From the IMG/VR virus record IMGVR_UViG_3300009788_000040, positions 1-47,188 of that record: a DNA stretch of 47,188 bases; one strand, 5' to 3'. The translations under genes were made by a program, and so were the position numbers. Shown piece by piece: positions 1-47,188 of the stretch. The DNA is from a virus. Every line of letters starts with the position of its first letter. The stretch's first letter is position 1. Under the pieces are notes generated by a model that had not been told where the DNA came from, did no database searches, and worked only from the letters and a program-made list of their open reading frames with translations.

Positions 1-123
1 CTTTTTTTTTTTGGAGTGACAAAAATGAGTGGCGCATTAATTAGCAATTGTAAAAAATATAGATATTGGTTGAATCGACCTTTTGAAGACAGTTTCTTAG
101 GGACAAAAACAGTTCTATTTGTA
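1..123. repeat. terminal direct repeat, left copy
   Basis: Bases 1-123 are identical to 47066-47188. The repeat starts inside the T-tract of a terminator, contains the ribosome binding site of the DUF1643 gene and ends inside that gene. The right copy therefore truncates the gene and the left copy completes it. This is what a circular assembly cut at an arbitrary point gives; a true short terminal repeat is the alternative. The unit length without the duplicate is 47,065 bp. Confidence 0.95.
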
Positions 124-504
124 ATGCTCAACCCATCAACTGCTGACGCATTTATAGATGACCCAACAATAAGACGCTGTATAAATTTTGCAAAATCATG
201 GGGTTACAAAGGATTAATAGTAGTTAATTTATATGCTTATCGTGCAACAAAACCCTGTGATTTATGGAAATGTAAAGACCCTGTAGGCCCAGAAAATAAC
301 CAATGGCTCTCGAAGCTAACTAAAGAAAAGAATTTCACTGTAGTTTGTGCATGGGGTGCTAATGCTAAATCAGAACAAGTTGAAAAATTTAAAAATATCA
401 CTAAAAACAATAACACTAAATTGTGGTGTTTGGGCACAACAAAAAACGGTTCGCCAAGGCATCCTCTTTACATCAAAGCCGATCAACCATTGATTGAGTG
501 GTGA
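25..504 (+). CDS. DUF1643 family protein
   Basis: A protein of 160 aa. The family hallmark is clear near residues 33-60: FVMLNPSTAD, then DPTIRRC, then a WGYKG step and VVNLYAYRAT. DUF1643 proteins are common in phages and bacteria and have no established reaction, so the role here is unknown. An upstream GTG at 16 is possible, but GGAG at 13-16 lies eight bases before ATG 25, which makes ATG 25 the better start. The ribosome binding site directly abuts the T-tract of the preceding terminator, so the gene is translated only from read-through or a promoter I cannot see. The stop overlaps the next ATG (ATGA). Confidence 0.88.
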   Translation: MSGALISNCKKYRYWLNRPFEDSFLGTKTVLFVMLNPSTADAFIDDPTIRRCINFAKSWGYKGLIVVNLYAYRATKPCDLWKCKDPVGPENNQWLSKLTKEKNFTVVCAWGANAKSEQVEKFKNITKNNNTKLWCLGTTKNGSPRHPLYIKADQPLIEW

Positions 505-662
505 TGATGATGGGTTTCTGGAAAATATTCTTTGGTGCTGCATGGCATAAATCAAACCGTGATGGATACGGTTGGTGGAGAGTGCAAGCCTGTTTAACAA
601 TTATGATATGGCTACAAACATTGTATATAGTTCTTCTAATAATAGAACCTTTTTGCAAATGA
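504..662 (+). CDS. 52-aa membrane peptide, translationally coupled
   Basis: A short reading frame of 52 codons opening with three Met codons. Its ATG overlaps the DUF1643 stop (ATGA at 503-506) and its stop overlaps the ATG of the DNA polymerase gene (659-662), the same coupling on both sides. The N-terminal half carries aromatic and charged residues (FWKIFFGAAWHK, then GYGWWR). Residues 30-50 are a continuous hydrophobic stretch (IMIWLQTLYIVLLII) that should span the membrane. I recognise no family. The double ATGA coupling and clean hydrophobic segment argue that it is real. It could tether replication proteins to the membrane or act on host physiology; this is guesswork. Confidence 0.65.
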   Translation: MMMGFWKIFFGAAWHKSNRDGYGWWRVQACLTIMIWLQTLYIVLLIIEPFCK

Positions 663-2752
663 CCACTCCTGACTTCCTCTTCGGACTAACACCTGGTGAC
701 GTATCATACGATGAAGAGTGCTATCCTAATGCATTCACTATTGGAATACTGCACCGGGTGACACGTCGTAAATGGCTCTTTGAAATCAGTGACAGGCGTA
801 ATGATATCAGCTTACTGTGTCGATTCATTGAAGAGTTAGCTGCACAAAAATGTCGAATGATTGGATACAATAACATCGGTTACGATTACCCGGTGCTGCA
901 CTTCATCTATCAGAACCGCAATGCCTGTATCACTGTCGCTGATATCTATAAAAAATCAATGACCATTATCGATGCACCATGGAACGCACGATTTGCTCAC
1001 ATGGTGTGGGAGTATGACTGGCTCGTACCTCAGATTGACCTGTATAAAATTCATCACTTCGATGATATATCAAGCGACGAAGGATCAAAAGCAACAAGCC
1101 TTAAAGTCATTGAATTCAACATGAGAATGGATAGTATTGAAGATTTACCTTTCCCTGTGGGTACTACTCTCACCAGCGAACAGATTGATGTGTTAATTTC
1201 TTATATGTGGCATGACATCGATGCAACTGATTTATTTGCAGATAAAACAGTGAAGCAAATAGCACTGCGTGAAGGATTGTCTGAGAAATTTGGCAAGAAT
1301 ATGATGAATATGAGTGACGTTAAGATCGGTGAAACAATACTAGTCATTGAGATTGAAGCAGCAGGTATAAAGTGTTACGAGTATATTGACGGAAAGAAAA
1401 AGAAACGACAGACACAGCGTGATAGTATTGATCTCAACCAAGTAATATTTCCATATGTAAAATTTGAAAGAGTTGAGTTTCAGAACATTCAAAACTATTT
1501 TGCAGCAAGAGTTATCACTGAAACAAAAGGTGTGTTCAAAGGTTTAATTGCCACTGTCGAAGGTATTGATTATAAGTTTGGCACTGGCGGCATTCATGCA
1601 TCAGTCGAATCACAAGTAATACATAGCACAGACACTCATCAGATAGTCGATGTGGACGTTGCTAGTTTCTATCCTAACCTTGCTATTAAAAATAATCTGT
1701 TTCCTGCACACCTTGGGCAAGAATATTGTGATGCTTATTTGAGTGTTTATCATACCAGGAAGACTTACACAAAGAAGACTGCTGAAAATGAAGCTTTCAA
1801 ACTGGCACTCAATGGTGCATATGGTGGTAGCAATTACAAATACAGTCCTTTCTTTGATCCATTTTATACCATGTCAATAACTATCAATGGTCAATTACTA
1901 CTCTGCATGTTGACTGAACAGATGTTAAAAGTACCAGGATTACGAATGATCCAGGCGAACACCGATGGTATCACTTACCTTTGTCCACGTGAGTACCTTG
2001 ACCATACTCGTGCAGTATGCAGATGGTGGGAAGGATTAACCAACCTTGAGCTTGAAGAAGTGTTGTATAATCGCATGTTCATACGTGATGTGAATTCTTA
2101 CATGGCTGAAAAGCAAGACGGAAAATTGAAACGTATCGGTGCTTATGCACATGAGACTGCTGAAGATAACCCAGGTACTCGTGAGCTACCCCATCATAAA
2201 GACTGGTCTGCTCGTATCGTGGCTAAAGCTGCTGAAGCTGCACTGGTGCGAGGTGAAGATATCCGTGAGTTCATTACCCACTATGATGATATTTTTGACT
2301 TCTTCCTACGCACCAAGGTACCTCGTAACAGCACACTTGAATGGGGCGGTGAGCAAGTCAGTAACATCGTTCGCTATTACATCAGTGTTGACGGTAAGCC
2401 ACTTGAGAAAGTGATGCCCCCCAATGGTCCCAGTGGTGCATATAAACGTGCTAACAAGCTGACTGATGCATTCTATAACGGTGTGATAAATGAGATTGGC
2501 CTGGGTGTCTGGGATGAAAGGGTGCACACCAAGAATAAATCAGTGTACGGTGAACGTCGATCAGGAATTAACACAGGGTGGAAGGTTGAATTGTGTAATA
2601 GCATACCTGCATTGATAACTGATCCAGATTACATTGACAGGAAAGGTTGTGATGGTGGTGACATAGCAGACCATCAAGCTTGGTGGAACAGTATCAATTT
2701 CGAATGGTACATTCAAGAAGTTGAAAAGTTAGTTAAACCATTACTTGACTAG
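659..2752 (+). CDS. DNA polymerase, family B type, with 3'-5' exonuclease
   Basis: 697 aa. It replicates phage DNA. The N-terminal exonuclease motifs are visible: Exo I (DEE, residues 18-20, before CYPNAFTIG), Exo II (GYNNIGYD, Asp76) and Exo III (YMWHD, Tyr182/Asp186). The polymerase palm follows: motif A DVASFYPN (Asp333), motif B LNGAYGG (Tyr near 388) and motif C ANTDGIT (Asp436). In motif C the first Asp of the usual DTD is Asn. The frame is open upstream from a TTG at 572, but ATG 659 overlaps the stop of the upstream peptide and places Exo I at the usual distance from the N-terminus. The nearby helicase, nuclease, SSB and primase genes support a phage-encoded replisome. Confidence 0.9.
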   Translation: MTTPDFLFGLTPGDVSYDEECYPNAFTIGILHRVTRRKWLFEISDRRNDISLLCRFIEELAAQKCRMIGYNNIGYDYPVLHFIYQNRNACITVADIYKKSMTIIDAPWNARFAHMVWEYDWLVPQIDLYKIHHFDDISSDEGSKATSLKVIEFNMRMDSIEDLPFPVGTTLTSEQIDVLISYMWHDIDATDLFADKTVKQIALREGLSEKFGKNMMNMSDVKIGETILVIEIEAAGIKCYEYIDGKKKKRQTQRDSIDLNQVIFPYVKFERVEFQNIQNYFAARVITETKGVFKGLIATVEGIDYKFGTGGIHASVESQVIHSTDTHQIVDVDVASFYPNLAIKNNLFPAHLGQEYCDAYLSVYHTRKTYTKKTAENEAFKLALNGAYGGSNYKYSPFFDPFYTMSITINGQLLLCMLTEQMLKVPGLRMIQANTDGITYLCPREYLDHTRAVCRWWEGLTNLELEEVLYNRMFIRDVNSYMAEKQDGKLKRIGAYAHETAEDNPGTRELPHHKDWSARIVAKAAEAALVRGEDIREFITHYDDIFDFFLRTKVPRNSTLEWGGEQVSNIVRYYISVDGKPLEKVMPPNGPSGAYKRANKLTDAFYNGVINEIGLGVWDERVHTKNKSVYGERRSGINTGWKVELCNSIPALITDPDYIDRKGCDGGDIADHQAWWNSINFEWYIQEVEKLVKPLLD

Positions 2753-2808
2753 TGTGGTACTTTGTGAAACAATCAGTGTGAACATTAATAAATTATAAAG
2801 GTGACGAA

Positions 2809-3267
2809 ATGAAAAAAGAAGTTAAACTATATTGCTCCGGTGTTGTTATTTTCAGCAACAACAAACCATCTAAGGCTTTTAGACTTGTTAATGATGATGG
2901 TACTTTAAGTGATGAAATAGTTTATTTTTCAGGTAAAAGTTTATCACTTTGTTGGCCTGGTCAAGTTTATAAAGTAGAAGCTGATCTGGAAAAAGGTGGA
3001 GTAAAAACAATTTATGGTCGGCCTGAGTTTCATGAAGTGTATGGTGATGAAAAACAAAGAGCTGAAGATAGAATTACCAGTGAAGCAAACCAAACTGTAA
3101 TTACCGCGATGACTCAATCGAAAAAAGCAGAAACAAGCAAGAGTGATATATTGAATGTATTAAAGCCATTAAGACGCGCATATGATAAAACTAATGCATT
3201 GGGTAGAATTGCTATTGAGGTTAGAGTTTTGCAATACTTGAGAAACAACAACGATTTATATTACTGA
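2809..3267 (+). CDS. hypothetical early protein, 152 aa
   Basis: I do not recognise this protein. The first half looks like a small beta-rich domain (VKLYCSGVVIF, then YFSGKSLSLCWPGQVYKVEA). The second half, from about residue 80, is charged and probably helical (KQRAEDRITSEANQ, then LKPLRRAYDKTNALGR), ending in NNNDLYY. A good ribosome binding site, AAGGTGA, precedes ATG 2809. It sits between the DNA polymerase and the VRR-NUC remnant, so a role in replication or recombination is likely by position only. A 56-base gap before it holds no clear promoter. Confidence 0.7.
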   Translation: MKKEVKLYCSGVVIFSNNKPSKAFRLVNDDGTLSDEIVYFSGKSLSLCWPGQVYKVEADLEKGGVKTIYGRPEFHEVYGDEKQRAEDRITSEANQTVITAMTQSKKAETSKSDILNVLKPLRRAYDKTNALGRIAIEVRVLQYLRNNNDLYY

Positions 3268-3274
3268 GTAAATA

Positions 3275-3586
3275 ATGGGCACTCGTGAGAACAAGATTGA
3301 AACATACCTACGCGACCAGATAAAATCACTCGGTGGTGACACACGTAAGTGGGTTTCACCTGGTCGCGATGGTGTACCCGACCAAATTGTAATACTCAAC
3401 AATGTTGTGTGGTTCGTTGAAGCGAAGACATCGGATGGTGACTTTCAACCAGGGTAAGAGCGTGAGCATGATCGATTGCGTGCACTTGGTGCGACTGTTT
3501 GCACAGTGTACGGTCACAAAGGTGTTGATCTCCTCATCAACGATGTGAAATTATTTGGAAGACCACTGATAAAATATTACGGATAA
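3275..3586 (+). pseudogene. VRR-NUC domain nuclease, interrupted by one in-frame TAA
   Basis: VRR-NUC proteins are small PD-(D/E)XK-type nucleases, often encoded beside SNF2 helicases in phage replication modules. Residues 1-60 carry the first half (TRENKIETYLRDQIKSLGG, GRDGVPDQIV and the catalytic strand WFVEAKTSDG). Codon 61 is TAA (3455-3457). The same frame then continues without another stop to 3584-3586, and its translation begins EREHDRLRALGA and includes HKGVDLLI, the expected second half of the fold. Restoring codon 61 gives a normal 102-aa protein. The simplest cause is CAA to TAA. Because only one base is wrong, this may be a fresh mutation, a sequencing error or a read-through stop. 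TAA ends other genes here, so genome-wide recoding is unlikely. Confidence 0.82.
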
Positions 3587-3598
3587 GGAATGCAGATA

Positions 3599-4144
3599 AT
3601 GAAACCTCAAAAATATCCAAAATCAATAATTAAAAAAGGTGCTATTTTATATTCAGTATCTGTTTACACTTGTGATGATGACAAGTCTGTTGTCGATATC
3701 GATGAATGGCATGTCCGTTCAATAATGAAAAAGCATGGAACGCAAACAAGACATGGGTTTAAAAACAATTATGCTGATAATCATCAGGAAAAATATGTAC
3801 ATCTTACATTGAAAATAAAAGATGTGACTTGGGTTAGACAGTCAAGAAAAATAAATGATTTTGGATGGTCGAAAAATATTTATTATTTATACAAACAAAA
3901 ATTTATAGTTGGCAACAGTCTTCCTTCTGGATTTTATACAACTTTATTTTCTGCATTTAAATATGCCTTACTTGAAGCTGAAGACAATATTAAATATGCT
4001 GAACGAGAAATAAAAGAAGCTGAAGAATTTGAGTTACTTAATGAAGTAAATTCATGGAAAGAAGAATTACTTGATTATCAAAGAGAGCTTAAGCAATTAA
4101 AAAGTAGATTCACTAAATATAAAAATAAGAAATTGCATGACTGA
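3599..4144 (+). CDS. hypothetical protein with C-terminal coiled coil
   Basis: 181 aa, not recognised. The first 110 residues are mixed alpha/beta and rich in Lys and Tyr (IKKGAILYSVSVYTCDDD, then HLTLKIKDVTWVRQSRK). From about residue 125 to the end it is a long charged helix, probably a coiled coil (LLEAEDNIKYAEREIKEAEE, then ELLDYQRELKQLKS). The start at 3599 is chosen over ATG 3590 because AAGGA (3585-3589) lies nine bases before it, while 3590 would leave no spacing. The gene is visibly more AT-rich than the polymerase and helicase around it, which suggests recent acquisition. Its end overlaps the helicase start by eight bases. Confidence 0.7.
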   Translation: MKPQKYPKSIIKKGAILYSVSVYTCDDDKSVVDIDEWHVRSIMKKHGTQTRHGFKNNYADNHQEKYVHLTLKIKDVTWVRQSRKINDFGWSKNIYYLYKQKFIVGNSLPSGFYTTLFSAFKYALLEAEDNIKYAEREIKEAEEFELLNEVNSWKEELLDYQRELKQLKSRFTKYKNKKLHD

Positions 4145-5633
4145 AATTCTCTACCCTCAAGCCCTGTATGAATACCAACGTGAATGCATCATGCACCAGC
4201 TTACTCATGATGACACAATGCTGTGGTTACAAGTTGGCTTGGGTAAAACTCCCATCACTCTCACCACCATTGTTGACCGGATGCGTGCAGGTCAGGTTCA
4301 TAAGACTTTAATCTTTGGTCCATTACGTGTCGTACAGGCTGTATGGGCACGTGAGGCACGAAAGTGGAGCCATACGCAACACTTACGCTTCAGCATTGTC
4401 CACGGTACCAAGGAGAAGCGTACACGCGCCCTGTTCGCAGACGCTGATATCTACCTTATCAACTACGAAGCAATGAATTGGCTTGCAGAAACATTGGATC
4501 ATTACTACTTGTCCCAGGGCAAACTCTTGCCTTTTCAAATGGTTGTCTATGATGAAGTGTCAAAGCTAAAGAAAAGCACCACGCTTCGTATGGCAGGTGG
4601 TAACCGTGACCGGAAAGATGGACGTGGTGAACTGGTCCCAATCAAAATCACAGGGTGGCGCAAGCTACTGAACCATTTCAAATATCGAACAGGGTTAACC
4701 GGTACCCCTGCGGCAAATGGATACTTGGACCTACACGGTCAATTTCTAGCAGTCGATGGTGGTGAACGCCTCGGTGAATACATTACTCATTACAAAGACA
4801 GCTACTTCACATCAGACTATAACAGGTGGACCTACTCACCTACGATACTAGGCAAGCAATGGATTGAATTTAAAATCAGTGACATCACTAAAAAGATGGA
4901 CACAGCCGATTACCTTGATTTACCTGAATCTAAAGTCACTAACATGATGGTGGACCTACCAGCGAATGCACGCAAAGCTTACAGGGAAATTGAGAAAGAC
5001 ATGTTCACTCAGCTTGATAGTGGGCGTGAAGTTGAAGTGTTTAGCAAGTCATCAATATCAAATAAATGTCTACAATTTTGCAATGGTTCTCCCTATCTCA
5101 GCAGTGACTCACCGGAGTTTGAAGCTGTGCATGATGCAAAACTGGACGCACTTGAAGAGGTTCTTGAAGAGGCGGGTGGTTCACCGGTCCTGTGTAGTTA
5201 TTCATTCAAAGCAGATGCTGCTCGGATCATGACACGATTTAAAAAATACAAACCAGTGAACCTGACTGCTGCACCGTCGAAAGATACCGAGCGACTTATC
5301 AACGACTGGAACACTGGTAAAATTAAACTGATGATTGGTCATCCTCTATCGATGGGTCATGGTATCGATGGTCTTCAGGATTCTGGATCAATAATAGTAT
5401 GGTTTGGCATTAACTGGTCACTGGAACTTTATTTACAGATGAATGGTCGATTAGATAGGAATGGTCAAAAGCATCCAGTGTCGATCATCAGGATACTGTG
5501 CAATGACACGGTTGACCTGGCAGTGGCTGATGCTATAGAAAGAAAGACTGACGACCAGGATGGGTTAAAGAGCGCACTTCAACGATACCGTGACGGTGTG
5601 ACAACGAACGAATTAACAGTGAACTTTTTCTAA
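4137..5633 (+). CDS. SNF2/superfamily 2 DNA helicase
   Basis: 498 aa. ATP-driven DNA translocase of superfamily 2, phage SNF2-like group, expected to act in replication or recombination. A Q-motif-like start (YEYQRECIMHQL) is followed by Walker A (QVGLGKT, about residue 33), motif Ia (FGPLRVV), Walker B/motif II (VVYDEVSKLKK, about 137-147), motif III (RTGLTGTPAANG, about 184) and, in the second RecA-like lobe, motif VI (QMNGRLDRNGQ, about 436-446). All ATPase motifs are present and the length is normal. The start overlaps the previous gene by eight bases, suggesting coupling. Its TAA meets the TAG of the convergent lysis gene, so no space remains for a terminator between the two operons. Confidence 0.92.
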   Translation: MTEILYPQALYEYQRECIMHQLTHDDTMLWLQVGLGKTPITLTTIVDRMRAGQVHKTLIFGPLRVVQAVWAREARKWSHTQHLRFSIVHGTKEKRTRALFADADIYLINYEAMNWLAETLDHYYLSQGKLLPFQMVVYDEVSKLKKSTTLRMAGGNRDRKDGRGELVPIKITGWRKLLNHFKYRTGLTGTPAANGYLDLHGQFLAVDGGERLGEYITHYKDSYFTSDYNRWTYSPTILGKQWIEFKISDITKKMDTADYLDLPESKVTNMMVDLPANARKAYREIEKDMFTQLDSGREVEVFSKSSISNKCLQFCNGSPYLSSDSPEFEAVHDAKLDALEEVLEEAGGSPVLCSYSFKADAARIMTRFKKYKPVNLTAAPSKDTERLINDWNTGKIKLMIGHPLSMGHGIDGLQDSGSIIVWFGINWSLELYLQMNGRLDRNGQKHPVSIIRILCNDTVDLAVADAIERKTDDQDGLKSALQRYRDGVTTNELTVNFF

Positions 5634-5938
5634 CGGGGGAGATGTTCAATTATCCAGTTAAAAAGTGCATAGAGTCCACCACCGATCAAAGGCCATTTTA
5701 TCACCCATATACCGAAAGATTGAACACCTTTACCTATGCGTGCTGCTCCCTGGATATCTTTATAAATCTGGATCACTTCCCTGGTTTCATCGATCAATAA
5801 TGTCACAGCTTCAGTGTTTTCATTGGTGACATCGATTAATTTTTTAAATTGCTTGTCACCTTCACTGAATCGCTTTTCACAATCCTCCACATGTTCATTG
5901 AACTCTTTACGAAACTGCATCATTTTTTCATCGTCCAT
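5630..5938 (-). CDS. small membrane protein of the lysis cassette (holin-like)
   Basis: 102 aa. Residues 1-65 are charged and heptad-like (FRKEFNEHVEDCEKRFSEGD, then FKKLIDVTNENTEAVTLLID), a probable coiled coil. Residues 72-98 form one hydrophobic segment with Gly and Trp (FGIWVIKWPLIGGGLYALF). This soluble-coiled-coil plus C-terminal membrane anchor layout resembles XhlA-type hemolysin/holin-associated proteins. It is the last gene of the late operon, just after the M15 peptidase and PLA2-like genes, so a holin or holin-partner role is likely. AAGGA nine bases before ATG fixes the start. A virion or anchoring protein is the alternative. Confidence 0.65.
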   Translation of the reverse strand: MDDEKMMQFRKEFNEHVEDCEKRFSEGDKQFKKLIDVTNENTEAVTLLIDETREVIQIYKDIQGAARIGKGVQSFGIWVIKWPLIGGGLYALFNWIIEHLPR

Positions 5939-5957
5939 AACAAAGTTTCCTTACTCA

Positions 5958-6353
5958 TTAATTGCCTGGTTTACCGTTCCAAAATGCAGGGCCACCATGC
6001 TTTTCAACCATATAAGCGTAAGTTGCTGCTCGTCTTCTCATTAAAAATATTGGTTTATACCATTTTCTGCGCTTGTTTATGAGCCGATTAATGTTATTTA
6101 AAAATGTTCGATCAGCTTCTTCTTTATCCTCAATTACACTGCCTTCGTGATACATCCAGTCATGAATATGACAGGCTTCACCAACATAAGTACCGTAAAT
6201 TTTATCAGGTACAAAATCAATCTTGGCACTAGCAGAACCACAACCGTTGCAGTGTTCAGCAAGTATTTCAATCGGTGTAGTTTTGAAAGAAGCAGGTGCA
6301 TAAATCGAACCTACTTTAGACAAACTAATTGCTGAAATAAGTCCTTTTTTCAT
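5958..6353 (-). CDS. phospholipase A2-like protein in the lysis cassette
   Basis: 131 aa. The pattern is that of phospholipase A2: a Gly/Cys loop resembling the Ca2+-binding loop (CNGCGSA, residues 35-41), a PDKIYG step, then the catalytic-type dyad in ACHIHDWMYHEG (His-Asp near residues 64-65), followed by EEADRTFLNNI, where PLA2s carry a conserved Asp in the next helix. Only a few Cys are present, so the disulphide-rich animal form is not expected; bacterial and parvoviral PLA2-like domains share this economy. The first 20 residues are weakly hydrophobic (MKKGLISAISLSKVGSIYA), possibly a poor signal. The ATG overlaps the M15 peptidase stop (ATGA). The predicted role is hydrolysis of membrane phospholipid during lysis or entry; this is inferred from motif and position. 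Confidence 0.68.
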   Translation of the reverse strand: MKKGLISAISLSKVGSIYAPASFKTTPIEILAEHCNGCGSASAKIDFVPDKIYGTYVGEACHIHDWMYHEGSVIEDKEEADRTFLNNINRLINKRRKWYKPIFLMRRRAATYAYMVEKHGGPAFWNGKPGN

Positions 6354-6676
6354 AGCAAATTATCCCTTCGTTTTGGTTGCCACTCCATATGGAAATGATT
6401 GCCTTCATAAATAATATCAATATCTGGGTTATTACCAAGGGCTATTTTACAAAAACCTAATATATCTTCAGGACGTTCAAAGCTTCTTGATCGTAAGTCA
6501 ACGGCTCTACCATCATAGTGTAATGATTTCTCACCGTGGCGTGTGGTTTCTTCTGATCCAGATGTTATGACAGCTTCTTGACCCTGTTCCTTCATCACCT
6601 GATCGACAATAATCAATGCAAAGATTATCTCAGGAACAAAGCCCTTAATACTGACTGTTTCATCTTTGAGTCTCAT
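6350..6676 (-). CDS. M15 family zinc peptidase, probable endolysin
   Basis: 108 aa. It resembles the D-Ala-D-Ala carboxypeptidase/VanY-like M15 fold used by many phage endolysins to cut peptidoglycan cross-peptides. Visible metal-site motifs: TRHGEKSLHYDGRAVDLRSR (the SxHxxGxAxD signature, His near residue 53, Asp near 60) and the C-terminal HFHMEW (His near 95-97). There is no signal peptide, so export would need the neighbouring membrane protein. The length is short but complete for a single-domain M15 lysin. The gene begins two bases after the upstream stop and overlaps the PLA2-like gene. A virion-associated peptidase is less likely given its place at the end of the late operon. Confidence 0.82.
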   Translation of the reverse strand: MRLKDETVSIKGFVPEIIFALIIVDQVMKEQGQEAVITSGSEETTRHGEKSLHYDGRAVDLRSRSFERPEDILGFCKIALGNNPDIDIIYEGNHFHMEWQPKRRDNLL

Positions 6677-6678
6677 GA

Positions 6679-6969
6679 TTACAAATCAGCTACAGCATCA
6701 TCACCAGCTTGATCAGCAGCAGGAGCATCAGCAGTTAATCTGGTGTTTCTGACATTAGTTCTCATTCTGTCTATTACTATAGGCAGCAGTATGTCTAAAA
6801 ACTCTTGAGCTTTTTCTTCATTGGTTAACGGCAAAGGGGGATCTTCATCATTTAAAACCTCACCAATAAGACCAGTGAAACTTTCTACATAGCTTATCAA
6901 TCTGGCATTTGGAAGAACTTTACCCGCCAACCCTTCCATTGCTTGTTTTACTTGAGTTATTGCCGTCAT
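6679..6969 (-). CDS. hypothetical late protein, 96 aa
   Basis: Not recognised. It is mostly helical, with a moderately hydrophobic middle (FLDILLPIVIDRM, about residues 57-69) that is too interrupted by charges to be a clear membrane span, and an acidic Ala/Asp-rich tail (ADAPAADQAGDDAVADL). The start is set at the second possible Met because AGGAG lies seven bases before it; the frame is open seven codons further upstream. It lies between the tailspike and the lysis genes. It could be a tailspike chaperone or a lysis accessory protein, but nothing in the sequence decides. Confidence 0.65.
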   Translation of the reverse strand: MTAITQVKQAMEGLAGKVLPNARLISYVESFTGLIGEVLNDEDPPLPLTNEEKAQEFLDILLPIVIDRMRTNVRNTRLTADAPAADQAGDDAVADL

Positions 6970-6990
6970 TTTATTGCTCCTGAATTCCAA

Positions 6991-9900
6991 TTAGTTTTGG
7001 GTATCACCACTGTAGTAAAATACATCTTCAGCAGTGCTTTGTAAATGAGTAACAGCATGTTGCTGATTAGTTCTTAAACGACCCGACCTGGAATTAACAG
7101 TAGTACCCGATGGTGTTACTGTAACAACTCCCAGGCCTTTCTGTATGATATCACAATTAAAATCACCTAAACCAGCAGGAACAGTAAGAGTAATAGCAGC
7201 AGCATTATCGAAGGTCTGGGGCCTCTTATTGTCGTTTCTTTCAAGAGTATAGGAGGTTCCTGTATGAACACCAGTATCATCAACACCGTTGTCTATACCT
7301 TCCTCAGTATCAAAAGTTATAGTAACTTCCCCACCCGCGAGTGAAGTAGAGGTAGTACGAAGAACAAAAGTATTACCCACAGGTTCATGATAGAAAGCTA
7401 TATTAGTAGAAATGTTACCTATATCTGTAGCTAATACAACAGGGTTGACAGAACTGATTAAATCTAGTTCTTGGCTGTTAGAATGCCAATAAAACTTAAG
7501 TTGCTCGTTACCTAACTTAACTTTAATAGTGCAATCAAGTTCAACGAAAGTGAAAGTCTCATTATATGCTTTATTATCTTCAATGAAAGTCTCAAACACA
7601 AGTGTAACTAAGTGATCAAAAGGAGTAACTAAACCCGTATTTATCATCTTTCTAAAATGAGCTTTCCATTTTGTAGGATCGATAGAGGGTATCTGGGATA
7701 GATTCAATGGGCTATTAATCTCAAAATCAAATTTGTCAGCAGTCCAGACTTGAGGGAAGATCCTATAAACATCACCAACTTCAAAGTCATTATCTGTACC
7801 ACCTTGCAAACCAAGTGCCATCACCAAGTTATCAGCATCTGTGATAGAGGAGATCCTACCCCATGAATCATCAGTAATGTTTCTAACGACATCACCTATC
7901 TGAACATTATTATGAATGACATCGTACCCATCGGATGCATCCCATTGGTTATCAGAACCATTTTCTAATGCGCCGGTGAGAGTCAATTGAACGTCACTGT
8001 CCACTGAGAGAACAATACCATCTGATCCATCAGTAGTATTTAATACTGTATCTCCTTTTACGGTGATGGATAAGAAAGTGGCAGCAGAGTCAATAAGTAC
8101 CTCCCCTGCAACATCAGGAGTAGTCACCGTACCTGTCTCAACTGTAGATTGAAACTCTGTTTCAGATGAAACATCAGTCAAGGTAACAGAGGTTCTATAA
8201 TCTCCTGAACCAGAAGCCCCAGACGCATTAAGTGGTGCATAAACATAATAGACATCACCGATAACAAAGTCATTATTGTTACCGTCAGCATCACCACCGG
8301 CGAATAGTCCACCCGATGTGAGTCGTAAGGTGTTTAAATCAGTTACTGATAATACCTCCCCTCTTGCTCCTGTAGTCTGATTAACTGCAATCCAACCAGC
8401 AGCTACACCGTCAGATACAAAGTCAGCAGTAGAATCTATAACATCTTGACTAGATCCATCTGCGCTATCAGTGGTGATAGTCGATGTGGAAGGTGGTGTA
8501 AAGAGAGGTGCTATATAGGGTAAACCTACTGTCTGCAATGGCTTCAACTTATCAAAAGCAGTTACAGCCGCTACATTAGAATGCTGAGTAAAGTTACATC
8601 CTATGACTTCAATATCAGTACATTCCCGATTTCTCCATGGAGTGAATCTGAAAATTGTATTACAGTCTCTGATCTTAACTATTTCCATTTTAGGTAAGTC
8701 AAAAGAATATCGGCTAGTTAAACCACCATCATTCAAAATATCTTCATGAGTAAAGCTATGTTCAATATTTTTAAATAGTGTATTTTTAAATGTAATAATA
8801 GGGAAACCATTTGGATCAGTAAGAGTACCAAATACACTACCTAAAACAGCATCAGTACTATATACATTATGGAGTTTATAATCTTGGAATATCCAGTTCT
8901 CTTGAGAAGCTTCCCCAGGAGTAGCAAAGGCTGTGGTATCAAACTGAGGTACATTAACAAATATCCCAACTCCAGCAAACTCCGTAGTACCTTCTATGAA
9001 TCTACAATCTTTATTTTTCCTGTTAATGCTTAAGCAGAAACGACCAGTGTTACCATTGGTCCTGGTACTATACAAACCTTTAAGTAAGCAGTCAGCTTGT
9101 GAGTAGAAAGCCCAGTCAGAAGCAGAATCATTTGTTCCTCTATGGGAGCAGTCTTGTATAGTGTTGTGTTGTCTATACGTTTCTGGATAAGCAGCTAAAT
9201 CAATCTTAATCTGATGTCCACCACCACCACTAATTCTATCATGGCTGTTCTGTATAATAGCATTACCCGACTGATTGTATAGAGGTCTTTCATGTACACT
9301 TCTGCCGCCAACATTATCTATAACAAGTTGGTTATTATGATGAGCTTCAACAAGCAATGAATCTAACCCCGCTATTGTCCTGGGTGAAGCATGTGTTTGC
9401 TGTACCCACCAAGCTGCTTGAGCAGTAGAGTTATTAATCCTAATGTTTCTACACTCACCGGTAGCGAATGTCTCAGTGAAGTCAGAAGCGTTACCGTTTC
9501 TATCTTGGTCAAAGACCGTTAGCTGAACAAGTAGCTCACAGTTCTGACCTTCGACATCTATGACCTTATGTTTGGCAGTTCCTAAGCCAGAAGCAGCAAC
9601 TTTCGGTGTGATAGTGATACCTCTTGCAAAACCTCTTACCTTTATGTGGCTAACATCAATATCGTCACCAGTGAATCTGATTACCCTGGCTGCTCTTGAC
9701 TGGTCTACATCAGTTGGATCTTCCCAACTATCTTTATTAGAATAAGTGGTTAATGCAGTGAAAGATGTTTTGTTTAACTTAACAGTTTCCATAGTTGTTA
9801 AATTATCAGTATCTCGGTATACAGGCTTACCAGCAGAGAGTAAATCAGCAGGTGTCAATTTACCTCCTACCTTAACAAAATCAACATTGTTTAAAATTAA

Positions 9901-10668
9901 ATTAGTAGGACCACCGATATAGGTGAGTTCGCCGCCACCATTAACAACAATAGTCGCACCGTTACCTTCAATGAAGTTGATGTATAAAGTATTACCAACG
10001 TCTATGGTAACGTGGTATATTTTTTCTGCTGTTAATTGTAGGCTTGTGATTACCCCTGCCATCAAATCAGCAGCAGCAACAGTAAATGCTACAAGGTTAT
10101 CTGTGCCATCATCACCTACACCACCATACGTTTCAATAAAAACAATGCCGCTAGTGGCGGGAAGACTAGATCCTGATGTGTTTTCTAAACCACTCAGGTC
10201 ATCTTTCCATCGTAAGAGCAATCCTGCAACGGGGTCATCTAGTGTTAAAGGTAAGTCACCACTGTAAGATATTGATACAGAAGGGCTTCTGGATTTTTCG
10301 TCAAGTAACTGCTGAATTAAAAATGTTAACTTATCCATTGCATTTTCATGCAAGTCAGGGAAAAAGGCACCTTGAGATGAAAAAGCAGTTAACTGAGTTT
10401 CTTTGTAATCTGAACGGATATACCATTCAAAGTTTAGTGGTAAAGCACCAGCAACACGTACTATTGTACCCCCTGGATCATCACCTATACCTAACACAGT
10501 ATAATCAGTGTCAACGGTCAATAGTGTCTCAACATCAGAGTCATCAGTCTCATAAACACTTAGTTGTGTTTTATCTTCCACTTTGAAAGTATAACTGAAT
10601 GTGTCTGCTATACCATTACCAGGATAAGGCCCCGATGTAATGTTAGTAGTATTTACAGTCAAAGTCAT
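6991..10668 (-). CDS. tailspike / tail fibre with T7-like N-terminal anchor
   Basis: 1225 aa. The N-terminal 150 residues match the particle-anchoring domain common in podovirus fibres (GNGIADTFSYTF, LLTVDTDYTVLG, DYKETQLTAFSSQGAFFPDL, MDKLTFLIQQLLDEKSRSP). A long Asn/Gly-rich central part follows (about 150-730) with the repetitive short strands of a right-handed beta-helix, the fold of polysaccharide-degrading spikes. Residues about 735-970 hold three related modules built on a GDVYxIxP-type pattern (IGDVYYVYAP, IGDVVRNITD, VGDVYRIFP). The C-terminus (RPQTFDNAAAITLTVPAG, then QHAVTHLQSTAEDVFYYSG) is a widespread phage fibre end domain. It should bind and perhaps digest the host surface glycan. 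It is the last virion gene before the lysis cassette. Confidence 0.87.
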   Translation of the reverse strand: MTLTVNTTNITSGPYPGNGIADTFSYTFKVEDKTQLSVYETDDSDVETLLTVDTDYTVLGIGDDPGGTIVRVAGALPLNFEWYIRSDYKETQLTAFSSQGAFFPDLHENAMDKLTFLIQQLLDEKSRSPSVSISYSGDLPLTLDDPVAGLLLRWKDDLSGLENTSGSSLPATSGIVFIETYGGVGDDGTDNLVAFTVAAADLMAGVITSLQLTAEKIYHVTIDVGNTLYINFIEGNGATIVVNGGGELTYIGGPTNLILNNVDFVKVGGKLTPADLLSAGKPVYRDTDNLTTMETVKLNKTSFTALTTYSNKDSWEDPTDVDQSRAARVIRFTGDDIDVSHIKVRGFARGITITPKVAASGLGTAKHKVIDVEGQNCELLVQLTVFDQDRNGNASDFTETFATGECRNIRINNSTAQAAWWVQQTHASPRTIAGLDSLLVEAHHNNQLVIDNVGGRSVHERPLYNQSGNAIIQNSHDRISGGGGHQIKIDLAAYPETYRQHNTIQDCSHRGTNDSASDWAFYSQADCLLKGLYSTRTNGNTGRFCLSINRKNKDCRFIEGTTEFAGVGIFVNVPQFDTTAFATPGEASQENWIFQDYKLHNVYSTDAVLGSVFGTLTDPNGFPIITFKNTLFKNIEHSFTHEDILNDGGLTSRYSFDLPKMEIVKIRDCNTIFRFTPWRNRECTDIEVIGCNFTQHSNVAAVTAFDKLKPLQTVGLPYIAPLFTPPSTSTITTDSADGSSQDVIDSTADFVSDGVAAGWIAVNQTTGARGEVLSVTDLNTLRLTSGGLFAGGDADGNNNDFVIGDVYYVYAPLNASGASGSGDYRTSVTLTDVSSETEFQSTVETGTVTTPDVAGEVLIDSAATFLSITVKGDTVLNTTDGSDGIVLSVDSDVQLTLTGALENGSDNQWDASDGYDVIHNNVQIGDVVRNITDDSWGRISSITDADNLVMALGLQGGTDNDFEVGDVYRIFPQVWTADKFDFEINSPLNLSQIPSIDPTKWKAHFRKMINTGLVTPFDHLVTLVFETFIEDNKAYNETFTFVELDCTIKVKLGNEQLKFYWHSNSQELDLISSVNPVVLATDIGNISTNIAFYHEPVGNTFVLRTTSTSLAGGEVTITFDTEEGIDNGVDDTGVHTGTSYTLERNDNKRPQTFDNAAAITLTVPAGLGDFNCDIIQKGLGVVTVTPSGTTVNSRSGRLRTNQQHAVTHLQSTAEDVFYYSGDTQN

Positions 10669-10701
10669 GTACTCCCATTAATTGTTAATTAAAGTCTATC
10701 A

Positions 10702-13700
10702 TTATTTACGCTCTGGTCCAAATAAGAATTGATGCAGTGTTAACTCTTCACCTTCTACAATGACCTGATGTAAATGCTCACCTGTTGCCCACGCTTGACC
10801 TGTACCTGGGATACCTAAAGCGGCACCGATGAACTTGGTTGCGCCTTTAACCTGACCCTTTGTAATTTCTTCATCAGTGAAGCCACGTTTAACCACTTCT
10901 GGAATGGACCGTGTACCTTGTTCAAGTATAGCTTGTAACGGTGATATATTGTAACCAAAGTCACTAGTGACAGCGTTAGCAACATCACGGACAAAAGGAA
11001 TCGATTGAACCGGATACAGTGCAGTGGCTATCAACATTTTCTGGGTTATAGTTTCCTCATCATCATCTTCTTTGGCAAATTCTCCACGTAACAACATCTC
11101 AAGCAACACTGGGATGGTGAACATGAACATTGCTTTAGCAGCTACATTGGTTGTTGAATATCTACCCGATCTGGCACCTTTCACCAGGTCACGTTCCATA
11201 TTCCACAGTGAACTGAAAAATGTCATGAACATGGTGAACATACGACCTGTCTCACTTTGACCACGCATGACACGAGCCATATCTTTCGTAGCACCTGATC
11301 CTTGAACGTTCTCAATCACCCAATCAGCGTACTGGAAAGCACGAGTTTCATCGCCCCAGGTATCCATACCCTTTATATATGCAGCGTGCCAACTGGGTAA
11401 GTCAACCAAGAACGTCTGGATCAAAGCAATGTGTTTCATTGAGGCTTCTTGTGCAGCAGCAACTATGCCACGTTTACTTGCAATACGCTTCATTGCATTC
11501 TTAATCTCACGGTCCATTGTTCCTGGTCGATGTTCAAGCACTTTAGAATTCTCAACAGCAAAATCCCACGCCTGTCTCATAGTTGTTGTGCTACCCAGGA
11601 TACTGCGCATAGCCTGGTACATGTTACCCAGACCCACTTCAGCAATGCTATTAGACAGACCCAGTAGCTGAATGATGCCTGTGGACGCTTTGAAGCCCAT
11701 AGCACCAAGGGTCACACCAAAACGCAACCTTTGCAGTATGTCATCCCAGAACATCTTCGTAGGGGCCTCACGACCATCTTTAGCGATGTCATTAAGCCAC
11801 GGTTTCAGCTGTGCATACTCTTCAGGTCCTAGTTTCTCTTTAATCGTTTTAGCAACACGCTGGTCACGGGTCAATCGGTTAATCTCACGCACTGGATCAT
11901 GATGAGTAATGTAGTGAATAGCCTCTTGGAAATGAGCAGGTACCACATCAAGACTTAATCTGATTGCGTCATAGAACCCGGTACGCTCATTCGTAGAGCC
12001 TGTGTTCACCGAAGTCTGAATACTGGCGTTATTGCTGAACATCGATTCTGTCTCAGCGTTCAATCGGTCTTCATTCTGTGCTGCTTTGTGGCTCCTGTTA
12101 GGGTCATACTTGATAGGGTAGTACCCGCCTTTGAATGTACCAAAGGGTGTTTCAACAGGTGTTGCTTCAACTTTAGGTGGCACTAGGCCAGTTGTACGAC
12201 GGTGCACCTCAGACAGTTGTGGGTAAAGTGTTTCCATCTGGTCCCAAATCATCTGAGCTAGTTGCCAGTCTGATTCAGTCATGTGACTCAAGACAGCTTG
12301 TAACTTTGGATTTTGTAACGTGATTTCAGCATCGATATCTGGGTCTGCCCACTGCTCACCGAGTAGTAATTTTCTCAAGTTACCAGCATTACCTGTGTTC
12401 AATGCAACTGCAATAATCTGATGACCATATAAGTTATCATCAATCTCAGGGATGTATATTTTTCGATTGTGACGCTTCATGTCTTCTTTGCTACGACCCA
12501 AAATGGCGTCCATAACAGGCTTCCCTGCTTTATTCCACAGTTTAATCTCAGCGTCATACGCATCAGTGAACGGTTGAACCAGGACCTGATGACTGATACC
12601 AGCACGTTCACCACCGTCGAGCCATGAAGCCAACACAGGTATCTTGGTCATCTGAGCCATTAACCAACGACCCCATTTTTTACCTTCAACTACATCAGTA
12701 CGTTTTGATTTGAACCGGGTTTTAACCTTCTCTTCCATGCTGGTAACCCAACGATTAACCAGTTTATTGAATTCGATTTCTTCACCCATACGAGTTAATT
12801 TGTTCGCGTACCGGGCAACATGCTCAATGTTCTTCACTGAGTCATTGATGCCCTGTAAGTCGCTGTGAGCAACATTTTTCCAATGGGTGACAAAGGACTC
12901 ATTCAACACTGCATTGTGCAGCACAAGGCCGTCACCGTCGATTTCCATACGTTCTTTTGACCAGGTGTTAATGTCTTGGTTGATTTGATCAACAGATGTC
13001 AGTGTGGCTGATTTTCTGAATTCAAAGCGTTCGAGTATTTTAACTATCTGGTCCCAGTAACCACCTTCAGCTTTCTGAATTTCTTCACGTACTTTTTTCT
13101 TATTGTAACGTGACATCCTGTCAACGATTTTCACGGTATCATTTTTCGCTTCAGTTGCAGCTATGCCAAGATAATAATTCAACACCTGGCGTGCTTTAGC
13201 TTGTGCAGCACCTTCTTTGTTTCCTTCAGCCAACATACGAGCAGATTCTTGTGCTGCTCTGATTTCAGCTTTGCGATATTTACCTGGATGAATTTCACGG
13301 AATGATAAATTACCAATACGATCTTTTGAAATCGATTTCATTGTTTGACGATCAAGTGTTCGCTGATTCGTGCCACGGGCAAGTATCTTCAACTCGTGCA
13401 GAATTAACTTACCACGTTCTTCATTTTGCACAGCTTCATCAGCCTGTTGCTCAATGGTACCATCAGTAAATATATCACCGTGACGTTCAAGCATTCGTGA
13501 CTCAGCATTACCTTCAGCAGTCTCTTTTATTGGTGGCGCAGTAGTCAGGTCAGTCAGCATCTCTGAGCCTGAGTTATAACCGAAGAAAGCAGCAGCTTCA
13601 TCGGGGTGTACACCTTTCTGACCTTTTGCAGTCAGACCACGTAATTTATCAGAGATGCGTATAGATGTGCGACCCAGTTTATCGGTGCGTTCTTCACCAA

Positions 13701-16700
13701 TCATTTCTTTCACGGTGGCGTGATCCAGTTTAATATCACCATCGCGCAGTCGTGTGCCAGTGCTGTATACCTGTTCAGTTTTTAACCGGTCCAGTTCTTC
13801 ATCAATCAAATCAGCTTTCTCTTCTTTCCACCACGCTTTAGTTTGACGAGTGAGTTGTTTGATTAATTTTTCACGTAGAGTTTCAGACTGTACATCTTTA
13901 ACTTTCTCTTGACGTTTTTCATAGTCAGTGAATTCCGCTTCAGTCATACCTGCCATGGCAGCATCAGTGAACATTGGTTCAACTCGTGCACGTGACTCAG
14001 CAGCAGCAATCTGTTCTTCAGTTGCCAGTAACCGGTCAAACACTGCACGCATCTCAGCGTCAAGGTTGACTTTCAAATCACCACGTAGAGCTTGGTAGAT
14101 TTGAGCAAGCCAACGGGCAAACGTTCTGAATGCATTACGCAACTCAATACTGGGTGCTTTACCTTCCATCAAATAGGTTTCAAAGCCACGGGCAAACTGT
14201 TCATGTACAGCACGACGGATAGCTGAATCTTTATCCTTGCTACCTGATGACTCAGTATCAAGATAATTGACAACATCTTCTTCAGTGATTTTTTGAGGTG
14301 CTTCAGTGTCACGTTCACCTTGTTTCAATACGTCAAAATCACCGTCGAGATATATAGTAGCCTCTTTCGCCACCGCTTCAGCGTTACGCTTATACCAGTT
14401 GTTGATACTCTGGTTCATGTCAGTGTTACCCTGCGCTTCCATCTCATACATAAAGTGTGCAAACTCATGCAGGAATGTAGACAGGTTAGACGATTCAGTC
14501 AGTCGTATTACACTGTTTGCGGGGTCGTAGTAGCCACGGGCTTCTTCACTGTCTGGTTGAGGTTGTCTGAGAGCCTCTTGCTGGCTGTCTCGCTCAACTT
14601 CAGGAACTGCTCTCGTTCCTTTGAACCCTTGGTAGACGCTTTCTGATATTGTATTTTTTTCGAACTCATTTTCTAAAGCCTCCTTAACTTCAGCTTCCTT
14701 GCCAGTATAATCAATAGTTTTAAGAAATTCTATATCTGCTGGTCGAGAATTATCTTTACCTCGACTATTATCAATGACCTGTATCTGAACAGATTCATTA
14801 TCTTCATATTTCTCTGACAATTTTATAATGGTGTCAGTGGCTCCTATGTGGGTGTTAATATGCTCCTCAATGGGCACTGTACGACCACTACCGAAATTTG
14901 CTTCTTGTCTCATAGCTCTCGGTAACGCACCATTCACCAAAGCCTCAACAGGCTCCCGGTAGACCATGACTATCTGAACATCTTTGCCAGCATTAAGTGC
15001 TTGTTTAATTTTACTATCAGCACTTTCAAATTTATTCATATTGGTGTCAAAGACAACCTGATAGTCTTTAGTTACAAACAGACCGTCAACTGAACTTGAT
15101 TTACCAGCACCTGTGCCACCGGCTGTGAATAATACAGCAGGTAATTCGCCTGGTTTGGGTTCTTCTGCAAGTTTTTGAGTGTAACGTTTTTTTATGAATT
15201 CACTGGCTGGTTCATGAACTGCTGCTGATTGTGTTCTATCAGCAAGATAAACGTCTGATAACTCTCTAGCAGTGTCAGTGTTTAATATTTTTCCATTCTT
15301 TGATTCGGGGTTATTATCGTATTGTTCAACAGCAGCAGGAAAATCTGACTCTATTTGCTCTCTGAATTCAGTTTCAATTTGTTCAACAGGTAACTGAGTC
15401 AACACCTGCTCACCTTCAAGACGTGTCAATTCGCCGGTCTGTGGTCCTTCAACAACAAAACCTAATGACTCATATACCTCATTGACGGTTTGACCATCAC
15501 GACGTGCTTTAGCTGTCACCCATGCTGGCATGACTTGTGCCATAACCGAAGCGTTAGCAGCATTCACAGCACCACTGTCAATCAACTGCTCACGTAAATT
15601 AGTGTAGGTTTCCTGGGCCTCAACGTACTCAGAAGCATTCTCTTGAGCTTCAGCCATAATAGTATCAACATAGGCTTGAGTTTCTTCACGATGTTGTTCT
15701 TCACGGAAAGGTGATATTGTGTCTTCACTCAATGTCATATGTTCACGTAACTCAGTGAAATGCTCAGTACCAGCAATATCCCCGGTGAACTCATCAATTG
15801 AGATAGCCGCATCAGCACCTGTTGCTTGAGATTCTTGTACAGCGTTACTCAATGTCTTCAATGCTGGATCAGCTTCAATCTCTTCAGGGGTCTTTTCTTG
15901 CAGATAAAGCGTAGTCTGCACAGCGTCGATGAACACGTGAGTGTCAGTAGTATCTGCTTCTCTGATAAATTGCTTAAATGATTCAGTAGCAAGTTTTCTA
16001 AGTTTCGATTTTTCAGAGTCTTCATTCAGCTTGTCAATGTTACGTTGCTCAATGTCACCTTGAGTCTCTTTTTCAACCTCAGTCTGAGTCAATTTAGCAA
16101 TCGTTTTATTGACAGCAGTTGCAGCAGTGATCTGAGTACCACCCGCAACTATAGTCGCAATAGCAGTGACTGCTTGACGACGTAGTTGAATGTTGATTAC
16201 TTCTTCAGCACCTTGAGCATTTTGCAGTTCTTCATCTAACCCGAACATAACTGAGTTAAGTGTCTGTAATGCAGTAGCAAGCTGCTCAGTACCCATTTCT
16301 TGTACGACAAATTTCAAAGCCTCTTTTTTCAGACCTTTACTTTTGCCGGTCAATATTCGTTCAAGGGTGCCTGTAGGTAATAACTCAGTACCCACTTCAA
16401 TCGCTGCATCGATACCGGCGAACCATTGTGCCTCTTCCGGGGTTAGCCCATCAGCACGACCTTCACCGTATGAGCTTGCAAAAGTCTGTGCACCAATAGT
16501 GATCAACAACGGTGCTGCACGACCACCGGACAACAACATCAACCCGAACCCAGGTGCCATATTAGCAAGTGACTCAACACCTGCACGCACACCCTCCTGA
16601 ACTATATTCAAATCTTCAGGGGTTAATGTTTGTCGTTCTTTTTGAAGTTCTTGAATTTCACCCAGGAGCCTGTCAGTTGCTTGCTGTTTAGCTTCTGCAA

Positions 16701-17238
16701 GCTGCTCATCAGTTTCAATGCCAAAACTGGCAGCAAACTGCTCTGACACCTCTTGTGGGTCAATGCCAAGGGGTAAAGCAGACGGTGGTATCAAATCTTG
16801 AATACGAGTCGCTGTGTCATCTGTACCAGCTAACTGAAGACCCTTACCCTGGATGTCAAAACCTATGCCGATTGATCGACCAATACCCCTGAATGTCTCT
16901 TCAAAACCTTCAAGCAGACCGTCAATGACATCTTCCTGGGCAATGACTGGATTGTTAACATCATCAGTGAGAAATTTAGAAGTAGCCGGTGAACGCTCAA
17001 CCATGCCCTCAAGATTAATTTGGTCTAGTTTAAGTTTCTGTTCAACCTGTTCAGGATCAGACTTAACTGCGAACTCAGGTACACCAGATTGTTTACTGAG
17101 GTTAGTGACTTTTGCATGTTGGTCAGGGTTGACTTTCAAAGCTTCAGTCATGCTGGCGTTCAATTGTGTCTGTCGCTGACTCTCTTCGTTTATCCCAAAG
17201 CTACCGAGGTCAATCTTCTCAAGGTCTAATTCTGGCAT
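10702..17238 (-). CDS. giant internal virion/ejection protein with zeta-like kinase and HExxH motif
   Basis: 2178 aa, at the position of T7 gp16. I see no lytic transglycosylase motif. Residues about 690-830 look like a zeta-toxin/polyvalent-protein kinase: LFTAGGTGAGKSSSVDGLF (Walker A about 703-712), FDTNMNKFESADSKI, VMVYREPVEALVNGALPRA, GRTVPIEEHINTHIGA and QVIDNSRGKDNSR. Shortly after, HEFAHFMYEME (about 922-932) is an HExxH zincin motif. The rest is helical and Glu/Lys/Gln-rich. The last 450 residues include hydrophobic stretches (AKAMFMFTIPVLLEML, about 2035-2050). The architecture fits large polyvalent proteins that travel with DNA into the cell. It starts at the stop of the upstream core gene (TAATG). 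Functions of the enzyme domains are inferred. Confidence 0.85.
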   Translation of the reverse strand: MPELDLEKIDLGSFGINEESQRQTQLNASMTEALKVNPDQHAKVTNLSKQSGVPEFAVKSDPEQVEQKLKLDQINLEGMVERSPATSKFLTDDVNNPVIAQEDVIDGLLEGFEETFRGIGRSIGIGFDIQGKGLQLAGTDDTATRIQDLIPPSALPLGIDPQEVSEQFAASFGIETDEQLAEAKQQATDRLLGEIQELQKERQTLTPEDLNIVQEGVRAGVESLANMAPGFGLMLLSGGRAAPLLITIGAQTFASSYGEGRADGLTPEEAQWFAGIDAAIEVGTELLPTGTLERILTGKSKGLKKEALKFVVQEMGTEQLATALQTLNSVMFGLDEELQNAQGAEEVINIQLRRQAVTAIATIVAGGTQITAATAVNKTIAKLTQTEVEKETQGDIEQRNIDKLNEDSEKSKLRKLATESFKQFIREADTTDTHVFIDAVQTTLYLQEKTPEEIEADPALKTLSNAVQESQATGADAAISIDEFTGDIAGTEHFTELREHMTLSEDTISPFREEQHREETQAYVDTIMAEAQENASEYVEAQETYTNLREQLIDSGAVNAANASVMAQVMPAWVTAKARRDGQTVNEVYESLGFVVEGPQTGELTRLEGEQVLTQLPVEQIETEFREQIESDFPAAVEQYDNNPESKNGKILNTDTARELSDVYLADRTQSAAVHEPASEFIKKRYTQKLAEEPKPGELPAVLFTAGGTGAGKSSSVDGLFVTKDYQVVFDTNMNKFESADSKIKQALNAGKDVQIVMVYREPVEALVNGALPRAMRQEANFGSGRTVPIEEHINTHIGATDTIIKLSEKYEDNESVQIQVIDNSRGKDNSRPADIEFLKTIDYTGKEAEVKEALENEFEKNTISESVYQGFKGTRAVPEVERDSQQEALRQPQPDSEEARGYYDPANSVIRLTESSNLSTFLHEFAHFMYEMEAQGNTDMNQSINNWYKRNAEAVAKEATIYLDGDFDVLKQGERDTEAPQKITEEDVVNYLDTESSGSKDKDSAIRRAVHEQFARGFETYLMEGKAPSIELRNAFRTFARWLAQIYQALRGDLKVNLDAEMRAVFDRLLATEEQIAAAESRARVEPMFTDAAMAGMTEAEFTDYEKRQEKVKDVQSETLREKLIKQLTRQTKAWWKEEKADLIDEELDRLKTEQVYSTGTRLRDGDIKLDHATVKEMIGEERTDKLGRTSIRISDKLRGLTAKGQKGVHPDEAAAFFGYNSGSEMLTDLTTAPPIKETAEGNAESRMLERHGDIFTDGTIEQQADEAVQNEERGKLILHELKILARGTNQRTLDRQTMKSISKDRIGNLSFREIHPGKYRKAEIRAAQESARMLAEGNKEGAAQAKARQVLNYYLGIAATEAKNDTVKIVDRMSRYNKKKVREEIQKAEGGYWDQIVKILERFEFRKSATLTSVDQINQDINTWSKERMEIDGDGLVLHNAVLNESFVTHWKNVAHSDLQGINDSVKNIEHVARYANKLTRMGEEIEFNKLVNRWVTSMEEKVKTRFKSKRTDVVEGKKWGRWLMAQMTKIPVLASWLDGGERAGISHQVLVQPFTDAYDAEIKLWNKAGKPVMDAILGRSKEDMKRHNRKIYIPEIDDNLYGHQIIAVALNTGNAGNLRKLLLGEQWADPDIDAEITLQNPKLQAVLSHMTESDWQLAQMIWDQMETLYPQLSEVHRRTTGLVPPKVEATPVETPFGTFKGGYYPIKYDPNRSHKAAQNEDRLNAETESMFSNNASIQTSVNTGSTNERTGFYDAIRLSLDVVPAHFQEAIHYITHHDPVREINRLTRDQRVAKTIKEKLGPEEYAQLKPWLNDIAKDGREAPTKMFWDDILQRLRFGVTLGAMGFKASTGIIQLLGLSNSIAEVGLGNMYQAMRSILGSTTTMRQAWDFAVENSKVLEHRPGTMDREIKNAMKRIASKRGIVAAAQEASMKHIALIQTFLVDLPSWHAAYIKGMDTWGDETRAFQYADWVIENVQGSGATKDMARVMRGQSETGRMFTMFMTFFSSLWNMERDLVKGARSGRYSTTNVAAKAMFMFTIPVLLEMLLRGEFAKEDDDEETITQKMLIATALYPVQSIPFVRDVANAVTSDFGYNISPLQAILEQGTRSIPEVVKRGFTDEEITKGQVKGATKFIGAALGIPGTGQAWATGEHLHQVIVEGEELTLHQFLFGPERK

Positions 17239-18869
17239 TATTCTACTGCCTGTCGTTGAGCTTTCGCAAGATTATCAGCAGTTACAGGAATATTGTTGTC
17301 ACGTAGGAACTTACTCAATACTCTCAGGTTCTCAGGTGGTATATCTGTGACCTTCAATTCTATATCTGGCGCAAAAATATCAACACCAATAAAACTACGC
17401 TGAATAGTAACTTCACGAGTCAAATCAGACAACACATTGGTGAACTCTTCAGAGGTCAATGGGTCACCTTTTTGGCTTTCACGATGTCTCACTTCACCAT
17501 CGAGCAAGTCATAAAATGCATTTGCTTTTTTACGTTTGTCATCATTCCATTTAACCTTTCTACCTAAAATCTGCTCAACAGCAGCAGTAGTCTGTGCACC
17601 ACGAGTACGACCTACCTGGTGTTCTATCTTGTCCTTTGACGAACCAGTACCCTTGGCACTTTTAACAGCACTGATTAATTTAGTACGTTCAGCAGGAGCA
17701 AGCTGATGGAAGTGTTCAGCAGGGTTAACTTTACTCAATTCTTTTTTAGGTAACGTCATCAATTCAGAATATTTATTCCAATCAGTGACAATCGCTTTAC
17801 CTGAGTCAATGCTACGTTGCTGCTTTGCAGATAGTCGTTCCCAACCTTCAGGATCTTGAGCCTGGTAAGTTTCAGCAGAACCACCTTCAATAATATGTGA
17901 TTCAGCACGCTCAAATGCCTCAGTTTGGTCTTCAGTTTCACCTTTCTTTTTCAGGTCGAATTGACGCATTGTTTCAGTCATTGTTTTCTTACGAAGTTCT
18001 GGATCTTCAATCTTGTTAACTTCTTCACGCAACTCTTCACGACTGTCAAAAGTGTCAACCAAAGCAGCACCTGCAATGATTGCTTGTTGAGAATCAGATT
18101 GTATTTTTTCAGCTTTGGCTTTAGCATCAATCTCTTTTTCCAGTTTTACTTTGTCAGGTCCTTCTAGCCTGTCACCATGCTTTTCCATCATCGCAGAACC
18201 TTCAGCAGCACTGCTGTTAGTAGCAGATGAAATGGCTGCTTTTGCAAATGATGAATCAAAAGTTTGCAGTCGTTCGTTTTTCGCTTCAGCACCGATACCT
18301 TCAGCATCAGCAGCGTCAATAACTGCCTGACGACCTACAGCATTCTGAACAGCTAACTGGTCCGGTTGATTCCAATACAAAGAAGCATTCTCCATAGTAT
18401 TTTCAACCTGTGCACGAAGAGTAGCAACCTCCCAGGCTTTCAACCCTTTAGCTGAATGTCGTGCGATATCTTGTTGACCCCGGGTAATGTGCACATCAGC
18501 AGATTTATCAAACATTACTTTAGAATTCTGATTCAGTGTTTCACCGTATTGTTTCTTCAGGCCAGTCAAAGCTTCATTTGCTGCATTACCACTGTCAAAA
18601 GCGTTCTTACCTTGGGTATTGAAATACCCTTTTTCAGGATCAAAGAACAAGTTATTTTTATCACGTTCAAACTGTACCAGTGCTTCTTCAGCAGAGGTAG
18701 TATCAATACGTTGTTTTATACCAGCAGCGGCTTTACCTAATGATGCAAGACCTTGTGTAGCTCTAATATTCGATTGGAAAGCAGCAACACCTGCTGAAGC
18801 ATCAGCACGAGGTTGTCTGACTACATCAGTAAGAACTTGATTACCTTCATACTGTGCGACTTTAGGCAT
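17238..18869 (-). CDS. internal virion protein, helical core component
   Basis: 543 aa, almost entirely helical and rich in Ala, Lys, Glu and Gln, beginning MPKVAQYEGNQVLTDVVRQP. It has no enzyme motif. The N-terminal pattern (FQSNIRATQGLASLGKAAAG, then EALVQFERDKNNLFFDPEKG, then FNTQGKNAF) is typical of T7 gp15-like ejection proteins of podoviruses, which build the inner core and enter the host envelope with the DNA. Synteny supports this: it lies between the gp14-like protein and the giant protein, with both junctions in the TAATG overlap. Role by family resemblance and position. Confidence 0.75.
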   Translation of the reverse strand: MPKVAQYEGNQVLTDVVRQPRADASAGVAAFQSNIRATQGLASLGKAAAGIKQRIDTTSAEEALVQFERDKNNLFFDPEKGYFNTQGKNAFDSGNAANEALTGLKKQYGETLNQNSKVMFDKSADVHITRGQQDIARHSAKGLKAWEVATLRAQVENTMENASLYWNQPDQLAVQNAVGRQAVIDAADAEGIGAEAKNERLQTFDSSFAKAAISSATNSSAAEGSAMMEKHGDRLEGPDKVKLEKEIDAKAKAEKIQSDSQQAIIAGAALVDTFDSREELREEVNKIEDPELRKKTMTETMRQFDLKKKGETEDQTEAFERAESHIIEGGSAETYQAQDPEGWERLSAKQQRSIDSGKAIVTDWNKYSELMTLPKKELSKVNPAEHFHQLAPAERTKLISAVKSAKGTGSSKDKIEHQVGRTRGAQTTAAVEQILGRKVKWNDDKRKKANAFYDLLDGEVRHRESQKGDPLTSEEFTNVLSDLTREVTIQRSFIGVDIFAPDIELKVTDIPPENLRVLSKFLRDNNIPVTADNLAKAQRQAVE

Positions 18870-19420
18870 TATGTTGCTCCAAAGAAATTAGGACCAAGAT
18901 CAGTAGCTAAAACACTTGTTCCTGCGTTTGCTGCACTATCAGGGGTGAACCATTTGTCAGCAACACCTGACCCTGCTGCTACACTAACACCTGCCAACAG
19001 TGTACTAAACGCACCACTTTGTCCTGCGAATTCTGCGAACTCACCTTGTTGTCGTGTTAAATCAGCACCTGTCTCCAATGCTTCAGCACGTCTTTGAAAA
19101 TTACTACGAATACGCAACGCATCAGCTTCACCCAGTGTTATTGTATTTTCTTGTAATTGCAATGGTGAACCTGATGTCAAATCAACATTTGCAGCGCCCA
19201 ATTGTGCACGCTGTTTAGATAATAATTCTGCTGTTTTACGACGTTGAATATTTTCACGTTCAACCCCTGCACTACGGGTTTCTTCTGCTTCGTTTTCAGC
19301 AACACGAGCATTGTAGTCAGCAACCCCTTTTTGGAATTTACCTTGTTTTAGTTTCTGATTTGCTGTGAAAGCAGCAGAGACAACTGCTGTCACTGCCATT
19401 ATGGTGGCTGGATCACACAT
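18869..19420 (-). CDS. T7 gp14-like internal core protein
   Basis: 183 aa. It starts MCDPATIMAVTAVVSAAFTA, the short hydrophobic head typical of gp14-like podovirus proteins. A long helical Ala/Glu/Arg-rich middle follows (VADYNARVAENEAEETRSAG, then RRKTAELLSKQRAQLGAANV and DLTSGSP). The C-terminal part is Gly/Ala-rich and hydrophobic (FSTLLAGVSVAAGSG). In T7 this protein forms part of the channel through the outer membrane during DNA ejection. Its start overlaps the DUF2833 gene by eight bases, so translation is probably coupled. Confidence 0.78.
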   Translation of the reverse strand: MCDPATIMAVTAVVSAAFTANQKLKQGKFQKGVADYNARVAENEAEETRSAGVERENIQRRKTAELLSKQRAQLGAANVDLTSGSPLQLQENTITLGEADALRIRSNFQRRAEALETGADLTRQQGEFAEFAGQSGAFSTLLAGVSVAAGSGVADKWFTPDSAANAGTSVLATDLGPNFFGAT

Positions 19421-19886
19421 ACTCTACCCTCTCTAAGTGAAATCGATGAAACAACTCACCGGCGGGACCGTGTGGTACTGGCTCATCGATATTAAAACCT
19501 AACCATTTTAACCATCTGACACTGATCCTGTTCTTTACATGAACATAATTAAACAATCTGGGACAAAGAGCAAGCATTTCATCAATGACCGGTGGTGATA
19601 ATTTCAAAAATTCACGTGCATGTTTCAATGCCTGTTCTGTACCTAATAGCCACGGTACCCCGGTACCTGATAAGAAGTCACGTTTTACCAGACCCAATAT
19701 AACACAAGGGATATCATTCACCATGACAACAACAGAATAGTGTGACATCTTCCAACTCTCCATTATAGCTTGTAATGGTTTATATCTATTCGAAGCCCAA
19801 ACTTCATCAGCATCAGCTTGACGCATGTCAGCAGCGATTGAAGCAATCATGCCTATCGTTGGTTTCACAAACTGGATATTAGTCAT
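19413..19886 (-). CDS. DUF2833 family protein (T7 gp13-like), GNAT-fold
   Basis: 157 aa. The pattern matches DUF2833: FVKPTIGMIASIAADMRQAD, VVVMVNDIPCVILGLV, PWLLGTEQALKHAREFLKLS, and the end LFNYVHVKNRISVRWLKWLG with GF. The fold is that of GNAT acetyltransferases. In T7-like phages the gene lies next to the internal core genes and its product helps virion assembly; acetyl transfer has not been shown. Here it stands between tail tube protein B and the gp14-like protein, as expected. It starts at the upstream stop (TAATG). Confidence 0.82.
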   Translation of the reverse strand: MTNIQFVKPTIGMIASIAADMRQADADEVWASNRYKPLQAIMESWKMSHYSVVVMVNDIPCVILGLVKRDFLSGTGVPWLLGTEQALKHAREFLKLSPPVIDEMLALCPRLFNYVHVKNRISVRWLKWLGFNIDEPVPHGPAGELFHRFHLERVEYV

Positions 19887-22207
19887 TAGTTACCACCCAC
19901 ATCAACCTGTGGAATAACAGATAATATTGATAATGGTAACGGTGCACGTTGTTCAATACGAACGCCGCCGCCTTTTGCCCACTGTGGATCTATGATCACC
20001 TCTTGTTTATAGGTCCTCAATTCAATCGAGTCATATTCATCACTTTCAAAACGTGGTTTGATTTCTTGCATAGGTGCTGCTGAACCATCATCTTGTCGTG
20101 GTCCTACGAACCCGCCACGAGATTTTTCAACCTCAATGGTTACCTTGGACACAGAAACTGATTGCGCCTTAACTGTTTGACTGGGTGACGGTGTATCAAT
20201 GTCTAAAAGCTCTATGGCTGGCAGATAACTCAACCCTACATGGACCTTTGACGCTTCACGTTCAAGAGTGACAGCACCACTGGCAACTACTTGGTCTGGT
20301 ACAGTGTAACCATCTGCTAAAATACTCACAACCTCACCTTCAAGATGGTCAAGACCACTGAACACTGTAGCAGGGGCACCATCATATGACAGACCTGAGT
20401 CAACATAAAAACAGTCTTCAGAGTTAATTGACTCACGTGGCTCTAATCGCTCAATATACCTGACATCATTTCCATCTATATTACGTTTTACGATTACATA
20501 AACAGCATCACGATTGTCTTCAGTCACTGAAGCAACTGACTCAAACAACCCATTAGTGGTGTGTTGATGCCAACCCCAGACCTGATGTTCACGTTGATAA
20601 GTTAAACCGAGCATCACACCATCATCACGTACACACCATAAAATACTGTAAGGTTCAGCAGCATAAGACATTGCTTCAATCTGATTATTTTCAAACAGGT
20701 GTTCAGACATCAATGACAAGTCGTTACCTGTATATTTATCACTGCTAAATTCATAAGCTAAGTCACGAATACGTGTGCCTTTCTCTTGAAGGTACAATGC
20801 AGTACTGTTGATTATCACAGGTGGCACAATAGACGAGCCATTGTATGATTGAATTTTTACACCGATGGTTGAAGGTGTTAACACTTCATCTCGACCTTCA
20901 GTCATTTTCCACTCACCACCGGATGTTAATATTATCAATGAATCCAATGGTATTAAGTGCCTGATTTCATTGACCTGCTTTGCCGCAATTGTGAACGTTA
21001 CAGCGTCGTCGTCACGCGCGGGATTGGATGTACGCAACGAATTAAAATTATTGACCTGGGTTGTATAAGTAGCTTGAGGTTCATTGTTCGTATTAGCAAA
21101 CACTTGACGTTGCTGATAATAAGTAACGACTGAAGGATTGTTGTTAGCACCTGTAAATGGCTGACGGTCTTCAGGTGGCGCGTCACTGGTAATCGGTGCA
21201 ATGTTATAATCATCAAATGAAGTACTCTTTGAGTCACCTATCCAACCATAGACATCAGTACCCAGGGATGGATCTTTATAAATACGATAGTAACTGGCAG
21301 CAGCAACAATGCCCCATGCCAACCGAACACCACCGGTTTGTGAAAGTGATTTCGTGGTGATACTCAGTTCAACAGAAGCCAATGACTCAATACCAAACTC
21401 ATCAACTGCTGTCACAACATAGGTATACGTTTTATCAAAATCACCAAAACCTGAACCTACAGTGGAAATACCATTGGGCCTGGTTACCGTACCACCTGAT
21501 GTATAGGCAGTATGACCCGTTGAATCTTCATCATTTAACTCAAACGTATCAGCAGTCAAGACCGTGATAACAAAAGAACTGTTATTAACTTCTACCATTC
21601 CCAATACGTCTTCTATATCAACCGTATTACCAGTAGAAAAACCATGTGCAGTCGCAGTGACCACAGCCGGATTTGCTTGAGTAATATTACTAATCACCCT
21701 GGAACTTAAACCTGGGCTAAATGCAGGAATATCAACAGTAGGTGAATAATCAACATCTGTTAATGTCCAATTGTCATCTGCTAATCGGTTGAGGTTTGCA
21801 GGGTCATGGTTAAGGTGAGTCAGTGTCATAACATCAGCGTCCTGGGTGAACCCAAGACTAGGTAATTGAGCTTCAGTGTAAGGTGTAACAAGTTCAAATA
21901 TTGCAGGACCCCCACCGTCTAAAACTAACCCGCCGTCTTTGATCACTCTCATTTTCAAATGCTCAAAAACTAACATATAGGTTTGTTCAGTATTGAAGCT
22001 GAAGGGTATTAACCGACCTTTACGAGATGAGTCATCCAGTTCACCAGTGAAACGGTAACCTGGTCTTGAATAAGCACCTCCTTGTGCACGTATGAAAAAA
22101 TTTTCACACAAGTTCAATCCTGTAGCATACTTAACTAAGTCAGCACGTGACCGCAAAGCGGGTGCAATTTCACCGGATGTAAAACTACACTGAGTAATCT
22201 GCGGCAT
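19886..22207 (-). CDS. tail tubular protein B / nozzle (T7 gp12-like)
   Basis: 773 aa. The N-terminus has the nozzle signature (CSFTSGEIAPALRSRADLVK, LNLCENFFIRAQGGAYSRPG, RLIPFSFNTEQTYMLVFEH). At about residues 168-245 an inserted domain resembles the E1 FCCH-like repeat seen in phage tail proteins (NPAVVTATAHGFSTGNTVDI, then DSTGHTAYTSGGTV). A fibronectin-III-like domain follows (about 255-335: YTYVVTAVDEFGIESLAS). The rest is the beta-propeller body with the conserved RHLIPLDSLIILTSGGEW and YLQEKGTRIRDLAYEF. It forms the tip of the short tail. AGGAG seven bases before ATG sets the start. Confidence 0.88.
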   Translation of the reverse strand: MPQITQCSFTSGEIAPALRSRADLVKYATGLNLCENFFIRAQGGAYSRPGYRFTGELDDSSRKGRLIPFSFNTEQTYMLVFEHLKMRVIKDGGLVLDGGGPAIFELVTPYTEAQLPSLGFTQDADVMTLTHLNHDPANLNRLADDNWTLTDVDYSPTVDIPAFSPGLSSRVISNITQANPAVVTATAHGFSTGNTVDIEDVLGMVEVNNSSFVITVLTADTFELNDEDSTGHTAYTSGGTVTRPNGISTVGSGFGDFDKTYTYVVTAVDEFGIESLASVELSITTKSLSQTGGVRLAWGIVAAASYYRIYKDPSLGTDVYGWIGDSKSTSFDDYNIAPITSDAPPEDRQPFTGANNNPSVVTYYQQRQVFANTNNEPQATYTTQVNNFNSLRTSNPARDDDAVTFTIAAKQVNEIRHLIPLDSLIILTSGGEWKMTEGRDEVLTPSTIGVKIQSYNGSSIVPPVIINSTALYLQEKGTRIRDLAYEFSSDKYTGNDLSLMSEHLFENNQIEAMSYAAEPYSILWCVRDDGVMLGLTYQREHQVWGWHQHTTNGLFESVASVTEDNRDAVYVIVKRNIDGNDVRYIERLEPRESINSEDCFYVDSGLSYDGAPATVFSGLDHLEGEVVSILADGYTVPDQVVASGAVTLEREASKVHVGLSYLPAIELLDIDTPSPSQTVKAQSVSVSKVTIEVEKSRGGFVGPRQDDGSAAPMQEIKPRFESDEYDSIELRTYKQEVIIDPQWAKGGGVRIEQRAPLPLSILSVIPQVDVGGN

Positions 22208-22210
22208 TGC

Positions 22211-22867
22211 TTAACTCCTAACTGTGACAAATTCACTTTCCTGTGGTGGAGAATACTGGTCATTCATGTCAGCAGCAACCGCTGATGCGAAGTAGGATGT
22301 ATAAAGCTGTAATGAGTCCTTACGCAATGCACGACCCAACTCAGCCCCTACAACCGGTATAGCGAGTTCTGATGCTAACAGGTGTGATAATGCCAAGATA
22401 AAGTCATCACTGAATAGATTGGGGTCAGTAATTTTAGCCGAAATATCAACACGTAAATCAGGTTGATCTGATCCTATTGTTTTGGTGTCATCGAAGTTGA
22501 ATATTTCATAGGGTATCTGTCGTTTTTGTTCCTTCAAATTTATTACACGACTATCCAGAAGACGAGATGCTACATCAGAACTACCAGCAGGTAACTCTTC
22601 AAAAGAACCCACTAAACGATTGATCTTTAAACAGTCAACAGGATATGAGTAAGCGTAAGCCCAGTTGAATATCTCAGTACTGAGTGATGCCAATGCTCTG
22701 ATCTTATGGTTAAATTGCCAAGGTAGTTCACGTAAACAACGGTCACGTAGAATAGGATACCTCAACTTGCATTGTTGAGCTTGTACACTAGGCTCAGTGA
22801 GATTGTTAATACTAGCCGCGCGGATATTACCAAGCGCCAGGTTGCATACTTCCACTTCAGATGTCAT
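22211..22867 (-). CDS. tail tubular protein A / head-tail adaptor (T7 gp11-like)
   Basis: 218 aa. The classic pattern is present: VEVCNLALGNIRAASINNLT, SVQAQQCKLRYPILRDRCLR, ELPWQFNHKIRALASL, then FNWAYAYSYPVDCLKINRLV. T7 gp11-like proteins form the ring between portal and nozzle. The C-terminal helices (SDDFILALSHLLASELAIPV) are also as expected. It sits directly upstream of the nozzle gene, three bases apart, as in T7-like phages. GAGGTGA precedes the ATG. Confidence 0.9.
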   Translation of the reverse strand: MTSEVEVCNLALGNIRAASINNLTEPSVQAQQCKLRYPILRDRCLRELPWQFNHKIRALASLSTEIFNWAYAYSYPVDCLKINRLVGSFEELPAGSSDVASRLLDSRVINLKEQKRQIPYEIFNFDDTKTIGSDQPDLRVDISAKITDPNLFSDDFILALSHLLASELAIPVVGAELGRALRKDSLQLYTSYFASAVAADMNDQYSPPQESEFVTVRS

Positions 22868-22879
22868 GGCTCACCTCAA

Positions 22880-23188
22880 TTATGATTTAGGGCCATAAAG
22901 CCGTTCTGCTCGGTCGCCCTCTTCACGACGAACTTTCAAAGTAGTCAATTGAAGACCGATAGTTTTTTCAGAACTCTCAGTGTTGCTGTGTTCAGATTTA
23001 CTGTCTACAAAAGCAAAGGCGCGAACCTCAACGATATCACCGACGGCTAAACTATCAACACCCAACTCTTCAATCAATTCACTTTCAAGTCGTAAACTGG
23101 TACCCCAAGGATAATGATCACCATTAGAACAACAGACATCATTACTACCGGGGTTCTCTTTTTTAATCTTTACTTGATCTTCGGGCAT
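22880..23188 (-). CDS. capsid staple/cement-like protein
   Basis: 102 aa. The core reads HYPWGTSLRLESELIEELGV, DSLAVGDIVEVRAFAFVDSK and IGLQLTTLKVRREE. This layout (YPxG, a charged helix with LG, a VGD turn, a beta strand, then a final strand) is that of small capsid-stapling or cement proteins found near the head genes of many podoviruses. The assignment rests on pattern and position between head and tail genes. A head-tail completion protein is the alternative. Confidence 0.6.
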   Translation of the reverse strand: MPEDQVKIKKENPGSNDVCCSNGDHYPWGTSLRLESELIEELGVDSLAVGDIVEVRAFAFVDSKSEHSNTESSEKTIGLQLTTLKVRREEGDRAERLYGPKS

Positions 23189-23196
23189 ATGTCACC

Positions 23197-23568
23197 TCAG
23201 AGTGTTTCTACAGTGGTACTATTCTCACCTGCACCCAGGAAACTGGCTTCCTTGATTTCCTTTTGATCAGCTTTTACTTTTGCGGCATTTTCAGCACTTT
23301 CCAAAAGTTCAATTAAAACTGCCTTGTTCGAGTTACTATTAAACTCTACATCAAGGGTCTTCAGTTTTTCTTTAAGTTCCTTGACGGTCGGGCCTGTGGA
23401 CGTAGTAGGCGCAGTCTCAGCTTTGATTGCTTCAAGCCATGAGGGTACCTGTTCTTTCTTGTCCTTTGACGGGAATGGTTTATCAGCATGCAGTATTTTA
23501 CGCTTACCTTCAGGATGATATAACCTACCATTAAAGAAACCAGGTTCTAAAACTTTATAACTAGGCAT
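23197..23568 (-). CDS. HeH/SAP-like domain head protein
   Basis: 123 aa. The N-terminus (YKVLEPGFFNGRLYHPEG) is a short beta motif common in small phage head proteins. Residues about 58-92 form a HeH/SAP-like helical hairpin (PTVKELKEKLKTLDVEFNSN, then SNKAVLIELLESAE). Such domains bind DNA in other settings; here the protein lies between the cement and staple-like genes, so a role in the capsid or head-tail region is likely. No enzyme motif is visible. Confidence 0.65.
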   Translation of the reverse strand: MPSYKVLEPGFFNGRLYHPEGKRKILHADKPFPSKDKKEQVPSWLEAIKAETAPTTSTGPTVKELKEKLKTLDVEFNSNSNKAVLIELLESAENAAKVKADQKEIKEASFLGAGENSTTVETL

Positions 23569-23597
23569 TGTAATTCTCCAAATTTACGAATGAAGAA

Positions 23598-23611
23598 GGG
23601 GCCGAAGCCCC
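23598..23611 (-). terminator. hairpin with UUCG-type loop behind the cement gene
   Basis: On the minus strand GGGGC-TTCG-GCCCC is followed by TTCTTC. It lies eight bases after the stop of the Bbp16-like gene. A perfect 5-bp GC stem with a stable tetraloop but a weak T-tract would be a partial terminator, lowering expression of distal tail genes relative to capsid genes, or a mRNA 3' protector. Confidence 0.55.
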
Positions 23612-23618
23612 AACTTAA

Positions 23619-24059
23619 TTAAGCACCTGTGGTATTAGTCTGGTTACCCATTGTAATACCTGCTGTGATGTTACCCAACGTAGGATCTGTACCAGTCACA
23701 GTGTATCGAATACCAAGATAGCGCAAATCTGCACCATCGGGCAATACCTGCATATGCATCTGTTTACCTGCTACAAGATCAGCTAACAGAATGGTTTCAG
23801 TCGCCAATACTACTGGTGACGTCAACCCTGCTGCTGCTGATACTTCAACAGTAATAGTTAGACTGGTAAGCGTGTTAAAGACAGAAGTAACCTGTACAAG
23901 GATAGGTATTTTATTACCTTTACCTTTGTCATTATTTAAAGCAGCAGCTGCACCATGTGGTGTACCTGCTACCCCCAAGTCGATGACGTTACTGGAAATC
24001 GCTGTAGCAGTGATTGCCTGATCATCTGAAAATATTTGTTGTGCTGAAAAGATGGTCAT
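23619..24059 (-). CDS. Bbp16-like capsid cement protein
   Basis: 146 aa. The order SAQQIFSDDQAITATAISSN, VIDLGVAG, IPILVQVTSVFNTLTSLTIT, then LPDGADLRYLGIRYTVTG matches the BPP-1 Bbp16 family, which trims the outside of the capsid. It directly follows the major capsid gene, as in BPP-1. The protein is all-beta, acidic to neutral, without Cys. Confidence 0.85.
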   Translation of the reverse strand: MTIFSAQQIFSDDQAITATAISSNVIDLGVAGTPHGAAAALNNDKGKGNKIPILVQVTSVFNTLTSLTITVEVSAAAGLTSPVVLATETILLADLVAGKQMHMQVLPDGADLRYLGIRYTVTGTDPTLGNITAGITMGNQTNTTGA

Positions 24060-24098
24060 GATAAATCTCCAAATTAATTAAAAGACAAACAAGCGATA

Positions 24099-25097
24099 TT
24101 AAGTTACTTGTGCTTCAGTATTGAGAAGTGCATCAGTTTCTCGAAGTGGGATGCCACGATAAGTCAGAACTTCCTGACCTTCAACTTCTACACGTCTTAG
24201 ACGTACAAAGTTATCAGAAGCACCTGCATTTGTAGCCAGTGCATCCAGTGCTTCAAGCACATCGGTGTTACAGTAAATAGCGATGTTACCACCGGCGACA
24301 CGACGATTTTGCAGCGCGTAGTATGCTTTGCGCATAAAGTCATAAAGAGCGACTGAACCCGCTTGCATAAGACTCACGTCAATGTTAGCAATACGAGAAA
24401 CATAACGCCAATCTTTAACCGCTAGACCAACATCCCATTTAAACAACTCTTCCTTGACATAGTAGGCATTACCACTACCGTCAGTAACACGTTGAGAGCC
24501 TTTATCTTCACGCTGAACACCAGCCTGGGTACCTTTTGGATACAACAGGTTACACTGATTTTCACCCCAGGTAACAAACCATATGGATGTGTTATCAGAA
24601 CCTACACCACCTGCATCAATGATCTGATTACCATTGGCAGCAGACTTATCATTGAACCGTGGTGCCAAGCCCATAAACTCTTCAGGGTCCGAAGCCGTAT
24701 CACCGTAGAACATTTTAGAACCGACTTCTTGCGCCATTGCTTCAAGGAAGGCTGTTGCTTCTGACAAACGTACTGCACCTTCATTAGTAGACAGTTTCAG
24801 TAAACGGTCATCAACAGAACTTAAACCTTCAACAAAACCAGTGACATCTTCAACCTGCACTGTTTTACCTTTGCTGTTTGGAATACCTTGATACAGCTTA
24901 CCCCAGGTAACTGTAGGTAAACCCGAACGAACCGTATGCAAGTGAGATGTACCTTTGTTACACTCAACCGCAATAGCATCGTCCAAAATTGGAGTCATCT
25001 CCATTAACATTTCAATGACATCGACAAATTGACCCATGCCATCCTGTAATTTATAAACATCGATCAAATCGATGAACGTGCTTCCTAAAGTAGACAT
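24099..25097 (-). CDS. major capsid protein, BPP-1 (Bbp17) type
   Basis: 332 aa. Strong family pattern: VDVIEMLMEMTPILDDAIAV, TVRSGLPTVTWGKLYQGIPN, VDDRLLKLSTNEGAVRLSEA, FLEAMAQEVGSKMFYGDTAS, EFMGLAPRFND, GGVGSDNTSIWFVTWGENQC and KWDVGLAVKDWRYVSRIANI. It has the HK97 fold and forms the icosahedral shell. GAGGTG precedes the ATG. Scaffold lies immediately upstream and cement downstream, the BPP-1 order. Confidence 0.95.
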   Translation of the reverse strand: MSTLGSTFIDLIDVYKLQDGMGQFVDVIEMLMEMTPILDDAIAVECNKGTSHLHTVRSGLPTVTWGKLYQGIPNSKGKTVQVEDVTGFVEGLSSVDDRLLKLSTNEGAVRLSEATAFLEAMAQEVGSKMFYGDTASDPEEFMGLAPRFNDKSAANGNQIIDAGGVGSDNTSIWFVTWGENQCNLLYPKGTQAGVQREDKGSQRVTDGSGNAYYVKEELFKWDVGLAVKDWRYVSRIANIDVSLMQAGSVALYDFMRKAYYALQNRRVAGGNIAIYCNTDVLEALDALATNAGASDNFVRLRRVEVEGQEVLTYRGIPLRETDALLNTEAQVT

Positions 25098-25124
25098 TTT
25101 ACACCTCTTAAATTGTTAACCATT

Positions 25125-25832
25125 TTAGTCTTTAGGGTAGAGTCGTTCTGATCGGCCTTCACGACCTTTGGCCTTGGACACCGGTGTAACGGTACCATCT
25201 GGCACATCTTCAGCAGTTAATTTCCCTACCTTGACCATGAACCGGATAACTTCGGGGTGGTTGCCCACACCATGTTCTTCCAGCAGTTGCTTCAATTCTG
25301 GCGTACCAAACTTAGTAATGGCAGATTGTGCGATTTTGATGTTTTCTTCAAACTTATCTCCACCGAACTCTTTGTCAGTTTTAGATTGTTCTTGCCAGTC
25401 TTTCATCAACTGATCGAAAGTATCGACTTGACTCTGCGAACTCGCCTGGACCTGTTTTGCTTGGAAGTCTACAAGTTTCTGCGCTTGCTCCTGAGTCAAT
25501 CCCAACTCTTTAAAAAGTGGGGTTGCTTCAGTTAACACTGCTGCATCAACTTCGACACCATCTGGCATCACAAAATCGGCATAAGTATCGGGAGGTGTCT
25601 GGTTACCTTCACCAGTATCGTCGCCAGTATCTTTATCACTGGCTTTATCAGCAGCAGCAGCTTTATCAGCAGCAGCAGCTTTTTCTTCATCAGTAGCACC
25701 TGGTTCAGGTGTCACTTCAGTATTAGTTAACACTGTTTCAGTAGCACCTGTTTCAGTAGCACCTGGTTCAGGTGTCACTTCTGTGTTTGTTTCAGTTTGC
25801 ACTTCTGTAGTGCTAGTATTTTCGTCACTCAT
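25125..25832 (-). CDS. capsid scaffolding protein
   Basis: 235 aa. The first 75 residues are low complexity, Thr/Glu/Ala-rich, with a duplicated TEVTPEPGAT and a duplicated AAADKA, both likely slippage products. The body fits podovirus scaffolds (YADFVMPDGVEVD, FKELGLTQEQAQKLVDFQAK, TDKEFGGDKFEENIKIAQSA, KFGTPELKQLLEEHGVGNHP, EVIRFMVKVGKLTAEDVPDG). It directs shell assembly and then leaves. It overlaps the Bbp19-like gene by eight bases and precedes the capsid gene. Confidence 0.88.
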   Translation of the reverse strand: MSDENTSTTEVQTETNTEVTPEPGATETGATETVLTNTEVTPEPGATDEEKAAAADKAAAADKASDKDTGDDTGEGNQTPPDTYADFVMPDGVEVDAAVLTEATPLFKELGLTQEQAQKLVDFQAKQVQASSQSQVDTFDQLMKDWQEQSKTDKEFGGDKFEENIKIAQSAITKFGTPELKQLLEEHGVGNHPEVIRFMVKVGKLTAEDVPDGTVTPVSKAKGREGRSERLYPKD

Positions 25833-26118
25833 GATAATTTTCCTTTAGCATTATGTAATAATTAGCTGTTGCAGCTTCTTTCAATTCACTGTGAAGCCAC
25901 AACCCGTGTGACCTTTTACCTGCATTATGCGCATGTTGTATCGGATCACCATCAAATATATCCTCAAAAGTACAGCAATTCTCCAAACAACGCCACATAA
26001 AATTACGACCATTCTCAGTCTTCATGACATTACGGATACTGAACAACTCTAACTCACGGGATTTCTGAACCTTTTTACCCTGGTTATTGTCCTCTTCAAA
26101 CACGTCATCATTAATCAT
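25825..26118 (-). CDS. Bbp19-like head-region protein
   Basis: 97 aa. It fits the Bbp19-like pattern: an N-terminal charged part, then LFSIRNVMKTENGRNFMWRC, LENCCTFEDIFDGD, a short linker and KRSHGLWLHSELKEAA. In BPP-1-like phages it sits between portal and scaffold, as here. The function is unknown; assembly or packaging is likely by position. Starts at the portal stop (TAATG). Confidence 0.78.
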   Translation of the reverse strand: MINDDVFEEDNNQGKKVQKSRELELFSIRNVMKTENGRNFMWRCLENCCTFEDIFDGDPIQHAHNAGKRSHGLWLHSELKEAATANYYIMLKENYHE

Positions 26119-27797
26119 TATGCAAGTCCTGCTCTACGCATCACGGTACCCAATGCATTGTCTTCACTAATCTCAGTCTCAGAGGCTGTTTTAGCCATCT
26201 CAGCCCCTTGTTGTGCTGTTGCCATTGCCTGTGCCTGTGCCAACTGCTCTGCTTCAGCCTGTGCCATTGCAGCCGCTTGATCATCACTGTTAACCAATGA
26301 AGGATCAACACCGAGTGATTCAGCATACTCATCAACGGCTCGTGTAGCATTGACCTTGTGGCGTGCTTCAGGCCAGATTGTTGAAAGCTCACCTGAGAAC
26401 TGTACCAGACGATCTACAGCACCCAATGAAACCAGTCTCTGAGCCTGTGCCAACACTGACACATATTCTACATTCAACTCACGATTTTGCAACTCAGGTG
26501 GTGGTAATGGCAGCACACCGTTCTGTTGCAATATGTTAAATGTACGGTCAATCAGTGGGTCAAGTAACTCAGTGTGCAGACGTTCTAATACTGGACCCAA
26601 CATCAATAATTTCTCTTCATGCTTCTCTGCAACCTCACGTGCAGTGATTTGACGGCGGTCAGTCTGTGCCAGCATCAAGAATAAATCTTCATAGAATGAA
26701 CGTTGAATGCGATTCTCAACACTGTTGATTTCTTCTTTTATTACATTGATATCAGGTCTGTAATTACCATAGATACTGGTCAAACCTTTACCGTTTTGTT
26801 CATGCCATATAATCTCATTAGGTCCTACAGTACCGTTGTTGATTTTGTTCTTCAGTGCTGATGGGCCTTGCAATGGTGGATTGACCAGTTTATCAAGTGC
26901 CTGGTACTTACGACGCTCTGCAAGCTGCAATGCTTTAGTATCACCCAGTGATGTGATACCGGGGCAATCAGTTGCATAGACATCCTCAGCAGTGACATCC
27001 CATCTTGGTGTGACAATGGCGAAGTCATCAAAGCCTGATTGACGTAGGAACTTGTTACTGTTCACAGCACCTTTTGAACCTTTGTTTGATTCATAATAGG
27101 CACTGCGCCATGCTTTATCACGTGCCAGTGGGCTTGCACCATCACGGTCATCATTAGGCTCAATTGCATGGACCACTTTGACCCAGGCTTCACTGTTGCC
27201 TTTTGCCCACTGTTGTTGAACGGTGATGCTGACATTCTCTTCACCGAATTGTTTGATACATTGACCAACACTGATCTCATATTCACGGTAAAAAGTGTCA
27301 CTGATATTCTGAGCATTCAACCCAATCATGTAGCTACCAACCGTGTAAGGTCTACACCAGATGACGTTCTCGAAGTCTTGGAAAATACCCATTGCAGCTG
27401 TGCCAAATACACCCAGTTCACCGTATAACTGATGCAATGAATTATAAAGATTCGATTGAGCAAATACTTTGTACATCAACTGTTGAACCTGGTGCAGCCA
27501 TGTCTTCACTGCTGTCACATCATCCAAGTCACTCTCACCGGATGATAACCTGAACCAGGGTCGTGCCGGTGATGAGATTCCTGACATCATGCCCGATTGA
27601 AGCGTGCGTACTGACAGACGAGAGGTGTTATTGATTTGTTTTGTATTACGTTTGTGACCTTTGTTGCGGTCAGATGTGAGAAATCGACCACGGTGTGCCA
27701 GGTGATAATCAGACAGTTCACGATACAATGGCATGAACGTTGAGCGTTCAGAACGTAATGCTTCAAGTCGTTTGTTGTAACTTATAATGTTTGGCAT
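26118..27797 (-). CDS. portal protein (head-tail connector family)
   Basis: 559 aa from the chosen start. Podovirus connector pattern: YNKRLEALRSERSTFMPLYR, then INNTSRLSVRTLQSGMMSGI and SSPARPWFRLSSGE near the N-terminus; GDTKALQLAERRKYQALDKL and ITAREVAEKHEEKLLMLGPV, then LERLHTELLDPLIDRTFNIL toward the C-terminus; and a Gln/Ala-rich tail. It forms the 12-mer gate for DNA and the binding site for terminase. The frame is open 11 codons upstream, but AGGA lies eight bases before the internal ATG at 27797 and homologs start there. Confidence 0.93.
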   Translation of the reverse strand: MPNIISYNKRLEALRSERSTFMPLYRELSDYHLAHRGRFLTSDRNKGHKRNTKQINNTSRLSVRTLQSGMMSGISSPARPWFRLSSGESDLDDVTAVKTWLHQVQQLMYKVFAQSNLYNSLHQLYGELGVFGTAAMGIFQDFENVIWCRPYTVGSYMIGLNAQNISDTFYREYEISVGQCIKQFGEENVSITVQQQWAKGNSEAWVKVVHAIEPNDDRDGASPLARDKAWRSAYYESNKGSKGAVNSNKFLRQSGFDDFAIVTPRWDVTAEDVYATDCPGITSLGDTKALQLAERRKYQALDKLVNPPLQGPSALKNKINNGTVGPNEIIWHEQNGKGLTSIYGNYRPDINVIKEEINSVENRIQRSFYEDLFLMLAQTDRRQITAREVAEKHEEKLLMLGPVLERLHTELLDPLIDRTFNILQQNGVLPLPPPELQNRELNVEYVSVLAQAQRLVSLGAVDRLVQFSGELSTIWPEARHKVNATRAVDEYAESLGVDPSLVNSDDQAAAMAQAEAEQLAQAQAMATAQQGAEMAKTASETEISEDNALGTVMRRAGLA

Positions 27798-27798
27798 T

Positions 27799-28845
27799 TT
27801 AAGATTCCTGTAATTCGTGGCCTTCTGCAAGGAGTTTAAATTTAGTATTAAGTCCAGCAGTTAAATTATCTTGAATAACCACTTCCAATCTTTCTCCTAG
27901 ACTACCACTTAATCGAATAACAACACCATGTTTTGATTGCCCACCCCAAGTTATCCTTGAAGAAAAACCCCTGGTTGAGTTCCCTTGTCTAGGTACATGA
28001 AACACAGTATCAAACCCTTGTAGTGCAAAATCACCATTGGTTCTAAAATTAAATAGGTTTCTATAAGTCCCATCACCATTGTTGACCCTGACCACACAAC
28101 CACGAGCCAAACCAGCATCAGAACCAAATGTACCATAATCCATGTTATCAGTACCTTCAATTAAAGTGATTAATCGAACCATATCACCTCTCTGACCGGG
28201 TAATGGTAATATTGAAAATACCTGTTCTGTCGTTGAACCATCAACTAATAAATTCTCAGTTGAAGTTTGTACAATATCAGTTGTAGCATAAACATCATTA
28301 ACTGGGGCATCTAAAGTAATAGTATCAGTAGCACCAACGGCAATAGCTAATATCATAGCTTGCATGAATATGCCATTTGCAGCCCTTGCTAACTCCAAAA
28401 TCTCACCGACCAGTGCGCCTCCACCAGTCACTACTTCTACCTCGTATGAGCCAACAACAGTCGCAGCAGCTAATTCTAATGTTACCCTGTCTTGTAAAAA
28501 GGGAACACTTAACACACCTGTAGTTTGATCTTGAATGAATACTGCCTCACCCATTGTATCACGATCACTGATCTCAATAGGTAACCGTTGCTCTGTGACT
28601 GTCAATGCTGAACGCTCAGTCATGCCCAAAGCCCAAGCAGCAATCTCTGTCATTGAAACAGGTAGTGGTGGATGTTCACCTCCAAGTTCATGAAATACTT
28701 CATTGGTTGTAGCTGGTTTAGCGGTGTTGAAAGCAATGCGTACAGTGTCACGGTGTGATTGTAATAACAGTGATGAAGGTGTCAGTGGATCACTGGTGAC
28801 CCTGACATATTGAGTTGTATCAAGATTAACACGAGTTGTTGACAC
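27799..28845 (-). CDS. virion structural protein, unrecognised
   Basis: 348 aa, all-beta in appearance. The first third (TTRVNLDTTQYVRVTSDPLT, DTVRIAFNTAKPATTNEVFH, ELGGEHPPLPV, WALGMTERSALTVTEQRLP) is a compact module seen at the N-terminus of several phage capsid-associated proteins. The remainder is a beta domain ending in VVIRLSGSLGERLEVVIQDN and LTAGLNTKFKLLAEGHELQE. Its place between the Pro/Ala-rich protein and the portal makes a head or head-fibre role likely. I cannot name the family. Confidence 0.7.
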   Translation of the reverse strand: MSTTRVNLDTTQYVRVTSDPLTPSSLLLQSHRDTVRIAFNTAKPATTNEVFHELGGEHPPLPVSMTEIAAWALGMTERSALTVTEQRLPIEISDRDTMGEAVFIQDQTTGVLSVPFLQDRVTLELAAATVVGSYEVEVVTGGGALVGEILELARAANGIFMQAMILAIAVGATDTITLDAPVNDVYATTDIVQTSTENLLVDGSTTEQVFSILPLPGQRGDMVRLITLIEGTDNMDYGTFGSDAGLARGCVVRVNNGDGTYRNLFNFRTNGDFALQGFDTVFHVPRQGNSTRGFSSRITWGGQSKHGVVIRLSGSLGERLEVVIQDNLTAGLNTKFKLLAEGHELQES

Positions 28846-28848
28846 GAT

Positions 28849-29061
28849 TTACTGCCCTAATAATGTTTTAGTCGTCGTCGCGGCTCCATCCTGTACACCA
28901 CGTGAACTGGTTAAAATAGTACTTCGACCTTCACCGGTGGCTGATGCTCTACGACGTTTATCACGGTCCTTGGCTGACTCACTGGCGGCAACATCAGGTG
29001 CACGTGGTGCTTCTGGTACAGCAGCAGGTGGTGCAGGTGGCGATGGTGATCCTAAACACAT
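28849..29061 (-). CDS. small Pro/Ala-rich structural linker protein
   Basis: 70 aa. MCLGSPSPPAPPAAVPEAPR is followed by a charged patch (ESAKDRDKRRRASATGEGRS) and the end TILTSSRGVQDG with TLLGQ. This short N-Cys, Pro-rich, STILTS, TLLG layout recurs next to portal genes in T7-like and BPP-1-like podoviruses. It is thought to be a minor head protein. AGGAG seven bases before ATG supports the call despite its size and low complexity. Confidence 0.72.
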   Translation of the reverse strand: MCLGSPSPPAPPAAVPEAPRAPDVAASESAKDRDKRRRASATGEGRSTILTSSRGVQDGAATTTKTLLGQ

Positions 29062-29120
29062 GATAAATCTCCTGTTGACATTTACAATTATTGGAATAAT
29101 ACCACATGAGATATCAATGT

Positions 29121-30647
29121 CTACAAATACTCATCTGAGTCAAGGCTATCTAATGGATTGTAATCACTGTTGTCTTTGCCACGCACATAGGGGTTGTGGT
29201 CTAAATGGCCTCGTGGCACCTCACGTTTTGGTACAGGTTCAGCGAACGTCAGGTACAGTGCATCCATCCAATCGTAGTTGATATTATCATTGTCACCCAG
29301 GCGTTTCTTCATGTCCTTTTTGCGTTCTAATACTAGTTGATCTTTATCATTGTGACCGAACTCACGTCCTGTAAGAGCGGCTTCAAGTGTTGGATCATTG
29401 GGAATAGCACCACCGTCAAGTAGCCACTGTCTACAGTGTGAACCCATCTCAGCCGTACGACTCTTATAACTCTTCACATCAGCAGCATTGTCACCGAAAC
29501 CAACATCAATGACATGGTACCCAAGTTGACGCAGCCGGTCACCAATGGGACCACCCATTGACCCACTATCCAAGAATGTAACATCAGGTTTATGCCGGTC
29601 CAATACCATTACAAGCATTGACACAACCTTCATGCTGTCACGTGTCTTTTCACCTGGTATCTTGTAAACCTTTTCAGACTTGGCATCTCTACCACGACGA
29701 AACTGGATCATGCAATTGTCACCACCGCCCCGTGTCATGTCGATACCACAGATCAATGGATCATCTCCCAGGTACCGTCCTGAGCCACGAGTCATCGCAT
29801 CATAGACAACATCACTGGGCATGAACTGCATATCACCACCTCTGGGGAATTGTCCTTTTACTCTCACTCTAGCCCGGTCACTGTCTTCACCAAAGTCTTC
29901 GATGATGCGATTCAGATATTTCTTGTTTGCTATTTTAGTGTCACGACTGTCAATCTGTCGTGTTTTCCATCGATGACTGTTTTTCCTGAAGCACTCAAAG
30001 AATGACCCACTGTTACGAGTGGGGTTGCCAAAGCAGAAATGCATCGGTTCACCATCAGTCAGACCACCTGATGCAACCTCCCATATCTTTTCAGGGATAG
30101 CACTGGCTTCATCGAAAATGTAGAAAGGTGTGGATGTTGCAGCATGTAGTCCTGCGAAAGCTTCACTGTTCTCTTCACGAGAAGTCAATGCATCGACACG
30201 CCACTTGTCAGGATATGCACGATGGTGAACGCTCATTGCATTGACCTGGAACCAGTGACCTGTGATACAGAGACTTGTCCATTTGGATATCTCAGGCATT
30301 GTTACTGTTCTAAGCTGGTCCCCTGTATTTGCTGTAATACGACCTCTGCTAAACGGTCGGGTAGACTGTATGAAATTGACAAGCCATGCAGTGATGCAAC
30401 TTTTACCAATACCATGACCTGACGCTGTTGCAAATTGAATAGGATCAACAGCAGTGTGACCATTGAACTTGCGCTTTTTGATTTCTTCACCGAGGTCTAT
30501 AAGCACCTCTCTTTGCCACACATCGGGGCCGTCAAAACCTTCAAGCTCCCCAGGTTCTCCCCACGGATATGCAAAGTAGACAAACCCCAACGGGTCGTCA
30601 TAGAACTGGGATATCTCATCAGCTAGTTGAATATCTACATCAGACAT
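29121..30647 (-). CDS. terL: terminase large subunit
   Basis: 508 aa. ATPase and nuclease that packages DNA. Walker A SGHGIGKS (about residue 79) and Walker B FYIFDEASAI (about 178-187) are clear, with a coupling region GGLTDGEPMHFCFGNPTRNS. The RNase-H-like nuclease has acidic sites in ICGIDMTRGGGDN (about 303), VTFLDSGSMGG and the C-terminal NYDWMDALYLTFAEP. ATG 30647 is chosen over an ATG eight codons upstream because AAAGG sits six bases before it. Confidence 0.94.
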   Translation of the reverse strand: MSDVDIQLADEISQFYDDPLGFVYFAYPWGEPGELEGFDGPDVWQREVLIDLGEEIKKRKFNGHTAVDPIQFATASGHGIGKSCITAWLVNFIQSTRPFSRGRITANTGDQLRTVTMPEISKWTSLCITGHWFQVNAMSVHHRAYPDKWRVDALTSREENSEAFAGLHAATSTPFYIFDEASAIPEKIWEVASGGLTDGEPMHFCFGNPTRNSGSFFECFRKNSHRWKTRQIDSRDTKIANKKYLNRIIEDFGEDSDRARVRVKGQFPRGGDMQFMPSDVVYDAMTRGSGRYLGDDPLICGIDMTRGGGDNCMIQFRRGRDAKSEKVYKIPGEKTRDSMKVVSMLVMVLDRHKPDVTFLDSGSMGGPIGDRLRQLGYHVIDVGFGDNAADVKSYKSRTAEMGSHCRQWLLDGGAIPNDPTLEAALTGREFGHNDKDQLVLERKKDMKKRLGDNDNINYDWMDALYLTFAEPVPKREVPRGHLDHNPYVRGKDNSDYNPLDSLDSDEYL

Positions 30648-30673
30648 GTGCCACCTTTCGTCACTGAGCAATG

Positions 30674-30743
30674 CCCGTTACTGAAAAGGTAGAGATAGTG
30701 CAGAGTGACGAACTACGTTGTACCTCATCATCTCAGCAACGGG
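30674..30743. other. imperfect 11-bp inverted repeat between terminase genes
   Basis: CCCGTTACTGA (30674-30684) faces TCAGCAACGGG (30733-30743) with one mismatch and 48 bases between. It lies in the 120-base gap between the terminase subunit genes. It could be an mRNA structure that controls large-subunit translation, or part of the packaging recognition site. No direct evidence for either. Confidence 0.35.
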
Positions 30744-30767
30744 TCAGGTGAAGGTTAACACAGATTA

Positions 30768-31211
30768 TTATAGAAATGAAACATCATCTTCAGGAGTATC
30801 ACGTTCAATCAGTCGTTTACGAGCAGTGATCAGGCGGTCAGCCACATCAGCATCAGTGGATACTTTAATCTTATCAGCAGCGAAGGCATCAACACGTTTG
30901 TGCTTACCCACCATCGATAGTGATGTGTTACTGGCTGTAATGTTGCCTTGTTGACGTGCAATCATGTGATTGTCTACCATCTCAGTGAGTAACCAATCAG
31001 CGTCAATTTGATTAGCTTCAAGTCGTTGTTCAATGATGTACGCGATAGCGTCACCGATTTCTGGTTTATCAAGTAAAGAGTAACCTGTCTCAGCAGCGAA
31101 CCCAGAAGCCTCAGCAGCACGACGTGGTGCAAAATCTTTCACGTACTCCACCACGAAGTTTGCATACTTCGGTGGTAGCTTCAGCTGGTCTAATAGTCTG
31201 ACGTTTCTCAT
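30768..31211 (-). CDS. terS: terminase small subunit
   Basis: 147 aa. Helix-turn-helix DNA-recognition part near the start (LKLPPKYANFVVEYVKDFAP, RRAAEASGFAAETGYSLLDK, PEIGDAIAYIIEQRLEANQI), the usual TerS pattern of a KYANFV helix and a recognition helix with a xxGF turn, followed by an oligomerisation region (ADWLLTEMVDNHMIARQ) and a C-terminal helix. It selects the packaging site. ATG 31229, six codons earlier, is also possible, but it would overlap the upstream gene and GGA lies nine bases before 31211. Confidence 0.85.
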   Translation of the reverse strand: MRNVRLLDQLKLPPKYANFVVEYVKDFAPRRAAEASGFAAETGYSLLDKPEIGDAIAYIIEQRLEANQIDADWLLTEMVDNHMIARQQGNITASNTSLSMVGKHKRVDAFAADKIKVSTDADVADRLITARKRLIERDTPEDDVSFL

Positions 31212-31216
31212 TGATG

Positions 31217-31474
31217 TTAATCCATCCACATATGTTCAACTATTCTATCACAATCCTCAAGGACAATTTCACCTATCATTTCAGCATCTTCACGTCTACA
31301 GAATCGAATAGCTTTATTTACATCTTCTGTCCATTTGAATTGTTCATGCTCAACAGATAGATATCCAAAACCATCACGCTCAATTAACCATGCTAATGTT
31401 TCTTTAGTATTCGATGAATCAAAGTCACCGATAGCACGTTCACCTAAGCTATGATTCACTGTATTTTTCGTCAT
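31217..31474 (-). CDS. hypothetical protein, first gene of the late operon
   Basis: 85 aa, acidic, no recognised domain. The centre reads KETLAWLIERDGFGYLSVEH and the end EDAEMIGEIVLEDCDRIVEH; it looks like a compact alpha/beta fold. GAGGTG lies before ATG 31474; the apparent upstream GTG is inside that site. It is the first gene after the late promoter candidate at 31496-31524 and its stop lies five bases before the small terminase start. A role in packaging or late control is possible by position only. Confidence 0.65.
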   Translation of the reverse strand: MTKNTVNHSLGERAIGDFDSSNTKETLAWLIERDGFGYLSVEHEQFKWTEDVNKAIRFCRREDAEMIGEIVLEDCDRIVEHMWMD

Positions 31475-31495
31475 AATTGTCACCTCATTTCAGCC

Positions 31496-31524
31496 ACTAT
31501 ACCACCGATAATATCAGACCTCAA
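31496..31524 (-). promoter_or_regulatory. candidate late-operon promoter
   Basis: On the minus strand TTGAGG (31519-31524), 17 bases, TATAGT (31496-31501). The -10 box matches the sigma70 consensus at five of six positions. It lies just upstream of the first gene of the terminase-structure-lysis operon, and no other promoter of similar quality is seen in the control region. Host RNA polymerase would be used, since no phage polymerase is encoded. Confidence 0.5.
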
Positions 31525-31753
31525 CCAACATGTTCCACGGTAGCAAAAACACTGAGAATGTTAAATCGATGACACATGACACGTTATTTCACCGATACTG
31601 GTAAGTGCTGATTGCGTATATATGCATTTCAATAACTCTGGTATCTCAAAAACGTGTCAATGTGTCATCGATCGTCTGTAGCCTTACTGCCATATGGTTA
31701 TAAGTACTGACACGTTTTTTTTGGATGTGTCATCGATTGGCGACCCTAAATCG

Positions 31754-31860
31754 CTACAGCCCAGTAACCACGCGGCTTTGAGGTGATGACACATTCACGA
31801 AAAAACGTGTCATTTTTTAACACCAGAAATGTCTGCTCTACAGCCCAGTAACCACGCGGC
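31754..31860 (+). repeat. 23-bp perfect direct repeat, two copies
   Basis: The same 23 bases, beginning CTACAGCCCAGTAACC and ending ACGCGGC, occur at 31754-31776 and 31838-31860, starts 84 bp apart. One GTGTCATC/ACGTGTCA site pair (31785-31812) lies between them. The second copy is followed by a partial echo, CTGTAGCCACG. This may be a duplicated control unit. Confidence 0.85.
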
Positions 31861-31906
31861 CTGTAGCCACGTCGTTTTTGTTAAACATTTATAACAACAT
31901 GTTTTA

Positions 31907-32016
31907 AGCAACAATGTCTACAGCGTCAACATTCTCAGCGTCATTTTGACCGTCTGCACTCACAGCATCAACATTTTAAGCATCATTGACATAAAAACAT
32001 TTCTAGCAACAACATT
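31907..32016 (+). repeat. iteron-like array, six copies of AGC(A/G)(A/T)CAacAtt
   Basis: Degenerate 12-mers start at 31907, 31922, 31937, 31964, 31979 and 32005: AGCAACAATGTC, AGCGTCAACATT, AGCGTCATTTTG, AGCATCAACATT, AGCATCATTGAC, AGCAACAACATT. Three of the five steps are exactly 15 bp and the other two are 27 and 26. The stretch is AT-rich and gene-free. Phased short repeats next to an AT-rich segment are the usual look of an initiator-bound origin, although a regulator array is possible. Confidence 0.6.
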
Positions 32017-32074
32017 TAAAATCGATGACACGTTTATGACAGATTGCTTTTTGGCTATGTGTCACGGATATTAT

Positions 32075-32097
32075 AAAAAAGCCGCAATTAAGCGGCT
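32075..32097 (-). terminator. rho-independent terminator of the leftward early genes
   Basis: On the minus strand AGCCGC, loop TTAATT, GCGGCT, then TTTTT. It lies 24 bases beyond the stop of the gene at 32121-32372 and separates the early genes from the control region and late operon. The hairpin sequence is almost the same as the terminator at 36754-36776. Confidence 0.85.
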
Positions 32098-32120
32098 ATG
32101 TTTCACGGGGGTAAATTTGG

Positions 32121-32372
32121 CTATTTAAGGCGTCTTTTCAATCGTTCAGCTAGAGGTGAATCACAACCATCAAACTCACCTTTCAAAGATGATTTGCAAT
32201 CTAAATGCTTGCGTCTAATTGTATCGTTATTGCGTTCTGATCTTTCTTGATATCCATTATCAACTTTAATTGGTGCTGTCCAACTACCATTGGGATCTTC
32301 TGGACATCTTAAAAATGCTTGTAGTAACTCACCTTCTATAAATACTTTTTTACATACAATACACTTACTCAT
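32121..32372 (-). CDS. small Cys-rich zinc-binding-type protein
   Basis: 83 aa. CIVC at residues 4-7 and KHLDC near residue 58 could make a CxxC...HxxC zinc site, as in small HNH-like or treble-clef phage proteins, but no HNH catalytic pattern is complete. Basic C-terminus (AERLKRRLK). AGGAG precedes the ATG. It is the last gene of the leftward early block and is followed by a terminator. Function unknown. Confidence 0.65.
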   Translation of the reverse strand: MSKCIVCKKVFIEGELLQAFLRCPEDPNGSWTAPIKVDNGYQERSERNNDTIRRKHLDCKSSLKGEFDGCDSPLAERLKRRLK

Positions 32373-32382
32373 TACCTATCTC

Positions 32383-32973
32383 CTAATGATAAGCAGTCCA
32401 ATACTGCTTGTCGTAAATTTTAACACCGTTGATGATATCAATGGGTTCCATCTTTGAAGCACTGGCGTAACTGGCAATCCTCACCCGGTCACCATCAGCA
32501 CGTTTCTTCATTGGCTTACCGATGATGTTGGTGGGGTCTGGTGAACAGTCACCACGGTCAATGTCATCATGAGATTTATGCTGACCAATCTCAACGATCT
32601 CCACCATGCTTTTACCAATCAACTCGGTTACCAGGTAGTAGTCACGGTTGGTCTGGTCGTATCCCCAACAGCTGTCTAACACATCACCCACCTTCAAGGT
32701 CCTGGGCTTCGGCTGGTATTTATTATTTCTCTCCATGCACTCGTCAATGAAGCTGTTAATTTTCTCATTCCTGGCTTTCTCTTCATTGTAGAAGTAGTTG
32801 AATGCTGGCTTGAGAGAGCGACCACGGTAGCCAATCGCCTTGGGCTTACCCATTGGGTTCAGTCCGAAGTAAACAACGCAACTCAGGTCCTTGGCAACGG
32901 TTTTGTACAACCCCTTGTTCATCTGATTACGCAACGCTTCAGCTTTCAAATAGGCTTTCGATTTAGTTTTCAC
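32383..32973 (-). CDS. conserved phage protein of unknown function
   Basis: 196 aa. I recognise the pattern but not a function: YLKAEALRNQMNKGLYKTVA, GYRGRSLKPAFNYFYNEEKA and the well-conserved VGDVLDSCWGYDQTNRDYYL followed by VTELIGKSMVEIVEIG. The central WGYDQTN motif recurs in phage and plasmid proteins often encoded beside DUF3560 genes, as here. The start is GTG, with GGAG seven bases upstream; it overlaps the preceding gene by 11 bases. Confidence 0.7.
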   Translation of the reverse strand: MKTKSKAYLKAEALRNQMNKGLYKTVAKDLSCVVYFGLNPMGKPKAIGYRGRSLKPAFNYFYNEEKARNEKINSFIDECMERNNKYQPKPRTLKVGDVLDSCWGYDQTNRDYYLVTELIGKSMVEIVEIGQHKSHDDIDRGDCSPDPTNIIGKPMKKRADGDRVRIASYASASKMEPIDIINGVKIYDKQYWTAYH

Positions 32974-33190
32974 CGCTACTCTCCTTTAATTGTTTATAAC
33001 CAACTGCTCTGGCTATGGTTGTATCACAAACATCATAATCAGTTGACAGTTCACTTTTACAAACATATCGGATCTTTATTAATTCATTCTTGGAATTATA
33101 AGTTTTATAGATATCAATTATGACATAATCCCTGGTGAATGATGGTCGGACTAGTGTCCACACTCTTCCAATTTTAAATCGTGCTTTCAT
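32963..33190 (-). CDS. small beta-rich hypothetical protein
   Basis: 75 aa, mostly short beta strands (FKIGRVWTLVRPSFTRDYVI, then LIKIRYVCKSEL), resembling an SH3/KOW-like barrel. No catalytic motif. Its ATG overlaps the DUF3560 stop (ATGA) and its end overlaps the next gene by 11 bases, so the three genes are translated as a unit. Function unknown. Confidence 0.65.
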   Translation of the reverse strand: MKARFKIGRVWTLVRPSFTRDYVIIDIYKTYNSKNELIKIRYVCKSELSTDYDVCDTTIARAVGYKQLKESSGEN

Positions 33191-34005
33191 GATGCGTCCT
33201 TAGTCAGTTCATCGAATAACTCTTTAGCAACCCAGATGGAACGGTTGTTCAGTTGTCTCTGCCAAGCTCCTTGACTGGGTGCCCATCTGAAACCATTAGA
33301 CTTCAGCTTCTTTCGGGTATCAGCATCAGGCTTACCTGGGAAGAGTAACTGAATTCTGTTCTCTTCAAAATTTTGAACCAGCTTGATACCACCGGCTTCA
33401 ATTTCAATGTTCTCACCACCGGACTTTTCAAGAGCTTCTTGCTTACGCTCCATCTCAGCAATACGACCTTTAACAGTTCTCATATTGGCATTGTTGTTTG
33501 ACAGTGAGTAGCTGGCGAAACCAACACGACCAGCGAAGTCCGGTTGTAATATCAATGAAGCCTGGTTACCTGTTAAACCTATTTCATCTATCATTCGAAC
33601 AATCTTCTCTTCATTGGATAATTTTTTCATCCTGATGATTTTGTTAGCTGCTTTCATTGTTTCCTGGGACTTGACCATGTTGGCTAGTTTCTCTCTCAAC
33701 TTAATCAAGGCGTCTGGATCATCAGAACTGATACCACCAGTACCAACACCAGCGGCTCGACTTCTTAAGTTGTCAGCTTTGTCACTGAGAGCAACAGACT
33801 TACCCATTTGATTCCACTGCTTATCCAAGGCTTTACGGTGACGAGCTTCTGAATGGTGACCCACCAAGATGGGTTGACCAAAAGGAATGCCAGCAGTCGC
33901 ATCACGGCTGGATTGGAACGCTGCATCACTGGCTTGGTCAGCCCGATCAGCAGCAGCGTTCAGTCTGTCACGCTTTGCTTCTTGTTTCTCTTCGTAACGG
34001 TTCAT
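33187..34005 (-). CDS. DUF3560 domain protein
   Basis: 272 aa. The DUF3560 hallmark is near residue 40: IPFGQPILVGHHSEARHRKA, preceded by a helical Arg/Ala/Asp-rich start (KRDRLNAAADRADQASD). A long helical middle follows, then a C-terminal beta module (GIKLVQNFEENRIQLLFPGK, then LKSNGFRWAPSQGAWQRQL), common in plasmid and phage accessory proteins. The molecular role is not established. AGGAG precedes the ATG. It is the first gene of a unit with its own upstream terminator and promoter-like element. Confidence 0.85.
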   Translation of the reverse strand: MNRYEEKQEAKRDRLNAAADRADQASDAAFQSSRDATAGIPFGQPILVGHHSEARHRKALDKQWNQMGKSVALSDKADNLRSRAAGVGTGGISSDDPDALIKLREKLANMVKSQETMKAANKIIRMKKLSNEEKIVRMIDEIGLTGNQASLILQPDFAGRVGFASYSLSNNNANMRTVKGRIAEMERKQEALEKSGGENIEIEAGGIKLVQNFEENRIQLLFPGKPDADTRKKLKSNGFRWAPSQGAWQRQLNNRSIWVAKELFDELTKDAS

Positions 34006-34039
34006 TTTTCACTTCTCCTAATTAACCAATACAGATATT

Positions 34040-34065
34040 GTCCCACAATGTGACACAGTATACAA
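34040..34065 (-). promoter_or_regulatory. promoter/operator-like element before the DUF3560 unit
   Basis: Plus-strand 34040-34057 reads GTCCCACAATGTGACACA, matching 16 of 18 bases with the spacer of the promoter at 36713-36742. It contains the palindrome CACAATGTG. Minus-strand TTGTAT (34060-34065) and, 17 bases on, GACAAT may be the -35 and -10 boxes; both are weak. It lies between a terminator and the DUF3560 gene. Confidence 0.45.
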
Positions 34066-34086
34066 GCACTAGATGTAAGGAGATGT

Positions 34087-34106
34087 AAAAAACCACCCGA
34101 AGGTGG
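34087..34106 (-). terminator. rho-independent terminator
   Basis: Minus strand CCACC-TTCG-GGTGG followed by TTTTTT. It starts six bases after the stop of the gene at 34113-34340. The stem-loop plus T-tract is convincing. Confidence 0.82.
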
Positions 34107-34112
34107 CTTGTT

Positions 34113-34340
34113 TCAATGCTTCACTCGATTCAATGCAGCAGCTTTCTTACGCTCCCGTTTATCATGTGCCTTTGAAATCATGTCCAGGTCACCCTTCTCC
34201 AATTTCGGTGGAAGTATCCCCTTCATGATTTTATACGACTTGATGATCAAAGCATGTTGCTTTTCAACCACGTCCTTGAGTACAGCTACTTCAGCATTCA
34301 GGTCAGTTATCTGTTGCCTGAGTTCACCTTTAGTTATCAT
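34113..34340 (-). CDS. small coiled-coil protein
   Basis: 75 aa. Residues 5-40 are a regular heptad-type helix (LRQQITDLNAEVAVLKDVVE, then KQHALIIKSYKIM). The C-terminus is strongly basic (HDKRERKKAAALNRVKH), which would suit nucleic-acid or membrane contact. AGGAG nine bases before ATG. Last gene before a terminator. No family recognised. Confidence 0.65.
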   Translation of the reverse strand: MITKGELRQQITDLNAEVAVLKDVVEKQHALIIKSYKIMKGILPPKLEKGDLDMISKAHDKRERKKAAALNRVKH

Positions 34341-34367
34341 TTTCTAGTTCTCCTAATTAATTGTTTA

Positions 34368-34679
34368 TTATGGAAAATACTTAAATTCTTCTTCCAAATC
34401 TTTAATTGCTTGTTCATGTTCACCAATTTCATCTTGGATCTGGGCTACTCGCCAATCGTCCCACGGTGTCCTCACATTGACTTCTGCTGCATTAGATAAT
34501 TTAACTCTTGATTTAGTAAAGGTGTCAGTGCAACCTTGTGGGCAAAAAAGATGTTCAATTACTCTGTCACCCTCATCCACCAACTCTCGATGGTTATTGT
34601 CAATGGTACTGAGGATATCTTCAAAGAATCCAGCACAATGACTACAGTACAGTTGAGCTAATCGATTGGGTTCACTCAT
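34368..34679 (-). CDS. hypothetical protein with zinc-ribbon-like Cys
   Basis: 103 aa. CSHC (residues 12-15) and CPQGC (about 46-50) could form one zinc site, with HLFCPQGC resembling half of a zinc ribbon. The C-terminal part is helical and acidic (IQDEIGEHEQAIKDLEEEFK). Its ATG overlaps the stop of the upstream gene (ATGA). Function unknown. Confidence 0.65.
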   Translation of the reverse strand: MSEPNRLAQLYCSHCAGFFEDILSTIDNNHRELVDEGDRVIEHLFCPQGCTDTFTKSRVKLSNAAEVNVRTPWDDWRVAQIQDEIGEHEQAIKDLEEEFKYFP

Positions 34680-34996
34680 TTCAACACCTCATCCATATCC
34701 AGCCCGTTCTCTGCTGCATATTTAATATTCCCATAGAAGATAACATCGCCTGTTTTCCCTGGTGGATGCTGACCGAAAATCGAAAGACACTTAATCGGTT
34801 TGCTTTTATCTTTAGCACCCGCTTTCAAAAAACCACCACCGGATAAACTGGTAACTCGGTAACTTTCTCCATGCTCCCATACAACACAGGTTGAGGTGAA
34901 TGTTACAGACGTTTTCATCTCACACCCCTGCTCATCAACAGCTTTCACTATCTCTAACCAGGCAGGAACACTCTGACCTTTGAGAAACATTTTCAC
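34676..34996 (-). CDS. hypothetical early protein, 106 aa
   Basis: Not recognised. Beta-rich with VPAWLEIVKAVDEQGCEM and SYRVTSLSGGGFLKAGAKDK; likely a small soluble domain. The GTG start at 34996 overlaps the upstream stop (GTGA) with GAGGTG five bases before; an ATG two codons in is the alternative. Both ends overlap neighbours, so it is a member of a tightly coupled chain from 36.4 to 34.4 kb. Confidence 0.62.
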   Translation of the reverse strand: MKMFLKGQSVPAWLEIVKAVDEQGCEMKTSVTFTSTCVVWEHGESYRVTSLSGGGFLKAGAKDKSKPIKCLSIFGQHPPGKTGDVIFYGNIKYAAENGLDMDEVLK

Positions 34997-35508
34997 ATCA
35001 ACACCTCAACCGTAGAATCAAGTGACCATTCATCATCGCAGAATGAGCAATGTGACTGGTGTATACGTGGCTTGTCTAAACCTTCCCATCCAACGACTAA
35101 CCCTTCACCCCAAGGATGAATAACAATCCACACTTTATCACTACCAGGATACTTGAACCGGGCACCGATGGGTAAATCTTTGAACTTCATGACCTTATGA
35201 GTCATTGGTACAGCTACAAACCGTGGTTCCCAGGTTAAATAAAAATCATTTTCTTCAAGCAACCTTCTTAATATAAGACCTCTATCGATTGAATCACCAA
35301 CATCTAATCTATCAGCACCCGCCTGGCGTGCAATACCTCCAAGTCTTGAAGCTAACACATTGTCCATCGCTGATGTCAGTTTTCCTTCAGAGTTCATCAT
35401 TTGGGGTTTGTTACCCTTCAGTATTGCGATCTCTTCCTGAAGTGTCAGATTTTGATTATAAAGAGTAATGTTTTCAAGTAACATTGCTTTTTGCATTGAC
35501 TCGTTCAT
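34993..35508 (-). CDS. hypothetical early protein, 171 aa
   Basis: Not recognised. Residues 1-35 form a helix likely to self-associate (MLLENITLYNQNLTLQEEIA). The middle has a helical region (NVLASRLGGIARQAGADRLD). The C-terminal 70 residues look like a beta barrel with KFKDLPIGARFKYPGSDKVW and IVIHPWGEGLVVGW, then a Cys pair, CSFC. Translationally coupled by ATGA to the gene before it. Confidence 0.65.
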   Translation of the reverse strand: MNESMQKAMLLENITLYNQNLTLQEEIAILKGNKPQMMNSEGKLTSAMDNVLASRLGGIARQAGADRLDVGDSIDRGLILRRLLEENDFYLTWEPRFVAVPMTHKVMKFKDLPIGARFKYPGSDKVWIVIHPWGEGLVVGWEGLDKPRIHQSHCSFCDDEWSLDSTVEVLM

Positions 35509-35783
35509 GATAACTTTCCAGTAAATAAATATTTTAACCGGTGAAATAAAGTAGATACAGCAGGTGGTAATATTACTGTACTTTTATTTAACCTGCTACG
35601 CTCAATATCAGCAACGCTCGGTGGTTCATTATTCAAATCAGGCAAAGACCAATTAGCATTAAGATATTGACACCCTTTACATATTTCTGTACCTGTCGGT
35701 CCACTTTGCTGAGTACAACCATGACACCCACCGTGAAAAATCATTTGTTTCTTTGATTTGTTTATCTGAGTAATGTTATTCAT
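35505..35783 (-). CDS. small four-Cys zinc-type protein
   Basis: 92 aa. CHGC (residues 20-23) and CKGC (about 35-38), spaced 12 apart, form a plausible zinc knuckle; the rest has no domain (LPDLNNEPPSVADIERSRLN). The C-terminus, VSTLFHRLKYLFTGKLS, could be an amphipathic helix. GAGGTG before ATG; ATGA overlaps on both sides. Function unknown. Confidence 0.65.
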   Translation of the reverse strand: MNNITQINKSKKQMIFHGGCHGCTQQSGPTGTEICKGCQYLNANWSLPDLNNEPPSVADIERSRLNKSTVILPPAVSTLFHRLKYLFTGKLS

Positions 35784-36037
35784 GCTACACCTCTTCTTGA
35801 CCGATCACGTGATTGTTTATAACCAGATAGGACACTTTCCACGGCTTCTTTCTGGTAGGATTTTAGCTTCCTAGCTGCTTTCTGCTGCTTTTTAACGATT
35901 GCCTGGGCCTGACGGTCCAATGACCGAAGTGAACGCTGCCTGGGCTTACCACCCACCCTGTAGTAGTTAGTCCCAGTGATGTTAATGATGTAGTCACCCT
36001 GTGACGCGAACACATGTTTAATTTCTTCAATTTGCAT
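35780..36037 (-). CDS. small basic hypothetical protein
   Basis: 85 aa. A short beta start (GDYIINITGTNYYRVGGK) is followed by a very basic helical tail (RQRSLRSLDRQAQAIVKKQQ, then KAARKLKSYQKEA), which would favour nucleic-acid binding. AGGA six bases before ATG; it overlaps its upstream neighbour by 11 bases. No family recognised. Confidence 0.62.
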   Translation of the reverse strand: MQIEEIKHVFASQGDYIINITGTNYYRVGGKPRQRSLRSLDRQAQAIVKKQQKAARKLKSYQKEAVESVLSGYKQSRDRSRRGVA

Positions 36038-36236
36038 GAGTTATCCTATCGGTTAAAATATCCAGACGCATTCTGAATATGGCTAATTGTTTCTTGGTAT
36101 CCAGTAATTTATCAACATAATAAGTGGGTATAGAAGAACAGCTGTTCACCAGCGAAAGAAGTACTTTTTCTTCTGCTTCCATGCCTACGATGTATTCCCT
36201 GAGTTTTTTGGCTCTGTACTTCATTAAAATTTGCAC
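36027..36236 (-). CDS. small helical hypothetical protein
   Basis: 69 aa, mostly two helices (KYRAKKLREYIVGMEAEEKV and VDKLLDTKKQLAIFRMRLDI). The start is GTG 36236, because GAGGAG lies eight bases before it, whereas the ATG four codons in would be 20 bases away. The ribosome binding site sits at the very end of the preceding 57-aa gene. Function unknown. Confidence 0.6.
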   Translation of the reverse strand: MQILMKYRAKKLREYIVGMEAEEKVLLSLVNSCSSIPTYYVDKLLDTKKQLAIFRMRLDILTDRITHAN

Positions 36237-36240
36237 GTTC

Positions 36241-36414
36241 TCAACTCCTCAATATGGAGGGTTTACTAGCAATCAATGACTGTAGATGCTCCCATCGTTT
36301 CCATTCTATAATTGCAGCTCGTAAACTACCTGGTACGTTCAAAATAGGTATTGTTTCACTTCTGTCTTCAAATACACACCAGTAATTATTAATTTTTTTA
36401 TAATGAGTTTTCAT
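36241..36414 (-). CDS. 57-aa protein in the coupled early chain
   Basis: A short frame of 57 codons beginning MKTHYKKINNYWCVFEDRSE and ending KPSILRS. Its ATG overlaps the upstream stop as ATGA (36411-36414). It fills what would otherwise be the only 175-base gap in a run of overlapping genes, and its last codons carry the ribosome binding site of the next gene. The middle reads LRAAIIEWKRWEHLQ. No family recognised. Size and coupling argue for a real gene. Confidence 0.6.
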   Translation of the reverse strand: MKTHYKKINNYWCVFEDRSETIPILNVPGSLRAAIIEWKRWEHLQSLIASKPSILRS

Positions 36415-36680
36415 TGTGTTAATACCACATAGATAAATATCAACAACACAGCGATGATCACATTCTGCACCCAGGTGTTGTCTTTGACTTGATTGTCTTT
36501 GTAGTCTATTTTCATGATTTCCTCAATACGGTTACCAGTGGGTCCAGGTGGTGCTTTTTTATCAGGATCTGTGTTTATGATTATTGCCCTAAATCTATGC
36601 ATATAATCAACCATGTTCTTTTCACCATGAACTTTTGTCAATCTTTCATGTAACCAGATTAAAAATTCTTTATCTTTCAT
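36411..36680 (-). CDS. small protein with C-terminal membrane anchor
   Basis: 89 aa. The N-terminal part, KDKEFLIWLHERLTKVHGE with YMHRFRAII, is a recurrent phage pattern of unknown function. Residues about 70-88 are hydrophobic (TWVQNVIIAVLLIFIYVVLT), a clear membrane span ending the protein. ATG 36680 is preferred over GTG/ATG three codons upstream because homologs begin MKDKEF. It is the first gene after a strong promoter (36713-36742). Confidence 0.68.
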   Translation of the reverse strand: MKDKEFLIWLHERLTKVHGEKNMVDYMHRFRAIIINTDPDKKAPPGPTGNRIEEIMKIDYKDNQVKDNTWVQNVIIAVLLIFIYVVLTQ

Positions 36681-36712
36681 GTTCATCACCGGGTTATTTA
36701 ATTAGCATCAGT

Positions 36713-36742
36713 AGTATAGTCACACAATGTGCCACAAGTCAA
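36713..36742 (-). promoter_or_regulatory. strong sigma70-like early promoter
   Basis: Minus strand TTGACT (36737-36742), 18 bases, TATACT (36713-36718). The spacer includes CACATTGTG, a palindrome, and shares 16 of 18 bases with the element at 34040-34057. A terminator lies just upstream, so the 36.7-34.1 kb genes form their own unit. Confidence 0.75.
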
Positions 36743-36753
36743 GCATCAATCAC

Positions 36754-36776
36754 AAAAAAGCCGCAACAAAGCGGCT
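36754..36776 (-). terminator. rho-independent terminator of the receptor cassette
   Basis: Minus strand AGCCGC, loop TTTGTT, GCGGCT, then TTTTT. It lies 22 bases beyond the stop of the gene at 36799-37050 and just before a new promoter. The stem is the same as at 32075-32097. Confidence 0.85.
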
Positions 36777-36798
36777 CTTGAATACAGCTTCAATTGTA

Positions 36799-37050
36799 TT
36801 AGTAGAATAGAGCGCAAGTGGCAGTGGTGTCGGTAGCAAGAACCTTGCTCGGTTGAACCAGTAAAGTTTGACCAATAACCACAGGGAACAGGGTTGTATT
36901 GCCTTTCTGGTCAACCAGGTTCAAATTACCAGCTGTTACCACATACAGGCTACGCACACCTTCGAGAACAGTTGAGTCAGAGGGTACCGCCATAGGGAAC
37001 ACTGGCGATGGATATGTTTCTTGTCGTTTAGCACTTGTGATATTGCCCAT
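36799..37050 (-). CDS. small virion beta protein
   Basis: 83 aa. The pattern FPMAVPSDSTVLEGVRSLYV, VTAGNLNLVDQKGNTTLFPV, VIGQTLLVQPSKVLATDTTA and TCALFY is that of a widespread small phage structural protein found near fibre and capsid genes. It is usually annotated as decoration or spike-base protein. Last gene of a four-gene structural set embedded in the early block. The exact location in the particle is unknown. Confidence 0.7.
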   Translation of the reverse strand: MGNITSAKRQETYPSPVFPMAVPSDSTVLEGVRSLYVVTAGNLNLVDQKGNTTLFPVVIGQTLLVQPSKVLATDTTATCALFY

Positions 37051-37052
37051 GA

Positions 37053-38681
37053 TTATAGTCCTAATTTAAGTGATAGTGATAAGGTATTCATACTGGGTAT
37101 TATACCACTTGCCGCTGTAATTGACATAGTAGTCTGTTTCCAGGTGTCATCTGACTTATCACTGAATTGTATTAATACATCTGTTTCACTACTGGTGTCA
37201 AATATACCACCAGCCAAACCAACGGTGCCAGCAGATGAATATGCAGTATGACCTGTTCCGTCTTCAGCATTTCCTTGTATATCCTCAAGTTCAATTGTGG
37301 TGCCAGTTGGGTTTCTAACGGTGAAGTTTCGTTCATTAAGCTCAGTCATACCAACAACAGCTTTGACTGCGACTACATCACCATCAGATAAACTATTCAC
37401 TACACTCAGCACCACTGGATCAGCTTGAGTCGCTGCTGTTATGGTTAACTTAGGACCACCCGCACTAATAGAAGTAAAATCAGAGGTGTCATAATAGGCT
37501 TCTGATTCATCGGTTACTACAGAAGGAAAGTTTTCAGTGAAGGAGCCTTGATCATTGGCAACATTGGTTAATTCTTTAACTTCCCATCCAGTGACAGGGT
37601 TATAAGCGATAATTAGATCAGCAGTTTCGACATCGTACTGTATCTTACAGCGAACAATATTATTGGTTGAAGTAAGAGGACACCCTTCAGTATCTATTGC
37701 AAATTCTGATATGTTAGGTAGATTAAAAGTACCTGAACCCCCAATTGAATCAACCCCGGTAGCAATAGTTATTGCTGTGCCTGAGAAAAATGTGATAGTG
37801 GCTTCACTGGATGTATCAGCAAAATCTGAAGTTACAAAAGCGATATCCTGCTCACCATCTTTTACAATTCCCGCACCACCGACACCGGTGACACTAACTA
37901 TTGTAGGCCCTGCTACACCTTGTACTGGAAATAATGCAGGCTGTATAGGGTCTAGTATTTGATTAGGTTCACGAACAAAAGACTTAACTTGATCTGCGCT
38001 CCACGGTTTATGAACAAGACCAAGCAATGACATACTGCCAGGGAACTTTGCGCCACTATATTCTCCAACTTGAGCATTTGTGTTAGTTGTCAGATAGTCC
38101 AATACTCCTGTACCAGATGCCTCTTCCACCTCATCAAAGTATATAAATTTATTAGCTCCATCATAAGTAACAATAACCCACACCTCTGTATCTAAGGGCA
38201 GTACTGAAGCAGATTCTATATTTTCAAAGGTTGAGCCATTGTGAGTAAAGAATTGAATCTTATTAGATACATTAACAGTAACCAGCCAACCAGAGCTTGC
38301 ACTTTGCATAGGAGATGCAAATATTGCTCTAAAATCTGTACCAGCAAGAGTTCTTTTAACCTTTGCAAAGAACGTAAACTTAGTAGGTCTAAATACAGAC
38401 TTTAAGTCTGTGGAGCTACCAGTAATATCAAAACTATTAACAGTGTTAAAGTTATATTGAAAACCACTTTTACCAACATCCCTAGGGGGTGTGCCAGAGA
38501 GTATGGCCATTTTTTCACTAGTACCCAAGAACTGTGGTGATACAGGGTTATTAAATAATACTACAGCTACTTTAGCCGTTAACAGCTTACTCTCTCTGTT
38601 AAGCTTAGTCTTAACCGTAGGTTTATGCCTTGGGTCTTTGAGACCTGGATGATATATATTGGGTAATTCGAACATGCCCAT
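37053..38681 (-). CDS. LamG-like virion protein with FCCH-like domain
   Basis: 542 aa. Residues about 85-235 look like a concanavalin A/LamG fold (FTFFAKVKRTLAGTDFRAIF, WLVTVNVSNKIQFFTHNGST, VWVIVTYDGANKFIYFDEVE, MSLLGLVHKPWSADQVKSFV), a common glycan-binding module of phage particles. A middle beta domain follows. At about 430-505 a module with GDVVAVKAVVGMTELNERNF and GTGHTAYSSAGTVG is clearly related to the FCCH-like insert of the tail nozzle. It probably binds host surface sugars or decorates the particle. Two bases separate it from the next structural gene. Confidence 0.72.
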   Translation of the reverse strand: MGMFELPNIYHPGLKDPRHKPTVKTKLNRESKLLTAKVAVVLFNNPVSPQFLGTSEKMAILSGTPPRDVGKSGFQYNFNTVNSFDITGSSTDLKSVFRPTKFTFFAKVKRTLAGTDFRAIFASPMQSASSGWLVTVNVSNKIQFFTHNGSTFENIESASVLPLDTEVWVIVTYDGANKFIYFDEVEEASGTGVLDYLTTNTNAQVGEYSGAKFPGSMSLLGLVHKPWSADQVKSFVREPNQILDPIQPALFPVQGVAGPTIVSVTGVGGAGIVKDGEQDIAFVTSDFADTSSEATITFFSGTAITIATGVDSIGGSGTFNLPNISEFAIDTEGCPLTSTNNIVRCKIQYDVETADLIIAYNPVTGWEVKELTNVANDQGSFTENFPSVVTDESEAYYDTSDFTSISAGGPKLTITAATQADPVVLSVVNSLSDGDVVAVKAVVGMTELNERNFTVRNPTGTTIELEDIQGNAEDGTGHTAYSSAGTVGLAGGIFDTSSETDVLIQFSDKSDDTWKQTTMSITAASGIIPSMNTLSLSLKLGL

Positions 38682-38682
38682 T

Positions 38683-39147
38683 TTAGCTACTCGCTATTTT
38701 ATAAGTAACTGAATCCCCATCTGCTCCACTAGCGGGCATAGCAAAACCTGAATCATTAAGTAATACAAGCCCAATATATTTAGCACTGGTTAACATAGAA
38801 ACAAGAAGATGGACTATAGCATCTGGTCTAGTAGTAACATTATAAATAGTGCTTATAGTCATTAATGGTATAGCATCTTCTATCTTAGCTGCTACATCAC
38901 CAGTATCACCTGTTGGGTCAATATTATCTGTCCATACAGCACCATCTTGTGACTCAACTAAATAAAGTTGATAAGTTCCACCCACAGCTGAAGCATTAAT
39001 GGGTAGAGTTAAATGAATACCGTTAGATAATTCTCCTGCACCAACTATCTCACCAAAGGTTCTAGCCTCGCCATCTGCTAGAGAGGCTAATCTACTTAGA
39101 TTGGCTAATACTGTTTGTGAGCTATATGTAACATCGTTTACCGCCAT
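38683..39147 (-). CDS. hypothetical virion beta protein
   Basis: 154 aa, all-beta in appearance: SQTVLANLSRLASLADGEAR, GIHLTLPINASAVGGTYQLY, LVESQDGAVWTDN, then AKYIGLVLLNDSGFAMPASG. This resembles small jelly-roll-like phage structural proteins that go with LamG-type partners. No enzyme motif. AGGAG seven bases before ATG. Part of the receptor cassette; the function is inferred only from neighbours. Confidence 0.6.
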   Translation of the reverse strand: MAVNDVTYSSQTVLANLSRLASLADGEARTFGEIVGAGELSNGIHLTLPINASAVGGTYQLYLVESQDGAVWTDNIDPTGDTGDVAAKIEDAIPLMTISTIYNVTTRPDAIVHLLVSMLTSAKYIGLVLLNDSGFAMPASGADGDSVTYKIASS

Positions 39148-39173
39148 GATTTTACTCCTAACCTATTAATTCT

Positions 39174-40013
39174 TTAAAATGGTGATGGATAAGGGTCGCC
39201 ATCATTCCATACGTTAGTATTCCATACCCACGTTGCTGTAGGTGTATCAAAAGAGAAAGCACCAAATACAAAACTTTCTTTTTCAAAGGTATTGCCTGTT
39301 ATTGTTACATTGGTAGGTGTAGCAAAGCTCGTTCCTTTTCTCACATAAAGAGTATATGCGCCACCCGATAACCTGTTGTTTGTAATAGTTACGTTATCAA
39401 TCAACCCAAAATCAGCTTTTACAATCATCGCAGAAGTTTGTCCTTGGTACGGGCCGTCAATTCGATTACCGTCAGTAATCATATTAGACCCATCACTGAT
39501 TTGTAGTCCATCGTTATGGCTACCCCCGGTAATTATATAGCCATGTATATATGAATCAAAGAGGTCTGTATTCGCTCCCCTCTTTATATTGTCATCACAG
39601 TCATGGATATGTAGTCGTGTAAATGTAGCTGATGCACCACTCGTAGAGTTAACCCCATCTGCAACAGCATCAAATACCTCAGTATCTGTTACTGCCAGAC
39701 CATCGCCTGAGTTATGCAGTATACCTCTAAACACGCTTGCAGCATTGACTTTGCATTTACTAATAGTTACGTTTGCGTGATTAACTATTATAGCACCGGT
39801 TACTTCCATGGAGTCTATAACTTGTCCATTGCTGCTAGTATTTATACTCCCTGACGGAGTGAGTGTTGTGCCAGCGGGGACGCCTGTAGTAGTAGCGTCA
39901 GGCCAATCTTCATCAGGTGGTCCTCTACTTGTTGTAGGGTTAGCACCAGAGTAAATAGGATCAGTATCTTGCCGGGTCCATACACCTCTGATTTGCACAC
40001 CTGGTAATGACAT
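39174..40013 (-). CDS. right-handed beta-helix protein, possible second tailspike/depolymerase
   Basis: 279 aa. After a short start (SLPGVQIRGVWTRQD) residues 60-270 show the repeated short strands of a parallel beta-helix: GAIIVNHANVTISKCKVNAA, AVTDTEVFDAVADGVNSTSG, FTRLHIHDCDDNIKRG, DSYIHGYIITGGSHNDGLQI, DNVTITNNRLSGG and NVTITGNTFEKE. This is the pectate-lyase/depolymerase-like fold. The SHNDG loop is the sort of site where acidic active residues occur, but I cannot prove catalysis. ATG 40013 is chosen because AAGG lies eight bases before it. It heads the cassette. Confidence 0.72.
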   Translation of the reverse strand: MSLPGVQIRGVWTRQDTDPIYSGANPTTSRGPPDEDWPDATTTGVPAGTTLTPSGSINTSSNGQVIDSMEVTGAIIVNHANVTISKCKVNAASVFRGILHNSGDGLAVTDTEVFDAVADGVNSTSGASATFTRLHIHDCDDNIKRGANTDLFDSYIHGYIITGGSHNDGLQISDGSNMITDGNRIDGPYQGQTSAMIVKADFGLIDNVTITNNRLSGGAYTLYVRKGTSFATPTNVTITGNTFEKESFVFGAFSFDTPTATWVWNTNVWNDGDPYPSPF

Positions 40014-40042
40014 ATTAATTACCTTGATATAATTTAGCACCA

Positions 40043-40071
40043 ATTTTCACACTATGACCTGTACAAGTCAA
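40043..40071 (-). promoter_or_regulatory. candidate promoter of the receptor cassette
   Basis: Minus-strand TTGACT (40066-40071) with a weak -10 (GAAAAT, 40043-40048) 17 bases on. The plus-strand block ACAAGTCAAGCAT around the -35 is identical to that at the 36.7 kb promoter, and both follow a terminator. The -10 is poor, so an activator may be needed. Confidence 0.5.
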
Positions 40072-40075
40072 GCAT

Positions 40076-40104
40076 AAAAAAGCCACCGGTTAAAGTGGCT
40101 TTTT
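40076..40104. terminator. bidirectional terminator
   Basis: AAAAAAGCCAC, loop CGGTTAAA, GTGGCTTTTT. The stem is flanked by A- and T-tracts, so it works on either strand. It ends the secreted-protein gene and isolates the receptor cassette from it. Confidence 0.83.
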
Positions 40105-40133
40105 AGTATCTGTTAAATTTTCCTAGTCTACAT

Positions 40134-40448
40134 TCACATACTGACTGAGACTCGATCAAAGTTCTGATTCTGCATGACTGCCAGTTTCGTTGGCTTTAAT
40201 ACAAGATAAATGAGTCTCGGGTTATCCGGTTTCAGCTTGCCCAGGCTCTCAATGGTGAGTCCTGTGAAGGATACTACCATATCAGATACAGTATAAGCAG
40301 TAATTGCTGCTTGAATAAAGCCAGAGTATCCGGCATATACTGCAAAGGCTGGTTCAGTGTAAGACTTTTCATCCAACACTGATGCTGATACCGACATACA
40401 GAGAGTCATACAAATTGCAATCAATGTACAAATTCTAAAATTTCGCAT
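40134..40448 (-). CDS. secreted/periplasmic protein, moron-like
   Basis: 104 aa. Clear signal peptide: MRNF then a hydrophobic core (ICTLIAICMTLCMSVSASV), with likely cleavage after ASA or SVSA near residue 22. The mature part (about 80 aa) reads VYAGYSGFIQAAITAYTVSD, then PRLIYLVLKPTKLAV. ATG 40448 is chosen over one six codons upstream because GAGG lies seven bases before it. It has its own promoter (40497-40525) and terminator (40076-40104). That is the layout of a moron gene, and a small exported protein made early by a phage suggests superinfection exclusion or envelope change. No family recognised. Confidence 0.7.
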   Translation of the reverse strand: MRNFRICTLIAICMTLCMSVSASVLDEKSYTEPAFAVYAGYSGFIQAAITAYTVSDMVVSFTGLTIESLGKLKPDNPRLIYLVLKPTKLAVMQNQNFDRVSVSM

Positions 40449-40496
40449 AATGTTTCCTCTTTTCATCGATGGTTAAGGCCATTAGGCCGTGGTGTT

Positions 40497-40525
40497 AATA
40501 TAAAACTGTTTAATTAAAATAGCAA
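40497..40525 (-). promoter_or_regulatory. promoter of the secreted-protein gene
   Basis: Minus strand TTGCTA (40520-40525), 17 bases, TATATT (40497-40502). The -10 matches five of six consensus positions. The leader to the ATG includes GGCCTAATGGCC, a small palindrome near 40477-40488. Confidence 0.65.
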
Positions 40526-40533
40526 GTGTGACA

Positions 40534-40577
40534 CCCCTCGGTGTGAAAATAATTTATCAAGATTATTAACCGAGGGG
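40534..40577. other. perfect 9-bp inverted repeat upstream of the moron promoter
   Basis: CCCCTCGGT (40534-40542) faces ACCGAGGGG (40569-40577), with an inner AATAAT/ATTATT pair. The stem is strong, but there is no T-tract on either strand. It lies eight bases upstream of the -35 box of the moron promoter. It could be an operator, a rho-dependent stop or an RNA processing site. Confidence 0.6.
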
Positions 40578-40622
40578 CTTTAGATAGACTAAAATCAAAC
40601 CATAAAAGTGTCCAGTAAAGTG

Positions 40623-40668
40623 AACCCATTTGCAGGGTTGTAGCGACATGCTACGACAATGAACCCTG
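40623..40668 (-). other. structured leader-like segment with alternative hairpins
   Basis: On the minus strand CAGGGTT (40668-40662) pairs with AACCCTG (40639-40633) around an inner stem GTAGC-ATGTC-GCTAC, but AACCC can instead pair with GGGTT (40627-40623). The two pairings exclude each other. Together with the inverted repeat at 40534-40577 it fills the 240-base gap between the genes at 40693 and 40448. I see no tRNA or known riboswitch. Possible attenuator or small RNA. Confidence 0.4.
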
Positions 40669-40692
40669 GTTACAAGGCCCATTAGCCTAGAC

Positions 40693-40926
40693 TTATTTAT
40701 CTATTTTAGTCATATGTACACAAGGTACATAACCGTATATTTGAATATTGCTAATGATAGTTTTAAACTCCACATCATCATAAATAATCAAGTCATCTTC
40801 ATTGTTAGCTTCAATATAATCAACAGTCACTCCGCAATGTCTACACCTGATTTTATCATCGTGACGCAAGTGAGCTTTTGGAAAATCATTCAATTTAAAC
40901 CCAGGTGTCTGATACACTTTACCCAT
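40693..40926 (-). CDS. small protein with zinc-type CxxC
   Basis: 77 aa. CRHC (residues 28-31) and a distant single Cys near residue 69 (YVPCVHM) may bind metal. The rest is acidic (EANNEDDLIIYDDVEF). It overlaps the upstream zinc-ribbon gene by eight bases. Last gene of the primase operon before the structured intergenic region. Function unknown. Confidence 0.62.
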   Translation of the reverse strand: MGKVYQTPGFKLNDFPKAHLRHDDKIRCRHCGVTVDYIEANNEDDLIIYDDVEFKTIISNIQIYGYVPCVHMTKIDK

Positions 40927-41143
40927 GACTCATCACCTTTTTAAGCTCATTCATACCACGCTTGTTAATAAGGTCTTGTGTTTCCTGGGTGTATCGAGTT
41001 TTACCACATTGCCTACCGCCGTATAATTTCAAATCAGTTTTACACCGTGGTGGGTCAGGATCTTTAACATCCCACCGATACCCACAACGATTGCAGACAT
41101 ATTCGTCTTGTTCCTGGTAAGCATTGCAACCTGGTTTAAGCAT
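40919..41143 (-). CDS. zinc-ribbon protein
   Basis: 74 aa. CNRCGYRW (Cys at about 17 and 20) followed by RCKTDL and QCGKTRY gives a typical zinc-ribbon outline. Such small proteins are common in phage early regions, and some bind RNA polymerase or DNA. The C-terminus is basic (LINKRGMNELKKVMS). It overlaps the DUF2591-like gene by eight bases. Confidence 0.68.
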   Translation of the reverse strand: MLKPGCNAYQEQDEYVCNRCGYRWDVKDPDPPRCKTDLKLYGGRQCGKTRYTQETQDLINKRGMNELKKVMSHG

Positions 41144-41522
41144 TTTGCAACACCAATAGTAGACATTCTACTAATGCTCTTTGTAAATTATCTCCGCGCT
41201 TTTCAATAAACTCATATCTCCCTGATTCAAGTTGCTTTGCTGCATACTGAACCAAAAATCTACCTTGACCTAAATAACCATCATTTTGTCTATCTGCATA
41301 ACAGATTCCATGCTCCACAACCAAAGGCATTAAATCATTCCAGTTGTTGCAGTAATCGACCAGTAAAAATGATTTTAAATTCTTGCCAACATTCCCAAGT
41401 TTTTGAATTAGAACTTGTTCGTTATAAAACTCAACCTCTTGTTTGGTATTAATTGAGATTAATTCAGCAATTCGAATATTCAACTCAAAATCACTTAATA
41501 TACCTACTTCTTTAATATCCAT
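41136..41522 (-). CDS. DUF2591/NinX-like phage protein
   Basis: 128 aa. The N-terminus, FELNIRIAELIS, and the core VDYCNNWNDLMPLVVEHGIC match the DUF2591 (NinX-like) pattern in which a Y/D-xxxW-xx-PLV-x-GI stretch is conserved. The C-terminal helix has RALVECLLLVLQ. The biochemical role of the family is unknown. ATG 41522 is used because GAGGTGA lies five bases before it. It begins five bases after the primase stop. Confidence 0.72.
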   Translation of the reverse strand: MDIKEVGILSDFELNIRIAELISINTKQEVEFYNEQVLIQKLGNVGKNLKSFLLVDYCNNWNDLMPLVVEHGICYADRQNDGYLGQGRFLVQYAAKQLESGRYEFIEKRGDNLQRALVECLLLVLQNA

Positions 41523-41527
41523 CTTCG

Positions 41528-44167
41528 TCACCTCACCACTGTTAAACTCGCGTTACCTTTTGCTTCTTTCATCTGACGCTCATACTCATGATACAAAGCC
41601 GTCGATGTCATATGAGCATACTTCTCTTCATTGCGAACAATCCACAACCGGGCATTGGTGGATCTGACTTGTCGGTAGATCCCCATTTCTTTCAGTATCA
41701 TTCCAATTTTTTTATCAGTAAAGTATTTTGGATCAGTCATCATATCAGCAGGAGTCAGCACCCCAGCGCGTAGTGTTTCACCCATGTCATTCGTCGTCAG
41801 AACATCCCATTTAAATGCACCATGTTGCTTATAGATAAAGGCTTCAAGGGTCTGTTGCATCGGTGACTTGGATGACTCTTTGATCTCACGTAAGAATTCA
41901 GTCATTGGTGGTGCTTCACTGGGGTTGAAGTTAGTTAAATCAACCTCATTGATCAAATACCATACGACAAACTGCCAGCCACCCCCCTTCATCCAGGTCC
42001 ACCGGTCTTCCCAGTATTCAAGCCACTCAGGTTTCATGTTGTCATCTTTGTCCCTTGGGTTAAGCTCAGACCATATGGCATAGAACCTGCGACTGGGACC
42101 GTTCAGGCGCATCGGTAAGACACTGTTTGTGGTCATGGATGCGTTGACAATGTTGCGTATTTTAATCGGTTTAATACCTTTCTGATTCACACGCAACGTG
42201 TCCGGTGGAGCAGCTGCCAGGGGCTTGAGTCGGTTACTCACAGCCATGGCTTCACGCCGATCACCTAACTCAGTCTCATTGACATGCAGGTACTTGGTTG
42301 ACAGCAAGTGATCGTCAAAATCACGCAACAACTCTTCACCACTGATGACACTGTGGTTTTCACCCATCGCTTTAGTCAGTGGGTACAATAAAAAGTCTTT
42401 ACCAACACCTTCACCACTGCCTAATAACAGCATGTGATTGATTTTCTTTTCAGGGAATCTGAGGGTGTACGCCATCCATTTCTCAATGTGGTCTTGATGC
42501 TCTGCCCAACCGATTGCTTCAAAGTGTTTTGTCCACCGTGATGCATCACCATGCATCCCCACTGACTGAGTAGAATCACTCCAGGTATTTGCATACCGGC
42601 AACCGTTCTCAATGAACACGCGGGGTTGCCTCGGTGCGTAGTCCAGCCTGTCAACCTTTTGCACACGACCATCTTCTAATGCAATCTTACGAGCTTCAGC
42701 ATCTTCATGACTGAAACTGTTTTGAAAGGCCTCGGTGCTGAAGAAGATACGTGACTCCCAATCATAGAACTGGTTAAGCTCCTTTACAAAAACAACATTG
42801 TCATAGAAAGTAGAACTGCTGATCTTCTCACCGTACCAGGTCTTGCGTAAATCAATTAAGATTTCTTTAAAATCAGATTTAGTCCATCGCATGATATCAA
42901 GCACAATGTCATGCCAATGTTTACGGTCAATTTTTGGCAGGTCGTCGGTGTACTTCAGCACCTTCGCTGCAAAGTCACGCTGCTCATTGGTACCTGGTGG
43001 CTCACGACGCAGGTTGTCACATAAATGTTGCAGTGCATCAGGGTTGACTTCTTGTATTGCACTTTGCACTGGTACCTGATCCATGAAACTGATTTGTGGT
43101 GTGGCAACAAAATCCATGAACGACACCGGCGACACGGTGTCAAATTCACGCATCAGTTGCCAGTTTTTTAATGTAGCTGAAAAGCCAGTAGAACGTGTTT
43201 CAATGTAACGAAGTAAATCGTTGCCAGTGCGATGCTGGCAAGCCCCGTGATGACATTTAAAACCAATGGTGTTATCGCCATTCGTGAACACAGCACTACC
43301 ACTATCATCAGCACCAGTATGATCATTAACCCAAGGGCAAGTAATGTCAAAACGTCCATCGCTTCGTACCTCTTTAATATGAATAACTTCTGGAATATTA
43401 ATCAACGGGTGATCGGATACATTAGCAGCACCGTCGATCCTTGATTCACGTCTTACTTGATCTAGATCAACATTAAATGGGTTAGCAAGTGATTCTAATG
43501 TGGTCCTGTTGAACGGTTCCCACAATAGCATTCGACATTTAAACGGTTGACCATTGACTAGTTTATCTGATTTATTGTTAATGCCTTCAGGGAGCCTGAC
43601 ATATCGGGTGACCCCCTTCATTCCTGGGTCTTTGCCTTCAGGTGCAAGGCCATTCGCCACCAGGCCATCCAGCAAATTTTCAACACGACCACGCTCAGTA
43701 CAAGGTGTATCAAGAATGTAGCCCCATTGCTCAGAACCTATGGATGTTTCAAGTATCCACGCGGGTCTGGGTAACTTGTTAACCTCAGTCATTGATAACT
43801 TTTCTTTGACATCATCAAGAACGATACAGGGTGTCTGTTTGAAGAGTGCCTTGCGGCGTCGTGCCTGTTGCTGGTCGTCACAATAGAATGTGCTGATGGT
43901 GAAGTATTGATTGGTGTTTGGGTTTAATTGATACCGTGAGAAGTAGTCACCTTTCCATGCAATCAAATGTTGTTCTTTCGGTATGTTAACAGGGTCGTAA
44001 GGGAAGTCTGTGACATGGCACCATAAAGAGTCGTCACTAAATACTGCTTCAATAAATTCTTTGTTTGTAATATTTAAGGGTAGTTGCTCTGACATCCATT
44101 CCAACCTTATTATTGTATCTGACTGTTTGAGTTTAGCGGCAACCTGGTCAGAGTAGGCTGTTTCCAT
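41528..44167 (-). CDS. primase-helicase with DUF5906-type helicase
   Basis: 879 aa. The N-terminal third looks like a RepB/prim-pol primase (CIVLDDVKEKLSMTEVNKLP, WILETSIGSEQWGYILDTPC, KGVTRYVRLPEGINNKSDK). A CHHGACQHRTGNDLLRYI segment (about 310-330) resembles a zinc-type joint. The C-terminal half is an SF3-like helicase: Walker A LLGSGEGVGKDFLL (about 583-596), Walker B YLHVNETELGDRREA, and MTTN (sensor). This pairing starts DNA replication in many phages. ATG 44167 is chosen over an upstream TTG. It is the first gene of the leftward operon, right after the promoter at 44225-44253. Confidence 0.9.
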   Translation of the reverse strand: METAYSDQVAAKLKQSDTIIRLEWMSEQLPLNITNKEFIEAVFSDDSLWCHVTDFPYDPVNIPKEQHLIAWKGDYFSRYQLNPNTNQYFTISTFYCDDQQQARRRKALFKQTPCIVLDDVKEKLSMTEVNKLPRPAWILETSIGSEQWGYILDTPCTERGRVENLLDGLVANGLAPEGKDPGMKGVTRYVRLPEGINNKSDKLVNGQPFKCRMLLWEPFNRTTLESLANPFNVDLDQVRRESRIDGAANVSDHPLINIPEVIHIKEVRSDGRFDITCPWVNDHTGADDSGSAVFTNGDNTIGFKCHHGACQHRTGNDLLRYIETRSTGFSATLKNWQLMREFDTVSPVSFMDFVATPQISFMDQVPVQSAIQEVNPDALQHLCDNLRREPPGTNEQRDFAAKVLKYTDDLPKIDRKHWHDIVLDIMRWTKSDFKEILIDLRKTWYGEKISSSTFYDNVVFVKELNQFYDWESRIFFSTEAFQNSFSHEDAEARKIALEDGRVQKVDRLDYAPRQPRVFIENGCRYANTWSDSTQSVGMHGDASRWTKHFEAIGWAEHQDHIEKWMAYTLRFPEKKINHMLLLGSGEGVGKDFLLYPLTKAMGENHSVISGEELLRDFDDHLLSTKYLHVNETELGDRREAMAVSNRLKPLAAAPPDTLRVNQKGIKPIKIRNIVNASMTTNSVLPMRLNGPSRRFYAIWSELNPRDKDDNMKPEWLEYWEDRWTWMKGGGWQFVVWYLINEVDLTNFNPSEAPPMTEFLREIKESSKSPMQQTLEAFIYKQHGAFKWDVLTTNDMGETLRAGVLTPADMMTDPKYFTDKKIGMILKEMGIYRQVRSTNARLWIVRNEEKYAHMTSTALYHEYERQMKEAKGNASLTVVR

Positions 44168-44224
44168 GACGATCAATCAAAGATAAGCCGCTTAGTTATT
44201 TAAACATTTTTTGCTTGAGAAATC

Positions 44225-44253
44225 AATCTATAGGAAAAGTTTCACAAAGTCAA
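44225..44253 (-). promoter_or_regulatory. leftward early promoter
   Basis: Minus strand TTGACT (44248-44253), 17 bases, TAGATT (44225-44230). It drives the primase-helicase operon. Only nine bases separate its -35 box from that of the rightward promoter, and the two boxes form an inverted pair GTCAA...TTGAC, a natural operator for co-regulation. Confidence 0.68.
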
Positions 44254-44262
44254 ACAAAAAGG

Positions 44263-44292
44263 TTGACATGCTACATTTTGTTCCACTATACT
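44263..44292 (+). promoter_or_regulatory. rightward early promoter
   Basis: TTGACA (44263-44268), 18 bases, TATACT (44287-44292). Perfect -35 and a near-perfect -10; the best sigma70-like promoter in the genome. It drives the recombination and replication operon that starts with the ribbon-helix-helix gene. Confidence 0.85.
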
Positions 44293-44331
44293 TGCCCACA
44301 GTGACAAATTTAACCAATGAGGACTTTTGCC

Positions 44332-44544
44332 ATGCCAAAGGAAAAAACTGAGATTCTTGATGGTGACCTGCGAATGCGTATGTCCGAGATGGAATTAAAA
44401 ATTTTTAAGAAAAAATCGCAACGTGTAACCGGTAAACCTTACCAATTGTTACTACGTGAAATAATAGCTGCCTTCAATGATGGACGTTTACATATTGATC
44501 CAACGAAAGAACAGAAGGCTCACCTTGGAGACTTATACCGATGA
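44332..44544 (+). CDS. ribbon-helix-helix-type DNA-binding protein
   Basis: 70 aa. The sequence RMRMSEMELKIFKKKSQRVT followed by GKPYQLLLREIIAAFNDGRL fits a phage ribbon-helix-helix (Arc/CopG-like) fold: a short strand, then two helices with GKPY at the turn. Such small dimers bind operators. The gene is the first behind the divergent promoters, so self-regulation is likely. ATG 44332 has GAGGA eight bases upstream; an ATG five codons earlier lacks a site. The stop overlaps the next ATG (ATGA). Confidence 0.78.
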   Translation: MPKEKTEILDGDLRMRMSEMELKIFKKKSQRVTGKPYQLLLREIIAAFNDGRLHIDPTKEQKAHLGDLYR

Positions 44545-44930
44545 GTATCGAATCTAATCTTAAACGCATCGCTGATGCACTTGAAAAAATAGCAGTAAAC
44601 ACACAGCCAGGTACATTTGATACACCGGCTGTTACTAGTGCTGATATTGTGACCCAGGTACCAGAAACAACGGGTGACCCGGTTGCTGCACCTGCACCTG
44701 CTCCTACTGCCGCTCCTGCACCTGCTCCTACAACTACTGAGGCACCTGCTCCTGCACCTGCAATGACTCCTGAAGAACTGAATGCCAAGCTCGTGATTGA
44801 GTTCAAGCGTCTGGGTAAACGTGACGCAATTGATACAGCTCTGGCTGAGTTCGGCGTCGCAGGAGTTACTTCATTAACAGTTGATCAGTACCAGCCACTG
44901 CTCACCAAGGTCCAGAGTATACCAGCATGA
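44541..44930 (+). CDS. coiled-coil/Ala-Pro-linker protein of the recombination operon
   Basis: 129 aa. Three parts: an N-terminal amphipathic helix (SIESNLKRIADALEKIA), an Ala/Pro/Thr linker (about 48-75, with APAPAP repeats) and a C-terminal helical domain (TPEELNAKLVIEFKRLGKRD, then LAEFGVAGVTSLTVDQYQPL). The last part resembles small domains found with phage SSBs. The same kind of Ala/Pro linker is in the DUF2815 gene product three genes on. It probably binds or tethers replication proteins. No known enzyme motif. Confidence 0.68.
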   Translation: MSIESNLKRIADALEKIAVNTQPGTFDTPAVTSADIVTQVPETTGDPVAAPAPAPTAAPAPAPTTTEAPAPAPAMTPEELNAKLVIEFKRLGKRDAIDTALAEFGVAGVTSLTVDQYQPLLTKVQSIPA

Positions 44931-46273
44931 AGCACGCACGCTTAGGTCCCTCAAACCACCGCTGGCCTCATTGCCCTGGGTCAGTGCGTGAAGAGGCAAA
45001 CTATACTGATATCCCTGGTGAAGCAGCGATTGATGGTACCGGTAGTCATCTGCTTCTTGAGATGTGCATGAATAACAACGTACATGCAATTCAATACGAT
45101 CAACAAATCATCGGTGCAAATCACCCCGAGCATTCTAGTGGCTGGCTAGTCGGTATCGAACGATGTCAACGGGTGCAGATGTGTCTGGATTACATCACAC
45201 GACGTGTCAATGAATTGAAAGAATTACATCCACAATGCTCTGTGACAGTTGAAGCTGAGTCACACTCTGATCCAGGAGGCATGTTTGGTCGTGATGACTG
45301 GAACGGTACCTGTGATGTCACCATTATTTGTCGTAATGACCACACCGGTGAAGTAGTATTCATCGAGGTGATTGATTACAAAGATGGTCGTGGTTGGGTG
45401 CATGTACCTGGTAACACTCAGTTGTTGGCTTACCTGGTCGGTAAAATGCGTCCGTTCATTGCAAGTGGTATTGATTTAGTTAGGCCCTTTCGCATTGAGC
45501 GAGTGAAAAATTGCCGTATGACCATTGTACAACCGAAGACTAACCCGGTCATTCGTTATCAATGCAGCACACGACCTGATGACAATTTTCATCCTGTTCA
45601 TGTACTTGATGAAGTCATTGAACTGAGTCGTGCAGCAGCTGCAACTGATGATCCTAATGCACCCTGCTTCAGTGGAAAACATTGTCAATGGTGCAAGGCT
45701 AATCCTAAACGAGGTGGTCACTGTGTGACTGCTACAGAAAAATCATTACAAGTGGTGAAGGCTATGAGTAACAACCAACTGTCTACAACTGAAAATATGC
45801 CGATGTTTGAGCATATTAGTCAAGTTGTTTCTGATCCAAAGTCACTGACATCTGATCAACTATCAGCCTTGTTAAGTGCAAAAGAACCATTCATGACTGC
45901 ATTCGATAAGTGTGCAACTGAGATCCAAACTCGTATTGAAGCGGGTGAACATGTCAGTGGTTATGCGATGCAGCCTGGTAAATCTAGTCGAGTGTGGAAT
46001 GAACCCGAAGATGTCATTGTCAAGAAATTAAAAGCTCGTCGATTGAAACTTGAAGACATCTATCCAAAGAACTTGATCACTGTTGCTGCACTGATGAAGT
46101 GTGACAAATTGAACGATGCACAGAAGACAAAGATTGAAGCTGATTTTGTCACAACTAAAGCAGGTAAAGACACTTTGAAAAAAGTTGCACACAGTCTGCC
46201 AGATGACTCAGCTGAAATGATGTTTGCTGATGTGCCTAAACTAGAAACACCTGCTGACATTTCATTCTTTTAA
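44927..46273 (+). CDS. DUF2800 family PD-(D/E)XK nuclease
   Basis: 448 aa. Cas4/RecB-like nuclease fold: GTCDVTIICRNDH (about residue 126) gives the first acidic site and VVFIEVIDYKDGRGWV (about 142-157) the E-x-D-Y-K core, followed by NTQLLAYLVGKM, the QxxxY-like helix. A Cys group (PCFSGKHCQWCKANPK then GGHC, about 246-266) is suited to an Fe-S cluster as in Cas4/AddB. The role is exonuclease in recombination or end processing. The next gene is its usual partner, DUF2815. The start overlaps the upstream gene by four bases (ATGA). Confidence 0.87.
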   Translation: MKHARLGPSNHRWPHCPGSVREEANYTDIPGEAAIDGTGSHLLLEMCMNNNVHAIQYDQQIIGANHPEHSSGWLVGIERCQRVQMCLDYITRRVNELKELHPQCSVTVEAESHSDPGGMFGRDDWNGTCDVTIICRNDHTGEVVFIEVIDYKDGRGWVHVPGNTQLLAYLVGKMRPFIASGIDLVRPFRIERVKNCRMTIVQPKTNPVIRYQCSTRPDDNFHPVHVLDEVIELSRAAAATDDPNAPCFSGKHCQWCKANPKRGGHCVTATEKSLQVVKAMSNNQLSTTENMPMFEHISQVVSDPKSLTSDQLSALLSAKEPFMTAFDKCATEIQTRIEAGEHVSGYAMQPGKSSRVWNEPEDVIVKKLKARRLKLEDIYPKNLITVAALMKCDKLNDAQKTKIEADFVTTKAGKDTLKKVAHSLPDDSAEMMFADVPKLETPADISFF

Positions 46274-46304
46274 ACATTAACAATTATTTTTGAGGTAATA
46301 TCCA

Positions 46305-47033
46305 ATGACTACAATTAGAGGTATTTTAAATTTTCCAAATGTGTTTACTGCCAAAGTACCCAAAGCAGGTGGTGATCCAAAATTCGGTGTTGGTGTTCTT
46401 ATGCCAGCGAATGATCCACAAGTACCCGGATTACTGGCTGAAGTTCAACAGGCTAAACTAAATACATTCCCATCAGGTTACACGGGCACCAATTGCTGTT
46501 TTGACCTTTATGAGAATAAAATTCCAGCAGCGAAAGAGTACCATGACCCCCGGTTTGTCGGTTGGTATCTGTTCACTTGTTCTGCTAAAGCTGATGACAG
46601 GCCAGCCGTGGTTGACATGAGTCGTATGCCTATTGCAGATCCTGCTGCTCTTTACGGTGGTAAGGTTGCCTATGTCAGTGCAGGTATCAGTGGGTATACA
46701 GCTGGTACAGGAGGTATTGGTGGCTGGCTTAACGGTATCTTGTTAACAGATGAAGAACCCCCTATGGGTCGTCTAGATAACAAACCATCGGTTGAACAAA
46801 TGTTCGCTGGTGTAGCCGGTGGCGCAGCACCAGTCCCTATACCAGCAACTACAGCAGCACCGGCCCCGACTCCTGCACCTGCTCCCGCGCCAGCCCCTAC
46901 AGCAGCACCTGCTGCATTGATCATGACTGCTGCTGCTAACGGTGTGACCTATGAGGCTTACATGGCTAAAGGTGCCTGGACTGATGAGATGTTGATTGCT
47001 CAAGGTTTAGCAGTTAAACCATCATTCGCTTAA
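46305..47033 (+). CDS. DUF2815 ssDNA-binding protein
   Basis: 242 aa. OB-fold ssDNA-binding proteins of the DUF2815 family (T7 gp2.5-like in role) start like this one: RGILNFPNVFTAKVPKAGGD, then PKFGVGVLMPANDP. Other family marks are VGWYLFTCSAKADDRPAVVD, then GGKVAYVSAGISGYTAGTGG and IGGWLNGILLTDEEPPMGRL. After about residue 175 an Ala/Pro linker (APAPTPAPAPAPAP) joins a short C-terminal module, YMAKGAWTDEMLIAQGLAV. It coats ssDNA and recruits polymerase and nuclease. GAGGT seven bases before ATG. Confidence 0.87.
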   Translation: MTTIRGILNFPNVFTAKVPKAGGDPKFGVGVLMPANDPQVPGLLAEVQQAKLNTFPSGYTGTNCCFDLYENKIPAAKEYHDPRFVGWYLFTCSAKADDRPAVVDMSRMPIADPAALYGGKVAYVSAGISGYTAGTGGIGGWLNGILLTDEEPPMGRLDNKPSVEQMFAGVAGGAAPVPIPATTAAPAPTPAPAPAPAPTAAPAALIMTAAANGVTYEAYMAKGAWTDEMLIAQGLAVKPSFA

Positions 47034-47046
47034 TCCCCGTGTGTTT

Positions 47047-47077
47047 GGCCCGTGGCAACGCGGGTCTTTTTTTTTTT
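47047..47077 (+). terminator. strong rho-independent terminator inside the rightward operon
   Basis: GGCCCGTG, loop GCAA, CGCGGGTC, then 11 T. The 8-bp stem with a GNRA loop is the strongest terminator here. It lies between DUF2815 and DUF1643. The T-tract runs directly into the next ribosome binding site. Replication genes beyond it depend on read-through or antitermination. Confidence 0.88.
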
Positions 47078-47188
47078 GGAGTGACAAAAATGAGTGGCGC
47101 ATTAATTAGCAATTGTAAAAAATATAGATATTGGTTGAATCGACCTTTTGAAGACAGTTTCTTAGGGACAAAAACAGTTCTATTTGTA
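47066..47188. repeat. terminal direct repeat, right copy
   Basis: Exact copy of bases 1-123. It holds the T-tract that ends the terminator behind the DUF2815 gene and the first 33 codons of the DUF1643 gene, cut off by the end of the sequence. It joins the rightward operon across the contig ends. Confidence 0.95.

What the first reader, a model, noticed from the sequence alone, without database searches (positions are those of the whole stretch)
10702..17238. Giant ejection protein carries a zeta-toxin-like kinase and an HExxH motif
The 2178-aa protein at the T7 gp16 position has GGTGAGKSS, FDTNMNKFESA, YREPVEALVNGALPRA and VIDNSRG in the order of zeta-like kinases of polyvalent proteins, and HEFAH about 210 residues later. 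A kinase plus metallopeptidase packed in the virion would enter the cell with the DNA and could act on host UDP-sugars, defence proteins or the phage's own protein. No transglycosylase motif is visible.
Basis: partly seen in the sequence, partly recalled or inferred. Interest (0 to 1): 0.83.

Follow-up and report, generated by a model that had tools for sequence, protein, structure and literature searches.

The report
Phage injection protein with swappable cargo
A giant protein that a relative of Vibrio phages probably injects with its DNA has one plug-in position; here it holds an intact kinase of the kind that poisons cell-wall precursors, while close relatives hold other enzymes or nothing, and the plug-in is bracketed by a recurring three-residue motif that looks like a cutting site.

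Summary
The kinase is real: Pfam Zeta_toxin E 2.5e-10; AlphaFold model (pLDDT 89) best matches gonococcal zeta1 (E 1.4e-13); catalytic residues invariant in 82 relatives. HExxH is invariant in 40 aligned relatives, but its zincin fold found no structural match.

The main result is different. Residues 616-885 are a cargo slot. Vibrio phages 68-83% identical on both sides carry other cargo (one a GNAT), and MZH0603 carries none. Across 78 slots Pfam finds ART (21), PBECR5 (10), GNAT (7), GGDEF (6) and others. HExxH belongs to the constant chassis.

Cargo edges coincide with a tripeptide [LFY]-x-Q: 60/66 relatives downstream (shuffle mean 9.3), and upstream conservation stops at the Q. With kinase or ART cargo the motif occurs mainly where the HExxH module is present (5/5 vs 3/26; 16/30 vs 4/33).

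I read this as an injected polyprotein whose HExxH module may free the cargo. Iyer et al. (2017) predicted injected zeta kinases and zincin processing; the slot, its empty allele and the site-like motif are what I could not find described. Packaging, cleavage and substrate are untested.

The parts
10702..17238 (-). Whole ejection-type protein, 2178 aa (P0001)
   Evidence: PHROG 9880 over 176-2159
15394..17238 (-). Constant N-terminal part, aa 1-615, 68-72% identical in Vibrio phages
16879..17160 (-). LPD22 domain (large polyvalent protein associated), aa 27-120
   Evidence: Pfam PF18834, E 2.1e-14
15394..15402 (-). LTQ tripeptide (aa 613-615), upstream edge of the cargo; conservation among relatives stops at this Q
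14611..15393 (-). Cargo: zeta1-type (rewired) P-loop kinase, aa 616-876
   Evidence: Pfam PF06414; AF2 pLDDT 89; Foldseek 6eph E 1.4e-13
15274..15276 (-). D655, equivalent of catalytic Asp56 of gonococcal zeta1
   Evidence: 82/82 relatives; alignment; residue role in PMC5923241
15097..15120 (-). Walker A GGTGAGKS aa 707-714, with K713 = K115 of zeta1
   Evidence: K713 82/82
14563..14571 (-). LRQ tripeptide (aa 890-892) in a predicted disordered linker (877-900), downstream edge of the cargo
13849..14535 (-). HExxH module, aa 902-1130, constant in all relatives
   Evidence: AF2 pLDDT 85; no Foldseek match
14455..14469 (-). HEFAH, aa 924-928
   Evidence: HExxH invariant 40/40
14320..14328 (-). 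LKQ tripeptide (aa 971-973): empty second slot inside the HExxH module; seven relatives carry a second cargo here
14173..14205 (-). HEQFARGFETY, aa 1012-1022, candidate third zinc ligand helix
   Evidence: H127, E128 and E135 of A5 invariant
10705..13848 (-). Constant helical body, aa 1131-2178
17238..18869 (-). gp15-position protein, 543 aa, without the lysozyme/SLT insert of relatives
18869..19420 (-). T7 gp14-like internal virion protein
   Evidence: Pfam PF24072 E 2.2e-8; phrog_418
19413..19886 (-). T7 gp13-position protein
   Evidence: phrog_308 E 3.7e-39
6991..10668 (-). Tail fibre/spike protein downstream, as gp17 in T7
   Evidence: phrog_1640 and others

Best explanation
This is an injected polyprotein with an exchangeable payload. 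A constant chassis (aa 1-615, and 886-2178 including an HExxH module) sits at the T7 gp16 position and is expected to leave the virion with the DNA (inferred from gene order). One slot between the two chassis halves holds the payload, here an intact zeta1-type kinase. The payload is bracketed by [LFY]-x-Q tripeptides, which I take to be cut after Q, most likely by the chassis's own HExxH module, so that a free ~30-kDa kinase is released in the cell. There it most likely phosphorylates UDP-activated sugars and so drains peptidoglycan or LPS precursors early in infection. Shown by computation: the slot, the empty allele, kinase fold and invariant catalytic residues, and the motif with its co-occurrence with HExxH. 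Inferred: packaging, injection, cleavage, the identity of the protease, and the substrate.
For: Slot: four Vibrio isolates match aa 1-615 (68-72%) and 886-2178 (72-83%) but not 616-885; MZH0603 joins the two directly and reads RLEGEQVLTQ|PDTSGARGYYDP. Contents of 78 slots: ART 21, PBECR5 10, GNAT 7, GGDEF 6, others, zeta 1. Kinase; D655, K713, D731, R774, R786 in 82/82. Motif: 60/66 at the downstream edge vs 9.3 shuffled (max 21) and 7 and 6 in control windows; other third residues 4-8. Upstream, conservation stops at Q. Second slot bracketed the same way. Co-occurrence with the ST..HE..H module: kinase cargo 5/5 (4 independent) vs 3/26; ART cargo 16/30 vs 4/33, p 0.0009. The downstream site lies in a predicted disordered linker. 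Neighbours are gp13/14/15-position and fibre genes.
Against: No virion proteomics for this phage. The HExxH model found no structural match and P0001 has no Pfam peptidase hit, so protease activity is unproven. [LFY]xQ is short and also occurs elsewhere in the protein at chance level, so cutting would need exposure as well as the motif. Three of 23 close relatives lack it at the upstream edge. N4 vRNAP, with a similar layout, is reported to be packaged unprocessed (PMC5512222). The zeta1 contacts to UDP-MurNAc (K59, N75) are R658 and S671 here, so the substrate may differ.
Confidence: 0.5

Rival explanations
1. The kinase acts as cargo but stays tethered: the protein is threaded whole, like N4 vRNAP, and [LFY]xQ marks flexible hinges between beads that ease threading, not cut sites.
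For: N4 vRNAP has the same layout (N-part, enzyme, HExxH domain, helical C-part) and is described as beads on a string (PMC12633501); N4 lacks [LFY]xQ at its cargo edges.
Against: A hinge needs no fixed Q or bulky residue two before it; E, N, D, K, R, S, T at the same place stay at 4-8 of 66 against 60 for Q; the motif tracks the HExxH module.
Confidence: 0.25
2. [LFY]xQ sites are real but are cut by a host protease or another phage protease; HExxH acts on host proteins or is structural.
For: Zincin fold not confirmed. Iyer et al. 2017 also propose that some of these domains act as effectors (PMC5512222).
Against: Motif present across phages of Vibrio, Bordetella, Pseudomonas, Caulobacter and Cobetia, which argues against one host enzyme; no prohead protease recognised among the structural genes scanned; co-occurrence with HExxH.
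Confidence: 0.15
3. The kinase modifies something other than UDP-sugars (a nucleotide, NAD, a defence signal or a protein), as the zeta-like AvrRxo1 differs from zeta.
For: K59R and N75S relative to zeta1, kept through most of the viral family; AvrRxo1 is among the weaker structural matches; cargo elsewhere in the slot acts on diverse targets.
Against: Closest fold and sequence match is a UDP-sugar kinase; catalytic Asp and P-loop kept.
Confidence: 0.35
4. The kinase stands in for the missing wall-cutting (transglycosylase) domain and weakens the wall for DNA entry, as suggested for zeta domains by Iyer et al.
For: gp15-position protein lacks the lysozyme insert; the published prediction (PMC5512222).
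Against: MZH0603 lacks both the insert and any cargo, and other Vibrio relatives lack the insert yet carry other cargo, so a wall function of the cargo is not needed for entry in this clade.
Confidence: 0.1

Closest known systems
Polyvalent proteins of phages and conjugative elements (Iyer et al. 2017, PMC5512222)
   Same: Large virion-locus protein, LPD22, mix of unrelated enzyme domains, HExxH module; zeta-like kinases and zincin processing were predicted there.
   Different: That paper's main text, as searched, gives no cleavage-site motif and no fixed exchange slot or empty allele; its zeta examples are conjugative elements and MuF fusions, not podovirus gp16-position proteins.
Gonococcal zeta1 kinase (PDB 6eph/6epi, PMC5923241)
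   Same: Rewired order (catalytic Asp before the P-loop), fold match E 1.4e-13, catalytic Asp and Lys kept.
   Different: No C-terminal OB domain, no adjacent antitoxin, sugar contacts K59 and N75 replaced by R and S; part of a virion-locus protein.
Coliphage N4 virion RNA polymerase (PMC12633501)
   Same: N-part, enzyme, HExxH domain, large helical C-part; injected giant protein.
   Different: Cargo is an RNA polymerase; no [LFY]xQ at its edges; HExxH regions align only weakly (hhalign E 0.0057, probability 6.5%).
T7 gp16 and Bordetella phage BPP-1 Bbp10
   Same: Same gene position; Bbp10 is homologous (29% over 900-2144) and carries PBECR1 in the slot.
   Different: No sequence match to T7 gp16 structures; no transglycosylase domain.

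Membership tests
Zeta toxin kinase family (PF06414) | Pfam match above curated cut-off | tested here: met
   40.6 bits vs 22.3
Zeta toxin kinase family (PF06414) | P-loop Lys and catalytic Asp present and conserved | tested here: met
   K713 and D655 82/82
Zeta toxin kinase family (PF06414) | UDP-sugar phosphorylation | not testable with these tools
   Needs enzyme assay
Epsilon/zeta toxin-antitoxin system | Antitoxin gene next to the kinase | tested here: not met
   Kinase is inside a 2178-aa ORF abutting the gp15-position gene and followed by the fibre gene; no separate small ORF on that strand
zeta1 (C4'-OH) subfamily | Rewired order with catalytic Asp upstream of P-loop | tested here: met
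   D655 before G707; alignments; Foldseek TMq 0.73 for 6eph vs about 0.4 for PezT
zeta1 (C4'-OH) subfamily | UDP-MurNAc contact residues K59 and N75 | tested here: not met
   Aligned residues are R658 and S671
zeta1 (C4'-OH) subfamily | C-terminal OB domain | tested here: not met
   Profile match ends at zeta1 residue 265 of 401
Polyvalent proteins | Several unrelated effector/LPD domains in one virion-locus protein | tested here: met
   LPD22 and zeta, virion gene neighbours
Polyvalent proteins | Injected with the DNA | not testable with these tools
   Needs virion and infection proteomics
Zincin-like metallopeptidase | HExxH plus downstream Glu on a second helix | tested here: met
   Invariant H39, E40, H43 and E135 in 40 sequences, on helices 34-50 and 116-140
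Zincin-like metallopeptidase | Zincin fold | tested here: inconclusive
   Best Foldseek E 2.8 against PDB; no sequence match in PDB
MPTase-PolyVal Pfam family | Pfam match | tested here: not met
   No peptidase family at E up to 1
T7 gp16 | Gene position after gp14/gp15 homologues | tested here: met
T7 gp16 | Sequence homology / transglycosylase domain | tested here: not met
   No transglycosylase in Pfam; no PDB match with body profile

The most novel reading that the evidence does not exclude
The HExxH module is a self-processing protease specific for [LFY]-x-Q that releases whichever enzyme sits in the slot, making these podovirus ejection proteins a general plug-in payload system in which cargo exchange is easy because any domain lying between two such tripeptides is freed in the host.
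Probability: 0.35. Interest if true: 0.82.

Novelty: new variant of a known kind. Interest (0 to 1): 0.64.

Why it matters
It turns a loose prediction (phages inject mixed effector domains and process them with zincins) into a concrete anatomy: one slot, natural full and empty alleles in cultivable Vibrio phages, and a candidate cut site predicted at each cargo edge. A protease assay or N-terminal sequencing of virions could settle it. The slot is also a marker for finding phage effectors: unknown slot contents in relatives are candidate anti-host or anti-defence enzymes. The kinase would be an injected enzyme predicted to hit cell-wall precursors, from a viral family of about 300 contigs.

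Tried and rejected
Decay of the kinase: rejected, catalytic residues 82/82. Kinase rare in viruses: the single-sequence search found only one contig, the window's own kinase sequence, but an alignment found 296. Kinase as a substitute for the transglycosylase: weakened, since the empty-slot phage lacks the insert too. HExxH as part of the cargo: rejected, it is constant. N4 vRNAP as a second example of [LFY]xQ: not found at its cargo edges. First count of [LFY]xQ was contaminated by an internal FIQF motif and redone relative to the conserved RG. A general excess of [LFY]xQ in the body: none, ratio 1.01. Fold search of the HExxH domain and PDB search with the body profile: nothing. Searches for papers on Bbp10 or Carin1 virion proteomics gave none showing packaging.
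Full report
Observation. The 2178-aa ORF is on the minus strand, 17238 to 10702. All quoted motifs are present in the stated order; the P-loop starts at residue 707 and HEFAH at 924. Gene order is portal, scaffold, capsid, tail tubes, gp13-, gp14-, gp15-position genes, this gene, fibre. The gp14-position protein scores E 2.2e-8 with Pfam T7_gp14 and E 1.5e-31 with phrog_418; gp13 and tail proteins also match.

Kinase. Pfam gives Zeta_toxin at E 2.5e-10 and, at the N-terminus, LPD22 at 2.1e-14. In the PDB the only strong sequence match is gonococcal zeta1 (E 8e-8 for the domain; 5.7e-16 with a profile of 37 viral kinases). An AlphaFold model has pLDDT 89, and its best Foldseek matches are zeta1 structures (E 1.4e-13, TMq 0.73), with PezT, zeta and AvrRxo1 near E 1e-3 to 1e-4. 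In zeta1 two sequence blocks are swapped relative to streptococcal zeta, and its catalytic Asp56 precedes the P-loop Lys115 (PMC5923241). The window kinase has the same order: D655 aligns with Asp56 and K713 with K115, whose change to Ala abolishes toxicity there. D655, K713, D731, R774, G785, R786, V788 and P789 are the same in all 82 viral sequences aligned. Two zeta1 residues that contact UDP-MurNAc, K59 and N75, are R658 and S671 here and in most of the family, so the exact sugar is open. The paper reports kcat of 200 per second for UDP-MurNAc and 1.7 for UDP-GlcNAc. If the copy number resembles the 4 gp16 of T7 (PMC12633501), only the former rate would move a metabolite pool within minutes (my estimate: about 5e5 turnovers in 10 min against 4e3).

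The slot. The nearest sequenced isolates, Vibrio phages PS25B.1, 1.021.A, MZH0603 and 1.185.O, align to residues 1-615 at 68-72% and to 886-2178 at 72-83%, but not between. MZH0603 has nothing there: its sequence runs RLEGEQVLTQPDTSGARGYYDP. A second contig, L028, is also empty. Phage 1.185.O carries a GNAT, Caulobacter Jess A an ART, Cobetia Carin1 PBECR5, BPP-1 PBECR1, Pseudomonas AF LPD23 and another phage ddrB-ParB. Of 78 slot contents scanned, 21 match ART-PolyVal, 10 PBECR5, 7 GNAT, 6 GGDEF, with MuF-C, LPD3, RadC, nucleotidyltransferases and one zeta. The slot is therefore an exchange site. Since MZH0603 is a complete genome of an isolate, its empty slot is not a metagenome artefact.

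HExxH module. STFLHExxH, and an HExxARGFExY-type motif about 88 residues later, are invariant at their key positions in the chassis of 40 relatives and present whatever the cargo. The model (pLDDT 85) places the first motif on helix 34-50 and the second on helix 116-140, which resembles the two-helix core described for polyvalent MPTases (PMC5512222), but Foldseek finds no match better than E 2.8. I call it zincin-like by motif only.

Tripeptide at cargo edges. Just before the conserved RG that opens the HExxH module, 60 of 66 non-redundant relatives have [LFY]-x-Q within 16 residues. Shuffling gives 9.3 on average and at most 21. The two windows further upstream give 7 and 6, and other residues in place of Q give 4-8. 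At the upstream edge, 20 of 23 close relatives have it. Their shared sequence (consensus GERARLEGEQVL-x-Q) is kept by about 15 of 20 up to the Q and by 4-7 of 20 after it; the L and Q counts themselves are biased by using the motif as anchor. Seven relatives have a second cargo between the two HExxH-module helices, and it too is bracketed by tripeptides of this type (one reads EKQ); the window has a single LKQ there. In the kinase model the linker with LRQ is disordered. The motif is not enriched in the rest of the body (1.01 times expected).

Does the motif follow the HExxH module or the cargo? Among large proteins with the same kinase, it lies just before the kinase in 5 of 5 with ST..HE..H (4 independent) and 3 of 26 without (p 0.001). 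I had seen three of the positive cases before defining the window. I then fixed the rule and tested ART cargo in newly fetched contigs: 16 of 30 with the module, 4 of 33 without, shuffled expectation 6.0 and about 3.4 (p 0.0009). These contigs were not thinned for relatedness, so the p-value is approximate. N4 virion RNA polymerase, similar in layout and reported to be packaged unprocessed, has no such motif at its cargo edges.

Interpretation. The simplest reading is an injected polyprotein whose payload is freed at [LFY]xQ, probably by its own HExxH module, with a zeta1-type kinase as this phage's payload. Iyer et al. already predicted zeta kinases in injected polyvalent proteins and self-processing by their zincins; I found no cleavage motif or fixed slot in that paper's main text. 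Weak points are the unproven protease, the lack of virion proteomics, the changed sugar contacts, and the shortness of the motif.

Wider distribution. The kinase family has at least 296 members in viral contigs. Many are stand-alone ORFs of about 300 aa, in one checked locus close to terminase and portal genes; others lie in large proteins next to virion structural genes. Two further ejection-type proteins (L102, L117) carry kinase and HExxH together. Twenty loci were found in the genome collection, most of them metagenome assemblies.

Noticed in passing
Slots of relatives, among L002-L091: Six of 78 slots hold a GGDEF (diguanylate cyclase) domain and two a RadC domain; an injected cyclic-di-GMP synthase would be an unusual phage effector. 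RadC was listed as found only in conjugative-element polyvalent proteins in 2017.
   Followed up: partly
L195-L273 (ART-PolyVal proteins without the ST..HE..H module): The ART domain is often preceded by [FY]S (PLFSRDRQTETP, KYSRKSQTNSP, VRFSLTSQTNTP) instead of [LFY]xQ, perhaps a second class of inter-domain site.
   Followed up: no
window 17238-18869 versus L006, L008, L010: The gp15-position protein of the Vibrio-phage clade lacks a ~170-aa insert where BPP-1/AF-type relatives carry a lysozyme/SLT domain; no wall-cutting domain was recognised in the ejection proteins here.
   Followed up: partly
window 5958-6353, minus strand: Small protein in the lysis region with CNGCGS...EACHIHDWMYHEG, resembling a phospholipase A2 Cys/His-Asp motif by eye; Pfam gives only a sub-threshold DUF1353 hit.
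   Followed up: partly
window 6350-6676, minus strand: Likely peptidase M15 / hedgehog-type DD-peptidase endolysin (sub-threshold Pfam hits); MZH0603 has a similarly annotated gene at the same place.
   Followed up: partly
L005 around residues 1330-1494: An extra coiled-coil-like insert in the helical body of Vibrio phage 1.185.O without flanking [LFY]xQ, unlike cargo.
   Followed up: no
window 37053-40043, minus strand: Laminin-G/concanavalin-like and beta-helix proteins lying away from the main fibre gene, possible extra receptor-binding or depolymerase proteins.
   Followed up: no
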